Source: Halobacillus sp. Marseille-P3879
Lineage (GTDB): Bacteria; Bacillota; Bacilli; Bacillales; Halobacillaceae
Direction: 5' to 3'
Length of the DNA: 64,000 bases
Assembly: GCF_900240285.1 (NCBI RefSeq)
Contig: NZ_OESS01000002.1
Coordinates: 1-64,000, forward strand
The notes under the pieces are model-generated. The model did not search any database, was not told where the DNA came from, and saw nothing but the letters and a program-made list of their open reading frames with translations. Both the position numbers and the translations under genes were made by a program. Positions 1 to 64,000 of this stretch are shown here, piece after piece (the first letter of the stretch is position 1; each line of letters starts with the position of its first letter).

Positions 1-120
1 GATGAGATTTCCCCTTACGCCAAGTAAGTAAGATTCCTCAGAGACGATGAGGTCAATAGGTCCGAGGTGGAAGCGTGGTGACACGTGCAGCTGACGGATA
101 CTAATCAATCGATGACTTAA
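1..120 (+). rRNA. 23S ribosomal RNA, 3' end (partial)
   Basis: The window opens inside the last part of a 23S rRNA gene. The conserved 3' terminal segment is recognisable, with the typical CTGACGGATACTAATC followed by a GACTTAAC end near position 120. The 5' part lies outside the window. It is the first element of an rRNA-tRNA transcription unit that continues through 5S and 15 tRNAs. The exact mature 3' end is approximate. Confidence 0.93.
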
Positions 121-273
121 CTACAAGCCTTTGTGAAAGGCGTTTCGTACCAAAGATGGTCCATGCTTATCCAGTTTTGAAGGTTTATAAAAAAACTTTA
201 TAAAACCCCTTGAATTTTTCTTGAAAGGGCAATATAATATATCTTGTCCGCAAAAAAGAAACAATTCAAAAGA

Positions 274-388
274 TCTGGTGACGACAGCGAAGAGGTCACA
301 CCTGTTCCCATGCCGAACACAGCAGTTAAGCTCTTCAGCGCCGATGGTAGTCGGGTTTACCCCCGTGAGAGTAGGACGTTGCCAGGTT
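274..388 (+). rRNA. 5S ribosomal RNA
   Basis: This is a canonical bacterial 5S rRNA of about 115 nt. It shows the conserved AGCGAAGAGGTCACACC, the CCGAACACAGCAGTTAAGC loop and the CGCCGATGGTAGTCGGG arm. The ends TCTGGTGAC and GTTGCCAGG pair to close the molecule. It lies about 150 nt after the 23S end and is followed 9 nt later by tRNA-Asn, as in rRNA-linked tRNA clusters of Bacillus. Confidence 0.96.
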
Positions 389-397
389 ATACATTAT

Positions 398-472
398 TCC
401 ACAGTAGCTCAGTGGTAGAGCAATCGGCTGTTAACCGATCGGTCGTAGGTTCGAATCCTACCTGTGGAGCCA
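398..472 (+). tRNA. tRNA-Asn (GTT)
   Basis: A full cloverleaf with acceptor TCCACAG/CTGTGGA, anticodon GTT and an encoded CCA end. It is the first of 15 tightly spaced tRNAs whose order matches the B. subtilis rrnD-linked cluster. Confidence 0.97.
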
Positions 473-479
473 TTCTTCT

Positions 480-572
480 GGAGAGCTGTCCGAGCTGGCC
501 GAAGGAGCACGATTGGAATTCGTGTAAACCGTTCACGCGGTTTCGAGGGTTCGAATCCCTCGCTCTCCGCCA
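480..572 (+). tRNA. tRNA-Ser (GGA)
   Basis: A 93-nt class II tRNA with acceptor GGAGAGC/GCTCTCC, anticodon GGA, a long variable arm and encoded CCA. Confidence 0.97.
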
Positions 573-587
573 TTAGAATCAATAACC

Positions 588-662
588 GGCCCGTTGGTCA
601 AGTGGTTAAGACACCGCCCTTTCACGGCGGTATCACGGGTTCGAATCCCGTACGGGTCACCA
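588..662 (+). tRNA. tRNA-Glu (TTC)
   Basis: Cloverleaf with acceptor GGCCCGT/ACGGGTC (one G-U pair), anticodon TTC and encoded CCA. Confidence 0.97.
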
Positions 663-667
663 CTTCC

Positions 668-743
668 GGAGGATTAGCTCAGCTGGGAGAGCACTTGCCT
701 TACAAGCAAGGGGTCGCAGGTTCGAGCCCTGCATCCTCCACCA
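668..743 (+). tRNA. tRNA-Val (TAC)
   Basis: Cloverleaf with acceptor GGAGGAT/ATCCTCC, anticodon TAC and encoded CCA. Confidence 0.97.
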
Positions 744-791
744 TTTCGACTTCTCGCAAGAGTAACCGTCGAAAGATAACTTAATCATTGT

Positions 792-872
<81 letters not shown>

Positions 873-901
873 ATTCAACATATAGTACGACTTTATTTAA
901 T

Positions 902-978
902 GGTCCGGTAGTTCAGTTGGTTAGAATGCCTGCCTGTCACGCAGGAGGTCGCGGGTTCGAGTCCCGTCCGGACCGCCA
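902..978 (+). tRNA. tRNA-Asp (GTC)
   Basis: Cloverleaf with acceptor GGTCCGG/CCGGACC, anticodon GTC and encoded CCA. Confidence 0.97.
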
Positions 979-1018
979 CTGATTACATTGATACATATGC
1001 TAGATCAACAAATTGTTT

Positions 1019-1094
<76 letters not shown>

Positions 1095-1107
1095 TCTTTT
1101 TTGACTA

Positions 1108-1183
<76 letters not shown>

Positions 1184-1201
1184 TGAAGGTTTATATTACT
1201 T

Positions 1202-1287
1202 GGAGGGATAGCGAAGTTGGCCAAACGCGGCGGACTGTAAATCCGCTCCCATCGGGTTCGTAGGTTCGAGTCCTACTCCCTCCACCA
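1202..1287 (+). tRNA. tRNA-Tyr (GTA)
   Basis: An 86-nt class II tRNA with acceptor GGAGGGA/TCCCTCC, anticodon GTA, a long variable arm and encoded CCA. Confidence 0.97.
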
Positions 1288-1308
1288 TTTTAATTTTATA
1301 ATTCAAAT

Positions 1309-1379
1309 AGGGGTATAGTTTAATGGTAAAACTACGGTCTCCAAAACCGTCAATGTGGGTTCGATTCCTACTACCCCTG
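1309..1379 (+). tRNA. tRNA-Trp (CCA)
   Basis: Cloverleaf with acceptor AGGGGTA/TACCCCT, anticodon CCA and discriminator G. The 3' CCA is not encoded (CTT follows), so it must be added after transcription. Confidence 0.95.
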
Positions 1380-1390
1380 CTTTGATTTGT

Positions 1391-1467
1391 GGCGGTTGTG
1401 GCGAAGTGGTTAACGCACCGGATTGTGGTTCCGGCATTCGTGGGTTCGATCCCCATCAACCGCCCCA
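1391..1467 (+). tRNA. tRNA-His (GTG)
   Basis: Anticodon GTG. The extra 5' G faces a C discriminator, the hallmark of tRNA-His. CCA is encoded. Confidence 0.96.
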
Positions 1468-1485
1468 TTTTTATCTAGTCGATAA

Positions 1486-1560
1486 TGGGCTATAGCCAAG
1501 CGGTAAGGCAACGGTTTTTGGTACCGTCATGCGCTGGTTCGAATCCAGCTAGCCCAGCCA
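1486..1560 (+). tRNA. tRNA-Gln (TTG)
   Basis: Cloverleaf beginning TGGGCTA, paired with TAGCCCA. Anticodon TTG, encoded CCA. Confidence 0.96.
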
Positions 1561-1568
1561 TTTACACT

Positions 1569-1643
1569 GCGGGAGTAGTTCAGTGGTAGAACACCACCTT
1601 GCCAAGGTGGGGGTCGCGGGTTCGAATCCCGTCTCCCGCTCCA
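1569..1643 (+). tRNA. tRNA-Gly (GCC)
   Basis: Cloverleaf with acceptor GCGGGAG/CTCCCGC, anticodon GCC and encoded CCA. It is distinct from the tRNA-Gly (TCC) at 5129. Confidence 0.97.
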
Positions 1644-1703
1644 TTATTTTAATCATAATTAATTAAACTTATGAATATAATTGATTACAATGCTTATTTC
1701 AAT

Positions 1704-1777
1704 GGCGGCATAGCCAAGCGGTAAGGCAGAGGACTGCAACTCCTTTATCACCGGTTCGATTCCGGTTGCCGCCTCCA
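1704..1777 (+). tRNA. tRNA-Cys (GCA)
   Basis: Cloverleaf with acceptor GGCGGCA/TGCCGCC, anticodon GCA and encoded CCA. Confidence 0.97.
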
Positions 1778-1783
1778 TGAAAT

Positions 1784-1865
1784 GCCGGTGTGGCGGAATT
1801 GGCAGACGCGCACGACTCAAAATCGTGTTCCTTCGGGAGTGTCGGTTCGACCCCGACCACCGGTA
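1784..1865 (+). tRNA. tRNA-Leu (CAA)
   Basis: A class II tRNA with acceptor GCCGGTG/CACCGGT (terminal G-U), anticodon CAA and a long variable arm. The 3' end reads CTA instead of CCA, so CCA must be completed enzymatically. It is the last tRNA before the cluster terminator. The B. subtilis cluster has one further Leu gene here. Confidence 0.94.
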
Positions 1866-1892
1866 CTACGAAAATAAATAAAACCTATTAAG

Positions 1893-1928
1893 TCAGTGCT
1901 TAGAGTAATTCAGTGCACTGATTTTTTT
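1893..1928 (+). terminator. Terminator of the rRNA-tRNA unit
   Basis: A TCAGTGC/GCACTGA stem (1893-1899 and 1915-1921) is followed by a run of seven T. It lies just after the last tRNA and ends the rRNA-tRNA unit. Confidence 0.75.
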
Positions 1929-1986
1929 GTGTGTAAAATTAATTAACTCAATGCCTAATCGTGTAGACAAAAACTGCTGTTATTGA

Positions 1987-2325
1987 GGCTCTACTATATT
2001 TGTCGGGGTCTCAGCAAATTAAGCATAAAAAATGCACACAAGCTCCTTGTCTACTACACTTGAATTGTCCAGAAACAAGTAAGTAAGGAGTTGTGTACAG
2101 GTACATTTTAACATGTCATTGTCCGGATTAAAGACTTGATTGTGACTCAGGTGGAAGAACCCGGTGGTGTCTTCCGGATTTATGTATAGGGTCGAAAGCA
2201 AAGGCAGATCTGTCCGGTTTGTGGAGAAAAAACAATAAGAGCGCATGATTACAGCGTTCAAAAATTTCAACATCTTTAATTATTTCTTTAATATAAATAA
2301 CGCCGACATGTTGGGAACGATTGAA
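1987..2325 (+). pseudogene. Degenerate ISL3-family transposase, N-terminal remnant
   Basis: From about 2113 the plus strand can be read, with one frameshift and several stops, as an ISL3-type transposase N-terminus. A start MSLSGLK is followed after the frameshift by LIVTQVEEPGG, then a zinc-ribbon piece with CPVCGEKT and HDYSVQKFQHL, and then a decayed basic stretch containing KRRHVG. In this family CPxCG is followed by HxYR and a second Cys pair. Here everything after about 2325 is missing. The GGCTCT-containing sequence at 1987 may be the left terminal repeat. The minus-strand open frame at 2019-2273 is only the antisense of this remnant. Family assignment is from motif memory. Confidence 0.6.
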
Positions 2326-2374
2326 ACACTACCTGAAGTATGTGGTATAGAGCTTCAACCTAGAACCTATTTAG

Positions 2375-2572
2375 CTAGTTGCTCTTCCTCTTTTCGTCAT
2401 TTTCAATCAGCTTCTTTTGGTTATTAATAATCTCTCGCTGTTGTTTTATAATCTTAAGAGCAAACCATATTATAGAAATAACCACTAAAACCAATAGAAT
2501 CACTGAGACGAAAGGTAGAAAAGTTGTTACAAAGCTGGAAACAACCTCCGTATCATTTTCCACTTCCTTCAT
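2375..2572 (-). CDS. Small single-span membrane protein (65 aa), unknown function
   Basis: A short ORF preceded by an excellent ribosome binding site (GAGGAGGT, 6 nt before ATG), which argues that it is real. The protein has a short polar N-terminus, one hydrophobic segment at about residues 15-43 (FLPFVSVILLVLVVISIIWF) and a charged Lys/Glu/Asn-rich C-terminal helix. This suggests one transmembrane span with a cytoplasmic coiled tail. It stands alone between a transposase remnant and a non-coding stretch. No family was recognised. Confidence 0.6.
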   Translation of the reverse strand: MKEVENDTEVVSSFVTTFLPFVSVILLVLVVISIIWFALKIIKQQREIINNQKKLIENDEKRKSN

Positions 2573-3009
2573 TCAATACCTCCTCTAATTTAAGTGACTA
2601 TAACTCATTTTACCATGTAACATGTTGCTCTAGATGCCCCACATCCATCTACTTAACCTAAGAGATAATCGAATGGTCTTGTGAGAGGCCAACTGTCATT
2701 ACCCATTGAACAGCTGCAATCATTTTGCCACTTAAGTAACTCCCATATCTCTGGCAATATAATCAGTAATTGTGGTGTTTGTTAACTTTCTCAGGGTAGA
2801 CAGCACTTGTTCCTCCGTTAGAAGTTTAGTTTGATGTCAGATTGTTTTATTGTGGAGGTTTTAAAATTTATAAAGGTAGTGAACGCCAACGGCTGATTTG
2901 GGATTTACTATTTTGTTGTTACTTATTGGGACAATTTTTAATAGTAAATGCATATTTAGGGTAGGTTAATAAGGATAAGCTTAAAAGCCCGTATTGGAGG
3001 GACGGTAGT
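2573..3009. other. Intergenic stretch with a possible decayed minus-strand frame
   Basis: No complete gene is seen. On the minus strand, 2733-2829 reads without stops as a protein-like piece (KLLTEEQVLSTLRKL ... DYIARDMGVT) that would suit a helix-turn-helix N-terminus. It has no convincing start and ends at a stop. Downstream pieces in other frames also look protein-like, so it may be debris of a lost gene. The last 15 bases hold the ribosome binding site of the next gene. Confidence 0.3.
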
Positions 3010-4026
3010 ATGGATGTGGATGGAAAAATTATTAAGTTAACTTCTGGTGAAATTGCTCATTTATGGAATTCCTACATGAGCGCAAGCAGTACGATTTGTC
3101 ATTTGGAACACGAATTGGATAAGGCTGAGGACGAAGAAATTAAACCTTTGCTTCAACATGCATTGACCAAGACAAAATCACACATAAGCAAAATTACGGA
3201 AATTTTTAATAAAGAAAATTACCCTATTCCCCACGGGTTTACCCTTGAAGAAGATGTAGATATCAGTGCTCCGAGATTGTTCTCTGACACTTATGCTTTA
3301 AACTCACTCAACCATTTAGGGAAAATCGGATTGAATGCATATTGTATGGCTTTAACTATTGCAGTAAGACAAGATGTTTATACTTTTTTTAGTAACAGTT
3401 TAAGTGATTATGATGATTTAGTTAAGAAAACGAATGATTTACTGTTATCAAAGGGATTATATATTCGTTCACCATACCTTCCAATACCTGAGGAGATTGA
3501 CTTTGTTAAAGAGAAATCTTTTCTATCAGGTTTTTTTGGTGAAAAAAGACCATTAACAGGAATTGAAATTACACACTTATATACTAATTTCCAAAGAAAC
3601 GCACTAGGGGCTGCCACTATGACCGGCTATAGCCAAGTATCTAAAAATAGTGAAGTGACTCAGTTCCTATTGAGGGGAAAGGAAATAGCTAAAAAACATT
3701 GTGAAATTTTTGCCTCGTATTTGAAAGAAAGTGATCTTCCGAGCCCTTTGACATGGGGATCGGAAGTGACAGACTCTACTACTTATACGTTTTCTGATAA
3801 GAAAATGATGTTTTACACAACTAGTCTAATCGCTCTTAGTATTGGTTATTATGGCAACAGCATGACTATGAGCCCGAGAAGAGATATTGGAGTCATGTAC
3901 AGCAGACTAGTTGCAGAAATCATGAAATACGCTGATGATGGTGCAAAAATAATGATTAAATATGGGTGGATGGAAGAACCTCCAAGATCTTTAGACCGGG
4001 ATGAATTGGCAAAGAGCAAACAATAA
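3010..4026 (+). CDS. DUF3231 family protein (two ferritin-like helical repeats)
   Basis: A 338-residue protein of the DUF3231 family, common in Bacillaceae and of unknown function. It is built of two related all-helical halves of about 165 residues, each starting with a T..EI.HLW/HLY motif: LTSGEIAHLWNSYM near residue 10 and LTGIEITHLYTNFQ near residue 182. Each half contains conserved His and Glu residues. The C-terminus carries the family signature WMEEPP. ATG follows GGAGGG by 8 nt. It is monocistronic between non-coding stretches. A diverged paralogue lies at 46574-47569 on the other strand. A ferritin-like or metal role is only an inference from the fold. Confidence 0.85.
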   Translation: MDVDGKIIKLTSGEIAHLWNSYMSASSTICHLEHELDKAEDEEIKPLLQHALTKTKSHISKITEIFNKENYPIPHGFTLEEDVDISAPRLFSDTYALNSLNHLGKIGLNAYCMALTIAVRQDVYTFFSNSLSDYDDLVKKTNDLLLSKGLYIRSPYLPIPEEIDFVKEKSFLSGFFGEKRPLTGIEITHLYTNFQRNALGAATMTGYSQVSKNSEVTQFLLRGKEIAKKHCEIFASYLKESDLPSPLTWGSEVTDSTTYTFSDKKMMFYTTSLIALSIGYYGNSMTMSPRRDIGVMYSRLVAEIMKYADDGAKIMIKYGWMEEPPRSLDRDELAKSKQ

Positions 4027-4385
4027 AAACTTACCCAGAGAGTTACATTCCGATTCATTTTAACCTCAATATGTATGTTGTTCAAAAGTGGTATTCCGCG
4101 CTCTATCAATTCCATGAAATACGGGAAAGCATGCAAAGAAAAGGTTCTCGAACCAGGGAAACATAGGGAGTAGAAATGGAGGAGAACCTGGGTTTTGAGG
4201 GATATAAAAGAAGAAAGTCGTCTAGTCACTTACCCTGCTGCGGTCTGAATAACCTGCAACAGGGTTTTAAATTATTCGCTTAGTATAGTGCTGCTCGGAG
4301 TTGGTACATAATGATAATTGTGAACGCAGGTAAACTTATGTTAAGCTTTTTGGTAGCAGATTCATTATTGAGTAAGGTGAGGCAG
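4027..4385. other. Intergenic stretch with a possible terminator
   Basis: No gene is supported. A hairpin at 4232-4265 (ACCCTGCTGC against GCAACAGGGT, one mismatch) is followed by TTTT and could terminate transcription from the DUF3231 gene. The open frame on the minus strand at 3849-4229 is a shadow. A palindrome GGTTCTCGAACC sits near 4144-4155. Confidence 0.35.
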
Positions 4386-4757
4386 ATGAAGACCACAGAA
4401 AACAATCAAATCAAATATGCTCAGCAGCATTTAGCTAATGAACGTACATATTTAGCATGGGTTCGGACAGTGATCGCAATTGTAGGTATCGGCTTCCTGA
4501 ACACCAGTCTTCACTTTACAATGGGTGCCCAGCGGAACCTGACCGTAGATTTAATAAGCATTGCGCTTGGTGTGTTTGCCTGTATCCTTGGATTTGTAAT
4601 TATCGTACTCGCCACTTTTGCTTATTTTCATCGAAAGAGAAAGATCATGAACGAAGAGACTTTTTTACCTTCTAAAGCGCAAGTTACCTTGGTGTCGTCC
4701 CTAATGATTATTATTATCTTATTTATTGTATTGTACTTTCTTTACCTTGAAAGCTGA
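4386..4757 (+). CDS. DUF202 (YidH-type) small membrane protein
   Basis: A 123-residue inner-membrane protein of the DUF202 family. The diagnostic N-terminal LANERTYLAWVRT motif is followed by three predicted transmembrane spans, at about residues 30-50, 62-85 and 98-120. A basic loop HRKRK lies between the second and third spans. An upstream in-frame ATG exists at 4311, but the start at 4386 has the better ribosome binding site (AAGGTGAGGCAG) and gives the normal family N-terminus. Function is unknown. It appears to be transcribed alone. Confidence 0.8.
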   Translation: MKTTENNQIKYAQQHLANERTYLAWVRTVIAIVGIGFLNTSLHFTMGAQRNLTVDLISIALGVFACILGFVIIVLATFAYFHRKRKIMNEETFLPSKAQVTLVSSLMIIIILFIVLYFLYLES

Positions 4758-4792
4758 TTTATCGATTTTTGTTGAAATTGGTCAACTATCGG

Positions 4793-4821
4793 TTGTCAGC
4801 TGGCCGGCTGATTGTTATAAT
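4793..4821 (+). promoter_or_regulatory. Sigma-A-type promoter of the tRNA-Gly locus
   Basis: TTGTCA (4793-4798), a spacer of exactly 17 nt, and TATAAT (4816-4821). It lies just upstream of the first tRNA-Gly half copy. No comparably good promoter was noticed between the copies, so the array and the intact tRNA are probably one transcript. Confidence 0.7.
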
Positions 4822-4841
4822 TAAAATTGTCTTCCATAAAC

Positions 4842-5159
4842 GCGGGTGTAGTTTAATGGTAAAACCTCAGCCACGAGCGAGGCTTCACTTGAATAACCTG
4901 CGAGTTGCCTCGACGGATAAGCTTCCTTGATTAGCTTTTAGAGGAAGAGGCATGAAAGAACGTGGCTAATGAAAGATTATATATGCGGGTGTAGTTTAAT
5001 GGTAAAACCTCAGCCACGAGCGAGGCTTCACCTGAATTGCCTACGAGTTGCCTCGACGGATAAGCTTCTTTGATTAAGCTTTTAGAGGAAGAGGCATGAA
5101 AGAACGTGGCTAATGAAAGATTATATATGCGGGTGTAGTTTAATGGTAAAACCTCAGCC
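4842..5159 (+). repeat. Tandem array of tRNA-Gly 5' halves with structured spacers
   Basis: The first 31 nt of tRNA-Gly (acceptor strand through the 5' side of the anticodon loop, ending CTCAGCC) occur three times, identically, at 4842, 4985 and 5129. The first two copies lack the rest of the tRNA. Each instead runs into a spacer of about 112 nt, giving a repeat period of 143-144 bp. The two units differ at about six positions plus one single-base indel. Each spacer can fold: AGCCACG, partly tRNA sequence, pairs with CGTGGCT near the unit end. Inside lie GAGGC/GCCTC and CTTCCT/AGGAAG helices. Only the third copy is a full tRNA. Confidence 0.9.
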
Positions 5160-5202
5160 TTCCAAGCTGATGACGAGGGTTCGATTCCCTTCATCCGCTC
5201 CA
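5129..5202 (+). tRNA. tRNA-Gly (TCC)
   Basis: A complete 74-nt cloverleaf with acceptor GCGGGTG/CATCCGC, anticodon stem TCAGC/GCTGA, anticodon TCC and encoded CCA. It is the only intact member of the array that begins at 4842, and shares its first 31 nt with the two upstream partial copies. It is followed by a terminator at 5235. Confidence 0.95.
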
Positions 5203-5234
5203 TAATTTGCTATTATATCTTAATTACGTGATCC

Positions 5235-5277
5235 AACGCAGTGTTTCGTTTAAAAAAAACGAAGCATTGCGTTTTTT
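5235..5277 (+). terminator. Terminator of the tRNA-Gly locus
   Basis: An imperfect inverted repeat, AACGCAGTGTTTCG against CGAAGCATTGCGTT, is followed by six T. It closes the tRNA-Gly transcript. Confidence 0.75.
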
Positions 5278-5326
5278 ATTGAAGCAAACCGGAAACACCA
5301 ATAAGAGGTAGAAAGGAGCATAAAGA

Positions 5327-7033
5327 ATGAACAAACTAAAAAACGTTCTAAAACAAATTGATGGAAAAAGTTATAAAGGTTACAAGGAGATTCAGGGCAG
5401 CTATTCATTTCCTTCTTATCGACTGAAAATTGATTATGTACAGGGAGATCCATTTGCCGCACCGTCTAAAATACGGGTGCAAATTCCGGCTAGTGTGAAG
5501 AAAATAAAAGCTGAGTGGAAAGAAACAAAAAGCAGACAGATTTATACGGAAGATGTTTTAGCTCGGAAAGTAGCCTCCGTTCTTAATCGAAGCAAGCCAA
5601 ATGTACGGGGGTCTGGAAAAAGCGGTATGGTCTCAATCGATCAACCTAAACAAGAGATCATAGAACGAACAGCTGTTGGTGTGGAGAATGATCTAATTAC
5701 GGTTTGTCTTACTGTAGGGCTGCCCGCAAATGGCAGACGTATTAATGGAAAAGAAGCAGATAAACTCTTTTTTACAGTGATTCCTAACTTAATTAAAGAC
5801 TCTCTCCTTTCAATTACGGATGGCGAAATCCAGGAGTTTGTAGAATTAGCTGATCAGCATGATGCCATCCTTTCCAAAATGAGAGAGAAAAACCTTATTT
5901 CTTTTGTAGCTGATGACGCGATATTACCTAGAGAAAGCGGTGTAAGTGATCGTCCGATGAAAGGTGCGATTCCTTTTAAGAGTCCTGAAGCCAATCGAGT
6001 TTCTATAGATGTTCCTCATCGGGATGAACCTCTAACTGGCATGGGGATTTCAAAAGGGATTGTATTAATTGTCGGAGGGGGCTATCATGGTAAAAGTACC
6101 CTCTTGAATGCGATGGAGCGCGGGGTTTATCCTCATATTAGCGGGGATGGCCGTGAATTTGTGCTGACCGACCCCAGTGCGGTAAAAGTTCGAGCCGAAG
6201 ATGGCAGGCAGGTAACCAATGTCGATATCTCTCCTTTTATAAAAAATTTACCACGAGGAGCAGATACGACGAAGTTCTCTACAGAAAATGCAAGTGGAAG
6301 TACTTCTCAGGCGGCGAACGTTATCGAAGCCATTGAGGCTGGAGCACACACTTTGCTTATTGATGAGGATACAAGTGCTACGAACTTTATGATTCGTGAT
6401 GAACGTATGCAGGAGCTGGTTGTCCGTGAAAAAGAGCCGATCACTCCTTTTATTGATAAAATTAAAAGTCTGCGTGATGAAATGGATGTTTCCACCATAC
6501 TTGTTATGGGCGGATCAGGCGATTATTTCTCAGAGGCAGATGATGTGATTATGATGGACCAGTACGTTCCTCATAACGTGACAAAGAAAGCGAAGGAAAT
6601 TGCTGAGAAGTATCCTTCCCACCGTCAAACGGCTGAAGAATCGTTTGGTCAATTGCCTTCTCGTCATTTTCTTCCTCACTCCATTCAGCCTCGCAAAGGA
6701 AAAAAGGAAAAGGTTCAAGCTAAAGGAAGAACGGTGATTTTAATGGGAGCAGTAGAGGTTGATCTTGATGGGGTTGAACAACTTGTAGATGCTTCTCAAA
6801 CGAGAATGATCGCTGACTTGCTCATGCATTTATATAAGGAAGATTTATTAAGTAAAAAACAGTCATTATCCAGTTTGCTTGATACGATTGAAGCTCAGTT
6901 GAATGAATTGGGACTTGCGTCATTCGCCCCATTTAAAGATCAGCATCCCGGAGAGCTGGCAAGACCGCGCCGGTTTGAAATTGCAGCAGCGTTAAATCGT
7001 ATTCGGACTGCGAGAGTGAAGGATTTAAGATAA
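5327..7033 (+). CDS. Predicted ATPase of the ABC class (COG3044)
   Basis: A 568-residue protein of the COG3044 / ABC_ATPase family, widespread but uncharacterised. The N-terminal 230 residues form the family-specific domain. A P-loop GGGYHGKST lies at about residues 250-258, followed by a Walker B-like HTLLIDEDTSATNFMIRD near residues 338-355 and a glycine-rich VMGGSGDYF strand. It lacks the ABC signature LSGGQ and has no membrane segment, so it is probably a soluble P-loop NTPase and not a transporter. The start ATG has an AAAGGAG site. It ends 20 nt before queG and may be cotranscribed with it. The biological role is unknown. Confidence 0.85.
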   Translation: MNKLKNVLKQIDGKSYKGYKEIQGSYSFPSYRLKIDYVQGDPFAAPSKIRVQIPASVKKIKAEWKETKSRQIYTEDVLARKVASVLNRSKPNVRGSGKSGMVSIDQPKQEIIERTAVGVENDLITVCLTVGLPANGRRINGKEADKLFFTVIPNLIKDSLLSITDGEIQEFVELADQHDAILSKMREKNLISFVADDAILPRESGVSDRPMKGAIPFKSPEANRVSIDVPHRDEPLTGMGISKGIVLIVGGGYHGKSTLLNAMERGVYPHISGDGREFVLTDPSAVKVRAEDGRQVTNVDISPFIKNLPRGADTTKFSTENASGSTSQAANVIEAIEAGAHTLLIDEDTSATNFMIRDERMQELVVREKEPITPFIDKIKSLRDEMDVSTILVMGGSGDYFSEADDVIMMDQYVPHNVTKKAKEIAEKYPSHRQTAEESFGQLPSRHFLPHSIQPRKGKKEKVQAKGRTVILMGAVEVDLDGVEQLVDASQTRMIADLLMHLYKEDLLSKKQSLSSLLDTIEAQLNELGLASFAPFKDQHPGELARPRRFEIAAALNRIRTARVKDLR

Positions 7034-7053
7034 AAAGAAAGGAGGTAGTCAAG

Positions 7054-8187
7054 GTGGATTTTCATCAATTTAAAGAAGAAGTAATCGCTTATAGTAAAGA
7101 AATAGGGATCGATAAAATTGGATTTGCCTCTGCTGATGTCTTCGGTGAATTAAAAGCGAGACTTCAACGACAACAAGCCCTTGGCTATCAATCCGGATTT
7201 GAAAAAGGTACGGTGGAGGAACGGTCAGAGCCAGAACGTCTGCTTCCTGAGGCTCAAACGATTATCTCAATCGCGCTTGCTTACCCTTCTAAAATGAAAA
7301 ACGCTCCAAAAAGTAAGAAGGGGGAGCGCAGGGGTGTATTTGCCCGTGCCTCCTGGGGGCGGGACTATCATGATGTCCTAAGAGAGAAGTTGAATCTGCT
7401 CGGAGCTTATATAAAAGAACACGTACCTGAAGCTGAATTTAAATCAATGGTGGATACTGGTGAGTTGTCAGACCGTGCTGTTGCTGAACGTGCCGGAATT
7501 GGTTTCAGTGGTAAAAACTGTGCCATTATCACACCTGAGTATGGCTCTTACGTGTACTTAGGCGAAATGGTTACCAATCTTCCATTTGCTCCTGACGATC
7601 CCGTGGAAGATAGTTGCGGGGACTGTAATATTTGCGTAGATACCTGCCCGACTGATGCATTGGTGCAAGGTGGTCAGCTTAATGCTCAGAGGTGTATTGC
7701 CTTCCTTACTCAAACAAAAGATTTCTTGGCAGAGGAGTACAGAACGAAGCTTGGCAATCGGTTATATGGTTGTGATACGTGTCAAACCGTTTGTCCTAAA
7801 AACAAAAAGAAAGATTTCCACAATCATGAGGAATTTGAACCTGATCCAGAAATAGCCAAGCCTAAGTTAATACCCCTGTTATCCATCAGTAACCGGGAAT
7901 TTAAAGAGCAGTTCGGTTCGATTTCCGGCTCATGGCGTGGTAAAAAACCGATCCAGCGTAATGCGATACTGGCTCTCGGCCATTATCGGGAAGAAGCTGC
8001 GGTAGATGAATTGATCCGTTTAATGAAAAATGACCCACGTCCCGTAATTCGGGGAACAGCAGCCTATTCGTTAGGTAAAATAGGCACAGTCGACTGCTTC
8101 CGTGCTATTGAGGAAGCGCAGGCTGTGGAAGAAGATGAACAAGTGGTTTTTGAAATGAAAAAAGGCTTACAATTTCAAGAAAGATAA
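7054..8187 (+). CDS. queG: Epoxyqueuosine reductase QueG
   Basis: A 377-residue enzyme that reduces epoxyqueuosine to queuosine in the tRNA wobble base, using cobalamin and two 4Fe-4S clusters. The ferredoxin-like clusters are visible as CGDCNICVDTCP (Cys 188, 191, 194, 198) and CDTCQTVCP (Cys 240, 243, 247). The conserved MVDTGELSDRAVAERAGIG sits at about residues 132-150. A HEAT-like helical tail follows residue 300. GTG start after AAAGGAGG. It is the counterpart of B. subtilis YhbA, and the following yhbB-like and trmL genes preserve that neighbourhood. Confidence 0.95.
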   Translation: MDFHQFKEEVIAYSKEIGIDKIGFASADVFGELKARLQRQQALGYQSGFEKGTVEERSEPERLLPEAQTIISIALAYPSKMKNAPKSKKGERRGVFARASWGRDYHDVLREKLNLLGAYIKEHVPEAEFKSMVDTGELSDRAVAERAGIGFSGKNCAIITPEYGSYVYLGEMVTNLPFAPDDPVEDSCGDCNICVDTCPTDALVQGGQLNAQRCIAFLTQTKDFLAEEYRTKLGNRLYGCDTCQTVCPKNKKKDFHNHEEFEPDPEIAKPKLIPLLSISNREFKEQFGSISGSWRGKKPIQRNAILALGHYREEAAVDELIRLMKNDPRPVIRGTAAYSLGKIGTVDCFRAIEEAQAVEEDEQVVFEMKKGLQFQER

Positions 8188-8257
8188 ACGAATCTCCCTT
8201 TTCAGAATATAATAGGTCCTGTATAATAGAAAAAACTGTTAGTAAGAGGGGTTTTAT

Positions 8258-8800
8258 ATGAGCAACCAATCCATGATCTATTACGATGTGATGGATACAC
8301 CCGTCGGAGATATAACTATATTAGCTACCGATGAAGGGATATTACGAATTGACTATGGTCGCTTTGAAGACCTGCACTCTTTTTACCAAACGTGGATAAA
8401 GAAACACCTGCTCAAAAGTTCATTTATGCACAGTCCTGAACATCCCTACGTTCACCAGGCGATAATGGAACTCAGTGAATACTTTACAAGAGAACGAGAA
8501 ACGTTTACTCTTCCGCTTCTTTGCTATGGGACCCCTTTTCAAAAAAGTGTCTGGCGTGCGCTGCGAGAGCATATTCCCCTGGGGATGACAAAGACGTACA
8601 AAGATATAGCGCTCGCTCTTCAGGCTTCCCAATCTGTGCGGGCAGTCGGCGGGGCGATTAATAAGAACCCTTTTGCTATTGTTGTCCCTTGTCACAGAGT
8701 CATTGGAAGCAATGGAAAGCTTGTCGGTTATGCAGGCGGTTTAGATCGGAAACGCCAATTATTGGAGTTAGAATCCGACCAAACTAGATTAAAGGCCTAA
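8258..8800 (+). CDS. ogt: Methylated-DNA--protein-cysteine methyltransferase
   Basis: A 180-residue suicide enzyme that transfers the alkyl group from O6-alkylguanine to its own cysteine. The active site PCHRVIG is at residues 144-150, with Cys145. The helix-turn-helix DNA-binding part (TKTYKDIALALQ, then SVRAVGGAINKNP) precedes it. Length fits the Ogt type with a short N-terminal domain. ATG after GAGGGG. It sits between queG and the amidase gene, with a terminator right behind it. Confidence 0.93.
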   Translation: MSNQSMIYYDVMDTPVGDITILATDEGILRIDYGRFEDLHSFYQTWIKKHLLKSSFMHSPEHPYVHQAIMELSEYFTRERETFTLPLLCYGTPFQKSVWRALREHIPLGMTKTYKDIALALQASQSVRAVGGAINKNPFAIVVPCHRVIGSNGKLVGYAGGLDRKRQLLELESDQTRLKA

Positions 8801-8810
8801 GTTTTAGTTA

Positions 8811-8835
8811 ACTCCCTAATAAAGGGAGTTTTTTT
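8811..8835 (+). terminator. Terminator after ogt
   Basis: ACTCCCT-AATAA-AGGGAGT stem-loop followed by seven T. Confidence 0.85.
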
Positions 8836-8887
8836 GTATGGTTTTCTTTTCTTGTTCATATAGTGATAGGACAGGAGGGGATAGGCA

Positions 8888-9745
8888 GTGAATGCGATCA
8901 GAAGGTATTGGGAAGATATTATGGAACGTTTATTTACTCAAGAAGAGGAACTGTGGCTGTACCGTAAAGTCCAGGGATTTACGGAGAGGGGCCAGCAGGT
9001 AAAGAGAGCAACATTCGCCATCCGTCCTTACCACCGGGTGACGTATGACAGAGACCAGTATGTAGATTATCTTATTTCTGTTCATTTATATATTAAGGAT
9101 GGATTAAAATCGTACTTAGAAGAAGGCGTTTATTCCTGCTGTTGCTATGTTCAGGGGGATGAAATCATTGAACAAACCACCCTCACAGAAAAACTTCTCT
9201 CTCCGAGTAAGGCTAACCTAACTCCTCAATTTATCGAAAAAGAGGAAGAGTTAAGATCACCCTTCAGCTATGACAGAAGGGAAGCCGTTCGTTATGCAGA
9301 GCAGTGGTGGGATAGCTATAATCCTGCCTACAAGCATTTTGATGTAGATTGTACCAATTATATTTCCCAATGTCTGCGAGCAGGAGGAGCTCCGATGTTA
9401 GGCCAGCATAACCGTAGCAAAGGATGGTGGTACAGCGGAAAAAGCTGGAGCTATAGCTGGGCTGTCGCCCACTCTTTAAGATGGTATTTAAGCGGGGCGA
9501 GGAAGGGATTAATAGCAAGCGAGGCTTCAGAAGCAAACCAGTTATCCCCGGGTGATATTATTTGTTATGACTTTCAAGGGGATGGACGATTTGATCATAC
9601 GACGATTGTTGTCAATAAAGATAGTCAAGGGGAACCTTTGGTAAATGCCCATACTACTAACAGTCGTCAGCGGTTTTGGGCATATACGGATTCGACAGCC
9701 TACACACCCAATATTCAATATAAATTTTTTCACATTGGAGGCTGA
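8888..9745 (+). CDS. Amidase-domain protein, YhbB-like
   Basis: A 285-residue protein whose second half is the putative amidase domain (Amidase_6) found in B. subtilis YhbB. The likely nucleophile is Cys155 in FDVDCTNYISQCLRAGG. The partner His lies in GRFDHTTIVV near residue 239, an arrangement like NlpC/CHAP cysteine peptidases. No signal peptide is visible, so it is either cytoplasmic or exported by another route. GTG start preceded by AGGAGGGG about 8 nt upstream. The position between queG/ogt and trmL matches the yhbA-yhbB-cspR order. The cell-wall substrate is inferred. Confidence 0.82.
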   Translation: MNAIRRYWEDIMERLFTQEEELWLYRKVQGFTERGQQVKRATFAIRPYHRVTYDRDQYVDYLISVHLYIKDGLKSYLEEGVYSCCCYVQGDEIIEQTTLTEKLLSPSKANLTPQFIEKEEELRSPFSYDRREAVRYAEQWWDSYNPAYKHFDVDCTNYISQCLRAGGAPMLGQHNRSKGWWYSGKSWSYSWAVAHSLRWYLSGARKGLIASEASEANQLSPGDIICYDFQGDGRFDHTTIVVNKDSQGEPLVNAHTTNSRQRFWAYTDSTAYTPNIQYKFFHIGG

Positions 9746-9794
9746 TAGATATGGTATAATAATTTAGTTGATGACGTAGAGCGAGGTGAGAAGA

Positions 9795-10271
9795 ATGTCC
9801 AATCATATTGTATTATTTCAGCCCGAAATACCTGCCAATACAGGAAATATTGCTCGTACATGCTTAGCAACGAATTCACAGCTTCACCTTATTCGACCTT
9901 TAGGATTCTCTACAGATGATAAAATGCTGCGTCGCGCCGGTTTAGATTATTGGCATGACGTTACGATTCATTATTACGATTCCATCCAGGAACTATATGA
10001 CCGTTATCCAGCAGGAGAATTCTTTTATATAGAGAACTTTGGTACGAAGTCGTATGCTGATTTTGACTTTAGTGATTCAGAGCAATCCTGGTTTTTCGTT
10101 TTCGGGAGAGAGACGGATGGAATACCTAAGCAGCTGCTGCAAGGACTTGAAGATCGCTGCCTACGTATACCTATGACGGATAAAGTCAGATCATTAAACT
10201 TAGCTAATACGGCTTCGATCATTTTGTTCGATGCTTTAAAGCAGCAAGGTTTTCCTCAGTTAATTAAATAA
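9795..10271 (+). CDS. trmL: tRNA (cytidine(34)-2'-O)-methyltransferase TrmL
   Basis: A 158-residue SPOUT-class methyltransferase that 2'-O-methylates the wobble nucleotide of tRNA-Leu isoacceptors. The knotted SAM-binding motifs are clear: the N-terminal PEIPANTGNIARTCLA, then FGRETDGIP near residue 100, and IPMTDKVRSLNLANTASII near the C-terminus. A GTG nine bases upstream (9786) is in frame, but the ATG at 9795 is preceded by AGGTGAG at good spacing. It is the counterpart of B. subtilis CspR. Confidence 0.94.
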   Translation: MSNHIVLFQPEIPANTGNIARTCLATNSQLHLIRPLGFSTDDKMLRRAGLDYWHDVTIHYYDSIQELYDRYPAGEFFYIENFGTKSYADFDFSDSEQSWFFVFGRETDGIPKQLLQGLEDRCLRIPMTDKVRSLNLANTASIILFDALKQQGFPQLIK

Positions 10272-10330
10272 CAGCTTTAAAGGACTGACTATATTCTCTT
10301 AGAATAAGCGGGCTCAGTCTATTGATCGAT

Positions 10331-10368
10331 AAAAAAATCGCAGCTTCTACACGAAGTGCGATTTTTTT
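10331..10368 (+). terminator. Terminator after trmL (possibly bidirectional)
   Basis: An A-tract, an ATCGCA..CTTC/GAAGTGCGAT hairpin and a seven-T tract. The symmetry would also let it serve the minus-strand peptide gene that ends at 10444. Confidence 0.8.
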
Positions 10369-10443
10369 GCATTATAAAGATAATTCTTTGTGGGAACGAG
10401 GTTACTCCCCGGGTTCCGGCGTCTGCATTTTAGTTTTTATATG

Positions 10444-10539
10444 TTATTTTTTTGGACGTCCTGGCTTTACGTCGTAGCCAGCGGAAAAGATTGATACTAA
10501 GTATGTGACGCATACGAGAATAATCAAAGTTAACTTCAT
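10444..10539 (-). CDS. 31-residue hydrophobic peptide, unknown function
   Basis: A very short gene on the minus strand with an ideal ribosome binding site (AAAGGAGGTCGC, 8-9 nt before ATG). The peptide begins MKLTLIILVCVTYLVSIF, a single membrane-spanning stretch, followed by a short tail ending PGRPKK. The size and the hydrophobic N-terminus with basic tail are compatible with a small membrane or sporulation peptide. They also resemble small type I toxins, but no antitoxin RNA was demonstrated. It is convergent with trmL. Confidence 0.55.
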   Translation of the reverse strand: MKLTLIILVCVTYLVSIFSAGYDVKPGRPKK

Positions 10540-10725
10540 GTAAAGCGACCTCCTTTAATAGCTGAGCAGACAAGCAGTGATGTTTGTTATTATAACCCAT
10601 TTTCGTGAGAATGTGAATTGATTGTAAGTGAAAATTAAAAAGATCACTTTTCGCCCATACATCCTGTTGGAGCGGCACATATGTTGAAATGTAGGTGAAT
10701 AACCCGCTTGCAATGGAGGGATGAT

Positions 10726-10980
10726 ATGCTGCCTTATTCGCACGAGTTCGAAGATGATATGCGTTTTATAGATCCTCATGAATATGAAGATGATCGGTTT
10801 ATTGGAGGGTTTATAGGAGGTCCTTTTGTTGGTGGATTTTTAGGAGGACTACTTGGAAGTGCTATATTTCCACCTTACTATGGTGGAGGAGGCGGAGGAT
10901 ACTACCCACCGCCCTATTACGGCCCGCCAGGCCCCCCACCGCCATACTATTACCCATATGGCGGAGGATATTACTGGTAG
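10726..10980 (+). CDS. Gly/Pro/Tyr-rich small protein (84 aa)
   Basis: The protein starts with an acidic segment (residues 1-25, rich in Asp, Glu, His). A glycine-zipper-like hydrophobic stretch follows (GGFIGGPFVGGFLGGLLG). It ends in a low-complexity tail of Gly, Pro and Tyr, with runs such as GGGGGGYYPPPYYGPPG. A glycine zipper followed by a Tyr/Pro tail is seen in coat- or membrane-associated proteins of spore formers, so a spore-surface role is conceivable but unproven. The start is the ATG at 10726 (GGAGGG 6 nt upstream); an in-frame TTG at 10708 is less likely. A terminator follows directly. Confidence 0.65.
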   Translation: MLPYSHEFEDDMRFIDPHEYEDDRFIGGFIGGPFVGGFLGGLLGSAIFPPYYGGGGGGYYPPPYYGPPGPPPPYYYPYGGGYYW

Positions 10981-10989
10981 AAAATAGTA

Positions 10990-11015
10990 GACCGCTGTCT
11001 TTAGGCGGTCTTTTT
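10990..11015 (+). terminator. Terminator after the Gly/Pro/Tyr-rich gene
   Basis: GACCGC-TGTCTTTAG-GCGGTC hairpin followed by TTTTT. Confidence 0.85.
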
Positions 11016-11099
11016 CTATTTAATGATTATGGTATAATAGGAAAATAAATCCGACATAAGATTACATAATTATTTCTTTTTTCTGAAAGGATGTCACGA

Positions 11100-11771
11100 A
11101 TGGGGAAAATGATAGGTTACTTCCTGATGGGGATCGCTCTGCTAGTAACAACAGCATGTGGTTCAGAGCAATCAGATGAAAGCGATCCAATAGAAGTAAC
11201 TCTTGAACAAATCAAAAGTAAAGAGACCGAATCTCAGGAAATGCCCGAAGAAGAAATTAAAGAAGAAATTCCAGAAAACAATCTCGAAGATTTAGAGTCG
11301 GTTGAGGAAGACCTTGAGGATGAAGTCCAGGAGGAGACAGAGGTTGAAGAAGAGAATTTAGATGGTTCAACCAGGACAGAGGAATATACATATAATGAAA
11401 CCGATGAAGGGACATCTTCCCCTGATGCTCAGGCTTCTCCGTACAGCCCTGATACAAGTTCAAGCAGACCAGATTCAAGCAGTACAGACAACTCCTCATC
11501 TTCTGCCACATCACCGTCATCTTCCGAAGAACCAACTGAACTACCTGAGTCAGAAGAGACAGAAGGTACAGAAGAGCCTGAAGAAGATGAGGCAGAAGAA
11601 GAACAAGAACAAGAGTCTGAAGAACACAATGAAACAGTCGAAGAAACAGAAGAAGAAGTGGAAGAAGACGCAGAGGAAGATAGTCGCGAGGATGAAAGTG
11701 AAGTAAAAGAAGAGGAACAAGAACAAGAAGAACAAGAGATGACCGAGTCAGAAGAAGAGAACCCAGAATAA
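11100..11771 (+). CDS. Highly acidic lipoprotein, unknown function
   Basis: A 223-residue protein with a lipoprotein signal peptide (lipobox VTTAC-G, Cys near residue 20). The rest is almost wholly low complexity. An acidic part (EEEIKEEIPENN) comes first, then a Ser/Pro/Thr-rich segment, then about 90 residues made mainly of Glu. No globular domain is visible. It would be anchored to the outer face of the membrane with a strongly negative tail. Such composition suits a moderately halophilic cell and could bind cations, but that is inference. An alternative ATG lies 9 nt upstream (11091). Confidence 0.75.
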   Translation: MGKMIGYFLMGIALLVTTACGSEQSDESDPIEVTLEQIKSKETESQEMPEEEIKEEIPENNLEDLESVEEDLEDEVQEETEVEEENLDGSTRTEEYTYNETDEGTSSPDAQASPYSPDTSSSRPDSSSTDNSSSSATSPSSSEEPTELPESEETEGTEEPEEDEAEEEQEQESEEHNETVEETEEEVEEDAEEDSREDESEVKEEEQEQEEQEMTESEEENPE

Positions 11772-11841
11772 AAGGAAACGAAATTAAAACCATAGTCTCA
11801 ACCTCTAAAGTCGAACCCTTAACTACAAAAAAGAGAAATAA

Positions 11842-11896
11842 ATCCGAACTATCTCGTCCCCTTGAGGAAAAATTCGAATGATAGTTCGGATTTTTT
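11842..11896 (+). terminator. Terminator after the acidic lipoprotein gene
   Basis: ATCCGAACTAT paired with ATAGTTCGGAT across a 28-nt loop, then TTTTTT. A similar CCGAAC/GTTCGG hairpin recurs at 28433. Confidence 0.7.
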
Positions 11897-12181
11897 GTGA
11901 ACAGAAATACTTTTGTCCTAGTTCTAAAGGCTCGTTGTGTATGTCCTGGTGAACTAGATGAAAAGTGTCTTTCACTATCTTAAACAACTACCCGGAAGCA
12001 TGCCCTCTCAAGGCCTGCGGAAGAACGATTGAACCGTAATCTCTGGATATGGACATCTTGAGGCAGCCCATCCGTGGATTAGAAAGAGTTTTTCTCTCCT
12101 CTGGCAGCAAGAAAAAAGCTTGCGGAAAACCAGGGGTTCTCCACAAGCTGAATCCGCATGCTCAAACGGATATCTTCGCCT
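11897..12181. other. Intergenic stretch without a recognisable gene
   Basis: About 285 bp between the lipoprotein terminator and the lipA stop codon. Short open frames exist on both strands, but none has a ribosome binding site or familiar motif. It also contains the 3' region of the lipA transcript. No clear terminator for lipA was identified. Confidence 0.4.
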
Positions 12182-13126
12182 TTAAAATGTCGTTTTGTCT
12201 AATGTTTTCCCTTGAGATTCATAGCCTTGCATATACTTAATTCGACGTTGAGCTGAAGTTTCATTGACTTGCTCATCCGCATGATAAGAAGAGCGTACCA
12301 TTGGGCCTGCTTCGCAATGCTTAAATCCTTTTTCCATAGCAATTTGTTTTAATTCCTCGAATTCGTCAGGATGGTAATAACGTTCCACATTTAAATGTTT
12401 CTTCGTTGGCTGTAAATATTGGCCAATTGTCATGATATCTACATTATGAGCCAGAAGGTCATCCATTGCCTGAATAATTTCTTCTTTCGTTTCTCCCAAA
12501 CCTACCATCAAGCTGGATTTTGTCGGTGTATCCGGGCGGATTTCCTTCACACGGCGCAGCAGCTCCAGGGAACGATCATACATCGCACGGGCACGGACTT
12601 TCTTGGTAAGACGACGTACAGTCTCAATGTTGTGATTGAAAATGTCTGGTTCGCCCTCCATTAAAGTGTTCAGGCTTTCGTAATCCCCTTTCATATCAGA
12701 AGGGAGGATTTCTACGGTGCACCCGGGTACACGGCGGCGGATAGCTTTAACGGTTTCTCCAAAAACTGCTGCTCCGCCATCCTTTAAGTCATCACGGGCA
12801 ACAGCGGTCACAACCACATGTTTAAGACCCATAATTTCTACAGATTCTGCTACACGTTCCGGCTCTCCCCAATCTAATTCGTTAGGAAGGCCTGTTTTTA
12901 CTGCACAGAAGCGGCATCCGCGTGTGCAAGTGTCTCCAAGGATCATAAAGGTTGCTGTTTTACGTTCGCTCCAGCATTCATGAATATTAGGACAGCGCGC
13001 TTCTTCACAGACGGTATTGAGTTTCTTCTCACGCATTAATTTCTTTAAGCCTGTGTACGATTTGTTCGTGTTAATCTTAATCTTTAACCAATCGGGTTTA
13101 CGTATGTATTCATCTTTCTTAGCCAA
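12182..13126 (-). CDS. lipA: Lipoyl synthase LipA
   Basis: A 314-residue radical SAM enzyme that inserts two sulfurs into protein-bound octanoyl chains to form lipoyl groups. Both iron-sulfur sites are present: the auxiliary cluster C..C..C at Cys40, Cys45 and Cys51 ([13 protein letters not shown]) and the radical SAM motif CTRGCRFC at 67-74. The gene lies 18 nt downstream of lipM on the same strand, so the two form an operon. Its products are needed by the lipoyl domain of OdhB encoded at 22956. Good ribosome binding site (AAGGAG) before ATG. Confidence 0.97.
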
Positions 13127-13144
13127 TTAGATCGTCTCCTTTTA

Positions 13145-13960
13145 TTATCTGGAATAATTCCACTCATTAGTGTTGTACCTTTTTTCAGCAAGCTCATAAA
13201 CCTCTTTCCATTGATCGTCACTAATTTTTAGAGGCTCAAGTTTAATATTTAACCCTTTTTCAAATCCTGATTTAAAAGCAGAACGGGTTTGATCATAGTT
13301 AACAGGAGTCTCTACAATGTCATTAATCGCAATGGCCTTGTCTGCAAATGACTTGCGGGCACGCTCTTTAATCCGTTCATTTTTGTAAATAAACATATCA
13401 AACAGCTTGTCTTCATCCACATTGATCGGAATTGATCCGTGTTGGAGAATGACACCTTTCTTTCTCGTTTGTGCGCTTCCGGCAGCTTTTTTTCCATCAA
13501 CGATTAATTCATACCAGGAAGGTTCTTCAAAACATACAGCTGACCCGGTAGAATTAAGTTTCTCTTCAGGTATGGCGAATTCTGCCTCTATGTTCAATTG
13601 TTTAAAACCTTCGAGCAGGCCTCTTGAAAGTACGAGATACGCTTCCTTAACCGAAGCCGGCATGTTCGGATGATCTTCTGAAACAATAATACTATATGTC
13701 AATTCATCATCATGAAGAACAGCACGTCCTCCTGTTTGTCTCCTGACCAGCTGGTATCCGTTTCTGTTAATACCTTCAATGTCTATTCTGCCTTCCACCT
13801 TTTGAAAATATCCTACTGAAAGTCCTGCAGGTTTCCAACCATAAAAGCGGAGAACAGGCGGGATTCTTCCTTCACTATGCCAATTCAGTAAAGCTTCATC
13901 CAATGCCATATTGACGGCAGGCGTTAAATGTCCAGAATCAACAAAGGACCATGTTTCCAT
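13145..13960 (-). CDS. lipM: Octanoyltransferase LipM
   Basis: A 271-residue octanoyl-ACP:protein transferase that starts lipoyl assembly on GcvH in Bacillus. It shows the BPL/LPL-type fold with MALDEALLNWHSEGRIPP near residue 18, RRQTGGRAVLHDDELTYS at about 73-90, and the catalytic Cys143 in SAVCFEEPSWYELIVDGKK. AGSAQTR and LQHGSI follow. The match to B. subtilis LipM is close over the full length, and the catalytic Cys context is that of LipM, not lipoate ligase. First gene of the lipM-lipA operon. Confidence 0.94.
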   Translation of the reverse strand: METWSFVDSGHLTPAVNMALDEALLNWHSEGRIPPVLRFYGWKPAGLSVGYFQKVEGRIDIEGINRNGYQLVRRQTGGRAVLHDDELTYSIIVSEDHPNMPASVKEAYLVLSRGLLEGFKQLNIEAEFAIPEEKLNSTGSAVCFEEPSWYELIVDGKKAAGSAQTRKKGVILQHGSIPINVDEDKLFDMFIYKNERIKERARKSFADKAIAINDIVETPVNYDQTRSAFKSGFEKGLNIKLEPLKISDDQWKEVYELAEKRYNTNEWNYSR

Positions 13961-14218
13961 TCATTAGACCTTCTTTCCATAAGTAATCCTTTATTCGATT
14001 AAATAGTCAAGACAATTCTAACAAGGGGACTATACCCTGTCAAAGCAAGGAGAAGCTTACAGTAATGGAAAACGCTTTTTTTGCGGGTGGTTGCGTGATC
14101 GCGCATACGGAAACTGCGGGGATCATCAAGAAAAGAGCTTGTACCTTATACGAATGTTTCTGTTCTCCCGAGCATAGGATGTATTAAATTTGCTAGTTAC
14201 GACGAGGGAGGTCGTTGA

Positions 14219-16114
14219 GTGGATATTATTAGAAGAATTCAAGATCACCGTGAGCATGAAGAGGAATTGAAGTGGGAAGGGACTTTCAGGGATTATTTAG
14301 AGCTGTTAAAAGACAAACCTTATTTGGCTCAATCTGCTCATTCTCGTGTTTATAATATGATTACTGAAGCAGGGGTAGAGGAAGGACCGCATCACAAAAA
14401 GTATTCGTTCTTTGATGAAGACATTTATGGCCTGGATGAAGCAATGGAAAGATTAGTAGAAGAATATTTTCACCCGGCGGCACGTCGACTGGATGTTAGA
14501 AAACGAATTTTGTTATTAATGGGACCTGTCAGTGGAGGGAAGTCCACACTCGTTAACTTGTTAAAACGGGGATTGGAAAAGTATTCGTATACTGATAAAG
14601 GCGCTGTATTTGCTATTAAAGGCTGTCCGATGCATGAAGACCCGCTGCACATGATTCCTCATCATTTAAGAGATGAATTTAGAGAAAAATACGGCATTCG
14701 CATAGAGGGCAGTTTATCGCCTCTAAACACGATGAGACTTGAACAGGATTACGGAGGACGTATTGAAGATGTGCTGGTAGAAAGAGTCTTTTTCTCTGAA
14801 GATAAACGTACAGGTATTGGCACATTCAGCCCTTCTGATCCCAAATCGCAGGACATTGCTGACCTAACGGGGTCAATTGACTTCTCAACTATCGCACAAT
14901 TTGGTTCGGAATCGGATCCGCGTGCTTATCGTTTTGACGGAGAGCTGAATAAAGCCAATCGTGGAATTATGGAGTTTCAGGAGATTTTAAAATGTGACGA
15001 AAAATTTCTTTGGCACTTACTCAGCTTGACGCAGGAAGGTAATTTTAAAGCGGGCCGTTTTGCTTTGATTTCAGCAGATGAACTTATTATTGCCCATACG
15101 AACGAAGCAGAGTACCGCTCTTTCATTGCAAATAAGAAAAACGAAGCGCTGCATTCGCGGATGATCATTATGCCGATTCCATACAACTTAAAAGTGACGG
15201 AAGAAGAAAAGATTTATGAAAAAATGATTCTAGATAGTGATATACGCGATGTTCACATTGCCCCTCACACGTTAAGGGTAGCTGCTATGTTCACGGTTCT
15301 TACACGTTTAAAAGAGTCTAAAAAGGCTTCAATCGACCTTTTGAAGAAGATGTATCTATACGATGGAGAAGAACTGGAAGGGTTCAGTGAGGTGGACGTT
15401 GAGGAACTGCGTAAGGAATTCTCTGATGAAGGTATGACGGGGATTGATCCGCGTTACGTGATTAACCGTATTTCCTCAACTATTATTAAAAAAGAAATGA
15501 CCTCTATAAATGCCCTTGATGTCCTTCGATCGCTTAAGGATGGGTTAGATAGTCACGCTTCTATATCTAAAGAAGACAAAGAGCGTTACCTGGAGTTTAT
15601 CTCTCTTGCCAGGAAACAGTATGATGATCTTGCGAAGAAGGAAGTTCAAAAGGCATTTGTTTACTCTTATGAAGAATCTGCGGTTACTCTTATGGATAAT
15701 TATTTAGATAACGTGGAGGCCTATTGTAATAAGACGAAGCTTCGAGATCCTCTAACAGGGGAAGAGATGAATCCAGATGAAAGACTAATGCGCTCGATTG
15801 AAGAGCAAATTGGAGTATCAGAGAATGCGAAGAAAGCGTTCCGTGAAGAGATTCTTATCCGCATCTCTGCTTATGCACGCAAAGGCAAGAAGTTCGATTA
15901 CCAATCACATGAGCGTCTAAGGGAAGCCATTCAAAAGAAACTGTTTGCAGATTTAAAGGATATCGTGAAAATTACCACATCCACAAAAACGCCGGATGAG
16001 CAGCAGCTGAAGAAAATTAATGAAGTCGTTGCCACACTCGTTGATGAACACGGTTATAATTCTACATCTGCCAATGAACTTTTAAAATATGTGGGCAGCC
16101 TGCTGAATAGATAA
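14219..16114 (+). CDS. prkA: PrkA serine protein kinase / AAA+ protein
   Basis: A 631-residue cytoplasmic protein with an N-terminal AAA+ ATPase domain and a C-terminal kinase-like domain, the standard PrkA length. The Walker A GPVSGGKST is at residues 102-110 and a Walker B-like RFALISADELIIAHTNEAEY near residue 285. In B. subtilis PrkA acts during sporulation, and with YhbH and SpoVR it forms a trio found together in many bacteria. GTG start after GGGAGGTCGTTGA. Both partners are in this window, but yhbH is about 8.4 kb away and spoVR about 43 kb away. Confidence 0.96.
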   Translation: MDIIRRIQDHREHEEELKWEGTFRDYLELLKDKPYLAQSAHSRVYNMITEAGVEEGPHHKKYSFFDEDIYGLDEAMERLVEEYFHPAARRLDVRKRILLLMGPVSGGKSTLVNLLKRGLEKYSYTDKGAVFAIKGCPMHEDPLHMIPHHLRDEFREKYGIRIEGSLSPLNTMRLEQDYGGRIEDVLVERVFFSEDKRTGIGTFSPSDPKSQDIADLTGSIDFSTIAQFGSESDPRAYRFDGELNKANRGIMEFQEILKCDEKFLWHLLSLTQEGNFKAGRFALISADELIIAHTNEAEYRSFIANKKNEALHSRMIIMPIPYNLKVTEEEKIYEKMILDSDIRDVHIAPHTLRVAAMFTVLTRLKESKKASIDLLKKMYLYDGEELEGFSEVDVEELRKEFSDEGMTGIDPRYVINRISSTIIKKEMTSINALDVLRSLKDGLDSHASISKEDKERYLEFISLARKQYDDLAKKEVQKAFVYSYEESAVTLMDNYLDNVEAYCNKTKLRDPLTGEEMNPDERLMRSIEEQIGVSENAKKAFREEILIRISAYARKGKKFDYQSHERLREAIQKKLFADLKDIVKITTSTKTPDEQQLKKINEVVATLVDEHGYNSTSANELLKYVGSLLNR

Positions 16115-16126
16115 ACATGAGATTAG

Positions 16127-16155
16127 GGACCCTGGACACTGTCCAGGGTCCTCTT
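16127..16155 (+). terminator. Hairpin after prkA
   Basis: An 11-bp perfect stem (GGACCCTGGAC/GTCCAGGGTCC) just after the prkA stop. Only a weak T-rich tail follows, so termination may be partial. It also abuts the ppx promoter. Confidence 0.55.
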
Positions 16156-16193
16156 ATGATATAATGTGCAAAAACACATGGGCAGGTGGAAAA

Positions 16194-17723
16194 ATGGCTA
16201 AGGAATACTATGGAATTGTGGATGTCGGTTCGAACTCAGTACGTCTGGTTATCTATTTACGTGAAAAGGGAGGAAGGCTGCGTGAGGTGGAAAACGTTAA
16301 GGCAGTAGCAAGATTGAGCTCCTATTTAACAGAAGACGGTACACTTTCAAGGGACGGAATTGATAAGCTTCTTCACACATTGTCAAGCTTTGAAGAAGTC
16401 CTGGCTACATATGTATTAGAACAAACAGTCTGCGTAGCGACTGCAGCCATTCGCCAGTCAGTTAATCAAGAAGAAATTGCAGCCGAAGTATCAGAAAAAA
16501 CCTGCTTTGATATGAGGGTTTTATCTGAAGAAGAAGAAGCATACTATGGTTATTTAGCTGTGGTTAACTCCACCTCCCTTACTGAAGGCGTTACCGTTGA
16601 TATAGGTGGAGGAAGTACAGAAATTACTTATTTTAAAAATCGAAAGCTTGTTCATTCTCATAGTTTTCCCTTCGGTGCTGTGACATTAAAACAGCGCTTT
16701 TTCAAGGATGATCTTCCTACGGAAAAGGAGCTTGCCAGCCTTCGTCAATTCTTAAAGGAAAATTTCCGATCGTTGCCCTGGTTAAACGGCAGGAAAGTAC
16801 CTTTAATTGGGATCGGTGGCGGGGCGAGGAACGTTGTGCAAGTCGATCAGAATTTAAAAGAATATCCTCTAGCCGGACTGCATCAATATAAAATGTTCGA
16901 CAGTGACCTGTCTTTTATTAAAAACTACCTGTTCACTCTGCCTATGAAAAAGATGCAGAAGGTGGAAGGACTGTCAAAAGACCGGGCAGATATTATATTG
17001 CCGGCCGTTGAAGTTTTTCACACATTATATGAAGAGGTGCAGGCCGAGGGCTTTATTTTAAGCCGGAAAGGGTTAAGAGATGGTGTTTTTTTTGAACAGC
17101 TTACTAAAGGGATAGGGACCAGCCTTTTTCCAAGCGTATTAGAAGAAAGTATACAAGAACTTATTAATGATTTTGAGCTGGATGTAAGACACATTCAACA
17201 TGTGCAGAAATTATCGAAAGAATTATTTTCTGAGTTTCATGCGAAAGGAATTGGTTCTTTAACGAGTGAGGATTGGATAGAACTTAAGCGTGCTGGATAT
17301 GTGTTTAATCTCGGGCAATATATAGACGACGAAGCAAGTGCGCAGCATACTTTTTATTTATTAGCTAATCGTACAATTGACGGATTGATGCACATTGACC
17401 GGCTGAAACTTGCATTGATCGCTTCCTTCACCAACAACACAGTATTTAAGCAGTTTATTCAGCCCTTTAAAAAGTGGTTTTTAAAAGAAGAACGAAAACA
17501 TATTCGGTTGTTAGGTGCCTTATTAAAGTTCTGCTACAGCCTCGACAGTACGCGGAGAGGAGCTGTGGAAACCCTGAAGGTAGAGGCCGGTCAGGAGAGT
17601 ATGACAATTACACTGCAATGCAATAAGGACTATATGCCTGAACAATATCAAGGGGAGAAACAAAAGAAACATTTAGAGAAAGCATTAAAACGAAAAATTA
17701 ATTTAGTGTTTGTCCAGTTGTGA
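16194..17723 (+). CDS. ppx: Exopolyphosphatase, Ppx/GppA family
   Basis: A 509-residue member of the Ppx/GppA phosphatase family, which removes terminal phosphate from polyphosphate or pppGpp. Two actin-like nucleotide-binding motifs are present: IVDVGSNSVRLVIY near residue 8 and VTVDIGGGSTEI near residue 143. HIGVGGARNVV-like glycines (GIGGGARN) lie near residue 220, and a helical HD-like C-terminal half follows. ATG at 16194 has AGGTGG. The upstream in-frame ATG at 16164 overlaps an extended -10 box (TGATATAAT at 16157-16165) and is not the start. Followed 64 nt later by ppk. Confidence 0.9.
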   Translation: MAKEYYGIVDVGSNSVRLVIYLREKGGRLREVENVKAVARLSSYLTEDGTLSRDGIDKLLHTLSSFEEVLATYVLEQTVCVATAAIRQSVNQEEIAAEVSEKTCFDMRVLSEEEEAYYGYLAVVNSTSLTEGVTVDIGGGSTEITYFKNRKLVHSHSFPFGAVTLKQRFFKDDLPTEKELASLRQFLKENFRSLPWLNGRKVPLIGIGGGARNVVQVDQNLKEYPLAGLHQYKMFDSDLSFIKNYLFTLPMKKMQKVEGLSKDRADIILPAVEVFHTLYEEVQAEGFILSRKGLRDGVFFEQLTKGIGTSLFPSVLEESIQELINDFELDVRHIQHVQKLSKELFSEFHAKGIGSLTSEDWIELKRAGYVFNLGQYIDDEASAQHTFYLLANRTIDGLMHIDRLKLALIASFTNNTVFKQFIQPFKKWFLKEERKHIRLLGALLKFCYSLDSTRRGAVETLKVEAGQESMTITLQCNKDYMPEQYQGEKQKKHLEKALKRKINLVFVQL

Positions 17724-17787
17724 ATGGATTGCGTTAATTTCAAGTGTGCATTCCGTTAAGAATTTACTGTCTTAAGGGGAGGGTTTC

Positions 17788-19890
17788 ATGGCGATGGATG
17801 AGGTTCGTAAAAATTTAAATGATCCACGTTATTACAATAACCGGGAGTTAAGCTGGCTTGCGTTTAATGAGAGGGTGTTGGAAGAGGCCCAGGTCAGAGA
17901 AACACCTTTACTGGAAAGGTTTAAATTTTTAGCGATTTTTTCCTCGAATTTGGATGAATTTTTTATGGTAAGAGTTGCCGGGTTAAAAGATCAAGTAAAA
18001 GCCGGGTTTAATAAGCCAGAGAATAAAGCAGGCTTAACCCCAAAGCAGCAGCTACGGGAGATTGCCCGTATAAATCAAAGACTTGTAAAAAGTCAATATG
18101 AGACGTACCAGGCCATGAAACCACAATTAGAGTCTGAAGGGATCTCAATCACTGAAATTTCGCTGCTTACTGACGAGCAGTTAAATAAATTAGAACGGTA
18201 TTTTGACGAAGAAATATTTCCGGTATTAACCCCGATGGCGGTAGATGTTTACCGCCCGTTTCCAAAATTATTAAATAAAAGCATAAATCTCGCTGTTGTC
18301 CTAAGGGATATGGTCGATACAAAAGATCAGTCGGAGAAAACAGCGATAGTTCAGGTTCCTTCAGTAATCCCCCGCTTCGTTGAACTTAAACCATCTTCAC
18401 CAACCCAATATGTACTTTTGGAAGATATTATCAGCCACTTTGTAGAAAAGCTCTTTAAAGGCTATCAAGCCAAATCCATTACCGAATTTAGAATTACTAG
18501 AAATGCAGACATGACGATCCATGAAGAGGGCGCCCGCGATCTGTTGAAAGAAATTGAAAAGGAACTCATGAAAAGAAAGTGGGGGGCTGCGGTTCGATTA
18601 GAGGTTCGAAAAGGAAAATTAGAAGACCGAATGGTTCACTTTTTGTTAAACTCACTGGAGATTCATGAGGATGATTTATATGTAACAAATGGACCTTTGG
18701 ATCTCAGTTATTTATTTGATTTTTACAACGAAGTGTCTGAAGTAAGAGAAGACTTGGTATATGAGCAGCTTATCCCCCAGCCTCTGCGCGATATAAAGAA
18801 TGGAGAAGATTTATTCGAAGCCGCATTAAAGCGTGATATCTTTCTTCATCATCCTTACGAGTCATTTGAGCCCATTGTCGAGTTTTTAGCAGATGCAGCG
18901 AAGGATCCGGACGTCCTGGCGATTAAACAGACTCTATACCGTGTCAGTGGAGACTCACCGGTTATAAAAGCGCTGAAAAATGCAGCGGAAAATGGAAAGC
19001 AGGTTACAGTCCTTGTCGAGCTTAAAGCTCGGTTTGATGAAGAGAATAATGTGCAGTGGGCAAGGGAATTAGAGAAGGCGGGCTGCCATGTCATCTATGG
19101 AATGACATACCTAAAGACTCACAGCAAGATTACGCTTGTTGTAAGAAAAAAGAAAAACACGATCGAGCGTTTCGTCCACTTAGGAACAGGGAACTACAAT
19201 GATCAAACTGCTAAAATATATACAGATATGGGTATAATCACCACTAATCCAGAGTTTGGAATTGATGCAACTAATTACTTTAATTACTTAAGCGGCTATA
19301 CTGAGAAGCCGGATTATTATCACATTTCCATGGCTCCTTATGATTTAAGAAATGATTTTATTAAAAAGATTGAGGAAGAAATTCGTTTTCATCATGAAAA
19401 TGGAAACGGGCGCATTATAGCCAAAATGAATTCACTGTCAGATAAGTCGATCATTAAAAAACTGTATGAAGCTTCTCAAGCAGGTATAATGGTTGACTTG
19501 ATTGTGCGGGGAATCTGTTGTTTGAAGCCTGGCATTGAAGGGGTGAGTGAGAACATCCGTGTGGTCAGTATTGTCGGGAGGTTCCTGGAACACAGCCGCA
19601 TCTTTTACTTTCACCACAATGGTCAGGAAAAAGTATACTTATCTTCAGCAGACCTCATGACAAGAAATATGGTGAAGAGGGTCGAATTATTGTTTCCTGT
19701 CTATAGAATCGAAATTAAAAGCAGATTAAAAGAAATTCTAGATCTCTTTCTTGCTGATAATGTGAAAGCCAGAGAGCAGGATGAACATGGCTGTTATCAC
19801 CACGTAATTGCAAACAGAGCCCAAGCTCACGTGAATAGTCAGATGCAGCTGTTTGAATGGGCGTATAATGTTCTGGAAGACGAAGAGTGA
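17788..19890 (+). CDS. ppk: Polyphosphate kinase Ppk1
   Basis: A 700-residue enzyme that polymerises the gamma phosphate of ATP into polyphosphate. Typical features in order: N-terminal NRELSWLAFNERVLEEA (residues 18-34), NLDEFFMVRVAG, the catalytic-His segment YLKTHSKITLVV near residue 445, HLGTGNYNDQTAKIYTD, and HSRIFYFHHNG near residue 605. Length is normal. ATG after GGGGAGGG. It forms a synthesis/degradation pair with the upstream ppx. B. subtilis 168 lacks this pair at the prkA locus, so the cassette is an addition here. Confidence 0.96.
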   Translation: MAMDEVRKNLNDPRYYNNRELSWLAFNERVLEEAQVRETPLLERFKFLAIFSSNLDEFFMVRVAGLKDQVKAGFNKPENKAGLTPKQQLREIARINQRLVKSQYETYQAMKPQLESEGISITEISLLTDEQLNKLERYFDEEIFPVLTPMAVDVYRPFPKLLNKSINLAVVLRDMVDTKDQSEKTAIVQVPSVIPRFVELKPSSPTQYVLLEDIISHFVEKLFKGYQAKSITEFRITRNADMTIHEEGARDLLKEIEKELMKRKWGAAVRLEVRKGKLEDRMVHFLLNSLEIHEDDLYVTNGPLDLSYLFDFYNEVSEVREDLVYEQLIPQPLRDIKNGEDLFEAALKRDIFLHHPYESFEPIVEFLADAAKDPDVLAIKQTLYRVSGDSPVIKALKNAAENGKQVTVLVELKARFDEENNVQWARELEKAGCHVIYGMTYLKTHSKITLVVRKKKNTIERFVHLGTGNYNDQTAKIYTDMGIITTNPEFGIDATNYFNYLSGYTEKPDYYHISMAPYDLRNDFIKKIEEEIRFHHENGNGRIIAKMNSLSDKSIIKKLYEASQAGIMVDLIVRGICCLKPGIEGVSENIRVVSIVGRFLEHSRIFYFHHNGQEKVYLSSADLMTRNMVKRVELLFPVYRIEIKSRLKEILDLFLADNVKAREQDEHGCYHHVIANRAQAHVNSQMQLFEWAYNVLEDEE

Positions 19891-19924
19891 AATGATGGGA
19901 ATAATTTACTGAAAAAAGTGAAAT

Positions 19925-19950
19925 AGACGTACCAATTGGTGCGTCTTTAT
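19925..19950 (+). terminator. Terminator after ppk
   Basis: AGACGTACC-AATT-GGTGCGTCT hairpin followed by TTATTGTT. It closes the ppx-ppk unit. Confidence 0.65.
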
Positions 19951-19998
19951 TGTTATAATGGAGGGGAATTGAGACGTAGAGAAAAAAAGCGATAAATG

Positions 19999-20028
19999 TT
20001 GAATTCTATAACGTTTCAACTCTATAAT
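19999..20028 (+). promoter_or_regulatory. Sigma-A-type promoter of odhAB
   Basis: TTGAAT (19999-20004), an 18-nt spacer and TATAAT (20023-20028), 65 nt before the odhA start. Confidence 0.6.
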
Positions 20029-20039
20029 AGTATGTGTAT

Positions 20040-20055
20040 TTGCAAACGTTTACGT
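20040..20055 (+). promoter_or_regulatory. cre-like CcpA operator before odhA
   Basis: The 16-mer TTGCAAACGTTTACGT matches the WTGNAANCGNWNNCAW cre consensus except at one position. It lies about 5 nt after the predicted transcription start, where CcpA binding would block the promoter. Carbon catabolite repression of 2-oxoglutarate dehydrogenase is known in B. subtilis; its use here is inferred. Confidence 0.55.
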
Positions 20056-20092
20056 TCCAGCATTAGACAACAACTACTTGGAGGTATTTGAC

Positions 20093-22969
20093 GTGGCTAA
20101 TCAAGGTGCCAACGAAAGGTTTTGGGAAGAGTTTCACGGTCCGAATATGGGCTATATTGAAGAGCAGTATGAATTATATACAAAAGATCCGGAGTCAGTT
20201 GATCCATCGTTAAAAGAACTATTTGATGAGCATGGTGCGCCAGAGTGGATGAGTGCTGCCACTTCGACCGCTGTAAACGGAGCGGCCCAGGCCCCGTCTT
20301 TAGATATGGTTAAAGTGACCTCAGCAATCAAACTTGTTGAGGCTATTCGACGTCATGGTCATCTTGACGCTAAGATTTATGCCGTCGGGAGCAATGAGAG
20401 ACCACCGACAAATATGCTTGAAATTACCCGCTATGGATTAAGCGAGGAGGATTTAAAGAACATACCGGCTGACATCGTATGGCCGAATGCACCTGTAAAA
20501 CTGGACAATGCACTTCAGGTCGTTCGAACTCTGAAAGAACGATATGCTGGGACTATTTCTTTCGAATATGACCACGTAAGTCATGAGAACGAAAGACAGT
20601 GGCTGCAAAAGAGAATTGATTCCACTGAATTTCAAGTGAACCTGGATCAGGAAGAAAAGAAACAATTACTTAAAAGGCTCGCAAACGTAGAAGGCTTCGA
20701 GAACTTTCTAGCAAAAACATTTGTAGGCCAGAAGCGGTTTTCCATTGAGGGGCTGGATTCAATGGTTCCGATGCTTGATCACATCGTACAAGCTGCTTCC
20801 TCTGATCAAATTTCAAATATTATGATGGGGATGGCTCATAGAGGGCGTTTAAATGTACTAGCGCATGTCTTAGGAAAGCCATACGATCGTATTTTCTCTG
20901 AGTTTCATCATTCCCCTGATAAAGAGCTGATTCCATCTGAAGGTTCTACCGGTATCAACTATGGTTGGACAGGAGATGTAAAGTATCATTTCGGTGCTCA
21001 CCGTGAAATAGGAAACGGAGAGCAGTCGTCTACTCAGGTGACGTTAAGTCATAACCCTTCACATCTTGAATATGTAAATCCTGTAGTACAGGGCTTTACA
21101 AGAGCTGCCCAGGATGACCGTACTAAACCAGGTTATTCCCAGCTTGATGATGAGGAAGCGTTTGGCATTCTAATTCATGGAGATGCTGCATTTATAGGAG
21201 AAGGCGTAGTGGCGGAATCTTTAAACATGAAAGACCTTCCAGGTTATCGTACAGGCGGTACTATTCATCTAATCGCCAATAACTTAGTTGGTTTTACGAC
21301 AAACCGTCGAGACGGCCGTTCTACTCGTTATGCCAGTGACTTAGCTAAGGGCTATGAAATTCCTATTGTTCACGTTAACGCTGATGACCCAATAGCCTGC
21401 TTATCTGCTATTTCACTTGCTTATGAGTATCGTAAGCAGTTTAAAAAGGATTTCGTTATTGACCTTATTGGATATCGTCGCTACGGTCATAATGAAATGG
21501 ACGAGCCGCGTTCCACTCAACCTTTACTTTATAAACAAATTGATGAACACCCTACCGTTCCCCATCTATTTGAGAAACAACTTATTGAAGAAGGGATAGT
21601 AGAAAAAGGTTCATTAAAGGAAATGTTTAAAAACATTGAGCAGAATCTACGTGAAATATATAACAACATGAAGGAAAATGAAAATAAAGAAGCAGATGTA
21701 AAAGATCGTCCAGGCGGGGTGGAGCGACCTCTTGATGAAATAGTCACCGCAATCGACATGGACCGCCTGCGAAAGCTGAATAAGGAGCTTCTAAAGCGTC
21801 CGGAAGGCTTTAATGGTTTTAAAAAGCTGGAGAAAATTCTTCAGAAACGCGGAGACATGCTTGAGGAAGGGAAAAAAGTAGATTGGGCGACAGCAGAAGC
21901 GTTGGCGTTTGCTTCTATCATCGAAGATGGTAATCCTATCCGCATTACTGGACAGGATACAGAGCGGGGAACTTTTGCTCACCGTCACTTAGTGCTGCAT
22001 GATATTGAGTCCGATGAAACCTATTGCCCGCTTCACGGTATTGAACAGGCAAAAGCAGCGTTTGACATTTACAATAGTCCTTTGTCTGAAGCTGGTGTAC
22101 TTGGATTTGAGTATGGTTACAGCGTACAAGCCCCGGAAGCACTGGTTATTTGGGAAGCTCAATTTGGAGACTTTGCTAATGCGGGTCAGGTTATATTTGA
22201 TCAGTTTGTTGCGGCAGGCCGAGCGAAGTGGGGCGAGAAATCAAACATGGTGTTCCTGCTTCCACACGGATATGAAGGACAAGGGCCGGAGCACTCCAGC
22301 GCACGCTTAGAACGTTTCCTGCAGCTGGCCGCAGAAAATAACTGGACTGTTGCTAACGTAACGTCATCTGCTCAATATTTTCACCTGTTAAGACGTCAGG
22401 CAGCTATTAACGATCAAGAGGAATCACGTCCACTTGTCCTTATGACGCCTAAAAGCCTGCTAAGAAACCAGCGGGTAGCAGCTGAAGGCAGCAAATTTAC
22501 TGAACTTAACTTTCAGCCGATCGTGCGTCAGCCTGGTCTGACTAAAGAGACTAAAAAAGAAAAAGAGAAAGTAAAAACTCTTTTACTCGGCAGCGGAAAG
22601 ATTATGGTTGAAATTGAAGATACGGTAGATAAAATGGAGGATCGTTCATTTGAAACGTTAGATGCTGTTCGCGTAGAACAGATTTATCCTTTCCCTACAA
22701 AACTTTTAAAAGAAATTTTATCAGAATATCCAAATTTAGAAGAGCTTGTGTGGGTGCAGGAAGAACCGCAGAATATGGGAAGCTGGTATTTTGTTGAAGG
22801 AATCTTGCACCGGATGCTTGAAAAAGGACAGATTCACCGTTATGTAGGAAGACCACACCGAGCATCTCCTTCTGTTGGTGAACCAAATATCCACAAAACA
22901 GAGCAAAGAAGAATCATTAATGAAGCGCTACAGTTGTCTAAAGGAGGAAGAAATCATGAAGGAAATTAA
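20093..22969 (+). CDS. odhA: 2-oxoglutarate dehydrogenase E1 component OdhA
   Basis: A 958-residue thiamine-diphosphate enzyme that decarboxylates 2-oxoglutarate and passes the succinyl group to OdhB in the TCA cycle. The N-terminal segment FWEEFHGPNMGYIEEQY is typical of the E1 family. The cofactor region GMAHRGRLNVLAHVLGKP and GDAAFIGEGVVAESLN follow, then HNEMDEPRSTQP, and the C-terminal transketolase-like domain with VIWEAQFGDFANAGQ. The likely start is GTG 20093 (GGAGG 8 nt upstream); the in-frame TTG at 20078 overlaps that site. It overlaps odhB by 14 nt. Confidence 0.97.
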   Translation: MANQGANERFWEEFHGPNMGYIEEQYELYTKDPESVDPSLKELFDEHGAPEWMSAATSTAVNGAAQAPSLDMVKVTSAIKLVEAIRRHGHLDAKIYAVGSNERPPTNMLEITRYGLSEEDLKNIPADIVWPNAPVKLDNALQVVRTLKERYAGTISFEYDHVSHENERQWLQKRIDSTEFQVNLDQEEKKQLLKRLANVEGFENFLAKTFVGQKRFSIEGLDSMVPMLDHIVQAASSDQISNIMMGMAHRGRLNVLAHVLGKPYDRIFSEFHHSPDKELIPSEGSTGINYGWTGDVKYHFGAHREIGNGEQSSTQVTLSHNPSHLEYVNPVVQGFTRAAQDDRTKPGYSQLDDEEAFGILIHGDAAFIGEGVVAESLNMKDLPGYRTGGTIHLIANNLVGFTTNRRDGRSTRYASDLAKGYEIPIVHVNADDPIACLSAISLAYEYRKQFKKDFVIDLIGYRRYGHNEMDEPRSTQPLLYKQIDEHPTVPHLFEKQLIEEGIVEKGSLKEMFKNIEQNLREIYNNMKENENKEADVKDRPGGVERPLDEIVTAIDMDRLRKLNKELLKRPEGFNGFKKLEKILQKRGDMLEEGKKVDWATAEALAFASIIEDGNPIRITGQDTERGTFAHRHLVLHDIESDETYCPLHGIEQAKAAFDIYNSPLSEAGVLGFEYGYSVQAPEALVIWEAQFGDFANAGQVIFDQFVAAGRAKWGEKSNMVFLLPHGYEGQGPEHSSARLERFLQLAAENNWTVANVTSSAQYFHLLRRQAAINDQEESRPLVLMTPKSLLRNQRVAAEGSKFTELNFQPIVRQPGLTKETKKEKEKVKTLLLGSGKIMVEIEDTVDKMEDRSFETLDAVRVEQIYPFPTKLLKEILSEYPNLEELVWVQEEPQNMGSWYFVEGILHRMLEKGQIHRYVGRPHRASPSVGEPNIHKTEQRRIINEALQLSKGGRNHEGN

Positions 22970-24269
22970 GGTCCCTGAATTAGCTGAATCCATTACAGAA
23001 GGTACGATTGCCGAGTGGCTTGTAAAGAAAGGTGATCAAGTTGAAAAGGGTGACCCCATCCTTGAACTCGAAACAGATAAAGTAAACGTAGAGGTTAATG
23101 CTGATTCCAGTGGAGTTCTCGCAGAAATTCTAAAAAACGAAGGGGATGATGTAGAGGTAGGAGACGTCATCGCTAAAGTAGATGAGAACGGTGAAGCAGG
23201 CGGAACACAGGATGATTCTTCTGATGAAGAAGAACAGGAAGCTCCAGCAGAGGAAGAACAACCAAAAGAAGAAGCGAAAGAATCTGCTTCTGAGGATAAG
23301 CAGGAAGAGAAGCAAGAAGAACAGCAGAAATCTGCCGGACAAAAAGACTCAAAAAATGATGTGGTCGCTACTCCTGCTGCACGGAAGCGGGCTCGTGAGC
23401 TGGGTATCGACTTAAGTGAAATTACAGCAAAAGACCCATTAGGCAGAATACGCCCTGAAGATGTCGAAGCTAAAGCAGGCAGTCAGGAGAGCAAGAAAGA
23501 AGAGAAGAAAGAAGCACCTAAGCAGGAGAAGAAACCGAAGGAATCGAGTGAAAAGACAGAGTTTGATAAGCCTGTTGAGAGAATTAAAATGTCACGTCGC
23601 CGTCAGACGATTGCAAAGCGCCTGGTTGACGCTCAGCAAAATTCAGCTATGTTAACTACTTTTAACGAAGTGGATATGACCAATGTAATGAAGCTCCGCA
23701 GTGAACGTAAAGATGCCTTTCAGAAGAAACATGACGTTAAACTTGGCTTTATGTCCTTCTTCACAAAAGCAGCAGTGGGAGCTTTGAAAGAATTTCCATT
23801 GATCAACGCTGAAATTCAAGGCAATGAGATTGTTCAGAAGAAATTTTATGATATTGGTATGGCTGTTTCTACCGATGAAGGGCTCGTAGTCCCTGTCGTC
23901 CGTGATGCTGATCGTCTTGATTTTGCAGGAATCGAGAAAGGCATAATGGACATGGCTCAGAAGGCCCGCAACAAAGAGCTTCAGCTTGATGACTTGCAAG
24001 GCGGTTCATTTACAATTACAAACGGCGGTATTTTTGGCTCTATGCTTTCGACTCCGATTTTAAACTCCCCACAAGTGGGAATCTTAGGATTGCACAATAT
24101 TGAGAAACGGGCGAAAGTTATGCCGGATGACACAATTCAGGCTCGTCCTATGATGTACATTGCATTATCCTACGACCACCGAATCGTGGATGGGAAGGAA
24201 GCCGTACAGTTTCTCCGCAGAATTAAAGAGATGATTGAAGACCCATATGATTTATTATTAGAAGGATAA
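22956..24269 (+). CDS. odhB: Dihydrolipoyl succinyltransferase OdhB (E2)
   Basis: A 437-residue E2 core of the 2-oxoglutarate dehydrogenase complex. Lipoyl domain at residues 1-77 with the acceptor Lys42 in ETDKVNVEV. A long Glu/Lys-rich linker follows at about 80-125. The E3/E1-binding domain ATPAARKRARELGIDLSEI is next, then a second charged linker and the acyltransferase core ending in DHRIVDGKEAVQFL. ATG at 22956 has AAAGGAGGAAG. Longer frames starting inside odhA are not the gene. It depends on LipM/LipA made from this window. Confidence 0.97.
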   Translation: MKEIKVPELAESITEGTIAEWLVKKGDQVEKGDPILELETDKVNVEVNADSSGVLAEILKNEGDDVEVGDVIAKVDENGEAGGTQDDSSDEEEQEAPAEEEQPKEEAKESASEDKQEEKQEEQQKSAGQKDSKNDVVATPAARKRARELGIDLSEITAKDPLGRIRPEDVEAKAGSQESKKEEKKEAPKQEKKPKESSEKTEFDKPVERIKMSRRRQTIAKRLVDAQQNSAMLTTFNEVDMTNVMKLRSERKDAFQKKHDVKLGFMSFFTKAAVGALKEFPLINAEIQGNEIVQKKFYDIGMAVSTDEGLVVPVVRDADRLDFAGIEKGIMDMAQKARNKELQLDDLQGGSFTITNGGIFGSMLSTPILNSPQVGILGLHNIEKRAKVMPDDTIQARPMMYIALSYDHRIVDGKEAVQFLRRIKEMIEDPYDLLLEG

Positions 24270-24277
24270 TTATGATG

Positions 24278-24309
24278 AACCTCTCCGTAAGAAACGGAGA
24301 GGTTTTTTG
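24278..24309 (+). terminator. Terminator after odhB
   Basis: AACCTCTCCGT-AAGA-AACGGAGAGGTT hairpin followed by six T in total. Confidence 0.9.
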
Positions 24310-24536
24310 TTTAAAGGAATGAAACAGGGCCCAGTCTCACCCTCTATCTGGCAGGCATTGTTTAAAGCCGCCTCTTCCGCCATCACGATCATATATTTGT
24401 CCTTTGATATGGCCGTTCCTCACAGTGTAAAAAACTGAAAATTCAAATAAAATGCAGTCATATCGTATTTAGCCTCATCCATTGAACTTGTCCTGCATAT
24501 GATATAGTAATCCACAAAGAGGAGGGGGAATTTAGG

Positions 24537-25709
24537 ATGAATGATAAGAAGAACTTTGTCATTGCTGAAGACGACTGGTCCCTCCATCGAAAAGGCTATG
24601 ATGACCAAAGGAGACACCAGGAAAAAGTCAAAGATGCAATGAATAAACAGCTGCCTGATTTAATAACTGAGGAAAATATTGTGATGTCTAACGGAAAACG
24701 TGTAGTAAAGATCCCTATCCGCTCACTTGATGAATATAAAATCCGATATAATTACGACAAAAATAAGCATGCCGGTCAGGGCGACGGGGATAGTGAAGTA
24801 GGGGACGTAGTGGGTCAGTCTCAGGAAGCACAGAAGAAGCCTGGTCAGGGTGAGGGAGCCGGTGATCAAGCCGGTGAAGACTACTATGAAGCAGAAGTAT
24901 CATTAGCAGAGCTTGAGGAAGCATTCTTTAAAGAGTTAACACTTCCAAATTTAGCAGAAAAAGAAAAAGATACCATTATTCATGAAGATATTGAGTTTAC
25001 GGATATTCGTAAAACAGGATTGACTGGTAACATTGATAAAAAAAGGACGATGCTTGAAGCGTTTAAGCGTAATGCACTTGGCGGAGACTCGTCGTTTGCC
25101 CCTATTTATCCAGAAGACATTCGATTTAAAGCTTGGACAGACCAAGATAAGCCTGAGTCTAAAGCTGTAGTTATTGCCATGATGGATACCAGTGGTTCAA
25201 TGGGGCAATGGGAGAAGTATATGACAAGAAGCTTTTTCTTTTGGATGAACAGATTTCTTAGTAAAAACTATGAAACCGTAGATGTAGAATTTATCGCTCA
25301 CCATACGCAGGCTAAGATTGTATCAGAGAACGATTTCTTTTCCAAAGGAGAAAGCGGGGGAACGATTTGTTCCTCAGCTTACCGGAAAGCGCTGGAGCTA
25401 ATCCAAGATAAATATTCACCAGAGCGTTATAATATTTACCCGTTTCACTTTTCCGATGGCGATAATTTAACCTCTGATAATAAGCGCTGTGTATCGTTGA
25501 TTCATCAGTTGATGGAAGTTTCACAAATGTTTGGGTATGGGGAAGTCAATCAATATAATCGATCTTCCAGTTTAATGCAGGCCTATAAGTCAATTGGACA
25601 CCCGAAATTCCGCTATCATATTCTTAGAAAAAAAGCTGATGTATTCTATGCCATGAAACATTTCTTTAATGAAGAGGAGAGCAGTGAGATCGCAGCATTA
25701 AGTGAGTGA
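24537..25709 (+). CDS. yhbH: YhbH family (UPF0229 / DUF444) protein
   Basis: A 390-residue member of the DUF444 family, named YhbH in B. subtilis, where it is a sporulation/stress protein. A low-complexity Gly/Asp/Gln-rich linker lies near residues 78-115 ([17 protein letters not shown]). A von Willebrand A-like domain begins with [15 protein letters not shown] at about residue 216, suggesting metal-dependent protein binding. It is a known partner of PrkA and SpoVR. ATG follows GAGGAGGGGG. In B. subtilis it sits beside prkA, whereas here four genes intervene. Confidence 0.95.
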
Positions 25710-25830
25710 GCCGGAGGGTAACTCCTCGGCTCTTTTTTTATTTATAAGGGGAAATATTCCTATAATTACTCTTTCCCCTGTTATAATAAGAGATGTGCCC
25801 AATTGTATGTGGAAAAAGGAGTTACTATTA

Positions 25831-27348
25831 ATGATCCATGAAATAGTTGAGTCTAACCAGTTTATCATGCTTGTCGCTTTGTTATTGATTATGAGTGTTT
25901 TCGTTACTAAATTCTCTTCACGGCTAGGAGTGCCTTCTCTTGTTTTGTTTATAGGAGTGGGGATGCTCGTAGGAAGTGATGGGTTGGACCTTCTTTATTT
26001 TGACAATGCGGAAGTTGCTCAAATTGTAGGGATTTTTGCGTTAATTGTTATATTGTTTGAAGGGGGAATGCAGACCAAGTGGAAGTCGATTAAGCAGGTT
26101 CTGGCTCCCTCGGTGACACTGGCTACCCTTGGGGTTATTTTAACGAGTGCCGTAGTGGGCGCAGCCGCAAAATACATATTAGGGATCTCATGGGTAGAGG
26201 CTTTACTGCTCGGTTCCATAGTTGGTTCTACTGATGCGGCAGCGGTGTTTGCTGTTTTGAAAGGAAAAAATATAAGAAATAAACTTGAAGCTACATTAGA
26301 AGCAGAGTCAGGGACGAATGATCCGATGGCTGTTTTTTTGACCATCAGCTTTATACAGGTTCTCACTACAGATGAGACGAACATCTGGGCGATGGCAGGA
26401 TCCTTTTTTTGGCAGATGGGAGGCGGGTTGGCCGTTGGTCTGCTGATCGGCTATGGAGCGAGCTACGCCTTAAACCGCATTAACCTGGATTCAAGCGGTC
26501 TTTATCCGATTTTTGCACTAGGGTTTGCATTCTTAACTTATGGAGCAACTTCTTTAATCCAGGCGAGCGGACTCCTTTCCGTTTATGTCGCCGCAGTACT
26601 GATTGGAAACGCGGAACTGGCTTACCGATATTCTATACTCCGTTTCCATGAAGGGTTTGGCTGGATGGCACAAATCCTTATGTTTGTTTTACTCGGATTG
26701 TTCGTTTTCCCTTCTGATGTATTTACAGGCGAAGTAATTGCAGACGGTTTACTGATTGCATTAGTTCTCATTTTTGTCGCCAGACCTGCTGCTACGTTTA
26801 TAAGTTTGATATACTTCAAATTCAATTGGAAGGAAAAGCTGTTCCTTTCCTGGGCAGGACTGAGGGGGGCGGTCCCGATTGTACTTGCTATTTTTCCTTT
26901 GTTAACGGATCTGGAGAACAGTCAGTTAATGTTTAACATTGTATTTTTTATTGTGATTGTTTCTACCCTGCTGCAGGGGTCGTCGATCACATGGGTAGCT
27001 GAAAAGCTGAAGCTGGTCTCAGATCAGAAAACAAATCCGATTCACTCGCTGGAGCTCATTTCAATGGGGAAAGCGAATGTGGAACTCATGCAGTATGAAG
27101 TTAACGATAAAAATTTAATCGTCGGTCAATCTCTTGAGAATATGGAGCTGCCGGACAAAGCATTGATTAATGCGATCATACGTAATGGTGAAGTGATCAC
27201 ACCCTATGGACAAACGACGATCCATGCAGGAGATACGTTGTATATTATGGTCACGAAGCCGGTAAAGAAGGAAGTTAAGTCTTTATTGGAAGCTGAGGAT
27301 GAAAGAAAAACAGAAGAAAATAGTTCCCACGAAAAAAACCGAGCTTGA
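25831..27348 (+). CDS. NhaP-type K+(Na+)/H+ antiporter with TrkA-C domain
   Basis: A 505-residue CPA1-family cation/proton antiporter. About 12 membrane segments fill residues 10-395 and contain the family motifs GSTDAAAVFAVLKGKNI, LEAESGTNDPMAVFLT (antiporter core Asn-Asp) and SWAGLRGAVPIVLA. A cytosolic TrkA-C/RCK-C domain (about residues 405-485, ending AGDTLYIMVTKPVKK) usually senses a ligand or ion. This layout matches COG3263 K+/H+ antiporters, a sensible function for a salt-adapted cell. The start at 25831 is chosen because of AAAGGAG; the longer frame from 25702 overlaps yhbH. Confidence 0.88.
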   Translation: MIHEIVESNQFIMLVALLLIMSVFVTKFSSRLGVPSLVLFIGVGMLVGSDGLDLLYFDNAEVAQIVGIFALIVILFEGGMQTKWKSIKQVLAPSVTLATLGVILTSAVVGAAAKYILGISWVEALLLGSIVGSTDAAAVFAVLKGKNIRNKLEATLEAESGTNDPMAVFLTISFIQVLTTDETNIWAMAGSFFWQMGGGLAVGLLIGYGASYALNRINLDSSGLYPIFALGFAFLTYGATSLIQASGLLSVYVAAVLIGNAELAYRYSILRFHEGFGWMAQILMFVLLGLFVFPSDVFTGEVIADGLLIALVLIFVARPAATFISLIYFKFNWKEKLFLSWAGLRGAVPIVLAIFPLLTDLENSQLMFNIVFFIVIVSTLLQGSSITWVAEKLKLVSDQKTNPIHSLELISMGKANVELMQYEVNDKNLIVGQSLENMELPDKALINAIIRNGEVITPYGQTTIHAGDTLYIMVTKPVKKEVKSLLEAEDERKTEENSSHEKNRA

Positions 27349-27369
27349 AGGTAGCTCGGCTTTTTTCGT
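27331..27369 (+). terminator. Terminator overlapping the antiporter 3' end
   Basis: GAAAAAAACCGAGCT/AGCTCGGCTTTTTTC inverted repeat. It begins inside the last codons of the antiporter gene and is usable in both directions. Confidence 0.85.
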
Positions 27370-27581
27370 AGCAGCTATGATATTAGTGGTCAATCGTTAT
27401 GATATGAAGAATACACTCATAATTATAGATAAGCTATAGGGATTTGTAAAGGCTTTAATAACAAAACGTGATTTTTTTACTAGAACTTTGGACCTTGCTG
27501 ACTGCAAATTTCACGGGATAACGTTGTCTCCAAGCGCTTTATCATATACAATTGAAGACACGAAAGAGAGGGGTTGGTAAG

Positions 27582-28397
27582 GTGAGTAAAAAAATTGGAT
27601 TTTTGGGCTGTGGCCAAATGGGGCAAGCTATGATTCAAGGAATGATTGATTCAAGGGTCGTGGAACCTGAACAAATCTCAGCTACAGCTTTAACGGATGA
27701 GACCATTGATTTTGTAGCTGATGAATATGGAATTTTTATTTCCAACGATAATAAAAAATTAGCAGCTTCAAGTGACATCTTATTTTTAGCTGTTAAACCT
27801 TATATATATGAGGGTGTGATCCAGGAGATTAAATCTTCTGTAACGGAAGATACCGTCATCGTTACTGTCGCTGCTGGAATTACACTGGAAAAAGTGAAAA
27901 ATTCCTTTGATTTTAATGTGAAGGTTATTCGCGCGATGCCGAATACCCCCTCTTTAGTCGGTGCAGGAATGAGCGTTCTCTGTCCAAACGATTTCATCAC
28001 AGAAGAAGAACTATCCAGCGTCAAGGAACTCTTTGAGAGCTTTGGGGAATCTGAAGTGGTTGGAGAACATCTGATGGATACGGTTACTGCTGTAAGCGGT
28101 TCATCTCCTGCTTACGTGTACATGTTTATTGAAGCGATGGCTGATGCAGCTGTCCAACAAGGACTCCCAAGAGAAAAAGCGTATAAGATGGCAGCCCAAT
28201 CTGTTCAAGGAGCAGCAAAAATGGTTCTGGAAACAGGAATCCATCCAGGAGAGTTGAAAGATACGGTTTGTACACCAGGAGGTACGACGATCGAAGCGGT
28301 TAATATGCTTGAACAAACAGGCCTGAGAAGTTCGGTCATCCAGGCAATGAATGCTTGCACACTCAGAGCCAAAGAATTATCAAATGGCGGAAAGTAA
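27582..28397 (+). CDS. proC: Pyrroline-5-carboxylate reductase
   Basis: A 271-residue NAD(P)H-dependent enzyme that makes proline from pyrroline-5-carboxylate. The Rossmann start KKIGFLGCGQMGQAM is at residues 3-17. IRAMPNTPSLVGAGMSVL lies in the middle, and the C-terminal family signature is TPGGTTIEAVNMLEQTGL. Length is normal. GTG start after AGAGGGG; the in-frame TTG at 27552 is less likely. Proline is a common compatible solute in halophilic Bacillaceae, so the role may include osmoadaptation (inference). Monocistronic. Confidence 0.94.
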   Translation: MSKKIGFLGCGQMGQAMIQGMIDSRVVEPEQISATALTDETIDFVADEYGIFISNDNKKLAASSDILFLAVKPYIYEGVIQEIKSSVTEDTVIVTVAAGITLEKVKNSFDFNVKVIRAMPNTPSLVGAGMSVLCPNDFITEEELSSVKELFESFGESEVVGEHLMDTVTAVSGSSPAYVYMFIEAMADAAVQQGLPREKAYKMAAQSVQGAAKMVLETGIHPGELKDTVCTPGGTTIEAVNMLEQTGLRSSVIQAMNACTLRAKELSNGGK

Positions 28398-28432
28398 AGT
28401 GTTCAGTTGGGACAAAACTGAATAAAGCATAT

Positions 28433-28474
28433 AATAATCCGAACAATTCTATTGAATTCAGTTCGGATTATTAA
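28433..28474 (+). terminator. Hairpin after proC
   Basis: A perfect 12-bp stem AATAATCCGAAC/GTTCGGATTATT, without a strong T-run on either side. It resembles the 11842 terminator and may be a repeated terminator-like sequence. Confidence 0.5.
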
Positions 28475-28691
28475 GTGCCAAGAAAAGGATTTGGACCATC
28501 GCTCCGTCAAAATCCTTCGCACTTCCGTACGCACGGCCTCAGTTTCCTCAATGAGCTGAGTTTATACGGTTCAAGTTTTATTGTTCGTATTTTGCTGCCA
28601 TTGCTTTACCTATATTTCAGCCTCTTTGTCTGAGGTGAAACGAAAAACGCTGCATATTCGTATAAGGAGTGTCGGGAATGGGGGAATGTAT

Positions 28692-29168
28692 ATGAAGGAA
28701 CCAACTCAAAGAATATCAATTCGGGCGTTAACCTTATGGAGACTTTACGGAATTATTCAAGCTGGAATAGTTGCCTTGCTGGTAATGGGTACAGGGGTGC
28801 TTACATATTTATTTGATTGGCCGATGTGGCCGATCCTCTCTATAAGCATTGTATTAGCGCTGATTATTATCTTAAATATTGGGATTATTCCAAGTGTGCG
28901 CTGGAAGCGATGGAGGTATGATGTGCGTGATCAGGAAATTGAATTACAGTACGGGCTTTTTATAATAACAAGAACACTTATCCCAATGGTGCGAGTTCAG
29001 CATGTTGATACCGAGCAGGGACCACTGTTGAGAAAATACAGACTGGCTACGATTAGCATTTCTACAGCAGCTACCACCCATAAAGTACCAGCTCTGGATG
29101 AAAGAGAGGCCGAAGAACTAAGGCATTCCATTTCTTCGTTGGCAAGGGTGGCTGAAGATGATGTTTGA
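28692..29168 (+). CDS. YdbS-like membrane protein with bacterial PH domain
   Basis: A 158-residue membrane protein with two hydrophobic segments at about residues 25-45 and 50-75. A bacterial pleckstrin-like domain (bPH_2) follows, recognisable as the strand pattern RYDVRDQEIELQYGLF and the family motif VPMVRVQHVDT-like IPMVRVQHVDTEQGPL. B. subtilis YdbS/YdbT form the same adjacent pair. ATG at 28692 has GGGGGA 6 nt upstream. Its end overlaps the following gene by 11 nt, so the two are translationally coupled. Confidence 0.82.
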   Translation: MKEPTQRISIRALTLWRLYGIIQAGIVALLVMGTGVLTYLFDWPMWPILSISIVLALIIILNIGIIPSVRWKRWRYDVRDQEIELQYGLFIITRTLIPMVRVQHVDTEQGPLLRKYRLATISISTAATTHKVPALDEREAEELRHSISSLARVAEDDV

Positions 29169-30600
29169 ACCGCAACGACTCCATCCAATTTCTGCACTTA
29201 TAAATTTTATTAAAGGGTTAAAGGATGCTATTCTTCCTCTTGCAGCTGTTCTGTTTTTAAATAGTAACCGGGGAGACGGATGGCTTGGTCTTCTGCCTTT
29301 TCTGATATCTGGTTTAATGCTTGTGATCATTCTGGCTGGAGGGATAATCAAGTGGCTGCGATTTACGTACTGGCTGGAAGAAGGAGAGCTTCGAATGGAG
29401 CACGGTCTGGTCGTAAAAAAGAAAAGATACATCCCTATAGATCGCATTCAGAGTCTCGATTTTTCAGAAGGTATTTTTCATCGTCCGTTTCAGTTGGTGA
29501 AAGTAACTGTAGAGACGGCAGGATCTTCGAATGCGATGGAAGCTGAAGCGGAGCTGACAGCGATACGCAAGGAAGAAGCGAAGATGCTGGAGGAGCATAT
29601 TAACGAACTCAAAAAAAGCAGTCAGGAAGTTAAAGAGGAAGAAGGAGAAACAAGTCGCCAGTTAGTTTATAAAATGGGGATGAAAGACATTTTAGTGATG
29701 GCTTTAACTTCAGGAGGAGCGGGGGTAGTTATTTCCGGGGTGCTGGTTTTCCTCTCACAAGGAATGGAATTTCTACCTGTAGATGCTATTTATGATGAAG
29801 TGATTGATTGGCTGCAATTCAGCTTCTTATTTATAGCTGGAGTGGTGCTTCTTGTTTTAATCGTTGCTTATGGGATCTCCGTCTTACTTACGATCCTTAG
29901 ATACAGTCAATTCTCCGTCTTCCTTGAAGGAGGAGACATTATTATGACGAGAGGACTGTTAGAGAAGAAACAAGTTACCATTCCCCTTAATCGGATTCAG
30001 GGCATTCGGGTCGACGAGAATTTAATTCGGGAGCCATTGGGCTATGCTTCTGTCACTATCATTAGTGCTGGTGGTTCTCAAAGTAACGATTCCGATCATT
30101 CACTCCGGGTTCTCCCGCTTATTAAACGAAAGAACATAGAAGAGGTGCTTCATAGTATACTAGAGGACTATCAATTAAATCTTCCTGTTCAACGACCGCC
30201 ACAGCGTTCCTTGTTACGATACATTGCCAGGTTTGTGTGGCTGCCGGTTATTGCCGCAACCGTTCTTAGTATTCTTTTTTATCCCTTTGGAATGCTGGCC
30301 CTGATATCCGTGCCGGTCTTCATGTGGCTTGGCTATCTTTCCTTTAAGCATGCGGGCTGGAATATTGAGAATAATCAACTTACATTAATTCGTCGCTTTC
30401 TCGTAAAGCAGACATATATTATGAAAAAATTTCGGGTACAGGCCCTGTATTCAGATCAATCGCTGTTCCAAAGAAGAGCCAAATTGGCTACGATTGGGGC
30501 CACTTTGAAGTCAGGCATCGGTGGAGAGAGGGCGCAAGTATGGTATTTAGAAGAAAAAGATACTCATCACTTGTTGAAGTGGTACAGCTATGAACAGTAA
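29158..30600 (+). CDS. YdbT-like membrane protein with repeated PH domains
   Basis: A 480-residue membrane protein with three bPH_2 domains separated by pairs of membrane spans. The repeated motif lines up as YIPIDRIQSLDFSEGIFHRPF (first 20: YIPIDRIQSLDFSEGIFHRP) near residue 90, VTIPLNRIQGIRVDENLIRE near residue 277, and KKFRVQALYSDQSLFQ near residue 420. It starts inside the end of the YdbS-like gene. In Bacillus the pair is linked to envelope stress and antimicrobial resistance in some reports. The function here is inferred only from family. Confidence 0.82.
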   Translation: MMFEPQRLHPISALINFIKGLKDAILPLAAVLFLNSNRGDGWLGLLPFLISGLMLVIILAGGIIKWLRFTYWLEEGELRMEHGLVVKKKRYIPIDRIQSLDFSEGIFHRPFQLVKVTVETAGSSNAMEAEAELTAIRKEEAKMLEEHINELKKSSQEVKEEEGETSRQLVYKMGMKDILVMALTSGGAGVVISGVLVFLSQGMEFLPVDAIYDEVIDWLQFSFLFIAGVVLLVLIVAYGISVLLTILRYSQFSVFLEGGDIIMTRGLLEKKQVTIPLNRIQGIRVDENLIREPLGYASVTIISAGGSQSNDSDHSLRVLPLIKRKNIEEVLHSILEDYQLNLPVQRPPQRSLLRYIARFVWLPVIAATVLSILFYPFGMLALISVPVFMWLGYLSFKHAGWNIENNQLTLIRRFLVKQTYIMKKFRVQALYSDQSLFQRRAKLATIGATLKSGIGGERAQVWYLEEKDTHHLLKWYSYEQ

Positions 30601-30601
30601 A

Positions 30602-30647
30602 AAAGCGTTGATTTCTTTTATATAAAGGAAATCAACGCTTTCTTTTT
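30602..30647 (+). terminator. Terminator after the YdbST-like pair
   Basis: A 14-bp perfect stem AAAGCGTTGATTTC/GAAATCAACGCTTT followed by a T-rich tail. Confidence 0.9.
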
Positions 30648-30651
30648 GTGA

Positions 30652-30694
30652 AAGACGAACAATTTTAATGTTTTTATTGAAATTTGTTCGTAAA
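30652..30694. promoter_or_regulatory. Possible PurR (PurBox) pair before the purine permease
   Basis: Two inverted copies of CGAAC (30656-30660 and GTTCG at 30686-30690) lie in A/T-rich flanks resembling the PurBox AWWWCGAACWWT, with one and two mismatches. The boxes are about 19 bp apart, slightly wider than the usual 16-17. The same bases form an ACGAACAA/TTGTTCGT hairpin, so a structural role is the alternative. The location 55-95 nt before a purine permease supports PurR control. No purine riboswitch core was recognised. Confidence 0.35.
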
Positions 30695-30748
30695 ACAAAT
30701 ATTATATTATTTGTTGGTTTATTTCATTCGGAAAGTAAGGTGTTTGTG

Positions 30749-32044
30749 ATGTTTAAAATGTTTCGCTTACAAGAAAATCAAACAAATGTACGAACAGAAA
30801 TATTAGCAGGCGTGACGACTTTTTTAACGATGGTGTATATTGTTGTCGTCAACCCGGCTATTTTATCTGAAGCAGGTCTGCCTTTTGAGCAAGTATTTAT
30901 GGCTACTGTTCTGGCAGCAATTATAGGAACGTTAATTATGGCGCTGGCTGCGAATTATCCGATCGCAATTGCACCGGGGATGGGTATGAATGCTTATTTT
31001 GTTACAGAAGTCGTTCAGCAGGATGTGAGTTATTCAGTAATTCTTGGAACGGTGTTTCTTGCTGGTGTTCTATTTGTCCTTTTGAGTTTAACGAGCCTGC
31101 GGGAAGTTCTGATAACGGCTATACCTGCTTCGCTGAAATATGGAATTACTTCGGGGATCGGCCTGTTTATTGCATTTTTAGGTTTAAGAATGTCGGGGAT
31201 CATAGTTGCAAATGAATCAACTCTTGTAACTCTTGGGGATTTAGCTGCTCCAGGCACTTTCTTAACGATTATTGGGCTGTTTATTACGCTCGGTTTAATT
31301 GCTAAAAGGGTTACAGGTGCGTTGTTTATAGGTATGATCGTAACAGCAGTAATCGGTATGTTTACCGGGCAGTTGTCTTTTACTGATGGATACGTCTCCA
31401 CGCCTCCGTCTCCTGTTTTCTGGGACATTGATCTGGCAGGTGTGTTTACTAATGGTTTGTATACTGTTATTTTTGCGTTCTTGCTTGTAACCATTTTTGA
31501 TACTACTGGAACAATGATTGGTGTAGCAGAGCAGGCAGGGTTTATTCGGAAGGATGGCAGCCTTCCCCGCGCCCGGGCGGCTTTAATGGCTGATGCTACA
31601 GCAACTACTGCTGGAGCTATGTTTGGGACCAGCCCATCTTCAGCCTATATTGAATCCTCTTCCGGCGTAGCAGCGGGTGGAAGGACTGGTTTAACGACGG
31701 TGGTCGTAGCCGTATTATTCCTATTATCGATCTTCTTTTCTCCACTTGTCGGAGCTGTTTCCAATTTACCTGCCATCACGGCTCCCGTTCTTATTATTGT
31801 CGGGTGCTTTATGATGGAGGGACTGGCTAAAGTAGATTGGAAAGCGTTTGATGAAGCGTTCCCTGCTTTTATCATTATTCTTACGATGCCTTTAACATCC
31901 AGTATTGCTACAGGAATTGCGATTGGTTTTATTACTTATCCACTGCTTAAACTGTTCAGCGGGAAAGGCAAAGACGTTCACTGGATTCTATATATGTTCG
32001 GTGCAATCTTTATTGTTCAGATGATTTTCTTCCCTGGTCATTAA
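30749..32044 (+). CDS. Guanine/hypoxanthine permease, NCS2/AzgA family
   Basis: A 431-residue membrane transporter of the NCS2 AzgA-like branch, related to B. subtilis PbuG/PbuO. Characteristic segments: N-terminal RTEILAGVTTFLTMVYIVVV, the substrate-site region APGMGMNAYF near residue 76, a FDTTGTMIGVAEQAG loop near residue 250, and GTSPSSAYIESSSGVAAGGRTG (given as GTSPSSAYIESSSGV) near residue 290. About 12-14 spans fill the length. The start at 30749 has AAGGTG; longer frames have no ribosome binding site. Monocistronic with its own terminator. Confidence 0.9.
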   Translation: MFKMFRLQENQTNVRTEILAGVTTFLTMVYIVVVNPAILSEAGLPFEQVFMATVLAAIIGTLIMALAANYPIAIAPGMGMNAYFVTEVVQQDVSYSVILGTVFLAGVLFVLLSLTSLREVLITAIPASLKYGITSGIGLFIAFLGLRMSGIIVANESTLVTLGDLAAPGTFLTIIGLFITLGLIAKRVTGALFIGMIVTAVIGMFTGQLSFTDGYVSTPPSPVFWDIDLAGVFTNGLYTVIFAFLLVTIFDTTGTMIGVAEQAGFIRKDGSLPRARAALMADATATTAGAMFGTSPSSAYIESSSGVAAGGRTGLTTVVVAVLFLLSIFFSPLVGAVSNLPAITAPVLIIVGCFMMEGLAKVDWKAFDEAFPAFIIILTMPLTSSIATGIAIGFITYPLLKLFSGKGKDVHWILYMFGAIFIVQMIFFPGH

Positions 32045-32053
32045 TGTTCTAAA

Positions 32054-32083
32054 ACCCACTGCATAACAGCGGTGGGTATTTTT
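32054..32083 (+). terminator. Terminator after the purine permease
   Basis: ACCCACTGC/GCGGTGGGT stem (one T-G pair) followed by a T-rich tail. Confidence 0.85.
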
Positions 32084-32142
32084 GTTGTTTAAGGAATGAA
32101 TAGGATAACTATGAGTTGGAATGCTAAGAGCAGGTGATGACT

Positions 32143-33672
32143 ATGGGATTTTTTAAAGATTTCCTTCAAAAACAACAAAGGACAGACAGAAGGATTGCAG
32201 ATGAGAGTGCCGAACCACAGGAACCGAGTACTCGCAGTCTATCAGATAATATCAATTATATATTAACTGCTTTTAAGCGAACTGAAGATTTAAAAGTCCG
32301 GATCTTAAAAAAAGGGGAAGCAGCTCTTCTCTATTTCGAATCTTTAGTAGATCAGGAAAAAGTCCAGTTGAGCATATTCAATCCGGTAGAAATAGGTAAG
32401 GTGGACTCCATTCATGCCATTCCAAATGCCAAGGAGTCCACCAATTTAGAAGAGGCTATTAAAAGCTTGTTAAGAGGGCATGCCGTTTATTTAGAAGAAG
32501 GCAGCCGGCAGATTTCCTTATTTAATGTCACATCAGTTTTTAATCGAAGTGTTGAAGAACCGGCGAATGAAAAAGTTGTTCGAGGGTCTCATGACGGATT
32601 TGTAGAAAATATTATGATTAATATTAATCTCTTGAGAAAACGAATTGAACACCGCGATTTAAAAGTCAAGTTATATAAGGTTGGAAAGAAAACAAATACT
32701 AATGTTGCTATCATCTATATGGAAGGACTTGCCGATCCTGAAATAGTGTTAAACATGCAGAAACGAGTCGAAACAATTGATTCAGAAATGATACAAAGTC
32801 CGGGGTATGTGGAAGAATTTATTGAAGATAGTCCATGGTCACCTTTTCCCCAAATGTTAAATACCGAGCGTCCTGACCGGGTTGTTGCTAATTTAATGGA
32901 AGGCAGGATAGCTTTATTTACAGAGGGCAGCCCGACATGCTTAGTGGCACCCGCAACGTTTTTTATGTTTTATCAGGCGCCGGACGATTATAACACCAGG
33001 TGGTACACGGGCACGTTCATCCGCCTTATCCGGTTGGCTAGTTTTATTATTGCGATTGGACTGCCGGCTTTTTATATCGCAGTCGTCAGCTTTCACTTTG
33101 AAGTTATCCCTGATGATCTCATAACCCCGGTGAAAGCTTCGATTAACGAAATTGCTTATCCACCTGTTGTAGAGGCGTTAGTAATGGTTGTGATTATAGA
33201 ATTAATTCGGGAAGCGGGGATACGATTGCCTTCTCCAGTAGGGCAGACCATTGGTATTGTGGGTGGTCTTGTTATTGGGGATGCAGTAGTTAGGGCAGGA
33301 TTAATTTCTAATATTATGGTTATTGTCATTGCTTTAACTGCCATAGCCTCATTCGTCGTCCCATCAAACGAATTAAGTACCTCCCTCAGACTTCTCACTT
33401 TTCCATTAATTTGTTTATCAGCGACCTTGGGATTTGTCGGCTTAATCTTCGGCTTTCTATTAATCACCGTGCATTTGACAAAACTAGAGTCTTACGGTGT
33501 CCCTTATTTTGCGCCGGTTGCTCCTTTACGTTTAACAGATTTAAAAGATACCTTTGTTCGATTTCCGATTTTTATGATGAAGAAGCGACCTAAAGATGCG
33601 CATCCAATGGATTACAAAGCGATGGGAGAGTCAAGGGAGTGGAAAAAGAATGAGCAGTCAAAAAAATCTTAA
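32143..33672 (+). CDS. Spore germination receptor A subunit (GerA family), operon 1
   Basis: A 509-residue A subunit of a nutrient germinant receptor in the spore inner membrane. A soluble N-terminal half (about residues 1-285) contains the family motif VRGSHDGFVENIMININLLRK-like segment (GSHDGFVENIMININLLRKR) near 145. Membrane spans follow from about residue 290, with PDDYNTRWYTGTFIRLIR at the junction and LIREAGIRLPSPVGQTIGIV near 355. ATG at 32143 follows AGGTGATGACT. It is the first gene of a three-gene A-B-C operon with overlapping reading frames. The germinant is not predictable from the sequence. Confidence 0.95.
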   Translation: MGFFKDFLQKQQRTDRRIADESAEPQEPSTRSLSDNINYILTAFKRTEDLKVRILKKGEAALLYFESLVDQEKVQLSIFNPVEIGKVDSIHAIPNAKESTNLEEAIKSLLRGHAVYLEEGSRQISLFNVTSVFNRSVEEPANEKVVRGSHDGFVENIMININLLRKRIEHRDLKVKLYKVGKKTNTNVAIIYMEGLADPEIVLNMQKRVETIDSEMIQSPGYVEEFIEDSPWSPFPQMLNTERPDRVVANLMEGRIALFTEGSPTCLVAPATFFMFYQAPDDYNTRWYTGTFIRLIRLASFIIAIGLPAFYIAVVSFHFEVIPDDLITPVKASINEIAYPPVVEALVMVVIIELIREAGIRLPSPVGQTIGIVGGLVIGDAVVRAGLISNIMVIVIALTAIASFVVPSNELSTSLRLLTFPLICLSATLGFVGLIFGFLLITVHLTKLESYGVPYFAPVAPLRLTDLKDTFVRFPIFMMKKRPKDAHPMDYKAMGESREWKKNEQSKKS

Positions 33673-34753
33673 GTTATCCAGACGCCAATACTTTTTCCTG
33701 ATCATCCAATCGCAAATCGGTGTAGGTATTATTGCATTACCATTTGACTTACATTCCGCTGCAAAGCAGGATGGCTGGATATCCTTACTTATGGCTGGAA
33801 TGCTGATTACAGTTTTAATGTTTTTCTTATGGCTGCTTGCAAAGAAGTATCCTGATAAGGATTACTTCCAAATTCAGGAGTACGTGCTGTCGAGGTGGGG
33901 AGGGAAAGCTTTTTCTGTTCTATATATCGGATACTTTGCGTGTGTGGGTATTTTAATTCTGCTTCTGTACAGTCGTATGATAAGTTTATGGGTTCTGCCT
34001 AATACGCCTTATTGGATTCTTTCCCTGATGATGGTTGCGATCTGTATATACATCGTATGCGGAGATATAATAATCATGGGCAGGCTTTACACAATGTTTT
34101 CCGGATTTCTAATTTTTATGGTCGGATTAATTCTTTATTCCGGGAAGGACAGCAAGTTGATATATTTATTTCCAATAGCAGCTGATGGATGGGGAGGAAT
34201 ATTTGCAGGAATCGATAAAGGAATTATTTCGTTTCTAGGATTTATTTTAGCTCTGGTGGTCTATTCAGTAGTGGATGGTAATTCTAAAGATAAACTAAAA
34301 ACCATTATTTACGCTCAATTAACGGTATTGTTTTTTTATCTGTCGATCGTATTTGTCACTTTTACATTTTTCAGCACAAAAGAGATTGCTTTAGTGTCAG
34401 AGCCGGTGCTCTATATGCTTAAATCTTACCAGTTCCCTATCGTAGCCAGGATTGATTTATTCTTTATCTCAATGTGGATGATTTTTGTGACAACTTCATT
34501 ATCTACATATTTGTATATGGCCGGTTTAGGGACAAGAAGAGTGCTTCAAAAGAAAAACAATCCGTTTATTATATTACTTGTGGGTGCTCTTTTCTACCTC
34601 CTATCGTTGTTTATTGGGTTTGATATAGCAAAGCTGGAGAAGTTTAGTAATTTCGTGGTTAAAGGTGGATACATTTTTTCCATGGGGCTCCCTTTACTTA
34701 TTTTATTTATCAGCTTGTTTAGGAAAAGTCCAAAAAAGGAGAACGCAGTATGA
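33650..34753 (+). CDS. Spore germination receptor B subunit (GerB family), operon 1
   Basis: A 367-residue amino-acid-permease-like protein (APC superfamily), the B subunit that is thought to hold the germinant pocket. Starting at LSRRQYFFLIIQSQIGVGII, ten membrane spans fill the length. The family pattern AKQDGWISLLMAG sits in the second span region. ATG at 33650 lies inside the end of the A gene (23-nt overlap), and the end overlaps the C gene by 4 nt, so the three subunits are translationally coupled. Confidence 0.94.
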   Translation: MSSQKNLKLSRRQYFFLIIQSQIGVGIIALPFDLHSAAKQDGWISLLMAGMLITVLMFFLWLLAKKYPDKDYFQIQEYVLSRWGGKAFSVLYIGYFACVGILILLLYSRMISLWVLPNTPYWILSLMMVAICIYIVCGDIIIMGRLYTMFSGFLIFMVGLILYSGKDSKLIYLFPIAADGWGGIFAGIDKGIISFLGFILALVVYSVVDGNSKDKLKTIIYAQLTVLFFYLSIVFVTFTFFSTKEIALVSEPVLYMLKSYQFPIVARIDLFFISMWMIFVTTSLSTYLYMAGLGTRRVLQKKNNPFIILLVGALFYLLSLFIGFDIAKLEKFSNFVVKGGYIFSMGLPLLILFISLFRKSPKKENAV

Positions 34754-35868
34754 AGAAATTATGGATTATCCTAATAATTTCTATGCTCGTGTTAACCGGC
34801 TGCTGGGATCAGCGGCAATTTAAAAATGTAAAGCTTGCTTTATCTATTGGACTGGATGAAGGGGAAAACGGGGCATTAAATGAAACCGTTTCGATCCCAA
34901 CAGTAAGAGGAGGCGGTGAAGGCAATATTGAGGAAAGGATTGAAATTTTATCGAGTGATGCTCGTACAGTTCTCGATGCACGGAATCAAATTGACCGCAT
35001 GATTTCTCATTCCTTTAATCCGTCAAAAATGGAAGTGCTTTTGGTTGGGGAAGAATTGGCACATAAAGATATCTATCCGCTTCTGGATAATTTTTATCGT
35101 AATCCAAATAGTAATTTAAATACCCATTTAGCCATAGCTGAAGGCACTGCAAGAGAAGTTATTGAGTTTAAGAATACTGGAGAAATAAGAATTAGTGAAT
35201 ATTTAAAAGGAATACTTGAAGGGGCGGAAGCTGCTTCACGCACAACCGGTGAGAATTTACAGATGATCTGTGCTGAATTAGTTGAAGAGGGAGAAGATTT
35301 CACTCTGCCCATTATTGCACGTGATGACGAAGAAGATACCCTTAAGTTTAATGGGCTTGGGTTGATGGATGGTAAACGTTATACAGGAGAGAAAATATCA
35401 GCTGAACAAGCTCCATTATTAATGCTTATGACAGGAAGAAAAGGTAGAACAGCTCAGTTGACTAAAAAAGTAAACGAGGGTCAAGAAGAACCGATTCTCG
35501 ATTACATTACTGTCGAAGTAATGAAATTTAAAAATGATTTAAAAATTAACCCTGGTAAAAATGAGGTAAAAGTGGATTTAACGCTTGATTTAGATGTCCG
35601 CGTAATGGAGTATCCCCACGATCATCTAGTTTCTGATAAAATGATCAAGGATTTAAACAAAAAATTAACAGAAATATTAACTGCAGAAGCAGAAGAAATT
35701 ATATCAATTACACAGGAAGCTAATAGTGACGTTTTCTCTATTGGCCGCCGGATTCACGCTTATCACCCTAAAGAATGGGAGAGCCTGGATCCAAAGAAGA
35801 TGTATCAAGACATCCAGTTTAACCCGGAAGTAAACGTTAAGATTCAACAACACGGGATCGTAAACTAA
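34750..35868 (+). CDS. Spore germination receptor C subunit lipoprotein (GerC family), operon 1
   Basis: A 372-residue lipoprotein C subunit. The signal peptide ends in the lipobox VLTGC followed by WDQR, the usual GerC start, so it is anchored outside the inner membrane. Mature-domain marks include the ALSIGLD strand near residue 30, FNPSKMEVLLVGEELAHKDI near 88, and the C-terminal NPEVNVKIQQHG. Overlaps the B gene by the ATGA tetranucleotide. Last gene of the operon. Confidence 0.94.
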   Translation: MKKLWIILIISMLVLTGCWDQRQFKNVKLALSIGLDEGENGALNETVSIPTVRGGGEGNIEERIEILSSDARTVLDARNQIDRMISHSFNPSKMEVLLVGEELAHKDIYPLLDNFYRNPNSNLNTHLAIAEGTAREVIEFKNTGEIRISEYLKGILEGAEAASRTTGENLQMICAELVEEGEDFTLPIIARDDEEDTLKFNGLGLMDGKRYTGEKISAEQAPLLMLMTGRKGRTAQLTKKVNEGQEEPILDYITVEVMKFKNDLKINPGKNEVKVDLTLDLDVRVMEYPHDHLVSDKMIKDLNKKLTEILTAEAEEIISITQEANSDVFSIGRRIHAYHPKEWESLDPKKMYQDIQFNPEVNVKIQQHGIVN

Positions 35869-35893
35869 AAAATTTTATATTAATTGAAACCTT

Positions 35894-36013
35894 TTATATG
35901 GTCTCGTCGTCTAAATTATAGAAGCGCTTTAAAGCACTGGTGAATGATTCATCTTTCGCTCTATTGCCTTCTATGAGAAAGCTGGCGCCCAAGCTGCGGG
36001 CTGCATTTTTCAA
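35894..36013 (-). CDS. 39-residue small protein, unknown function
   Basis: A short minus-strand gene with a very strong ribosome binding site (AAGGGGAGG, 7 nt before a TTG start). The product starts MKNAARSLGASFLIEGNRAK, continues DESFTSALKRFYNLDDETI, and is soluble and balanced in charge. No membrane segment is visible. It is convergent with the first ger operon. The quality of the translation signal is the main reason to call it. No family was recognised; a small sporulation protein is one possibility. Confidence 0.5.
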   Translation of the reverse strand: MKNAARSLGASFLIEGNRAKDESFTSALKRFYNLDDETI

Positions 36014-36037
36014 ACGATATACCTCCCCTTAGGTATA

Positions 36038-36072
36038 GCACCCTTCGACTGACCACCGAAGGGTGCGTTTTA
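36038..36072 (+). terminator. Hairpin downstream of the first ger operon
   Basis: GCACCCTTCG paired with CGAAGGGTGC around a 9-nt loop, then GTTTTAG. It can terminate plus-strand transcripts. It also lies directly upstream of the minus-strand 39-residue gene and could be in its 5' leader. Confidence 0.6.
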
Positions 36073-36257
36073 GTGTGTAAAGAATTATCAGCTTCCGATA
36101 CGCTGTCTAAGATCGCCATCACGATCTAAAGTCTATTTTAATTTAGGAAAAATTTCACCGTTATTATAATGCGCTTACTTGCTTATGTAGCAAGGTTTTT
36201 GGGAGTATCGGTCTGAATTAGTCAATTTGTATCAATCTGTGATTTTAATAAATTGTA

Positions 36258-36286
36258 TTGCAAGACGTCTGACAACCTGTTAAAAT
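36258..36286 (+). promoter_or_regulatory. Sigma-A-type promoter of the nucleoside transporter gene
   Basis: TTGCAA (36258-36263), a 17-nt spacer and TAAAAT (36281-36286), about 80 nt before the GTG start. Confidence 0.6.
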
Positions 36287-36304
36287 CCTATTAGAAACAG
36301 GGAA

Positions 36305-36318
36305 TGAAAGCATTTTCA
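36305..36318 (+). promoter_or_regulatory. cre-like CcpA operator before the nucleoside transporter
   Basis: TGAAAGCATTTTCA has palindromic TGAAA/TTTCA arms and differs from the cre consensus at one core base. It sits about 12 nt past the predicted transcription start, a typical repressing position. Nucleoside uptake genes are catabolite-repressed in B. subtilis. Confidence 0.55.
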
Positions 36319-36368
36319 TTTGGTTGTTTGCAGACGACTTCTAAAACTTTTTGAGGAGGAAATAAAGC

Positions 36369-37559
36369 GTGGATATTTTATTAGGTATCTTGGCGATTGG
36401 TGTTATTCTCGGTATCGCTTTTTTAATGTCTAATGATAGAAAAAACATCAACTATTTTGGTATCGGTGTTATGTTGCTGGCACAGGTTGTTACGACATTT
36501 ATCATGTTTAAAACTGAAATAGGGCGGATTATCATTGAAGGGATCTCCTGGGGATTTGAAAAACTTATTGAATTTGGATCCGAGGGTGTAAGCTTCGTTC
36601 TTGGTGGTTTTGTTCTTGAAGATGGGGCCACAGTGTTCTTCTTCAATGTACTGCTTCTCATTATTTTCTTTGCTACGATCTTATCAGTTCTTACTTACTT
36701 GAAGATTCTTCCGTTTATAATTAAATATCTTGGACAGGCTCTGTCATATATTACTCGTCTGCCTAAAGTTGAATCATTTAACGCGGTAAACAGTATCTTT
36801 TTTGGACAGTCCGAAGCGATTATTGCTATTAAATCTCAGTTTAAGCAATTGAGTGATAACCGTTTATACATCGTTAGTGCTTCAGCAATGGGTTCAGTAT
36901 CAGCATCAATTGTAGGGGCTTATATTGGAATACTCCCGGCTGATTATGTATTGGTTGCCTTGCCGTTAAACATGTTTAGTGCTCTGATTGTGGCTTCCTT
37001 AATTGCACCTGTACGTGTACCAAAAGAAGAAGACCATGTTGATGTTCATGATGTATCTAATTCCAAGAGCTTTTTCGAAGCGATGGGGAACGGTGCATTA
37101 GATGGTGGGAAAATTGCCCTGATTGTTGCAGCTATGCTGATCGCGTTTATTGCATCGCTTGAGCTGGTAAATGCTATGTTCGCCGGTCTTTTCGGCGGGT
37201 TGACTCTTCAAGAGGCCTTAGGATATGTTATTTCCCCTATCGGTATTCTAATGGGAATTCCAACCGCTGAAGTTATCGATGCAGGTTCCATTATGGGTAC
37301 AAAGATTGTGACTAACGAATTCGTTGCCATGCTTGAATTCCAGGGAATGGTGGATGCCGTTTCAGAAAAAACAGTAGGAATAGTTACCGTGTTCTTGACC
37401 AGTTTTGCCAACTTCTCCTCCATCGGTATCATTGCGGGTACCGTCCAGGGAATTGATGCAGACAAAGGAGCACGCGTATCAGGATTTGGTATGAAGCTGT
37501 TGATCGGTGCTACGCTTGGTTCTATGCTGTCCGCGACAATGGCCGGACTATTTCTGTAA
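36369..37559 (+). CDS. Concentrative nucleoside transporter, NupC family
   Basis: A 396-residue sodium- or proton-coupled nucleoside importer of the CNT family, with about 10 membrane segments. Diagnostic stretches: FFGQSEAIIAIKSQFKQL near residue 157 (substrate/ion site), SASAMGSVSASIVGAYIGIL near 179, a short cytosolic linker rich in Asp/His/Val (EEDHVDVHDVSNSKSFFEAM), and FANFSSIGIIAGTVQGI near 348. GTG start after GAGGAGGAAATAAAGC. Single gene with its own promoter, cre-like operator and terminator. Specificity for pyrimidine or purine nucleosides cannot be told from the sequence. Confidence 0.92.
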   Translation: MDILLGILAIGVILGIAFLMSNDRKNINYFGIGVMLLAQVVTTFIMFKTEIGRIIIEGISWGFEKLIEFGSEGVSFVLGGFVLEDGATVFFFNVLLLIIFFATILSVLTYLKILPFIIKYLGQALSYITRLPKVESFNAVNSIFFGQSEAIIAIKSQFKQLSDNRLYIVSASAMGSVSASIVGAYIGILPADYVLVALPLNMFSALIVASLIAPVRVPKEEDHVDVHDVSNSKSFFEAMGNGALDGGKIALIVAAMLIAFIASLELVNAMFAGLFGGLTLQEALGYVISPIGILMGIPTAEVIDAGSIMGTKIVTNEFVAMLEFQGMVDAVSEKTVGIVTVFLTSFANFSSIGIIAGTVQGIDADKGARVSGFGMKLLIGATLGSMLSATMAGLFL

Positions 37560-37576
37560 AATAACCAAACACTAAG

Positions 37577-37613
37577 AAACGCTTGAAGAGACTCATCTCT
37601 TCAGGCGTTTTTT
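37577..37613 (+). terminator. Terminator after the nucleoside transporter
   Basis: A 15-bp stem AAACGCTTGAAGAGA/TCTCTTCAGGCGTTT followed by TTT. Confidence 0.9.
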
Positions 37614-37732
37614 ATAGCTGATTAAAGGACACTCTTGAATTACTTTGCAGTTTTGTATCTTGACACCCTTAAATGCTTTTTTAGTTTATTTAAATTACTG
37701 ACTTTCTTCACTATTAAAAATGTTTGTATAGT

Positions 37733-39112
37733 TTACGGAGTAAAATTTTCATTCAAACATTTTTTGTGTGTCTGCTTTTTTTGCTGAAGATGTAGCATTC
37801 TAAATAATAAGGCAACCGCTCCGGCAGTTAACCCTATAATTAAACTCATCCAGTAACCAAAAGGACCTAGTGGGGTGAAATTAGCCATAAGATAGCCGCT
37901 TGGAAGCCCGATTACCCAATAAGAAATAAAAGCCATCATGAGGGTAATATTGACGTCTTTATAACCTCTTAGTATTCCCTGGAGAGGAGCTCCGAATCCA
38001 TCTGAGAGTTGAAAGAAGATGGCATAAAAAATGAATGCTTTCGTCAACTCGATGACTTCTTCATTCGAACTGTATAATCGTGCTACCTCATCATCAAGCA
38101 GGTACAAGATAAGACCGGCTACTACAGACGTACCAACCGCCAGAGATATACCTAGATAGGAGTAGGTCCGAGCTGCTTTATATCGACCCGCCCCCACTTC
38201 ATAACCTACAGCTATAGTAAGGGCAAAAGAAATACTAAGGGGCATCATATACACTAAAGATGCAAAATTAATTGCGGCCTGATGAGCTGCTATCGTATAT
38301 GTATCGTACACCGTCATAAAAAAAGTCACAGCTGCGAATATACTGGTTTCAAAGAAAATAGCAAACCCAATCGGAATGCCGATCCGTAACTGCTCAGTCC
38401 AGCTTTTTAATGAAGGGGCAGACCAATTAGCAAAGATCCCGTAAATTCGTAAAAGGTGAACCCTGTGAATGATTAGCACTATAATAAAGCATGCCACCCA
38501 ATAAGTAAGGGCTGAAGCCAGTCCGGCTCCAATACCGCCCAGAGCTGGAGCTCCCCACTTTCCGAATATAAGCATATAATTAAATACTATATTTGTTGGA
38601 AGTGTTAGTAATATAACCCCCATGGAGATTTTAGTCTGACCCAGGGCGTCAATGAATGAGCGTAAAAGGTTAAACACAAATAACGGAATGATTCCAAAAC
38701 CTAATGTAATTAGGTAATATTTAGCTACATGACGGACTTCTGCTTCTATCGTAAATAAAGAAAGAATTGGATCCAACACCCAAAATCCAACGCAGCCGAT
38801 AAAAAGGGCGGCAGCTATCGATAAGTAAATCCCTTGTTTTACAGAGGAGGAAATTTCTTTTTCCTGCTTTGCCCCTTTTAATTGAGCAACAATAGGGGAA
38901 ATGGCCATCATTATGCCATTTAGGCCTGTGAAAACAGGCAGCCATATGTTCGAACCAATAGCCACACCTGCTAATTCATAGGGGCCCGCCTGCCCTGCCA
39001 TAATCGTATCGAAGAAATTCATTAAATACATTCCGATTTGAGTGATTAAAATCGGAATTAAGATGGTGAGCAGCAGCTTAATTTTTTCTTGTAATGTTCT
39101 TGTTTCGTACAT
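37733..39112 (-). CDS. MATE family multidrug/cation exporter
   Basis: A 459-residue inner-membrane exporter with 12 predicted spans in two homologous halves. The N-terminal half carries YLMNFFDTIMAGQAGPYELAG-type motif (MNFFDTIMAGQAGPYELAGV) near residue 30 and PVFTGLNGIMMAISPIVAQ near 55. The second half carries GIPIGFAIFFETSIFA near 245. It is a DinF/NorM-type member that would export organic cations using a Na+ or H+ gradient. ATG follows AAAAAGGAG on the minus strand. Divergent from the MurG-like gene, with 94 bp between them. Confidence 0.92.
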   Translation of the reverse strand: MYETRTLQEKIKLLLTILIPILITQIGMYLMNFFDTIMAGQAGPYELAGVAIGSNIWLPVFTGLNGIMMAISPIVAQLKGAKQEKEISSSVKQGIYLSIAAALFIGCVGFWVLDPILSLFTIEAEVRHVAKYYLITLGFGIIPLFVFNLLRSFIDALGQTKISMGVILLTLPTNIVFNYMLIFGKWGAPALGGIGAGLASALTYWVACFIIVLIIHRVHLLRIYGIFANWSAPSLKSWTEQLRIGIPIGFAIFFETSIFAAVTFFMTVYDTYTIAAHQAAINFASLVYMMPLSISFALTIAVGYEVGAGRYKAARTYSYLGISLAVGTSVVAGLILYLLDDEVARLYSSNEEVIELTKAFIFYAIFFQLSDGFGAPLQGILRGYKDVNITLMMAFISYWVIGLPSGYLMANFTPLGPFGYWMSLIIGLTAGAVALLFRMLHLQQKKQTHKKCLNENFTP

Positions 39113-39206
39113 AAAAAGGCTCCTTTTTGATACAATTCCTGTAGCAGGATATGGAGTGAGAAAAAAGGGTCTTAGATCAGAGTGTTAAGAAAGGAAGTTG
39201 GAGATT

Positions 39207-40277
39207 TTGAGTCAAAAACGTATTTTATTTACCGGCGGCGGGACGGCCGGGCACGTAATTGTCAACCTCGCCCTTATCCCTGAATTCCAAAAACAGGGCT
39301 ATGAAATAGATTATATTGGTTCCTATGAAGGGATTGAAAGGAATTTGATCGAGCCCCTTGATGGAGTCACCTATTACGGGATTTCTACAGGGAAGTTGAG
39401 GCGGTATATGTCTAAAGAAAACTTTAAAGATCCTTTTAAAGTCATGAAGGGTCTATATCAATCCCTTCGTATTATACGAAAAAGGAAGCCGCAGGTGGTT
39501 TTCTCTAAGGGGGGATTCGTTTCAGTTCCAGTTGTCGCTGCTGCAAAGCTGAAAAAGGTGCCGGCGATCATTCATGAATCTGATTATACTCCTGGGCTCG
39601 CTAATAAACTATCCTTTCCGTTCGCGGAGAAGGTACTGGCGACATTTCCAGAGACTATGAAGTATCTGCCAGAAGCCAAAGGAACATATATAGGCGCGGT
39701 GGTCCGGGAAGAGCTTTTTGAAGGCGATCGGGATGAAGGTTTACGCTTTTGCGGCTTCTCTAGTACTAAACCAGTCATCTTAGTTATGGGAGGAAGTACA
39801 GGATCAAAGAAAATTAATGATGCAATAAGGGGAAATCTGGATGCTTTGCTGAAAGATTTACAGATTGTCCACCTATGTGGGAAAGGTCATATTGATGAAT
39901 CCATAGAACGTGAGGGCTACACCCAATTTGAATATGTGAATGAAGAATTAAAAGATTTATTTGCCGCATGTGACTATATCATTTCAAGAGCTGGATCCAA
40001 TGCGATTTTTGAATTTCTGGCTTTACGGAAACCAATGCTCCTGATTCCTTTATCCCGTCAGGCAAGCCGGGGCGATCAAATACTAAATGCAGATTCCTTC
40101 GTTAAACAAGGTTATGCAGTAAAGCTCGAGGAAGAAGAGCTAAACTCAGAAACACTGCTTCAGAAAGTAAATCAGTTAAGGGAAGAAAAAACGCATTTAT
40201 TAGAAAACATGAGAGCATATGAAAACCGGAAAACAAAACAGCAAGTGATTGATATTATTCAACAGGCTGAAAAATAA
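39207..40277 (+). CDS. MurG-like UDP-GlcNAc:lipid I glycosyltransferase
   Basis: A 356-residue GT28-family glycosyltransferase related to MurG, which adds GlcNAc to lipid I at the cytoplasmic face. The N-terminal [35 protein letters not shown] and [13 protein letters not shown] segments are present. The C-terminal sugar-nucleotide site has [12 protein letters not shown] and [20 protein letters not shown]. It lies outside any division/cell-wall cluster, so it may be a second MurG as in some Bacillus species. The start is uncertain: TTG 39207 fits spacing better than TTG 39198, and no ATG start is available. Confidence 0.85.
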
Positions 40278-40320
40278 AAAAGCAGCTGCTGCAAATTTTT
40301 TGCATGCGGCTGCTTTTTTG
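40277..40320 (+). terminator. Terminator after the murG-like gene
   Basis: AAAAAGCAGC..TGCAAA paired with TTTGCA..GGCTGCTTTTTT, a long A/T-flanked hairpin. Confidence 0.85.
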
Positions 40321-40446
40321 CGGACCTATGTTAAAGTTTAGGCAATATAACAATGAAATTTTACGTGCTCATATTATGGATAAATACGCTATAATAGAAA
40401 GCAGATGTTTGTTAGGGAAAAGACATTACAATTAGGAGTAGGTGTA

Positions 40447-40800
40447 ATGAATACAAAGGTATGCCGGTATTGTTATAAAGATATACGAGATCGTGATGAA
40501 CTTGTAACAGCTTCTAACTGGTTTCGCGTTCGTCCGTACCATTACCGCTGTTTTCAATTATTAGAAGAAGAGACAAGTACGGTGGCAGGAATGTGGACCC
40601 CTGTAAATGGCAGAATAGGATTAATTACTGTAGCGTTGATGCTGGCCTTATCTATATGGATGTTTGCGACCAATACACTTCACTTTATAGGTGATCTTAT
40701 TGGAGTTTTGGCATTATACCCTGTACTCCTGAGGGTCATTTCTTATTTATTTATTGAAAGTCGTCTGCCAAAATACATAGAGAAAAAGCCTCCCTTATAA
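40447..40800 (+). CDS. Small membrane protein with N-terminal Cys motif
   Basis: A 117-residue protein. The first 40 residues contain CRYCYKDIRDRDE and a HYRC partner, suggesting a small zinc-binding knuckle. Two membrane spans follow at about residues 57-76 and 79-103, with a short basic tail. ATG at 40447 has TAGGAG; a longer frame from 40405 has no good site. A TATAAT box lies near 40390. No family name was recognised; function unknown. Confidence 0.68.
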   Translation: MNTKVCRYCYKDIRDRDELVTASNWFRVRPYHYRCFQLLEEETSTVAGMWTPVNGRIGLITVALMLALSIWMFATNTLHFIGDLIGVLALYPVLLRVISYLFIESRLPKYIEKKPPL

Positions 40801-40899
40801 AGAGTGTTTACAGAAAACCAAGTTCTTCTTCCTTGTTTAATGGTTCTGTAAGTCAGGGAAGAGGTACACATACTTAAATTATGAAAGGCGGTATAAATC

Positions 40900-41721
40900 T
40901 TGAATCTATCTACAACAGTCGAGTTATCAAATGGCACCCATATTCCTCTGCTGGGGCTGGGGGTATATAAAGTGGATAGTGGAGAAGAAGTGTATCAAAC
41001 GGTTCAATCAGCTTTAGATCTCGGCTATCGACATATTGATACAGCTTCCTTTTACGGCAATGAAACCGGGGTAGGACAGGCCGTGAAGGATAGCCGTATA
41101 CCAAGAGAAGAGTTGTTTATTACAACAAAAGTGTGGAACGACGAACAAGGATATGAAGAGACGCTGCAAGCATTTGAACGCAGTCTTGCGCGTCTTCAGA
41201 TGGATTACGTTGATTTATACTTGATCCACTGGCCTGTACCAGGCAAGTTTATAGATACATGGAGAGCACTTGAAACGCTATATCAGAATGGACGCGTTCG
41301 TGCAATAGGAGTTAGTAATTTTCTTGAATACCACCTGGATGATTTACTTTTACATGCTGAGATCACTCCAATGGTAAACCAGGTAGAATTTCACCCTCAA
41401 CTTTATTTGGAAGATCTGCTTGATTATTGCAAGAAGAATAATATTCAATTGGAAGCATGGTCACCATTAGCACGCGCTCAATATTTACATCACCCCTTGC
41501 TGCATGAACTTGGTGAAAAATACGGGAAATCAGCAGCTCAAATCATTTTAAGATGGGATGTTCAGCATGGTGTTGTGACCATCCCTAAGTCTACAAAACC
41601 ACCTCGTCAGAAGGAAAATGCCGAGATTTTTGATTTTGAATTATCAAGGGAGGAGATGGAGGCAATCAATGCCTTGCATTGTAACGGCAGGGTAGGATCA
41701 GATCCTGCTCAACTGAAATGA
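40900..41721 (+). CDS. Aldo/keto reductase
   Basis: A 273-residue NADPH-dependent oxidoreductase with a TIM-barrel fold, close to B. subtilis YtbE/YvgN. The catalytic tetrad is visible: Asp in YRHIDTASFYGNE, Tyr in the same motif, Lys in TTKVWN near residue 77, and His in YLIHWPVPG near residue 111. The cofactor motif IPKSTKPPRQKENAEIFDFE is near 228. Likely detoxifies methylglyoxal or related aldehydes (family knowledge). TTG start supported by AAAGGCGGT. Monocistronic, with a terminator at 41731. Confidence 0.92.
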   Translation: MNLSTTVELSNGTHIPLLGLGVYKVDSGEEVYQTVQSALDLGYRHIDTASFYGNETGVGQAVKDSRIPREELFITTKVWNDEQGYEETLQAFERSLARLQMDYVDLYLIHWPVPGKFIDTWRALETLYQNGRVRAIGVSNFLEYHLDDLLLHAEITPMVNQVEFHPQLYLEDLLDYCKKNNIQLEAWSPLARAQYLHHPLLHELGEKYGKSAAQIILRWDVQHGVVTIPKSTKPPRQKENAEIFDFELSREEMEAINALHCNGRVGSDPAQLK

Positions 41722-41730
41722 ATGTTTAAA

Positions 41731-41762
41731 CCGTCCTTAAACACGTAAGGACGGTTTTTATT
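41731..41762. terminator. Terminator between the aldo/keto reductase and a minus-strand gene
   Basis: CCGTCCTTA/TAAGGACGG hairpin followed by TTTTTATTT. The minus-strand small membrane gene ends within the tail. Confidence 0.85.
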
Positions 41763-41949
41763 TGTTTTCTTTTTGTACAGTTGGCTCAGTGTCCCTTACT
41801 TCCTCTTTATAAATTACCAAATATGGGAGTACCGTGAGTAAAAGTAATAATAAAAATATGATGAGTTTCGCTACCCAATCAAATAAAAATAATATAGCCA
41901 AAAAGAAACAAAGCAAAAGAACGAGCGGGGTGATATAAGCGTAGATCAA
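41758..41949 (-). CDS. Small two-span membrane protein next to the second ger operon
   Basis: A 63-residue protein made from a TTG start with a near-perfect ribosome binding site (GAAAGGAGGTAATGAC). Two hydrophobic spans (about residues 3-22 and 24-45, LIYAYITPLVLLLCFFLAI for the first) are followed by a charged tail (KEEVRDTEPTVQKENK). The longer minus-strand frame reaching 42177 overlaps the ger A gene and is not the real start. It diverges from the second ger operon with 112 bp between them. Small membrane genes occur beside ger operons in Bacillus (GerXD-like), so a germination role is plausible but unproven. Confidence 0.6.
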   Translation of the reverse strand: MIYAYITPLVLLLCFFLAILFLFDWVAKLIIFLLLLLLTVLPYLVIYKEEVRDTEPTVQKENK

Positions 41950-42061
41950 GTCATTACCTCCTTTCCCATAGCTTAACCAAGATTGCATAAAAAACCAGGG
42001 AATGTGAACAATAAATTCAAAGTGCAGCATGTTTGATTTCCAGGGGGTAAGGTGACTTAAT

Positions 42062-43570
42062 ATGTGGAAACGGAAAAAGAAACGAGCACGGGAAAAAAAA
42101 CAAAATGAACTAAAAGAGAAGTCTGATGAAACGCTGCAAACTTTGTTTGAAGCTCTAAAAAAGTCTGATGATTTCAAATCTTACCAGGCTGGTTCCAATC
42201 GTTACGTTGTTTCTTACCTTGGTACGTTAAGTGAGCCTAAACTGATTAATCATTCAATCCTGCCTGTTCTCAACGAAAATGTCTTCTTTACGCTAGAAGA
42301 AATGAAAAATATGTTACCTGTAGAGGATCTTGAGATTACTGAGGATCCAACTGGGGTCAGGGAAAAAATAATGAAAGGTTATATCGCCATCCAATTAAAG
42401 GAGAGCGATAAGAATGTGCTGCTGATTCCAGCCGTAACAGTCGAGGGAAGACAGGTTTCAATTCCAGAAGTTGAATTCAGCGTAGTAGGCCCTAAGGAAG
42501 CTTTTGTGGAATCCCTCGATAAGAACATGAGCTTGATGCGAAAACGGTTAACTCTGCCTCAATTTACTATGAAAGAAGTTTCCGTAGGAAAGATTACTAA
42601 AACGAGAATAGGTGTTGTTTACATAGATGGGATTGCAGATCCCGATAACGTAAATACGGTTCTCCAGCGCTTAGATGCTATAGAATACGATCAAATTATC
42701 GACAGTTCTTTTATTACCCAGATGATTGCTGATAACTCTACTTCCCCTTTTCCACAGTTGTTAGACAGCGAGAGGCCTGATCGTGTAGTGGAAGTACTCG
42801 TAGAAGGCAAAATTGCAATTGTAGTCGATGGGTCGCCACACGTATTAACTTGCCCGACAACCATCGTTGAATTCTTTTCTTCGTCTGATGATTACTTTCT
42901 GCCGTGGCCTTTAGCCAGTGTCTTTCGATTAGTTCGCTTGTTTGCCGTCTTTTTCTCTGTCCTTAGTACGTCTTTATATGTAGCCATTCTTACCTATCAT
43001 CACGAAATGATTCCGGAAGAACTTATGTCTACAATTGTTTCCTCAAGAGCTGACATTCCTTTTCCACCGATCCTTGAAGTCGTCATACTAGAATTAACCA
43101 TCGAGCTGCTCAGGGAAGCTGGAGCAAGACTGCCTACTAAAATTGGTCAAACCATTGGTATTGTAGGCGGTATTGTTATTGGTACCGCAGCTGTGGAGGC
43201 CGGGCTGACAAGTAATGTTCTACTAATCATCGTTGCTTTAGCCGCACTGGCTTCGTTTACGACACCGGTATACCAAATTGGTAATACCATCCGACTGATC
43301 CGTTTTCCTTTTCTTCTTGGAGCCCAAATGTGGGGGTTGGTCGGAGTATCGATGATAATGGTTTTTTATATTGGCCATTTAATAAAGTTAAAATCGATCG
43401 GCCGCCCTTTTTTTGCTCCGCTTTATCCACTGCGGTTTCGTGATTTGAGGGATGCGTTTATTCGTTTACCTTTTAATACACAGTCAGAAAGACCGTTGCA
43501 GACACGTCCTGTAGATCCAATTCGGTTTAATAGAAAACGAGCTTCTGAGAAGAGGGATGTGGATGAATAA
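42062..43570 (+). CDS. Spore germination receptor A subunit (GerA family), operon 2
   Basis: A 502-residue A subunit paralogous to the one at 32143 but clearly diverged. A strongly basic start (MWKRKKKRAREKKQ) precedes the soluble domain. Conserved marks include DNSTSPFPQLLDSERPDRVV near residue 222, DDYFLPWPLASVFRLVR at the membrane junction, LREAGARLPTKIGQTIGIVG near 352, and the C-terminal RDLRDAFIRLP. ATG after AAGGTGAC. First gene of an overlapping A-B-C operon. Confidence 0.95.
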   Translation: MWKRKKKRAREKKQNELKEKSDETLQTLFEALKKSDDFKSYQAGSNRYVVSYLGTLSEPKLINHSILPVLNENVFFTLEEMKNMLPVEDLEITEDPTGVREKIMKGYIAIQLKESDKNVLLIPAVTVEGRQVSIPEVEFSVVGPKEAFVESLDKNMSLMRKRLTLPQFTMKEVSVGKITKTRIGVVYIDGIADPDNVNTVLQRLDAIEYDQIIDSSFITQMIADNSTSPFPQLLDSERPDRVVEVLVEGKIAIVVDGSPHVLTCPTTIVEFFSSSDDYFLPWPLASVFRLVRLFAVFFSVLSTSLYVAILTYHHEMIPEELMSTIVSSRADIPFPPILEVVILELTIELLREAGARLPTKIGQTIGIVGGIVIGTAAVEAGLTSNVLLIIVALAALASFTTPVYQIGNTIRLIRFPFLLGAQMWGLVGVSMIMVFYIGHLIKLKSIGRPFFAPLYPLRFRDLRDAFIRLPFNTQSERPLQTRPVDPIRFNRKRASEKRDVDE

Positions 43571-44678
43571 AATCTCTGGAGTTAAAGGTGTGAATATACC
43601 AGAACAATTTCTGATTACCCCTATGTTTGTATTTTTTGTCATCCACTCCATGCAAGTAGGGGTGGGGATTATGGGGTTTGAAGGCTATATAGCTGAGCAT
43701 GCTGGATTTGACTCCTGGATTTCCATCTTAATTGCAGGGGCGTTTATGCACATCGTTTTATGGATGACCTATAGTCTCCTTCACAGCAGCGGAGGTGATA
43801 TTGTATCGATTCATAGAGGGCTGTTTGGTAAATATATAGGTGGATTCCTCAGTGTAGTAATCAGCTTATACTTTTTACTGCTCGCTTTAACAGTGCTGAG
43901 GACATTTGTGGAAATCATTCAAGTGTGGATGTTCCCCAGCCTTCAAATGAAATTGTTTACAGCCGTTTTTTTAGGGATTATTTATTATTTAGTAGTGGGG
44001 GGATTTCGACTTGTTACTGGGTTTTGTATGATCAGTGTCATACTAACACTCCCTTTATTACTATTGTTGTTGTTCCCTATTCAGATAGGCAATGTAAATT
44101 ATTTATATCCTGCTATTGAACATGGCTTTGTTGACCTTTTAGCCTCGGCAAAAGCGACTACGCTGAGTTTTCTCGGAATCGAACTGCTGCTGATTTTTTA
44201 TCCTTTTATTAAAAAACCACAGCAATCCGTTAAGTGGGCTCACTTTGGGGTATTTTTCACAGTTCTTATCTACTTAGCTACCGCACTTGTAGCATTTATT
44301 TACTACAGTGAAGAACAACTGAAACAAGTAACGTGGGGAACCATCTCCTTATGGAAGATTGTGGAGTTTCCATTTATTGAACGCTTCGAATATATTGGAA
44401 TTTCCTTGTGGGTATATGTCATTATACCTAACATCTGTTTAGCAGTATGGGGAGCGACCCGGATTCCAAAACGTTTGTTTAAAATCAGTCAGAAAAAGAT
44501 GGTTATTCTATACTGTGTCATTTTGTTTACTGCCACCTTACTACTGGATGACCGGCAAATCGTTGAAAAAATAAATGATTTTACAAGTCAGGTAGGCTTT
44601 TACGTACTACTTTACATTCCAGTGTTATTTGTCATAAGTAAGATCTTCCACAAAGTGAGGGATACAAATGAAACGTAA
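43563..44678 (+). CDS. Spore germination receptor B subunit (GerB family), operon 2
   Basis: A 371-residue permease-like B subunit with about ten membrane spans. Starting near IPEQFLITPMFVFFVIHSMQ, the family motif VGVGIMGFEGYIAEHAGFDSW-like segment (GVGIMGFEGYIAEHAGFDSW) follows. The first Met codon at 43557 is also possible, but 43563 has better spacing from GAGGG. It overlaps the A gene by 8 nt and the C gene by 11 nt. Confidence 0.93.
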   Translation: MNKISGVKGVNIPEQFLITPMFVFFVIHSMQVGVGIMGFEGYIAEHAGFDSWISILIAGAFMHIVLWMTYSLLHSSGGDIVSIHRGLFGKYIGGFLSVVISLYFLLLALTVLRTFVEIIQVWMFPSLQMKLFTAVFLGIIYYLVVGGFRLVTGFCMISVILTLPLLLLLLFPIQIGNVNYLYPAIEHGFVDLLASAKATTLSFLGIELLLIFYPFIKKPQQSVKWAHFGVFFTVLIYLATALVAFIYYSEEQLKQVTWGTISLWKIVEFPFIERFEYIGISLWVYVIIPNICLAVWGATRIPKRLFKISQKKMVILYCVILFTATLLLDDRQIVEKINDFTSQVGFYVLLYIPVLFVISKIFHKVRDTNET

Positions 44679-45744
44679 AGGACTGCTGGTACTTATGTTA
44701 TTATTCCTGACAGGCTGTCAGGAAATTTACAGTGTAGAAGATCGAGCCATTGTTCAAATTCTTGGTTATGACTATGTGGATGATAAGGAAGTGAAAGGCA
44801 CAGTAGGTATTCCTCATTATGGTGAAGAGGAAAAACGTACGGTGGAGGAATTAAATCTAACGGTCACTGCTCAATCAATAAAGGAATTTACTGATAAGAT
44901 TGAAAAGGAATCCTCAAAGCCTATTTCTATCGGCAAATTGACCGTATCACTGTATGATAGGGAGCTGGCGGAAAATGGCTTAGACGAGTTCCTTGATGTT
45001 TTGAGCCGTGATCCGCGTATAGGAAGAAACATTCACCTGGGGATTGTGGACGGAGAGGTGCAAGAAATGATTGAAGCTAAATACAACCAAAACGAAACAA
45101 CAGCCAGATATGTGAATAGCATAATAAAGAATAATTCACGGCGAAACTTCCCTCGGTCGAACCTTCATTGGTTTTTATACGCGTACTATGCCGAGGGTCT
45201 TGATGGTTACTTACCGTTGTTGAAAAAACAAAACAGTCATATAAAAGTCACTGGCATAGCTTTATTTGATAAAGGAACGTTTGTTTCTACAGTAGAGGAG
45301 GACAAAGTACTCATCTTAAAGCTATTAAAAGAAAAAGTAGAAAAAGGGACAGCCAGCCTGCCAACTGAAGAAAAAACCGGAATTGAAATCTCAGATTCAA
45401 ATGTTAAATATCGGATTAATACGAAAGGTGAAGTGCCTGAATTTAATATCAGCCTCACTATTACGGGGTTCATAAATGAAATACAAGAATCTTCTTTAGA
45501 CAAAGAACAAACCCCTGAATTAGCAAATAAACTAGAAAAAGATTTTGCCGAATATTTTAAGGAAAATTCAGAAGAGCTGATCGCTCAATTTCAAGAAAAT
45601 AACACCGATCCACTGGGATTAGGAAACCTGTTAAAAAATAGACGTCAAGGTTTTGATAAGGAAAAGTGGGAGGAGCAATATCCTGATGTGCCCGTTAACG
45701 TAGATGTTGATGTGAAAATAACCGGTATCGGCATCTCTCTTTAA
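44668..45744 (+). CDS. Spore germination receptor C subunit lipoprotein (GerC family), operon 2
   Basis: A 358-residue C subunit with lipobox LFLTGC followed by QEIYSVEDRA. This start differs from the usual WD.R that follows Cys in GerC proteins. The ILGYD strand, SSKPISIGKLTVSLYD and the C-terminal VDVDVKITGIGISL support the family. The mature domain is outside the inner membrane. A terminator follows three bases after the stop. Confidence 0.93.
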   Translation: MKRKGLLVLMLLFLTGCQEIYSVEDRAIVQILGYDYVDDKEVKGTVGIPHYGEEEKRTVEELNLTVTAQSIKEFTDKIEKESSKPISIGKLTVSLYDRELAENGLDEFLDVLSRDPRIGRNIHLGIVDGEVQEMIEAKYNQNETTARYVNSIIKNNSRRNFPRSNLHWFLYAYYAEGLDGYLPLLKKQNSHIKVTGIALFDKGTFVSTVEEDKVLILKLLKEKVEKGTASLPTEEKTGIEISDSNVKYRINTKGEVPEFNISLTITGFINEIQESSLDKEQTPELANKLEKDFAEYFKENSEELIAQFQENNTDPLGLGNLLKNRRQGFDKEKWEEQYPDVPVNVDVDVKITGIGISL

Positions 45745-45746
45745 TA

Positions 45747-45774
45747 AAAACCAGGCAATATGGCCTGGTTTTTT
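45747..45774 (+). terminator. Terminator after the second ger operon
   Basis: AAAACCAGGC-AATATG-GCCTGGTTTT hairpin with following T-run. Confidence 0.92.
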
Positions 45775-46175
45775 AAGATGTTGGGAAAATGGTCAAACAT
45801 CAACTGCCAATAATCAGCTGCCTCTCATTCTGATAACGACCACAAAGACATTCCGTTAATTATCAGAGGCCACTGAAAAAGTCCTTTCTAATCTAGAAGA
45901 GCTTTTAAAGTTTGTTGTTGCTTTTCACGAATCGCTTATCGGTGGATGCTTGCCGCGGGCGCGGCCTCAGCTAACTTGGTCAAGAAGATCACTTGACCAA
46001 ATGGATCTTCGGCTCGCGCTGTTCCCGCGACGCACCGGACGTGGCCGGTTTTAATCGACCAGGCGTCACCACAGACGCTTATCGTGGCCTTAACAGAGGT
46101 AAAACGAAAAAGAGTGCTTTTCTTTGATGGATAAAAGAAAGTGGAGACGCTGCGAATTCGGAAAAAGGAAATATA

Positions 46176-46460
46176 GCTTATGCCGCCGAAAACGGCAGGA
46201 GCCTCGTTTCAAAGTTAAATCCGTCTGTATCTCATGGTTCCCGTAAGGAAGAAGATGAATTTGAGTTCAATAAGGACGCCGGGATGGATGTATGGCCAGC
46301 CGGGCGAAGAATAGCGAGTTGAAGCATAGATACGTATGAGATTGCCTCATCTTCGGGTCTCCCGAGGCATGCGTGTACACGGAGCGATGGCGATACTCAC
46401 CGTTGATCTAAAGCGAATGATGAAGCTCATGGAGGAATAAGAGGGGAAGTACCCTCTTAA
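46176..46460 (+). pseudogene. IS1182-family transposase fragment
   Basis: A frame of 95 codons with two internal stops, read on the plus strand. It contains KLNPSVSHGSRKEEDEFEFN, then KDAGMDVWPAGRRIA, then SIDTYEIASS. These match the middle of IS1182-type transposases, where the order is KL.P.VS.GSRK.EDEFEFNKDAGM.VCPAGH. Here the Cys of CPAG has become Trp. Both ends of the protein are lost, so it is a dead fragment. Family assignment is from remembered motifs, not a search. Confidence 0.65.
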
Positions 46461-46470
46461 GATAAAAAGA

Positions 46471-46511
46471 TATAGGCGGGTTGAACGATTTCTTCGTTCA
46501 ACCCGCCTATA
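46471..46511. terminator. Perfect 18-bp hairpin inside the IS1182 remnant
   Basis: TATAGGCGGGTTGAACGA and its exact complement flank a 5-nt loop (46489-46493), followed by TTTTTAC on the plus strand. The stem is stronger than needed for an ordinary terminator. It could insulate the element from outside transcription. Confidence 0.65.
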
Positions 46512-46573
46512 TTTTTACAAATCACTTGAAATCGTGCAGTTCTTCAGTGGCCTCCAATTATCACGGCCATTTT

Positions 46574-47569
46574 TTATTCTTGCCGCAGGTTAAAGATTTT
46601 ACTGCGGTTAATGAGTTGAGGTGGTTCCTCCAACCAGTTATGCTTAATCATTAAGTCCATTCCGTCTTTAGCAAATAATCCAATTTCTATGGAAAGCTTT
46701 TGGTATAGAAGGACCAGGTCATAACGAAGGCTTGCGGATGAAGCGGTAGAATAGTTTCCATGTCCCGTGCTTGTCAGTACACTAATAAGGGCAAGAATCA
46801 GTTTATCAGAGAACGGGGCAGTGATGGACTGTGTCACAAAGGACTCCGATCCCATAGGTGGATGGAGATTTGCCTCGTTAAATATTTTAGTGAACAGGCG
46901 TATATGTTTATTAGAGATATTTCTGCCTTTAAGCATAAACTGTTGAATTTTTTTAGACTGGGTCGTTTGAGCAAAGCCGGTACATAGTAATTCTCCTAAT
47001 GCGTTATTTTTAACGTTTTCGAATAAATGGGTAATTTCTATCGTATTTAATGTTCGTTTTTGAATTGGACTTAAATAACGCTTGCTTCGTACTAGTTCCG
47101 TCTCTTTTTCTATCTCAATTTGAGGAGGGCTTATAAACCACCCCTTAGAAAAAGCCGTTTCTACAGTGGCATTAAACAGCTCTGTAGTGCCTCTTAGCAC
47201 AGCTGTAAACAAAGATCGAATCTCCTGGCTGCTACAGGATGCTAATGAGAGACTGTGAGCTAGTACTCCAGCTTTCCCCATATTTTCTATAAAGTTGAGC
47301 ATCAGGGGATCGGAAAATAGTTTAGGTGCTTTTAAATCAACATCTCTTTCTGAGAATCCAATCGGGAGAGGAATATCATTAGTTTCTAAGAGAAGGTGAG
47401 TTTGCTCATGAATCATAATAGAAATATTATAAGCTTGCTGGATTCTTGCTTTAACCTCTTCATCTTCAACAGTCTCGAGGAAATATAAAAGAATTCGAAT
47501 AGACATTCCTGCCTGAAAATTTTGTGTCCACAGGTTTCCAATTTCATTTGCAGTTAATCGCTGAGGCAA
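46574..47569 (-). CDS. DUF3231 family protein, second copy
   Basis: A 331-residue all-helical protein, a diverged paralogue of the one at 3010. Two halves begin LTANEIGNLWTQNFQAG near residue 4 and LNTIEITHLFENVKNNALGE near residue 176. The C-terminus keeps WLEEPP. The TTG at 47569 has AAGGAG at ideal spacing. An ATG ten codons upstream (47599) has only a weak GGAAAAG. It ends 19 bp from the IS1182 remnant, whose insertion therefore lies in its 3' region. Function unknown. Confidence 0.83.
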   Translation of the reverse strand: MPQRLTANEIGNLWTQNFQAGMSIRILLYFLETVEDEEVKARIQQAYNISIMIHEQTHLLLETNDIPLPIGFSERDVDLKAPKLFSDPLMLNFIENMGKAGVLAHSLSLASCSSQEIRSLFTAVLRGTTELFNATVETAFSKGWFISPPQIEIEKETELVRSKRYLSPIQKRTLNTIEITHLFENVKNNALGELLCTGFAQTTQSKKIQQFMLKGRNISNKHIRLFTKIFNEANLHPPMGSESFVTQSITAPFSDKLILALISVLTSTGHGNYSTASSASLRYDLVLLYQKLSIEIGLFAKDGMDLMIKHNWLEEPPQLINRSKIFNLRQE

Positions 47570-47696
47570 AGTGTTTCTCTCCTTAATACATAGTTGCATT
47601 TATCTTTTCCATAACCTCAAATATTATTTCTAGTGCACATCATAGAGGTTAAAAAGGAAATGCTAAATTTACTAGGAATAGAAAGGGGGAGAACAG

Positions 47697-48701
47697 ATGA
47701 ACTTACAGCTCATTGAAGTCTACGTGCCTCCATCAAATGTTGAATCGTTTACCCGGAAGCTTGATAATTTCTCTTATGAAACTTATTGGGAAGAAAAAAA
47801 AGCGGATGGAAGAACCCTGTTTCGGGTGGTGGCACGTAAAGGAAATGTGGAGGATATATTAAATGAATTAGAAGAGGTTTCTCATCAAATTGATGGTTTT
47901 GAAACGGTGTTATTTCCAGTTCGATCCTATTTCTCAAAAGACACTTTTGATGCTGAGGATAATGACGAGAAACAGAAAGCCAAACTGCAAAGAGCGAGTC
48001 GTCAGGAGCTGTTACTAACCATTGACAAAAACAGTAAGATTACTTGGAATTATTTTCTTCTTATTCTATTGTCCGCTATCGTAGCAACCACAGGGTTTCT
48101 AAAAGACAGTGAAGCTGTTGTGATAGGAGCGATGGTTATTGCACCAATGATCGGACCGGTTATTGCGATTGCCTTTTCTTCTATTCTGGGTGATTATAGA
48201 GTGCTCGGGAAATCAGCAGTTACTTCGCTTTTAGGAGTGGGAGTGGTCGTAGGAATTTCTATTTTATTTGCCGTTTTGATGGACCTTGACTTACAGACGA
48301 CTCAATACCTCAGCCGTACAAAGGTAACTCTTATTGATATAATCCTCGGGGTGGCTTCAGGTGCAGCTGGAGCACTGGCCTTTCTTAACAGGCTTTCTGG
48401 TAATTTAGTCGGCGTCATGGTAGCTGTTGCTCTGCTGCCGCCATCCGTAGCGTTAGGGATGTCGATAGGAAGCGGTGCATGGGAATTCGCTTACGGTTCC
48501 TTTCTACTCGTAACGGTTAACATCATGTCTATTTTGTTAGCGGCGGTTATTGTATTTTCAATAAGCGGAATTCGTCCTGTTCAATGGAAAGAAGTCCAGA
48601 AAGCAAATGTATCACGCCTGCTTTCTATACTATTCATATTTATAATTGTCGCGGTGCTTGCCTTATTAATCTTTATAAGTGAAGGCCGGTTTAACTTGTA
48701 G
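47697..48701 (+). CDS. DUF389 (TIGR00341 family) membrane protein
   Basis: A 334-residue protein. An N-terminal cytosolic alpha/beta domain (residues 1-85, LIEVYVPPSNVESF) is followed by a DUF389 membrane domain of about six spans. The family core KDSEAVVIGAMVIAPMIGPV lies near residue 138, and LLPPSVALGMSIGSG near 246. Function is unknown in the literature I can recall. ATG after GAAAGGGGGA. Stands alone; divergent from the DUF3231 gene. Confidence 0.88.
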   Translation: MNLQLIEVYVPPSNVESFTRKLDNFSYETYWEEKKADGRTLFRVVARKGNVEDILNELEEVSHQIDGFETVLFPVRSYFSKDTFDAEDNDEKQKAKLQRASRQELLLTIDKNSKITWNYFLLILLSAIVATTGFLKDSEAVVIGAMVIAPMIGPVIAIAFSSILGDYRVLGKSAVTSLLGVGVVVGISILFAVLMDLDLQTTQYLSRTKVTLIDIILGVASGAAGALAFLNRLSGNLVGVMVAVALLPPSVALGMSIGSGAWEFAYGSFLLVTVNIMSILLAAVIVFSISGIRPVQWKEVQKANVSRLLSILFIFIIVAVLALLIFISEGRFNL

Positions 48702-48763
48702 GGCTGAGATGACTGCTGTGGAATTAATGAAGTTATGGAAATTAGAAAAAAATTCAAATTTTA

Positions 48764-48792
48764 TTGCAATAATTTTCGGAAAATTATATAAT
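48764..48792 (+). promoter_or_regulatory. Sigma-A-type promoter of the exporter leader
   Basis: TTGCAA (48764-48769), a 17-nt spacer and TATAAT (48787-48792). Transcription would start near 48799, about 25 nt before the leader peptide ATG. Confidence 0.7.
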
Positions 48793-48823
48793 AAATAATT
48801 ATTAAGCAAAGGAGGTCACGACA

Positions 48824-48889
48824 ATGAAAAAGAACATGATTGTATTACGCATCAACTTCATATTGCCGTGGCCTCTCCGTTTCTTTTAA
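48824..48889 (+). CDS. 21-residue leader peptide before the BmrCD-like exporter
   Basis: A tiny ORF with a perfect ribosome binding site (AAAGGAGG 8 nt before ATG) right behind a strong promoter. The peptide begins MKKNMIVLR and ends in a Pro/aromatic/Arg cluster, LPWPLRFF, just before the stop. It lies upstream of a mutually exclusive hairpin set and an intrinsic terminator, the layout of a ribosome-sensing attenuator. In B. subtilis the homologous exporter bmrCD is controlled by translation of the bmrB leader. This ORF would be the functional equivalent, though much shorter. Confidence 0.65.
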   Translation: MKKNMIVLRINFILPWPLRFF

Positions 48890-48910
48890 ACAATTTCGCG
48901 CGAACAGACA

Positions 48911-48979
48911 GGGTCACGTGTGTCCGTGACCTGAAATATGTAATTAGTGAAGCATACGTCACGTACGTATGCTTTTTTT
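48911..48979 (+). promoter_or_regulatory. Attenuator: antiterminator-competing hairpin plus terminator
   Basis: Hairpin 1 is GGTCACG/CGTGACC (48912-48918 with 48925-48931). The terminator is AGCATACGT-CACGT-ACGTATGCT (48951-48973), followed by seven T. The CGTGAC of hairpin 1 (48925-48930) is also complementary to GTCACG at 48958-48963, inside the terminator, so freeing it would break the terminator. A third small hairpin AGCGGA/TCCGCT lies at 48987-49002. The terminator lies about 145 nt before the first exporter gene, so it must be read through for expression. Confidence 0.7.
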
Positions 48980-49036
48980 GTTGTATAGCGGACAGTTCCG
49001 CTTTACATAAATCATTTTCAAGAAAGGGGAAGAAGG

Positions 49037-49093
49037 ATGGAACTTCAGCAGATAGAAAAGAAAATTAGTGAAAAATGGAAGGAAAGCGGTTAG
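49037..49093 (+). CDS. 18-residue second small ORF before the exporter
   Basis: A very short ORF with AAAGGGGAAGAAGG before ATG. It encodes a charged peptide (MELQQIEKKISEKWKESG) and ends 32 nt before the exporter gene. It may act in translational coupling, or it may be chance. It lies after the terminator, so it is only transcribed on read-through. Confidence 0.35.
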   Translation: MELQQIEKKISEKWKESG

Positions 49094-49125
49094 CCAGGCG
49101 GGCTTCTATCGGAAAGGATGATTAG

Positions 49126-50868
49126 ATGTTTGATGTTTTATTTAAACTGGGATGGTTTTTTAAAGAATACTGGAAAAGGTACACGATTGCTGTAGTCGCT
49201 TTAATTATTGTAAGTGCCATTGATTTAATTCCTCCAAAATTAGTAGGGGTCGTCATTGATGAAATTCAATTCAATACATTAACGATGGGGAAACTGCTGG
49301 ATATATTGTTTATTTACGGCGTAATTATATTCTTAAGTTATACACTGTCTTATTTATGGGATTACACATTATTCAGCGGGGCTGCGACACTGGAGAAAAC
49401 AATGCGTACCCGGCTTATGAATCATTTCCTGAGAATGACTCCAAGATTCTTTCAGAGCAATAAAGCAGGAGACTTGATGGCGCGTTCTACGAATGATCTA
49501 AAAGCAATTATGATGACTTCTGGATTTGGCATACTTACCCTGATTGACTCTACCATCTTTATGGTTTTAATCATTTTAATGATGGGTTTTACCATTAGTT
49601 TTAAACTAACGCTGGCGGCTTTACTTCCTTTACCAGTGATGGCAGTAGTTATGAGTAAATATGGGAAAGTCATTCATGCAAGGTTTATGGAAGCACAGGA
49701 TGCGTTTGGTGATATGAATAATAATGTACTCGAATCCGTCAGGGGTGTAAGAGTAATCCGGGCATTCGTTCAAGAAAAAAATGACGAACACGCCTTTCAG
49801 CAAATGACGCATAATGTGTACGACAAAAATGTTGCAGTTGCTAAAATTGATGCATTATTTGAACCGACAATTACCGTATTAGTGGGGATAGCTTATACGA
49901 TTGGGTTAGGATATGGCTCTTCACTCGTTTTTCAAAATGTTATTACGTTAGGAGAGATGGTGTCCTTTAATGTTTACTTAGGAATGTTAATATGGCCTAT
50001 GTTTGCGGTTGGCGAGCTTATCAATGTCATGCAGCGGGGGAATGCGTCTCTAGACCGGGTGAATCTTACACTCAGCCAAACTCCCGATGTTACCTCCCCC
50101 AATGTTCCAGAAAACGTAGATATCCCCCGGTATATTGAGTTTAAAAATGTTAATTTTACTTATCCCAACATGGAAAAACCAGCTCTTAAAAATCTTACCC
50201 TTCGAATTAATCAGGGCGAAACAATTGGAGTAGTGGGGAAAACGGGTGCCGGCAAGACGACTTTTATCCGTCAATTCCTAAGAGAGTATTCCGGAGTAAA
50301 AGGATCCATAGAAATTAACGGGGTAGATCTAAACAGCCTTGCCTTAAATAAAAGCCGTGCCTGGATAGGGTATGTACCTCAGGAGCAAGTCCTGTTCTCT
50401 AAAACGATTCGAGAAAACATTCAGTTTGGGAGTCCCGAGGCATCAGATGAAGAAATTTACCGTGTCCTGAAGCTGGCGTATTTTCTAGAGGATATGAAAG
50501 TACTTCCTCTAGGGCTTGATACATTGGTTGGAGAAAGCGGCGTAACCTTGTCTGGTGGCCAAAAGCAGAGAATTAGTATTGCCAGAGCCTTTATTATGGA
50601 GCCGGAAATATTATTACTGGATGACGCGATGTCAGCCGTAGATGGTAAAACGGAATCTAATATTATTCACCATCTGCGTGAACAGAGAAAGAACAAAACA
50701 ACAGTCATTGCAGCTCACAGGTTATCAGCAGTCACTCATGCCGACCATATTATCGTGTTAGATCAAGGAAAAGTTATTGAGCAAGGAAAGCATGGGCAGC
50801 TAATGAAAAAGAATGGCTGGTATCAAAAGCAATATGAGCGTCAACAGCTGAGGGAGGGGGCAGAATAA
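49126..50868 (+). CDS. bmrC: BmrC-like multidrug ABC exporter half (degenerate NBD)
   Basis: A 580-residue half transporter with six membrane spans (about residues 15-300) and an ATP-binding domain. It matches B. subtilis YheI/BmrC closely, including the start LFKLGWFFKEYWKRYTIA and LGMLIWPMFAVGELINVMQ. Walker A is GKTGAGKTT and the signature LSGGQKQR is intact. The residue after the Walker B aspartate is Asp (LLLDDAMSAVD) in place of the catalytic Glu, so its composite ATP site is non-catalytic, as in other heterodimeric exporters. It pairs with the next gene, starting where this one stops. ATG after AAGGATGATTAG. Confidence 0.9.
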   Translation: MFDVLFKLGWFFKEYWKRYTIAVVALIIVSAIDLIPPKLVGVVIDEIQFNTLTMGKLLDILFIYGVIIFLSYTLSYLWDYTLFSGAATLEKTMRTRLMNHFLRMTPRFFQSNKAGDLMARSTNDLKAIMMTSGFGILTLIDSTIFMVLIILMMGFTISFKLTLAALLPLPVMAVVMSKYGKVIHARFMEAQDAFGDMNNNVLESVRGVRVIRAFVQEKNDEHAFQQMTHNVYDKNVAVAKIDALFEPTITVLVGIAYTIGLGYGSSLVFQNVITLGEMVSFNVYLGMLIWPMFAVGELINVMQRGNASLDRVNLTLSQTPDVTSPNVPENVDIPRYIEFKNVNFTYPNMEKPALKNLTLRINQGETIGVVGKTGAGKTTFIRQFLREYSGVKGSIEINGVDLNSLALNKSRAWIGYVPQEQVLFSKTIRENIQFGSPEASDEEIYRVLKLAYFLEDMKVLPLGLDTLVGESGVTLSGGQKQRISIARAFIMEPEILLLDDAMSAVDGKTESNIIHHLREQRKNKTTVIAAHRLSAVTHADHIIVLDQGKVIEQGKHGQLMKKNGWYQKQYERQQLREGAE

Positions 50869-52895
50869 TGGCACAATCGACTGAAAGAAAATTATTTCAA
50901 TACGCCTTTACCTTTAAGCGAAACATTATTATTGGTCTGATCTGTTTAATTGCAGCGGTTGCCCTTGAATTAACAGGTCCTTTTATTGCTAAGCACTTAA
51001 TTGATAAACACATCGTGGGAATTGAAAATACGTGGCATCAGGTTTCCAGGGAAAATAAGTGGACAGCAAGTTATGAGGGAGACTTCTACGTACGGGATGA
51101 TCGCATAAACAGCAGAGGGGACAGCTTATCAGAGGCCTCGATTTTACAAGTCGGCCGCAGTTATTATTTTATTGATGAAAGTGTACCGTTAACAGGCAGT
51201 CGGACTATTGAAGAAGGGATAGTAACGATTGAAACACCAGACGAAACAGTTAAAGCAGAAGCAGAGCAGTTAGCAGTTCATGAGCTTTATCAATTTTTCA
51301 AGCCGGAACAACCTTCTATATACTGGCTTCTTGCTTTTTATGTTCTTATTTTATTGATTGCTGCTTGTTTTCAATTTATCCATACATTTATTCTTCAAAA
51401 GACGTCGAATCGAATTATTCGTAAAATGAGGGACGATTTGTTTGCACATTTGCAGCGGCTGCCGATTTCTTACTTTGTCAACCAGCCGGCCGGAAAAATA
51501 GTAGCACGCATTACAAATGACACAGAAGCTATACGAGAATTATACGTGAAAGTATTAGCCACATTTGTTACAAGTATTTTTTACATGGCAGGTATTTTTG
51601 CCGCTTTGTTTTTACTGGATATCAAACTAGCGCTGATCTGTCTTACTGTTGTACCAATCATATGGGTGTGGATGCGGGTGTATAAGTATTATGGGGGAAA
51701 ATACAATACCGTAGTCCGCTCAACCGTTAGTGATATGAATGGGAATATAAATGAAGCGATCCAGGGGATGTCTATTATCCAAGCGTTTCGTCAGGAAAAT
51801 CAGGTTTCAAATGATTTCGAACAGTTAAATAACCGACATTTTGCGTTTGAACGGAAGCTAGTAAAACTGAGTGCTTTAACCTCATTTAATCTTGTGAATG
51901 TTTTAAGGAATATAGCTTTCGTTGCTTTTTTGTGGTACTTCGGGTCGGGAGCTGTAGGAGCAGAAGGGATAGTAACCGCTGGCGTACTTTATGCTTTTGT
52001 AGATTATTTAAACCGCTTATTTCAACCTGTAACGGATCTCGTTAACCAACTACCACAGCTGGAGCAAGCCCGGGTGGCAGCTGGAAGAGTATTTGAGTTG
52101 ATGAATGAAAAAGGACATGACGTTTCTGATTCACCTATGAAACGTTATCGAGGTTACATTGAATTTGCTGATGTTTCATTTGCTTATAATAAAGAAGAAT
52201 ATGTGTTAAACGCTATATCTTTTAAAGTTAGACCTGGAGAAACAGCTGCATTTGTAGGCCATACAGGCTCAGGGAAAAGCTCTATTATGAATGTTCTATT
52301 CCGCTTTTATGATCATCAAAAAGGTACTATTACTGTCGACCACCAGCCAATAAAAGAATGGTCCAGGCAGCAAATAAGAAGCCACATGGGAATAGTGCTT
52401 CAGGACCCATTTATTTTTTCGGGCACTATTTTGTCGAATGTAACAATGAATGATAAGGATATTTCCCGGGAAATGGCAATAGATTCTTTAAAAGCTGTAG
52501 GTGCAGACCAGTTTATTGAAAAGCTTCCGCAAAAGTTTGATACACCTGTCGGGGAGAATGGTGATACTCTTTCTATGGGGGAAAGGCAGCTGATTTCGTT
52601 TGCCAGAGCACTTGCCTTCGACCCTGCCATTCTTATTCTTGATGAAGCAACTGCAAATATTGATACTGAAACCGAGCAGCTGATTCAACAAGCATTAGAA
52701 GTTATTAAAAAGGGAAGAACAACATTAGTAATTGCTCACAGGTTGTCAACAATTAAGCAGGCTGACCAAATTTTTGTGCTTGAACGTGGTACAATTGTTG
52801 AAAGAGGGAATCATGAGTCACTTATAAAACAAGACGGAAAATATCATCAAATGTATAAGATGCAGCGGGGAGCCGTGAAGGAACATGCTGTATAA
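50868..52895 (+). CDS. bmrD: BmrD-like multidrug ABC exporter half (catalytic NBD)
   Basis: A 675-residue half transporter, partner of the BmrC-like protein. Between membrane spans 1 and 2 it has an extracytoplasmic insertion of about 100 residues (about 40-140), known from BmrD. Walker A is GHTGSGKSS, and Walker B with catalytic Glu is ILILDEATANID. Its ABC signature is degenerate (LSMGERQ). Together the two halves form one catalytic and one silent ATP site. Start overlaps the previous stop in TAATG. Likely exports drugs from the cytoplasm. Confidence 0.9.
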   Translation: MAQSTERKLFQYAFTFKRNIIIGLICLIAAVALELTGPFIAKHLIDKHIVGIENTWHQVSRENKWTASYEGDFYVRDDRINSRGDSLSEASILQVGRSYYFIDESVPLTGSRTIEEGIVTIETPDETVKAEAEQLAVHELYQFFKPEQPSIYWLLAFYVLILLIAACFQFIHTFILQKTSNRIIRKMRDDLFAHLQRLPISYFVNQPAGKIVARITNDTEAIRELYVKVLATFVTSIFYMAGIFAALFLLDIKLALICLTVVPIIWVWMRVYKYYGGKYNTVVRSTVSDMNGNINEAIQGMSIIQAFRQENQVSNDFEQLNNRHFAFERKLVKLSALTSFNLVNVLRNIAFVAFLWYFGSGAVGAEGIVTAGVLYAFVDYLNRLFQPVTDLVNQLPQLEQARVAAGRVFELMNEKGHDVSDSPMKRYRGYIEFADVSFAYNKEEYVLNAISFKVRPGETAAFVGHTGSGKSSIMNVLFRFYDHQKGTITVDHQPIKEWSRQQIRSHMGIVLQDPFIFSGTILSNVTMNDKDISREMAIDSLKAVGADQFIEKLPQKFDTPVGENGDTLSMGERQLISFARALAFDPAILILDEATANIDTETEQLIQQALEVIKKGRTTLVIAHRLSTIKQADQIFVLERGTIVERGNHESLIKQDGKYHQMYKMQRGAVKEHAV

Positions 52896-52927
52896 CACAG
52901 TTCTATACTGGTTCACGAGGTGGATGA

Positions 52928-53746
52928 ATGACGGATCGTGACAAAGAAAAAGACGTGATAGATAATGACTTGTATGAAGAGATAGACGAGGAAGAAATGT
53001 ATGAACTCGTTCAGGAAGAAAAAAGAAAAGCACTGAGGAAAGCACAGGAAAAAAAAGAAAAAGGGAATGAAAGACATTTTCCTAAGTGGATGTTTTATTT
53101 GATTGCTATTATGATGGTTGCTGCTCTGCTGCCGAGCACATTCTCTATTCCTGCATTTGACTTTCTTGTAACTTCAGCCAAGCTTTCCACTAATGAAGAA
53201 ATTAAAGATTACAAAGAATCAGTTGTTGCCGTAGAAGCAGGAGAAAGCAGGGGAACGGGTTTTTCCATTGATAGTAAAGGGACCGTAATAACAAACCATC
53301 ATGTAATAGAAGAGGAAAAAAGAATCGCTGTCAGCTTTCAGCATTCAGGTCTACACGAAGCAAAGGTAGTTAAGGAGTTTCCTGAAGTTGATTTAGCCGT
53401 TTTGGAAGTAGAAGGGAATGATTTCCCGCATTTAACTTTGGCTGAGGCAACCACTTTTGAAAAAGATGAGAAATTTTCATTTATAGGGAACCCATTAAGC
53501 TTTACTGGGGTTGCTAATGAAGGAACGATTATTGAGTATGCTGATTTAAACGGCTGGAGTAAACCGGTATTAATGCTTGATGCTCCGATTTATAGGGGGA
53601 ACTCGGGTAGTCCTGTTATTAATCAAGACGGTGAGGTCATAGCTGTTGTTTTTGCCACAATCCGTCACGACGACTATGGAAGAGTGGGTGTAGCCGTTCC
53701 AATTGATTACTATTATGATCAAAGTGATAGCCCCTTGCCTGAATGA
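52928..53746 (+). CDS. Membrane-anchored trypsin-like serine protease
   Basis: A 272-residue protein. A strongly charged cytosolic N-terminus (residues 1-55, Glu/Lys/Asp) is followed by one membrane span at about 57-75 and an external protease domain. The catalytic triad is visible: His in TNHHVIEE, Asp in EVDLAVLEV and Ser in RGNSGSPVI. Unlike HtrA/DegP it ends after the protease domain and has no PDZ domain. It probably works in the envelope on misfolded or signal proteins (inference). The start follows an ACGAGGTGG site. Terminator right behind. Confidence 0.85.
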   Translation: MTDRDKEKDVIDNDLYEEIDEEEMYELVQEEKRKALRKAQEKKEKGNERHFPKWMFYLIAIMMVAALLPSTFSIPAFDFLVTSAKLSTNEEIKDYKESVVAVEAGESRGTGFSIDSKGTVITNHHVIEEEKRIAVSFQHSGLHEAKVVKEFPEVDLAVLEVEGNDFPHLTLAEATTFEKDEKFSFIGNPLSFTGVANEGTIIEYADLNGWSKPVLMLDAPIYRGNSGSPVINQDGEVIAVVFATIRHDDYGRVGVAVPIDYYYDQSDSPLPE

Positions 53747-53766
53747 GGCAGGGGGCTGATTTTTAA
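53729..53766 (+). terminator. Terminator after the serine protease gene
   Basis: AGCCCCTTGCCT/AGGCAGGGGGCT hairpin followed by ATTTTTAA. The stem starts within the last codons of the gene. Confidence 0.85.
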
Positions 53767-54091
53767 TTCGAATAGGTATATATGACTAGTTAAGTTTGGT
53801 TAGTTCGGGACACAAAGACTACTTGAGTGAATGTGTGACATTTGACCCTTTTTTTGAAATCATTATTTAACAAACTGTAAATCGTATGTGGTGGAATTAT
53901 CGTCGAATTTTAAGTAAAATTGTCTTGCTCAATTAAATACTAAAAGCACACCTGCTATATAATTAGGAAATATTGCTTCAGTTTTAATGGTTGATACAAA
54001 AATGTAATCTAATTGAAATTATTTTTTAAAAAAACGCCCAGATAATTTGTAAAGCATACGAAAATATGTGAGTGGCTGGAGGTGATGAAGG
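53767..54091. other. Intergenic stretch upstream of sigI
   Basis: About 325 AT-rich bases with no gene. Near the end, CGCCCA (about 54036) and CGAA (about 54058) faintly recall SigI-type -35 CCC and -10 CGAA elements. Autoregulation of sigI is known in B. subtilis. The spacing is too loose to call a promoter with confidence. The final bases hold the strong GGAGGTGATGAAGG site. Confidence 0.3.
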
Positions 54092-54829
54092 TTGATCAAC
54101 CGCCTGTTAAGAAAGAATGAGATTTCCCTTGATGAACGTGTAGCAGCAGCCAAAGAGGGAGACGACGAAGTAAAAAATGAAATCCTGCAACAATATCAAC
54201 CTTTTATCGCCAAAAGTGTTTCTGAAGTATGTAAAAGATATATTGACCCAGCAAAAGATGATGAATTCAGCGTCGGCTTATTGGCTTTTAATGAAGCGAT
54301 TCACGCTTATTCGTGTGATAAAGGGAGTTCTTTTCTGTCATTTGCAAAGTTAGTCATAAAACGCAAGGTAATCGATTATATTCGCAATGAACAGAAGCGA
54401 CCTAAAATGATGTCTCTTGACGAAGAATATATAGACGATGAACAGATGGAGAATCCTTCAGAGATTAAAGCTGCAAAAGACCGTTTTGCGCTTGAAACAG
54501 AAGCCTGGTACCGCCGCGAGGAAATTATAGAATTTCAGTCTCAATTACAAAATTACGGACTGACCTTTGAAGAATTAACTGAGACTTCTCCGAAGCATGT
54601 AGATGCACGGGAGTCAGCAATTCAAGTCGCTCGAATTGTTTACAATGATGAACAATTGCGCGAACAAGTTCTTTTAAAAGGCAGACTGCCTATGAAGGAT
54701 CTAGTTAGCAAAGTGGATGTCAGCAAAAAAACGCTGGAGCGGAATCGGAAATTCATCATTGCAATGGTTATCATTCTCGCCGGAGATTATGTATATCTTA
54801 AAGAATATTTAAAGGGTGTGGGTGTGTGA
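54092..54829 (+). CDS. sigI: RNA polymerase sigma factor SigI
   Basis: A 245-residue alternative sigma factor of the SigI group, a heat- or polysaccharide-responsive family. It has region 2-like sequence (FIAKSVSEVCKRYIDPAKDDEFSVGLLAFNEAI) split as FIAKSVSEVCKRYIDPAKDD then EFSVGLLAFNEAI, and DYIRNEQKRPKMMSLDEE. A C-terminal helical domain ends in KKTLERNRKFIIAMVIIL, distinctive of SigI. TTG start after GGAGGTGATGAAGG. Its end overlaps the downstream anti-sigma gene by 4 nt. Confidence 0.92.
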   Translation: MINRLLRKNEISLDERVAAAKEGDDEVKNEILQQYQPFIAKSVSEVCKRYIDPAKDDEFSVGLLAFNEAIHAYSCDKGSSFLSFAKLVIKRKVIDYIRNEQKRPKMMSLDEEYIDDEQMENPSEIKAAKDRFALETEAWYRREEIIEFQSQLQNYGLTFEELTETSPKHVDARESAIQVARIVYNDEQLREQVLLKGRLPMKDLVSKVDVSKKTLERNRKFIIAMVIILAGDYVYLKEYLKGVGV

Positions 54830-55977
54830 GGAAAGGTATTGTAATGGAGCAAAATAAAAAATTTACCATCGTGATGGCGAGTGATGGTACCTTTCATAAA
54901 GCCAAACGCTTAAAGCGAGCAGCTGTAGGGATGGAGGTCCACTTTCAACCTTATAATCAATCAAATATGAAGCAAATGTTTGTCGTTCACCGCATGAAAT
55001 TTGCAGCAGTTGCTGCGGCTGTTATACTAACTCTCTTTCCAGCCTATATTTGGCATGAAGAAAATAAAGCATACGCTTTTGTAAATGTTGATATCAACCC
55101 AAGTGTAGAAATGGAAATCAATGATAATATGAAAGTGTTGCAATTGAATCCGCTTAATGAAGAAGCAGAACAAATGATAAAGAAAATGGAAGACTGGAAG
55201 AAAAAGCCTGCTTCTGAAGTTGCACTTCAAATGATTTCTTTAAGTAAGCAGGAAGGTTATATGTCAGAGGAGCAGGAAGTGCTAATTGGAGTAAGCTATA
55301 TAGAAGGACACGATTTAGATTTTTCACAGGAAATAGAGAATTATCTCGATCAGGAAATAGATGGCTTAATGTTGGCGTCATATAATGTGCCTGAAAACGT
55401 CCGGAAGCAGGCAGAAGACAATGATACTTCCGTCAATCAACTAATGGCCGAATCACTGGAAGAAGAGGAGTCAGACCAGTCATTGACTAAGGAAGAAGAA
55501 CCAATAGAGGATGATGATTTAGAAATTATTCAATCTTTTTATGGAGATAATAACTCCTCTAAAAGCGATCATCTTCCTGAACAATCGACGGAAGAGGCAC
55601 CACCTTTTGGTGAAGAAATAATACTCCCTGATCAGAAATACGAGCGTGAACATCCACAACATGAAGAGGATGATCCTCACTCTACCGAGGATGAAGAAAA
55701 AGAGATGAATCATCCTGCTGAAAATGGCAAACAAAGCAAAGAAAAAGATGAAGACCACCCTTCTGAAAAAAAAGAAGAGAATGGGAAACCTGTACCCAAG
55801 GAAAAAGAGCATGCACCTTCTAACAACTCAAGTAATAACCCTGAGTCCAATGAGGAGAGTAAAGGCAAGCCTGAAGAAGCACCCTCAGATCAAAAAGAAG
55901 GGAAAGGGCAGCAGAACAAGGATGAAGACCACCCTTCCCAGAAAAAAAGTAATAATAATGATAAGGAAGAAAGATAA
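54826..55977 (+). CDS. rsgI: Anti-sigma-I factor RsgI with acidic repetitive ectodomain
   Basis: A 383-residue membrane protein that binds SigI in the cytoplasm. The N-terminal RsgI domain (residues 1-55, MRKGIVMEQNKKF) is followed by one span at about 58-75 and an extracytoplasmic part. That part has a conserved YAFVNVDINPSVEMEIN block and then a disordered acidic tail of about 170 residues rich in Glu, Lys, His, Pro. DEDHPSEKK and DEDHPSQKK recur in it. No carbohydrate-binding module, as in clostridial RsgI, is seen. GTG start, translationally coupled to sigI. Confidence 0.88.
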   Translation: MRKGIVMEQNKKFTIVMASDGTFHKAKRLKRAAVGMEVHFQPYNQSNMKQMFVVHRMKFAAVAAAVILTLFPAYIWHEENKAYAFVNVDINPSVEMEINDNMKVLQLNPLNEEAEQMIKKMEDWKKKPASEVALQMISLSKQEGYMSEEQEVLIGVSYIEGHDLDFSQEIENYLDQEIDGLMLASYNVPENVRKQAEDNDTSVNQLMAESLEEEESDQSLTKEEEPIEDDDLEIIQSFYGDNNSSKSDHLPEQSTEEAPPFGEEIILPDQKYEREHPQHEEDDPHSTEDEEKEMNHPAENGKQSKEKDEDHPSEKKEENGKPVPKEKEHAPSNNSSNNPESNEESKGKPEEAPSDQKEGKGQQNKDEDHPSQKKSNNNDKEER

Positions 55978-55990
55978 CTTATCACATTTA

Positions 55991-56020
55991 ACATTTCCAG
56001 TTGCATGGAAGTGTTTTTTT
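55991..56020 (+). terminator. Terminator after sigI-rsgI
   Basis: ACATTTCCA/TGGAAGTGT hairpin (one G-T pair) followed by seven T. Confidence 0.8.
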
Positions 56021-56341
56021 ATAGCTGAAATGGTGAATACATAATAAAAATTAGATTATAGGAGAACGAAGGGGATAGAATTTCATTTTAAAATGAAAGT
56101 TAGGTAAATAGAACTAGTATTATGATCCTTTGAATCCTTGTATGGCCCGCATATCATGCCACGGGTACAATTTTGCATATACTATTTTGCGTCAAATAGG
56201 TACAGTTTCATTAAGGTATTATCAGAAGACAAAATAAGTTCTCTAATAGGGACACCATTTTTAACTGCATAAATTGTTCATCTGAATACATCAAGCAGGT
56301 GTTTCGTTAAAAGAATGAACTCAATAGAAAGGATTTTTACC
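56021..56341. other. Intergenic stretch with an 18-bp palindrome
   Basis: No gene seen. A perfect palindrome TTTCATTTTAAAATGAAA lies at 56081-56098 and could be an operator or a weak stem. GCATATACTATT near 56178 contains CATAnnnTA, the form of a sporulation SigK -10 element, but a -35 partner is not clear. The in-frame ATG at 56315 is rejected for lack of a binding site. Confidence 0.3.
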
Positions 56342-57904
56342 ATGTCTAAACTGGATTTATCACAATTTGAGAAAAAAATGATCGTACGCAACACTACAGC
56401 CGCAGACATCGATCAGCTGCTTCAATTGCAAAAGGTATGTTTTCCTAATATGGAGCCCTGGAAACGAGAACACTTAGAAAGCCATTTGTATCAATTCTCC
56501 GAAGGGCAGTTCGTGGTAGAGTATGACGGTGCCATTATAGGAAGCTGCTCAAGCTTAATTGTGAACTTCGATGAATACGACGATAAACATACTTGGGATG
56601 ACATTACAGATGAAGGCTATATTACAAACCATGATCCTGATGGCTATAATTTATATGGTATTGAAGTTATGGTCCATCCGGATTTCCGAGGTATGAAAAT
56701 CGGCAGACGGTTGTATGAAGCAAGAAAAGATTTAGCACGTACTTATAACTTGAAGAGCATTATTATCGGGGGGAGAATCCCGAATTATCACAAACACGAA
56801 AACGAGCTGTCACCTAGAGAATATGTAGAAGAAGTGCGAAACCAGAATATTTACGATCCCGTCCTTACCTTCCAAATAATGAATGGTTTTGCAGTGATGC
56901 GTATTAATCCTAATTATCTTCCCGATGATGAGCTTTCATCTAAATACGCTACATTAATGGAATGGAATAATATTGACTATCATGCTCGAACAAAGCGGCA
57001 TTTTAAGACAAGTCATCCTGTCCGCATAATGGTTATTCAGTACATGATGAAAAACATCGCTTCTTTTAAGGATTTTAATCGTCAATGCGAATATTATGTG
57101 GATGTAGCTGCTGACTACGGCGCTGATTTTGCCGTGTTTCCTGAAATTTTCACCACCCAGTTGATGTCCTTTCTGGAGGAAAAAGTGCCCTCTAATGCGG
57201 TTAGAAGATTGGCCGAATTTACAGAAGAGTATATTGAAATGTTTACCCATTTATCCGTAAAATACAATGTAAACATTATTGGCGGCTCTCACTTTGTTGA
57301 GGAAGATGATCAAATTTATAATATATCTTATTTATTTCGAAGAGATGGAACCATTGAGAAACAATATAAAATTCACATTACCCCTAATGAACGAACATGG
57401 TGGGGAATTCAGCCAGGCGATGCGGTCAAAGTTTTTGACACAGATTGCGGAAAAATAGCTGTTCAAATCTGTTATGACATTCAATTTCCGGAGCTTACCC
57501 GGTATGCAGTAGATCAGGGAGCAAACATCATTTTTGTCCCGTTTTGTACCGACGATCGTCAAGGTTATTTGCGTGTTCGCTATTGTGCCCAGGCCAGAGC
57601 AGTTGAAAACCAAGTGTATACGGTAATATCCGGAACAGTCGGTAACATGACGGAAGTCGAAAATATGGATATCCAATACGCTCAATCAGGAATTTTTACT
57701 CCGTCTGACTTCGAATTCGCCAGGGACGGAATCGTAGGGGAATGCAATCCAAATGTCGAAAGTGTGGTAGTCGGTGACGTTGACCTTGAAGTGTTGAGAA
57801 GGCAAAGAAAATCAGGAACCGTGCGGCAATTGCAAGATCGACGAAAAGATTTGTTTAATTTGAATTTCAACGTAAACACCGAATTTAAACCTGAGCGGAC
57901 TTAA
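56342..57904 (+). CDS. GNAT acetyltransferase-nitrilase fusion (YhcX-like)
   Basis: A 520-residue fusion protein like B. subtilis YhcX. Residues 18-190 are a GNAT acetyltransferase domain with the acetyl-CoA motif VMVHPDFRGMKIGRRLYEAR. Residues 225-500 form a carbon-nitrogen hydrolase (nitrilase superfamily) domain. Its Glu-Lys-Cys triad is visible in VFPEIFTTQ, EKQYKIHITPNE and AVQICYDIQFPEL. The two domains suggest sequential acetylation and amide cleavage on one nitrogen compound, but the substrate is unknown. ATG at 56342 follows AGAAAGGA; the in-frame ATG 27 nt upstream lacks a site. Confidence 0.9.
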   Translation: MSKLDLSQFEKKMIVRNTTAADIDQLLQLQKVCFPNMEPWKREHLESHLYQFSEGQFVVEYDGAIIGSCSSLIVNFDEYDDKHTWDDITDEGYITNHDPDGYNLYGIEVMVHPDFRGMKIGRRLYEARKDLARTYNLKSIIIGGRIPNYHKHENELSPREYVEEVRNQNIYDPVLTFQIMNGFAVMRINPNYLPDDELSSKYATLMEWNNIDYHARTKRHFKTSHPVRIMVIQYMMKNIASFKDFNRQCEYYVDVAADYGADFAVFPEIFTTQLMSFLEEKVPSNAVRRLAEFTEEYIEMFTHLSVKYNVNIIGGSHFVEEDDQIYNISYLFRRDGTIEKQYKIHITPNERTWWGIQPGDAVKVFDTDCGKIAVQICYDIQFPELTRYAVDQGANIIFVPFCTDDRQGYLRVRYCAQARAVENQVYTVISGTVGNMTEVENMDIQYAQSGIFTPSDFEFARDGIVGECNPNVESVVVGDVDLEVLRRQRKSGTVRQLQDRRKDLFNLNFNVNTEFKPERT

Positions 57905-57907
57905 TTA

Positions 57908-57940
57908 AAAAAACCACCCTTCCTACAAGGGAAGGGCGGT
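57908..57940 (-). terminator. Terminator between the GNAT-nitrilase gene and a yhdB-like gene
   Basis: CCACCCTTCC/GGGAAGGGCGG hairpin. The A-run on its left side becomes a T-run when read from the minus strand, so it mainly serves the yhdB-like gene. Confidence 0.75.
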
Positions 57941-57944
57941 AAGT

Positions 57945-58181
57945 CTATACATAATATTCTGTTTGGGTTGTCGCAGCATGGGCGTGGTCTATATAGTGTA
58001 ATAAATTTTCGTGTGATACATATAGTGAAGCTTCATGGTTTGGGTAGTGAAAAGCGTGAAGAAAACACTCGATTTTCTTAGCTAAGAAGTGATCGCGCGT
58101 CCTTACCATTAGGACGAGTAAATCATCCCATTGGCCCCAGATCATATAATGAAGAGCTTTTTCGTAGTCATCTGGATACAT
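57945..58181 (-). CDS. YhdB-like small protein
   Basis: A 78-residue soluble protein resembling B. subtilis YhdB. It starts MYPDDYEKALHYMIWGQWDD and continues LLVLMVRTRDHFLAKKIECFLHAFHY (given as LLVLMVRTRDHF and AKKIECFLHAFHY). The composition is rich in His and aromatic residues. ATG follows AAGGAAGTGACT. No enzymatic motif is visible and function is unknown. It is convergent with the GNAT-nitrilase gene and divergent from the next membrane protein. The similarity to YhdB is from memory. Confidence 0.65.
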   Translation of the reverse strand: MYPDDYEKALHYMIWGQWDDLLVLMVRTRDHFLAKKIECFLHAFHYPNHEASLYVSHENLLHYIDHAHAATTQTEYYV

Positions 58182-58354
58182 GAAGTCACTTCCTTCTAGG
58201 AAAGGAGTGTTTTTATTATCTCCTTGAAGGGTAACTAAAAATCAGAGAGTTCTTCACAAGAATGGAAAAATCGACAATCTTAATTGTTGGATAGAACTTA
58301 AATTATATTGTTGGGAAGGGATTCGATAGGAAAATGGAAGGAGCAATTGGGTCA

Positions 58355-58804
58355 ATGACGGTACGGCAATGGGTGTGGGTTAACTTTGGAAGCACTGCAG
58401 CTTTCGTTCTATTCGTATTACTTACTTTAAGCACAGGTGGTCTCACTGCTCTAGTGGTAATGACGGAAATTATAGGTTTTCTTGCTTTGCTCGTTGCAAT
58501 TACAACTATTATTTATCATAGAAACGAAGCCATGTGGATGGCTGTATCAGTGACAGCTTATATGATCCCGTGGCTAGTCTTCGCGATTGGATATGAACTG
58601 AATATTGGAGAAGAATCGAATTATTATCATTTATGGTTTGTTTTATTCTATATGGCTTTAATTGGTGCTATTGTTTTTTTAAAGAAAAGTTTTCTGGAAT
58701 TAGAGGATCAATTTAAGTTATTTCCCGTCTTTTTATTATTTTTTCACGCTATGCTGCTTATATTCATGATCGTTCTACATATTTGGTGGCTGCTGCCGAT
58801 TTAA
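58355..58804 (+). CDS. Membrane protein of unknown function (149 aa)
   Basis: A hydrophobic protein with about five membrane spans filling nearly its whole length, and short loops (YHRNEAMW, GYELNIGEESNY, KKSFLELEDQF). The ATG at 58355 is chosen because AAGGAG lies 11 nt upstream. An alternative in-frame ATG at 58334 has TAGGAAA. It precedes the YhcN-like lipoprotein by 60 nt and may be cotranscribed with it. No family was recognised. Confidence 0.7.
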   Translation: MTVRQWVWVNFGSTAAFVLFVLLTLSTGGLTALVVMTEIIGFLALLVAITTIIYHRNEAMWMAVSVTAYMIPWLVFAIGYELNIGEESNYYHLWFVLFYMALIGAIVFLKKSFLELEDQFKLFPVFLLFFHAMLLIFMIVLHIWWLLPI

Positions 58805-58864
58805 TCGTATATTTCCTCTTTCCTTACACATACTACGTGTAACCACGGAAGGAGGAAAATAAAA

Positions 58865-59410
58865 ATGAAAATTAAAGTATTTACTATTGGCCTTTTGGCT
58901 GCGTTTTCACTCGTTGCTTGTCAAGCTGAGCAGCAAGAATCACAGGATAACACAGGTAATTATGATGGAGTAGAAAATACGCGTTTTGAACGAACAACGG
59001 ATCAAGATAATACGGAAGCTCCCCAGAACAGGGAAGAAAATGACCGCGGCATGCAGCATAATACAAATTACGAAGTAGCTGAACGTGCAGCAGACCGTAT
59101 TACAAAAGATGTGGAAGGTATTGAGAATGCTTATGTTCTGAAAACTCGTGAAAATGCGTATGTAGCTGCTGAAATGGACAATCAAGATGGCGGAACAGAT
59201 GAAGTATCAGATGAAGTGGAAAAGCAAATTACTGACATAGTAAAAAATACCGATCAAAATATTGATAACGTGTACGTTTCTACTAATCCGGACTTTGTCG
59301 ATCTAACAAATAATTATGTCAATGATGCGGAAGAAGGAGAGCCGGTTGAGGGCTTTTTCCGTGAATTTGGCGAAATGGTTGACCGGATTTTCCCTGATCA
59401 GGAAGGTTAA
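58865..59410 (+). CDS. YhcN/YlaJ-family sporulation lipoprotein
   Basis: A 181-residue lipoprotein of the YhcN/YlaJ family found in spore formers. The signal peptide ends in SLVAC with the lipid-modified Cys at about residue 19. An acidic Gln/Asn-rich spacer (residues 20-65) follows. The family domain starts near residue 68 (VAERAADRITKDVEGIENAY) and continues with KTRENAYVAAEMD and DNVYVSTNPDFVD. It would sit on the outer face of the inner spore membrane and may help germination or outgrowth. ATG after GGAAGGAGG; terminator at 59412. Confidence 0.88.
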   Translation: MKIKVFTIGLLAAFSLVACQAEQQESQDNTGNYDGVENTRFERTTDQDNTEAPQNREENDRGMQHNTNYEVAERAADRITKDVEGIENAYVLKTRENAYVAAEMDNQDGGTDEVSDEVEKQITDIVKNTDQNIDNVYVSTNPDFVDLTNNYVNDAEEGEPVEGFFREFGEMVDRIFPDQEG

Positions 59411-59411
59411 T

Positions 59412-59453
59412 AAAAAGTCAGGCTTCTCGTTGGAGAACCTGACTTTTTGTTTT
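59412..59453 (+). terminator. Terminator after the YhcN-like gene
   Basis: AAAAAGTCAGG..TTCTC/GAGAA..CCTGACTTTTT hairpin, usable in both directions. Confidence 0.9.
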
Positions 59454-59574
59454 GGCTGAAAATAGGATCTTTAAGGAATTGTCACAAATTCAATATCGAA
59501 AATTACTCCTTCTTTGTTCATTTAGATAGTATTTCTTCATATAGATAACTATGTAATTCAAAGGAGGGGGCAAC

Positions 59575-60978
59575 TTGAAACCGCAAGATCAAGTTGAATT
59601 AGAAAAGGCGATCAGCGAAATTACTGAAATAGCAGACGGATTTGGTTTGGACTTCTACCCAATGCATTATGAAATCTGCCCTGACGATATTATTTATACA
59701 TTTGGTGCTTATGGTATGCCCACACGATTCTCTCATTGGAGCTTTGGGAAGCAATACTACAAGATGAAACTTCAATACGATTTAGGGTTAAGTAAAATAT
59801 ACGAGTTAGTTATTAATTCAAATCCATGCTATGCTTTTTTGTTGAATTCCAACAGTTTAATTCAAAACAAGTTAATTGTGGCTCATGTTTTAGCTCACTG
59901 TGATTTCTTTAAAAATAATGCTCGTTTTCAAAACACCAAACGGGATATGGTTGAGAGTATGGCGGCTACGGCTGAACGAATTGCAAGCTATGAGAAGAAA
60001 CACGGCAAAGAAGAGGTTGAATCTTTCCTGGATGCTGTGCTGGCTATTCAGGAGCATATTGATCCGTCCCTCGTAAGACCAAAATTAACATGGCAGAAAG
60101 ATGAGCCTCCAAGTGAGACGAAAAAGAAACGGACACCCTACGACGATTTGTGGAAATTGGGAGAGTCGCCGGATGAACCTGGTTTCAAAAAAAGTAAAAA
60201 GTTTCCTCCGCAGCCGGAGAAGGACCTGCTGTTATTCCTTGAGCAGTTCAGCAGAGAGCTGGAAGACTGGCAGTGTGACATTCTGACAATGATGCGGGAA
60301 GAAATGTTGTATTTCTGGCCGCAGCTGGAAACGAAAATTATGAACGAAGGATGGGCGTCTTACTGGCATGCTCGGATTATTAGAGAAATGGATTTAACGA
60401 GCGGGGAAGCTGTTGATTTTGCAAAATTAAACGCGAGTGTTGTACAGCCATCTAAAACACAGCTAAATCCTTATTACCTTGGATTGAAAATCTTCGAAGA
60501 TATAGAGAATCGATACAATCATCCGACAGAAGAAATGAAGCGTCACGGTGTAGAACCAGGTTCGGGACGGGAAAAGATGTTTGAAGTACGGGAAGTTGAA
60601 TCGGATCAAAGCTTTATCCGGAATTACTTGACGAAAGATCTTGTAAGAGACGAGGATTTATATTTATTCCAGAAGCAAGGACAAAAGTATAAAATTACAG
60701 ATAAAGATCATGAGGCTGTACGTGACCAACTCGTTACCATGAGGGTGAATGGAGGATTTCCTTATATCACCGTAGAAGATGGGGATTTTATGAAGAGTGG
60801 GGAGCTCTATTTAAAGCATCACTATGAAGACGTTGAACTTGATTTAACATATTTAGAGAAAACATTACCTTACATTTATCAGTTGTGGGGTCGTCCAGTG
60901 CACATTGAAACAAAAGTAGAGGATCGGGACGTGGCGTTTAGTTTTGGAGGTAAAAGAGTGCAGAAGAAATATTTATAA
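59575..60978 (+). CDS. spoVR: Stage V sporulation protein R (SpoVR)
   Basis: A 467-residue cytoplasmic protein needed for cortex formation in B. subtilis. Recognisable blocks are [20 protein letters not shown] near residue 22, the HxxxHxxFF-type segment [17 protein letters not shown] near 101, the [12 protein letters not shown] block near 258, and [15 protein letters not shown] near 346. TTG start with GGAGGGGGCAAC. It is the third member of the PrkA-YhbH-SpoVR group. A faint sporulation-type promoter (CATATA near 59539) is possible but not certain. Confidence 0.96.
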
Positions 60979-60983
60979 TCCTG

Positions 60984-61016
60984 CAGGGTCATCCGAGTTT
61001 CGGATGACCCTGTTTA
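60984..61016 (+). terminator. Terminator after spoVR
   Basis: CAGGGTCATCCGA-GTTT-CGGATGACCCTG hairpin followed by TTTA. Confidence 0.85.
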
Positions 61017-61119
61017 GGTCATTCGTCTCATATTCAGAAGATTTAATGAATACCACGACTGTCCTGCGTTTTTTTGGTAAACTAGTCTTTAAATAAAGTC
61101 GCTTCAAGGAGGCAGTATA

Positions 61120-62001
61120 ATGAGTGTGTACGATAACGTTTTAACACATAAGGGTTTTATCCACAAAGATGATTTAAATTACCCATTTGAAGAGAGAGGG
61201 TTGCAATTTGGTGATGGCATTTATGAAGTGATCCGTGTATATAAAGGACAATATTACTTAATAAATGAACACGTGGAAAGGTTATACAGATCGGCAGAAG
61301 CAGTAAAAATCGAAATCCCATTTACGAAAAAAGAAGTGTTTAATTATTTAGAGGAACTTCTATTAAAAAATAATATTAAAACCGATGCCAAAGTTTACTT
61401 ACAAATAACCAGAGGCTCAGCCCCGCGTGATCATGCTTTTCCTTTAAATACATCAGCAAATTTATACGCCTATGTCCAGGATCTGCCCAGGAAAATGGAG
61501 ATTATGCGTGATGGAGTAGCAGCGATTACTCAACCAGATGTCCGCTGGGATTGGTGTTATATTAAGAGTCTAAACCTGCTTCCGAACGTGATGGCTAAAC
61601 AGACGGCAAGTGAGCAAGGGTGTTTTGAAGCGATCCTGCACAAAGATGGAGAGGTTACGGAGTGCAGTTCGTCGAATATCTATTTAGTGAAAGAAGGAAA
61701 GGTGTACACCCATCCTGCAAAGAAAAATATTCTTCACGGTTGCGTAAGGATGAGAGTCGAACATTTTTGTAAAGAAAAAAATATCCCCTTTGTAGAAGAG
61801 GCCTTTCATGTGGAGGATATCCAGTATGCAGATGAACTCTTTTTGTCAAGCAGTACTGCTGAGGTTACCCCGGTTGTAAAAGTGGATGGAAAACCTGTGA
61901 GTAACGGAATGGTTGGAAAAGTAACAAGAAAGATGCAGGAGAAATACGAAAAGGATGCAGAGATTAACGAGGCTGCTTCCATTTTCGCGAAGGAAGTCTA
62001 G
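61120..62001 (+). CDS. dat: D-amino acid transaminase
   Basis: A 293-residue PLP-dependent enzyme of fold type IV that interconverts D-alanine and D-glutamate for the cell wall. The PLP lysine is in CYIKSLNLLPNVMAK near residue 146. The substrate/cofactor motif RGLQFGDGIYEVIRVYKGQY is near residue 26, and ECSSSNIYLVKEGKV near 183. Length and sequence fit the D-Ala aminotransferase branch, not branched-chain transaminases. ATG after AAGGAGG. Monocistronic or followed by the next small gene. Confidence 0.93.
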   Translation: MSVYDNVLTHKGFIHKDDLNYPFEERGLQFGDGIYEVIRVYKGQYYLINEHVERLYRSAEAVKIEIPFTKKEVFNYLEELLLKNNIKTDAKVYLQITRGSAPRDHAFPLNTSANLYAYVQDLPRKMEIMRDGVAAITQPDVRWDWCYIKSLNLLPNVMAKQTASEQGCFEAILHKDGEVTECSSSNIYLVKEGKVYTHPAKKNILHGCVRMRVEHFCKEKNIPFVEEAFHVEDIQYADELFLSSSTAEVTPVVKVDGKPVSNGMVGKVTRKMQEKYEKDAEINEAASIFAKEV

Positions 62002-62047
62002 TTTATGATATAATTACCCTGCTTACATTATCAGCAGGAGGGTTATC

Positions 62048-62482
62048 ATGAAGAAGATTAACCTTGAATTAACTGAAAAACAATACCAGACCCTGGTAGA
62101 ATCTGTATTCCTTGGAACATGGATGGTCAATTCAACAAAAATGGAACTAGATGAGGACTTTGAAGAAATAAGGGAGCTCGTACTCTCGAAGTATAAAGAA
62201 GCTGAACTTGAGGATAAAATCAGCTACCAGGAAGCTTTTGAAGTGTATGATCTGCATACTGATTATGAAAAACATTTATTTGAGAAATATGTAGATGAAT
62301 ATGAAGAATTCAGTTTCTGGGATATGCTTATTGAAAAGCTGTCTGAGAAGAGGTTGAAAGAAGAATACGGAGACATAAGTGTCCCGCTGTCAGATGAAAT
62401 GATAGAGCGTCGCTTACAAATTGAAGAGGAACTTGGCAAGGAATTGGAAGAACGTGGGTTAACCAATCTGGAATTGAAATAA
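62048..62482 (+). CDS. Hypothetical acidic protein (144 aa)
   Basis: A soluble, highly charged protein rich in Glu, Lys and Leu, with no membrane segment and no recognised motif. It begins MKKINLELTEKQYQTLVESV and is probably mostly helical. ATG has AGGAGGG at good spacing. It follows dat by 46 nt and may share its transcript. A terminator lies right after it. No family was recognised. Confidence 0.7.
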   Translation: MKKINLELTEKQYQTLVESVFLGTWMVNSTKMELDEDFEEIRELVLSKYKEAELEDKISYQEAFEVYDLHTDYEKHLFEKYVDEYEEFSFWDMLIEKLSEKRLKEEYGDISVPLSDEMIERRLQIEEELGKELEERGLTNLELK

Positions 62483-62491
62483 GTTAACTAA

Positions 62492-62530
62492 AACAAAGGG
62501 TGTACATAAGGTGGTGCATCCTTTGTTATT
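62492..62530 (+). terminator. Terminator after the hypothetical acidic protein
   Basis: AACAAAGG..TG / CA..CCTTTGTT hairpin followed by ATTTCTT. Confidence 0.7.
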
Positions 62531-62532
62531 TC

Positions 62533-62561
62533 TTGACAATTATATGTTGGAAAATTAAGAT
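62533..62561 (+). promoter_or_regulatory. Promoter of the TAXI transporter operon
   Basis: TTGACA (62533-62538, perfect), a 17-nt spacer and TAAGAT (62556-62561). It leaves a long 5' leader of about 200 nt. Confidence 0.6.
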
Positions 62562-62693
62562 TACTTTATGGTACTCAGTTCCTAGACTTTAATAAAGGTT
62601 TGCAATAAAATGAAAAGCTATTTTAAATTTTGAGATTTTCATGTAAAATGTGTTGTATATGTGAACTTTCATTACACTTTCGGGCGTTCATTT

Positions 62694-62731
62694 AAATTCA
62701 AATTGTACATATTACCAAACAATTTGAATTT
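62694..62731. promoter_or_regulatory. 13-bp inverted repeat in the TAXI leader
   Basis: AAATTCAAATTGT (62694-62706) and its exact complement ACAATTTGAATTT (62719-62731) are separated by 12 nt, 36 nt before the start codon. It is a candidate operator for a dimeric repressor or a translation-affecting stem. No T-run follows closely. Confidence 0.55.
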
Positions 62732-62767
62732 AATTGTTGTCATAAATAACAAAGGGGAGGAATTATC

Positions 62768-63772
62768 ATGTTTAGTAAGAAAAGCCTGTTAACTATTTCA
62801 ATGTTGTTAACGCTTTCTCTGATTCTATTCGCTTGTGGCGGCGGCACATCTGATGGCGGCGGCGATGACGAAGAAGGCGGCGGAGGAGCGGATGAACAAT
62901 TCATTCAAGTCCTCACTGGTGGTACTGAAGGTACTTATTACCCGCTTGGAGGTACGTTTGCTCAAGTTATTAATGATAACGTAGATGGAGTAGAAGAAGC
63001 TAATGCTACATCTACAGGTGCTTCCGTTGAGAATATGAACTCAATCAGTGAAGGGGACGGCGAAATTGCGTTTACCCAAACCGACATTGCTTCTTATGCT
63101 GCAGAAGGGGAAGTAATGTTCGACGAAGCAAATGAAGATTTCGGGGCAATTGGCACCCTTTATCCTGAAACCATTCAAATTGTAACCACTCAGGACAGCG
63201 GAATTGAAACAGTAGAAGACTTAGAAGGACAAACCGTTTCTGTCGGGGCACCGGGTTCTGGTACCTATGCCAATGCAGACAACATTTTGGAAATTCATGG
63301 TTTGGACATTGATGAGGATATTGAAGCTCGTGATCTTGATTTCGGTGATTCAACGACCGGTATTCAGGATGGTACAATCGACGCGGCCTTCATCACATCT
63401 GGTACTCCGACTGGTGCTGTTGAAAGCTTAGCTGCATCTGTAGACGTGAACATTGTCAGTGTTTCTGAGGATAAAGCGCAGGAATTAATGGATGAGTACA
63501 GCTATTATGCGGAAGATGAAGTACCAGAAGGAACATATGGCTTAGAAGAAGCGGTTCCAACTGTAGCCGTACAAGCCATGCTTGTGGCTCACAGTGATTT
63601 GAGTGAAGACATTGTCTACGATATCACAAAAGCTATTTTCGAAAATACAGACGCTATTTCACATGATAAGGGTGAACTAATTGATGCAGAAAGCGCACTT
63701 GATGGTGTAGGAGTCGACTTGCATCCTGGTGCCCAGAAGTATTTCGATGAAGAAGGAATTAGTGAAGAATAA
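62768..63772 (+). CDS. TAXI family TRAP transporter solute-binding lipoprotein
   Basis: A 334-residue extracytoplasmic solute receptor. The lipoprotein signal peptide ends LILFAC with the modified Cys near residue 22. A Gly/Asp/Glu linker (GGGTSDGGGDDEEGGGG) separates the anchor from the TAXI domain. The domain has VLTGGTEGTYYPLGGTFAQV near residue 48, TSTGASVENMN near 81, and SVGAPGSGTYANADNIL near 156. Such receptors feed a fused TRAP permease, often for dicarboxylates or amino acids. ATG after AAAGGGGAGG. The protein is acidic, as expected for an exposed protein of a halophile. Confidence 0.93.
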   Translation: MFSKKSLLTISMLLTLSLILFACGGGTSDGGGDDEEGGGGADEQFIQVLTGGTEGTYYPLGGTFAQVINDNVDGVEEANATSTGASVENMNSISEGDGEIAFTQTDIASYAAEGEVMFDEANEDFGAIGTLYPETIQIVTTQDSGIETVEDLEGQTVSVGAPGSGTYANADNILEIHGLDIDEDIEARDLDFGDSTTGIQDGTIDAAFITSGTPTGAVESLAASVDVNIVSVSEDKAQELMDEYSYYAEDEVPEGTYGLEEAVPTVAVQAMLVAHSDLSEDIVYDITKAIFENTDAISHDKGELIDAESALDGVGVDLHPGAQKYFDEEGISEE

Positions 63773-63794
63773 CATTAAATAGCAGAGTCTTACG

Positions 63795-63852
63795 GGGCTG
63801 TCTCGGGTTAAGTTGCGTTAAATGTAATAAACCTGGGAGCAGTCCCTTCTCA
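63795..63852 (+). terminator. Intercistronic hairpin after the TAXI receptor gene
   Basis: GGGGCTG..CTCGGGTT can pair, with G-U pairs, with AACCTGGGAGCAGTCCC. It would weaken transcription or protect the upstream mRNA, so that the receptor is made in excess of the permease. Confidence 0.45.
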
Positions 63853-63913
63853 TGTAAAAGATAGTCAGGAAATCACTGTATGAACTGCTACTTACTGGAT
63901 GATGGTGATCAGT

Positions 63914-64000
63914 ATGAAATTTAAAATTAATTACCTTATTACCGCTTTGCTCCTGACAGGAATGATAATGATGACTGTATGGGTATTTTATCCTTACCGA
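63914..64000 (+). CDS. Start of a membrane protein gene (partial; DUF1850-type by context)
   Basis: An ORF beginning ATG (GGTGATC upstream) runs off the window after 29 codons: MKFKINYLITALLLTGMIMM, then TVWVFYPYR. It is an N-terminal signal or anchor segment. TAXI receptor genes are commonly followed by a small DUF1850 protein and then the fused TRAP permease. This fits, but the visible part is too short to identify the family. Confidence 0.5.
   Translation, partial: MKFKINYLITALLLTGMIMMTVWVFYPYR

Follow-up and report, generated by a model that had tools for sequence, protein, structure and literature searches.

A tRNA-Gly(TCC) gene in Halobacillus sp. Marseille-P3879 is preceded by two further copies of its own 5′ half, and the locus raises the question of how such an array arose and what the sequence between the copies represents. 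A sequence-only reading had offered three answers: that the array is a tRNA-linked element, either mobile or duplicated; that it acts as a decoy for RNase P or glycyl-tRNA synthetase; or that it gives rise to small structured RNAs. We analyzed the window (the whole stretch of 64,000 nt of contig NZ_OESS01000002.1 that contains the array) together with related genomes. Sequence comparison and ARAGORN agree with the earlier reading that the 31-nt half of tRNA-Gly(TCC) is present in three identical copies (4842–4872, 4985–5015, and 5129–5159) and that the third alone belongs to a whole tRNA (5129–5202). The unit periods are 143 and 144 bp, as had been proposed, and 6 of the 81 aligned positions of a core described below distinguish the two spacers, in line with the earlier estimate of about six differences; the 63-base stretch that separates core 1 from core 2 recurs without a difference directly after core 2. 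The features of the locus are as follows:

4793–4821 (+), promoter-like site ahead of the array (consensus scan, 11 of 12 matches)
4842–4872 (+), head 1, nt 1–31 of tRNA-Gly(TCC) (identical to 5129–5159)
4873–4952 (+), core 1 of the repeat element (match to covariance model R1)
4953–4984 (+), linker 1 (sequence from core 1 to head 2)
4985–5015 (+), head 2, 5′ part of tRNA-Gly(TCC) (identical to 5129–5159)
5016–5096 (+), core 2 of the repeat element (covariance model R1, 87.3 bits)
5097–5128 (+), linker 2 (sequence from core 2 to the tRNA; identical to linker 1)
5129–5202 (+), intact tRNA-Gly(TCC), CCA encoded (ARAGORN and Rfam RF00005)
5235–5273 (+), terminator-like hairpin and T run (consensus scan)

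The array had been placed between a single promoter and a terminator. Both sites were located as consensus matches, but neither was the only one of its kind: the scan gave three promoter-like sites, compared with 1.9 in shuffled sequences, and three terminator-like sites, compared with 0.4. The window unit contains no sense-strand ORF of 70 aa or more. An antisense open frame of 90 aa crosses the array (4931–5203, −); its repetitive make-up reflects the repeat, and it is unlikely to represent a gene. On the 3′ side of the tRNA-Gly, 5327–8187 (+) carries an ABC-type ATPase gene and a queG-like gene (both named by eye), and one or the other is also found near the tRNA-Gly unit in many relatives. 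The window array is one of three tRNA-Gly loci with the unit in this genome, in which the covariance model finds four cores in total; because the unit also recurs in many other genomes, the array is not an assembly artifact.

A structured core spread over the order

The spacer contains a conserved core of approximately 80 bp. A covariance model built from 54 cores was run against 397 genomes of the order: 179 of them, including the Halobacillus genome, matched at E ≤ 1e-4, the matches cover 81 of 135 genera, and 218 genomes gave no match under strict filters. Sixteen of 398 genomes drawn from the class matched, and all 16 were the Halobacillus genome itself or members of the same order. Because strict filters were applied in both scans and no more than 11 candidates were scored in each genome, the copy numbers that they return are lower bounds. 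Homologs of the spacer, whose absence elsewhere, together with a lack of RNA from the units, the earlier reading would have taken as a sign of neutral duplication, are therefore present well outside the window, and the Gly array is one member of a wider phenomenon. A search of 150 relatives with the Gly unit also found the spacer part in many genera, and its tally of 150 out of 150 reflects the tRNA half alone and is uninformative about the core. One set of loci was collected with this query, and Gly is over-represented in it as a result. Loci in the named genomes (at least 118 stretches) were found with a pattern inside the core that contains no tRNA letters, and the genus lists from that scan are incomplete.

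When the window unit was compared with Rfam release 15, the tRNA alone reached the gathering score, and weak matches over the unit at E values of up to 10 were all far below gathering. Cores in five loci (L038, L040, L041, L044, and L045) had no Rfam match at E values of up to 1, and cores in eight others (L250, L251, L256, L258, L261, L264, L155, and L065) had none at gathering. A search of one open-access library found no description of a tRNA-lodged core, and neither did the available parts of PMC8632094, PMC2864571, and PMC2267715. A 1.6-kb Evansella array had no match among phage records. A plasmid search with a tRNA-rich 1.8-kb stretch returned 1317 records, which are probably mostly tRNA or rRNA matches and were set aside.

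The sequence-only reading had proposed to check the copy number of the unit and its presence at other tRNA loci. The spacer core occurs in many genera and lies ahead of ten kinds of tRNA: Gly, Met (both initiator and elongator), Lys, Phe, Asn, Thr, Arg, Val, Asp, and Ala. Among 141 full units located no more than 75 nt from a tRNA, the partial tRNA copy at the start of the unit, which we call the head, matches the next tRNA in 130, and in 95 it does so without a mismatch. The 89 of these 141 units that have three or more further tRNAs in their locus allowed a comparison among tRNAs (the other 52 were left out of this test); the next tRNA was the best match of the head in 74 of the 89, and one unit gave a tie. 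Head length in the matched set ranges from 14 to 31 nt and depends on the tRNA: mostly 14 nt for initiator Met; 17 nt for Asn, Val, Asp, and Ala; 17 or 24 nt for Phe; 24–25 nt for Thr; 17–18 or 26–27 nt for Lys; 17 or 27–28 nt for Arg; and 31 nt for Gly. The element is thus not specific for Gly, as the same core is found with Phe, Lys, Asn, Met, Thr, Val, Asp, Ala, and Arg heads. These nine non-Gly heads, and the absence of a 3′ half from the heads, leave the suggested decoy for RNase P or glycyl-tRNA synthetase with no evidence in its favor.

Heads also follow species-specific variants of the tRNA, as in L050, where CTACAGCC is found in tRNA and head alike. In several units the head is lost or mutated (L057, the first copy in L047, and L004). 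By eye, head mismatches often fall in the acceptor strand, and decayed heads are mostly those of single units or of the upstream-most unit in an array, a distribution that fits homogenization beside the tRNA and redundancy alike. We infer that the heads undergo concerted evolution.

Insertion junctions and an apparent shared target motif

Immediately after the core, the tRNA sequence resumes at the point at which the head stopped. The resumed stretches include GGTAGAGC for Lys (L034 and L162), GTTAACA for Asp (L093), GGATAG for Arg (L171), GTAG for Asn, GGTA for Phe, and GGGA for Val. A resumption of at least 2 nt (and up to 8 nt) was found in 51 of 65 non-Gly units, compared with none of 65 Gly units, in which the resumed run was 1 nt in 64 cases and absent in one. 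Over all 130 units, the mean resumed run was 1.82 nt at the true junction and 0.01–0.69 nt at 13 of 14 shifted positions. The exception was a shift of +8 (mean run 1.45 nt), which arises because Gly linkers begin with TGA, like the tRNA-Gly sequence eight bases further on; eight bases may have been lost at the Gly junctions.

The clearest insertions were observed in two species. In Bacillus kwashiorkori (L134 and L154), the core lies inside the Gly head of another unit (GTAGTT / core / TAATGG), and the element therefore also enters its own earlier insertions. In Geobacillus zalihae (L158:4346-4502), the core interrupts a second copy of tRNA-Arg(TCT) that has kept its 3′ half and is located approximately 146 nt after an intact tRNA-Arg(TCT). 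The 3′ halves of the two copies are equal, and the interrupted copy lacks two anticodon-loop nucleotides that its intact neighbor contains. This locus looks like an early stage of the process. We rejected the idea that the core is a tRNA intron, since the units have no 3′ half and this single copy that does is missing the two anticodon-loop nucleotides.

No target duplication was found at the clean insertions in B. kwashiorkori (L134 and L154) or G. zalihae (L158), and the motif that precedes the junctions, AGNN, fixes two bases only. AG is present at positions −4/−3 in 23 of 25 distinct tRNA-type flanks, compared with a frequency of 0.103 at random places in the same tRNAs. It is also present in 22 of 27 distinct flanks without a downstream tRNA, or in 18 of 23 when four flanks that are tRNA heads at a locus edge or remnants are omitted; these dispersed flanks come from a few repeat families and are not independent events. 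Many of the insertion sites correspond to what we take to be, from tRNA numbering, the D loop just before the conserved GG.

Structure, duplication, and dispersal

Covariance modeling of the spacer, a check named in the sequence-only reading, identified a covarying 6-bp helix in which model positions 34–39 pair with positions 76–81, the right end of the element. Among 236 distinct cores, pair 36-79 is TA in 113 and CG in 111, pair 37-78 is CG in 197 and TA in 32, pair 38-77 is TA in 181 and CG in 47, and pair 42-72 is CG in 230, AT in four, and GC in one; G43 stands opposite A71 in 234. By eye, the element consists of two similar motifs, ACG...CTTCNNNGAATANNCTNNGAG, one in each half, and no covariation was found in the left motif. 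We then compared Gly loci with the same gene next to the tRNA as in the window (ORF 5327–7033, an ABC-type ATPase by eye); of 20 such loci selected, 19 gave a usable proximal unit. At least five of the six helix pairs are retained in all 19 units and all six in 18, through five Watson-Crick combinations and one that includes a wobble pair. Mean identity among these units was 0.93 for the head, 0.74 for the core, and 0.48 for the linker (0.33 for shuffled sequences, from 60 of the 171 syntenic pairs), and one sister pair showed the reverse order (linker 0.94, core 0.84). Because the 31-bp direct repeats should ease loss of the core, its retention points to selection on the core or to repeated re-insertion. 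The compensatory changes indicate that the structure of the core is selected as RNA or as single-stranded DNA, and this constraint suggests a role in one of these forms.

The particular hairpin of the sequence-only reading, in which AGCCACG pairs with CGTGGCT, fared less well. The window contains this helix, but its linker is one of only two of 67 distinct Gly linkers in which the exact pairing is found, and we therefore rejected the 7-bp outer helix as a general feature. Outer helices of at least 5 bp occur at a frequency of 0.31 in Gly linkers (0.075 when shuffled) and 0.29 at other tRNAs (0.14 when shuffled). The predicted fold of the unit was no stronger than that of shuffled sequences (z = −1.2; 27 and 24 of 200 shuffles folded as well), a shorter piece gave z = −1.86, and three units from other loci gave values above 0, so fold energy alone lends the hairpin no support. 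The notion that the units are a source of structured RNAs is strengthened as regards structure by the compensatory changes in the core; their transcription is a prediction.

Two observations bear on how the units multiply. In 99 first or single units, the 10 nt upstream of the head and the 10 nt upstream of the intact tRNA showed an identity of 0.643, compared with 0.408 for shuffled partners, indicating that the leader and the 5′ end of the tRNA are present twice; from the direct repeats, a duplication step appears to have taken place. Arrays reach six units at one tRNA-Lys (L264, in genome G303), where the first core lacks a Lys head, the other five share a common Lys head, and the same linker follows all six cores. 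Linkers are alike within arrays, and this likeness and the size of the arrays fit unequal recombination between units. The differences between the two window units (6 of 81 core positions, compared with 0 of 63 flanking positions) and one sister pair had hinted that the core is hypervariable. We rejected this idea because pooled tandem pairs (29 of 40 used) gave 80 differences in 2358 core positions and 81 in 2101 flanking positions.

Copies are also dispersed. The core has 87 matches in Litchfieldia alkalitelluris, 112 in Evansella clarkii, and at least 150 in E. halocellulosilytica, compared with 37 in G303 and 4 in the genome of the window; the many copies at unrelated places that characterize a mobile (MITE-like) repeat are therefore found in three genomes. 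In Evansella, the core is found in composite repeats and also shares arrays with further short repeats. Among the matches listed for the named loci, 150 full copies comprise 89 within 80 nt of a tRNA, 12 at 81–700 nt, 40 with no tRNA within 700 nt, and 9 near the edge of a locus. A reduced set that leaves out five Evansella species, Litchfieldia, Alteribacter, and one metagenome bin contains 90 copies from 41 named genomes among the matches listed, of which 77 are within 80 nt of a tRNA, 11 at 81–700 nt, one without a tRNA, and one at an edge. Over all loci we counted 242 full copies (copies were merged only if their raw sequences were identical, so a few may count twice). Of these, 163 lie within 80 nt of a tRNA, all in the sense orientation and none antisense; 143 have a sense tRNA downstream, and the other 20 are upstream copies whose nearest tRNA is on the 5′ side. 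For 50 of 69 cores (a tie being counted here), the nearest relative was found at the same tRNA of a different genome, and for the other 19 at another tRNA of the same genome, which indicates that spread within a genome accounts for a minority of copies.

Mobile repeat, leader RNA, and known systems

We consider it probable that the array goes back to a mobile repeat inserted into one of two copies of a tRNA 5′ end that was duplicated locally, with multiplication by recombination between the halves. This explanation upholds and widens the earlier proposal of a mobile or duplicated tRNA-linked element, as repeat insertion and local duplication are both visible. Judging from the junctions, the core would first enter a tRNA sequence 3′ of AGNN. 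The entry points lie in the D loop, close to the D/anticodon junction, or in the anticodon loop, and the clearest of them show no target duplication. The direct repeats suggest a second step, in which the tRNA 5′ end and a short leader would come to be present twice while the intact tRNA remains downstream and the remainder of the broken copy is lost or decays. Recombination between a head and the 5′ half of the intact tRNA could then add or remove units and keep the heads close to the tRNA. The core would provide the structure by which a non-autonomous mobile repeat is recognized, a repeat that would have settled mostly in tRNA genes, and the unit would presumably lie within the leader of the pre-tRNA transcript, where a secondary role in tRNA expression is possible.

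We infer mobility as the origin of the tRNA-lodged core, and several observations stand against a plain mobile repeat. The location of 88 of 90 copies within 700 nt of a tRNA (41 named genomes, among the matches listed) is more than a generic repeat should show; the intact tRNA directly downstream is explained only by the added duplication step; and the conservation of the core relative to the linker at syntenic Gly loci, despite loss-prone repeats, points to function or repeated re-insertion. The search for a Y1 mobilizer, which found no link, the few repeat families behind the dispersed flanks, the tandem pairs in which the core differs no less than its flanks, and the predominance of nearest relatives at the same tRNA in another genome weigh on the same side.

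A rival explanation is a functional leader RNA, in which head and core would act in cis on tRNA folding, RNase processing, or transcription, for example by means of a second 5′ acceptor strand or a protein-binding hairpin. The uniform sense orientation of the 163 copies near tRNAs, the helix kept in all 19 syntenic Gly units by several types of pair, the drift of the linker beside a retained core, the heads that track species-specific tRNA variants (L050), and the location of 88 of 90 copies at tRNAs all speak for such an RNA. Set against these are the 218 of 397 genomes of the order that lack a match under strict filters, the heads that are lost or mutated, often in what by eye is the acceptor strand, the high-copy dispersed versions, and the variety of tRNAs and insertion points. 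We therefore regard a leader RNA as a possible explanation, on balance an unlikely one. Equally tentative is the suggestion that the core represents a new class of structured element that colonizes tRNA genes by way of the D and anticodon loops and is thereafter retained as a self-referential leader RNA that tunes tRNA folding or processing. If so, many Bacillales tRNA transcripts would receive a second, competing tRNA 5′ end, from a leader that is in the sense orientation in every copy near a tRNA and that carries a partial copy of the very tRNA it precedes.

Two further explanations are highly improbable. One is that the array is the scar of an attachment site, or a minimal element, of a site-specific recombinase that uses 5′ parts of tRNAs as att sites. 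The repetition of the tRNA 5′ part on both sides of the insert, the tRNA restored downstream as after integration, and the tandem arrays would be consistent with this, but the heads of different tRNAs share no fixed sequence beyond the junction AG and range from 31 nt in Gly to 14 nt in initiator Met, the core is also present without any tRNA repeat, and no recombinase was recognized by eye in the ORF list for positions 1–14000 of the window. The other is a recent neutral tandem duplication of the tRNA 5′ half and an unrelated spacer, of no wider meaning. The identical heads and linkers in the window agree with it, as do copy numbers that vary among loci and genomes. It is refuted as a complete account by the core, which shows compensatory changes and is found in 81 of 135 genera, both ahead of many tRNAs and at other places; duplication survives as one step of the account that we favor.

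Although few genes are annotated as well as those for tRNAs, the RNA catalog that we searched yielded no entry for an element that interrupts and duplicates them and lies ahead of them in many genomes of one order. The element may give essential tRNA transcripts long structured leaders, and it makes tRNA loci prone to gain and loss of units. The sense orientation and the cognate heads make the choice between parasite and leader directly testable.

The anatomy of the core resembles that of IS200/IS605-type ends. Like the PATE-like elements derived from IS200/IS605, it has, by eye, two similar motifs, its clean insertions appear to lie 3′ of a short motif and lack a target duplication, and an internal stretch pairs with its right end; unlike them, it has no link to a Y1 transposase, and AGNN is looser than their tetra- or pentanucleotide targets. 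As regards the structured ends expected of IS200/IS605 and REP/RAYT elements, there is one covarying helix, at the right end, and a left motif by eye only. Among 24 genomes searched, the Y1 transposase (PF01797) had no match in the carriers G054, G303, and G057 and was present in non-carriers (e.g., G002, G056, and G058). At 30 Y1 loci (of 48 Y1 matches), no match to the core was better than E = 1.3. From these three carriers and 30 loci, we rejected a resident Y1 (HUH) transposase as the mobilizer and make no claim of membership in the IS200/IS605 or REP/RAYT families; a lost or distant mobilizer is possible. Larger, interrupted, ORF-bearing versions of the element were also rejected: there were seven left-end-only matches, and the five that were examined looked composite, truncated, or decayed. 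One left-end match (L159) has three ORFs of at least 100 aa nearby, including, by eye, an RNase III-like and a short-chain-dehydrogenase-like ORF.

Small non-autonomous structured intergenic repeats are typified by REP, BOX, and bcr1-type repeats. The core is like them in being short, structured, non-coding, single or tandem, and in some genomes dispersed at high copy, and unlike them in its location at tRNA genes in most named genomes, its association with the 5′ end of the downstream tRNA, and its span of many genera of one order. Genomic islands at tRNA genes likewise duplicate part of the tRNA and restore an intact one. In contrast to such islands, the core units (approximately 110–170 bp) have no cargo and no recognized integrase, occur at several types of tRNA, and follow AGNN, and an island was rejected for the window because its unit has 143–144 bp and no sense ORF of 70 aa or more. 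BOX and bcr1 appear as table and reference entries in the available part of PMC2267715, which also gives Bhal-1, a 74-bp repeat family with 36 copies in B. halodurans that could be the same element.

The Bacillaceae-1 RNA (RF01690) is tabled as a candidate structured RNA for Bacillaceae in the available part of PMC2864571. It has no match to the window or to the cores in the scanned loci. Its one match (L250:2917-2982, +, 38.3 bits, threshold 35) lies on the opposite strand of a composite repeat that ends like the core, and this RNA may belong to the same mosaic of repeats in Evansella. In L155, from position 5894 (+), a core is interrupted by another repeat that starts ACAGGACGTCC, and similar stretches are found in L250 and L253.
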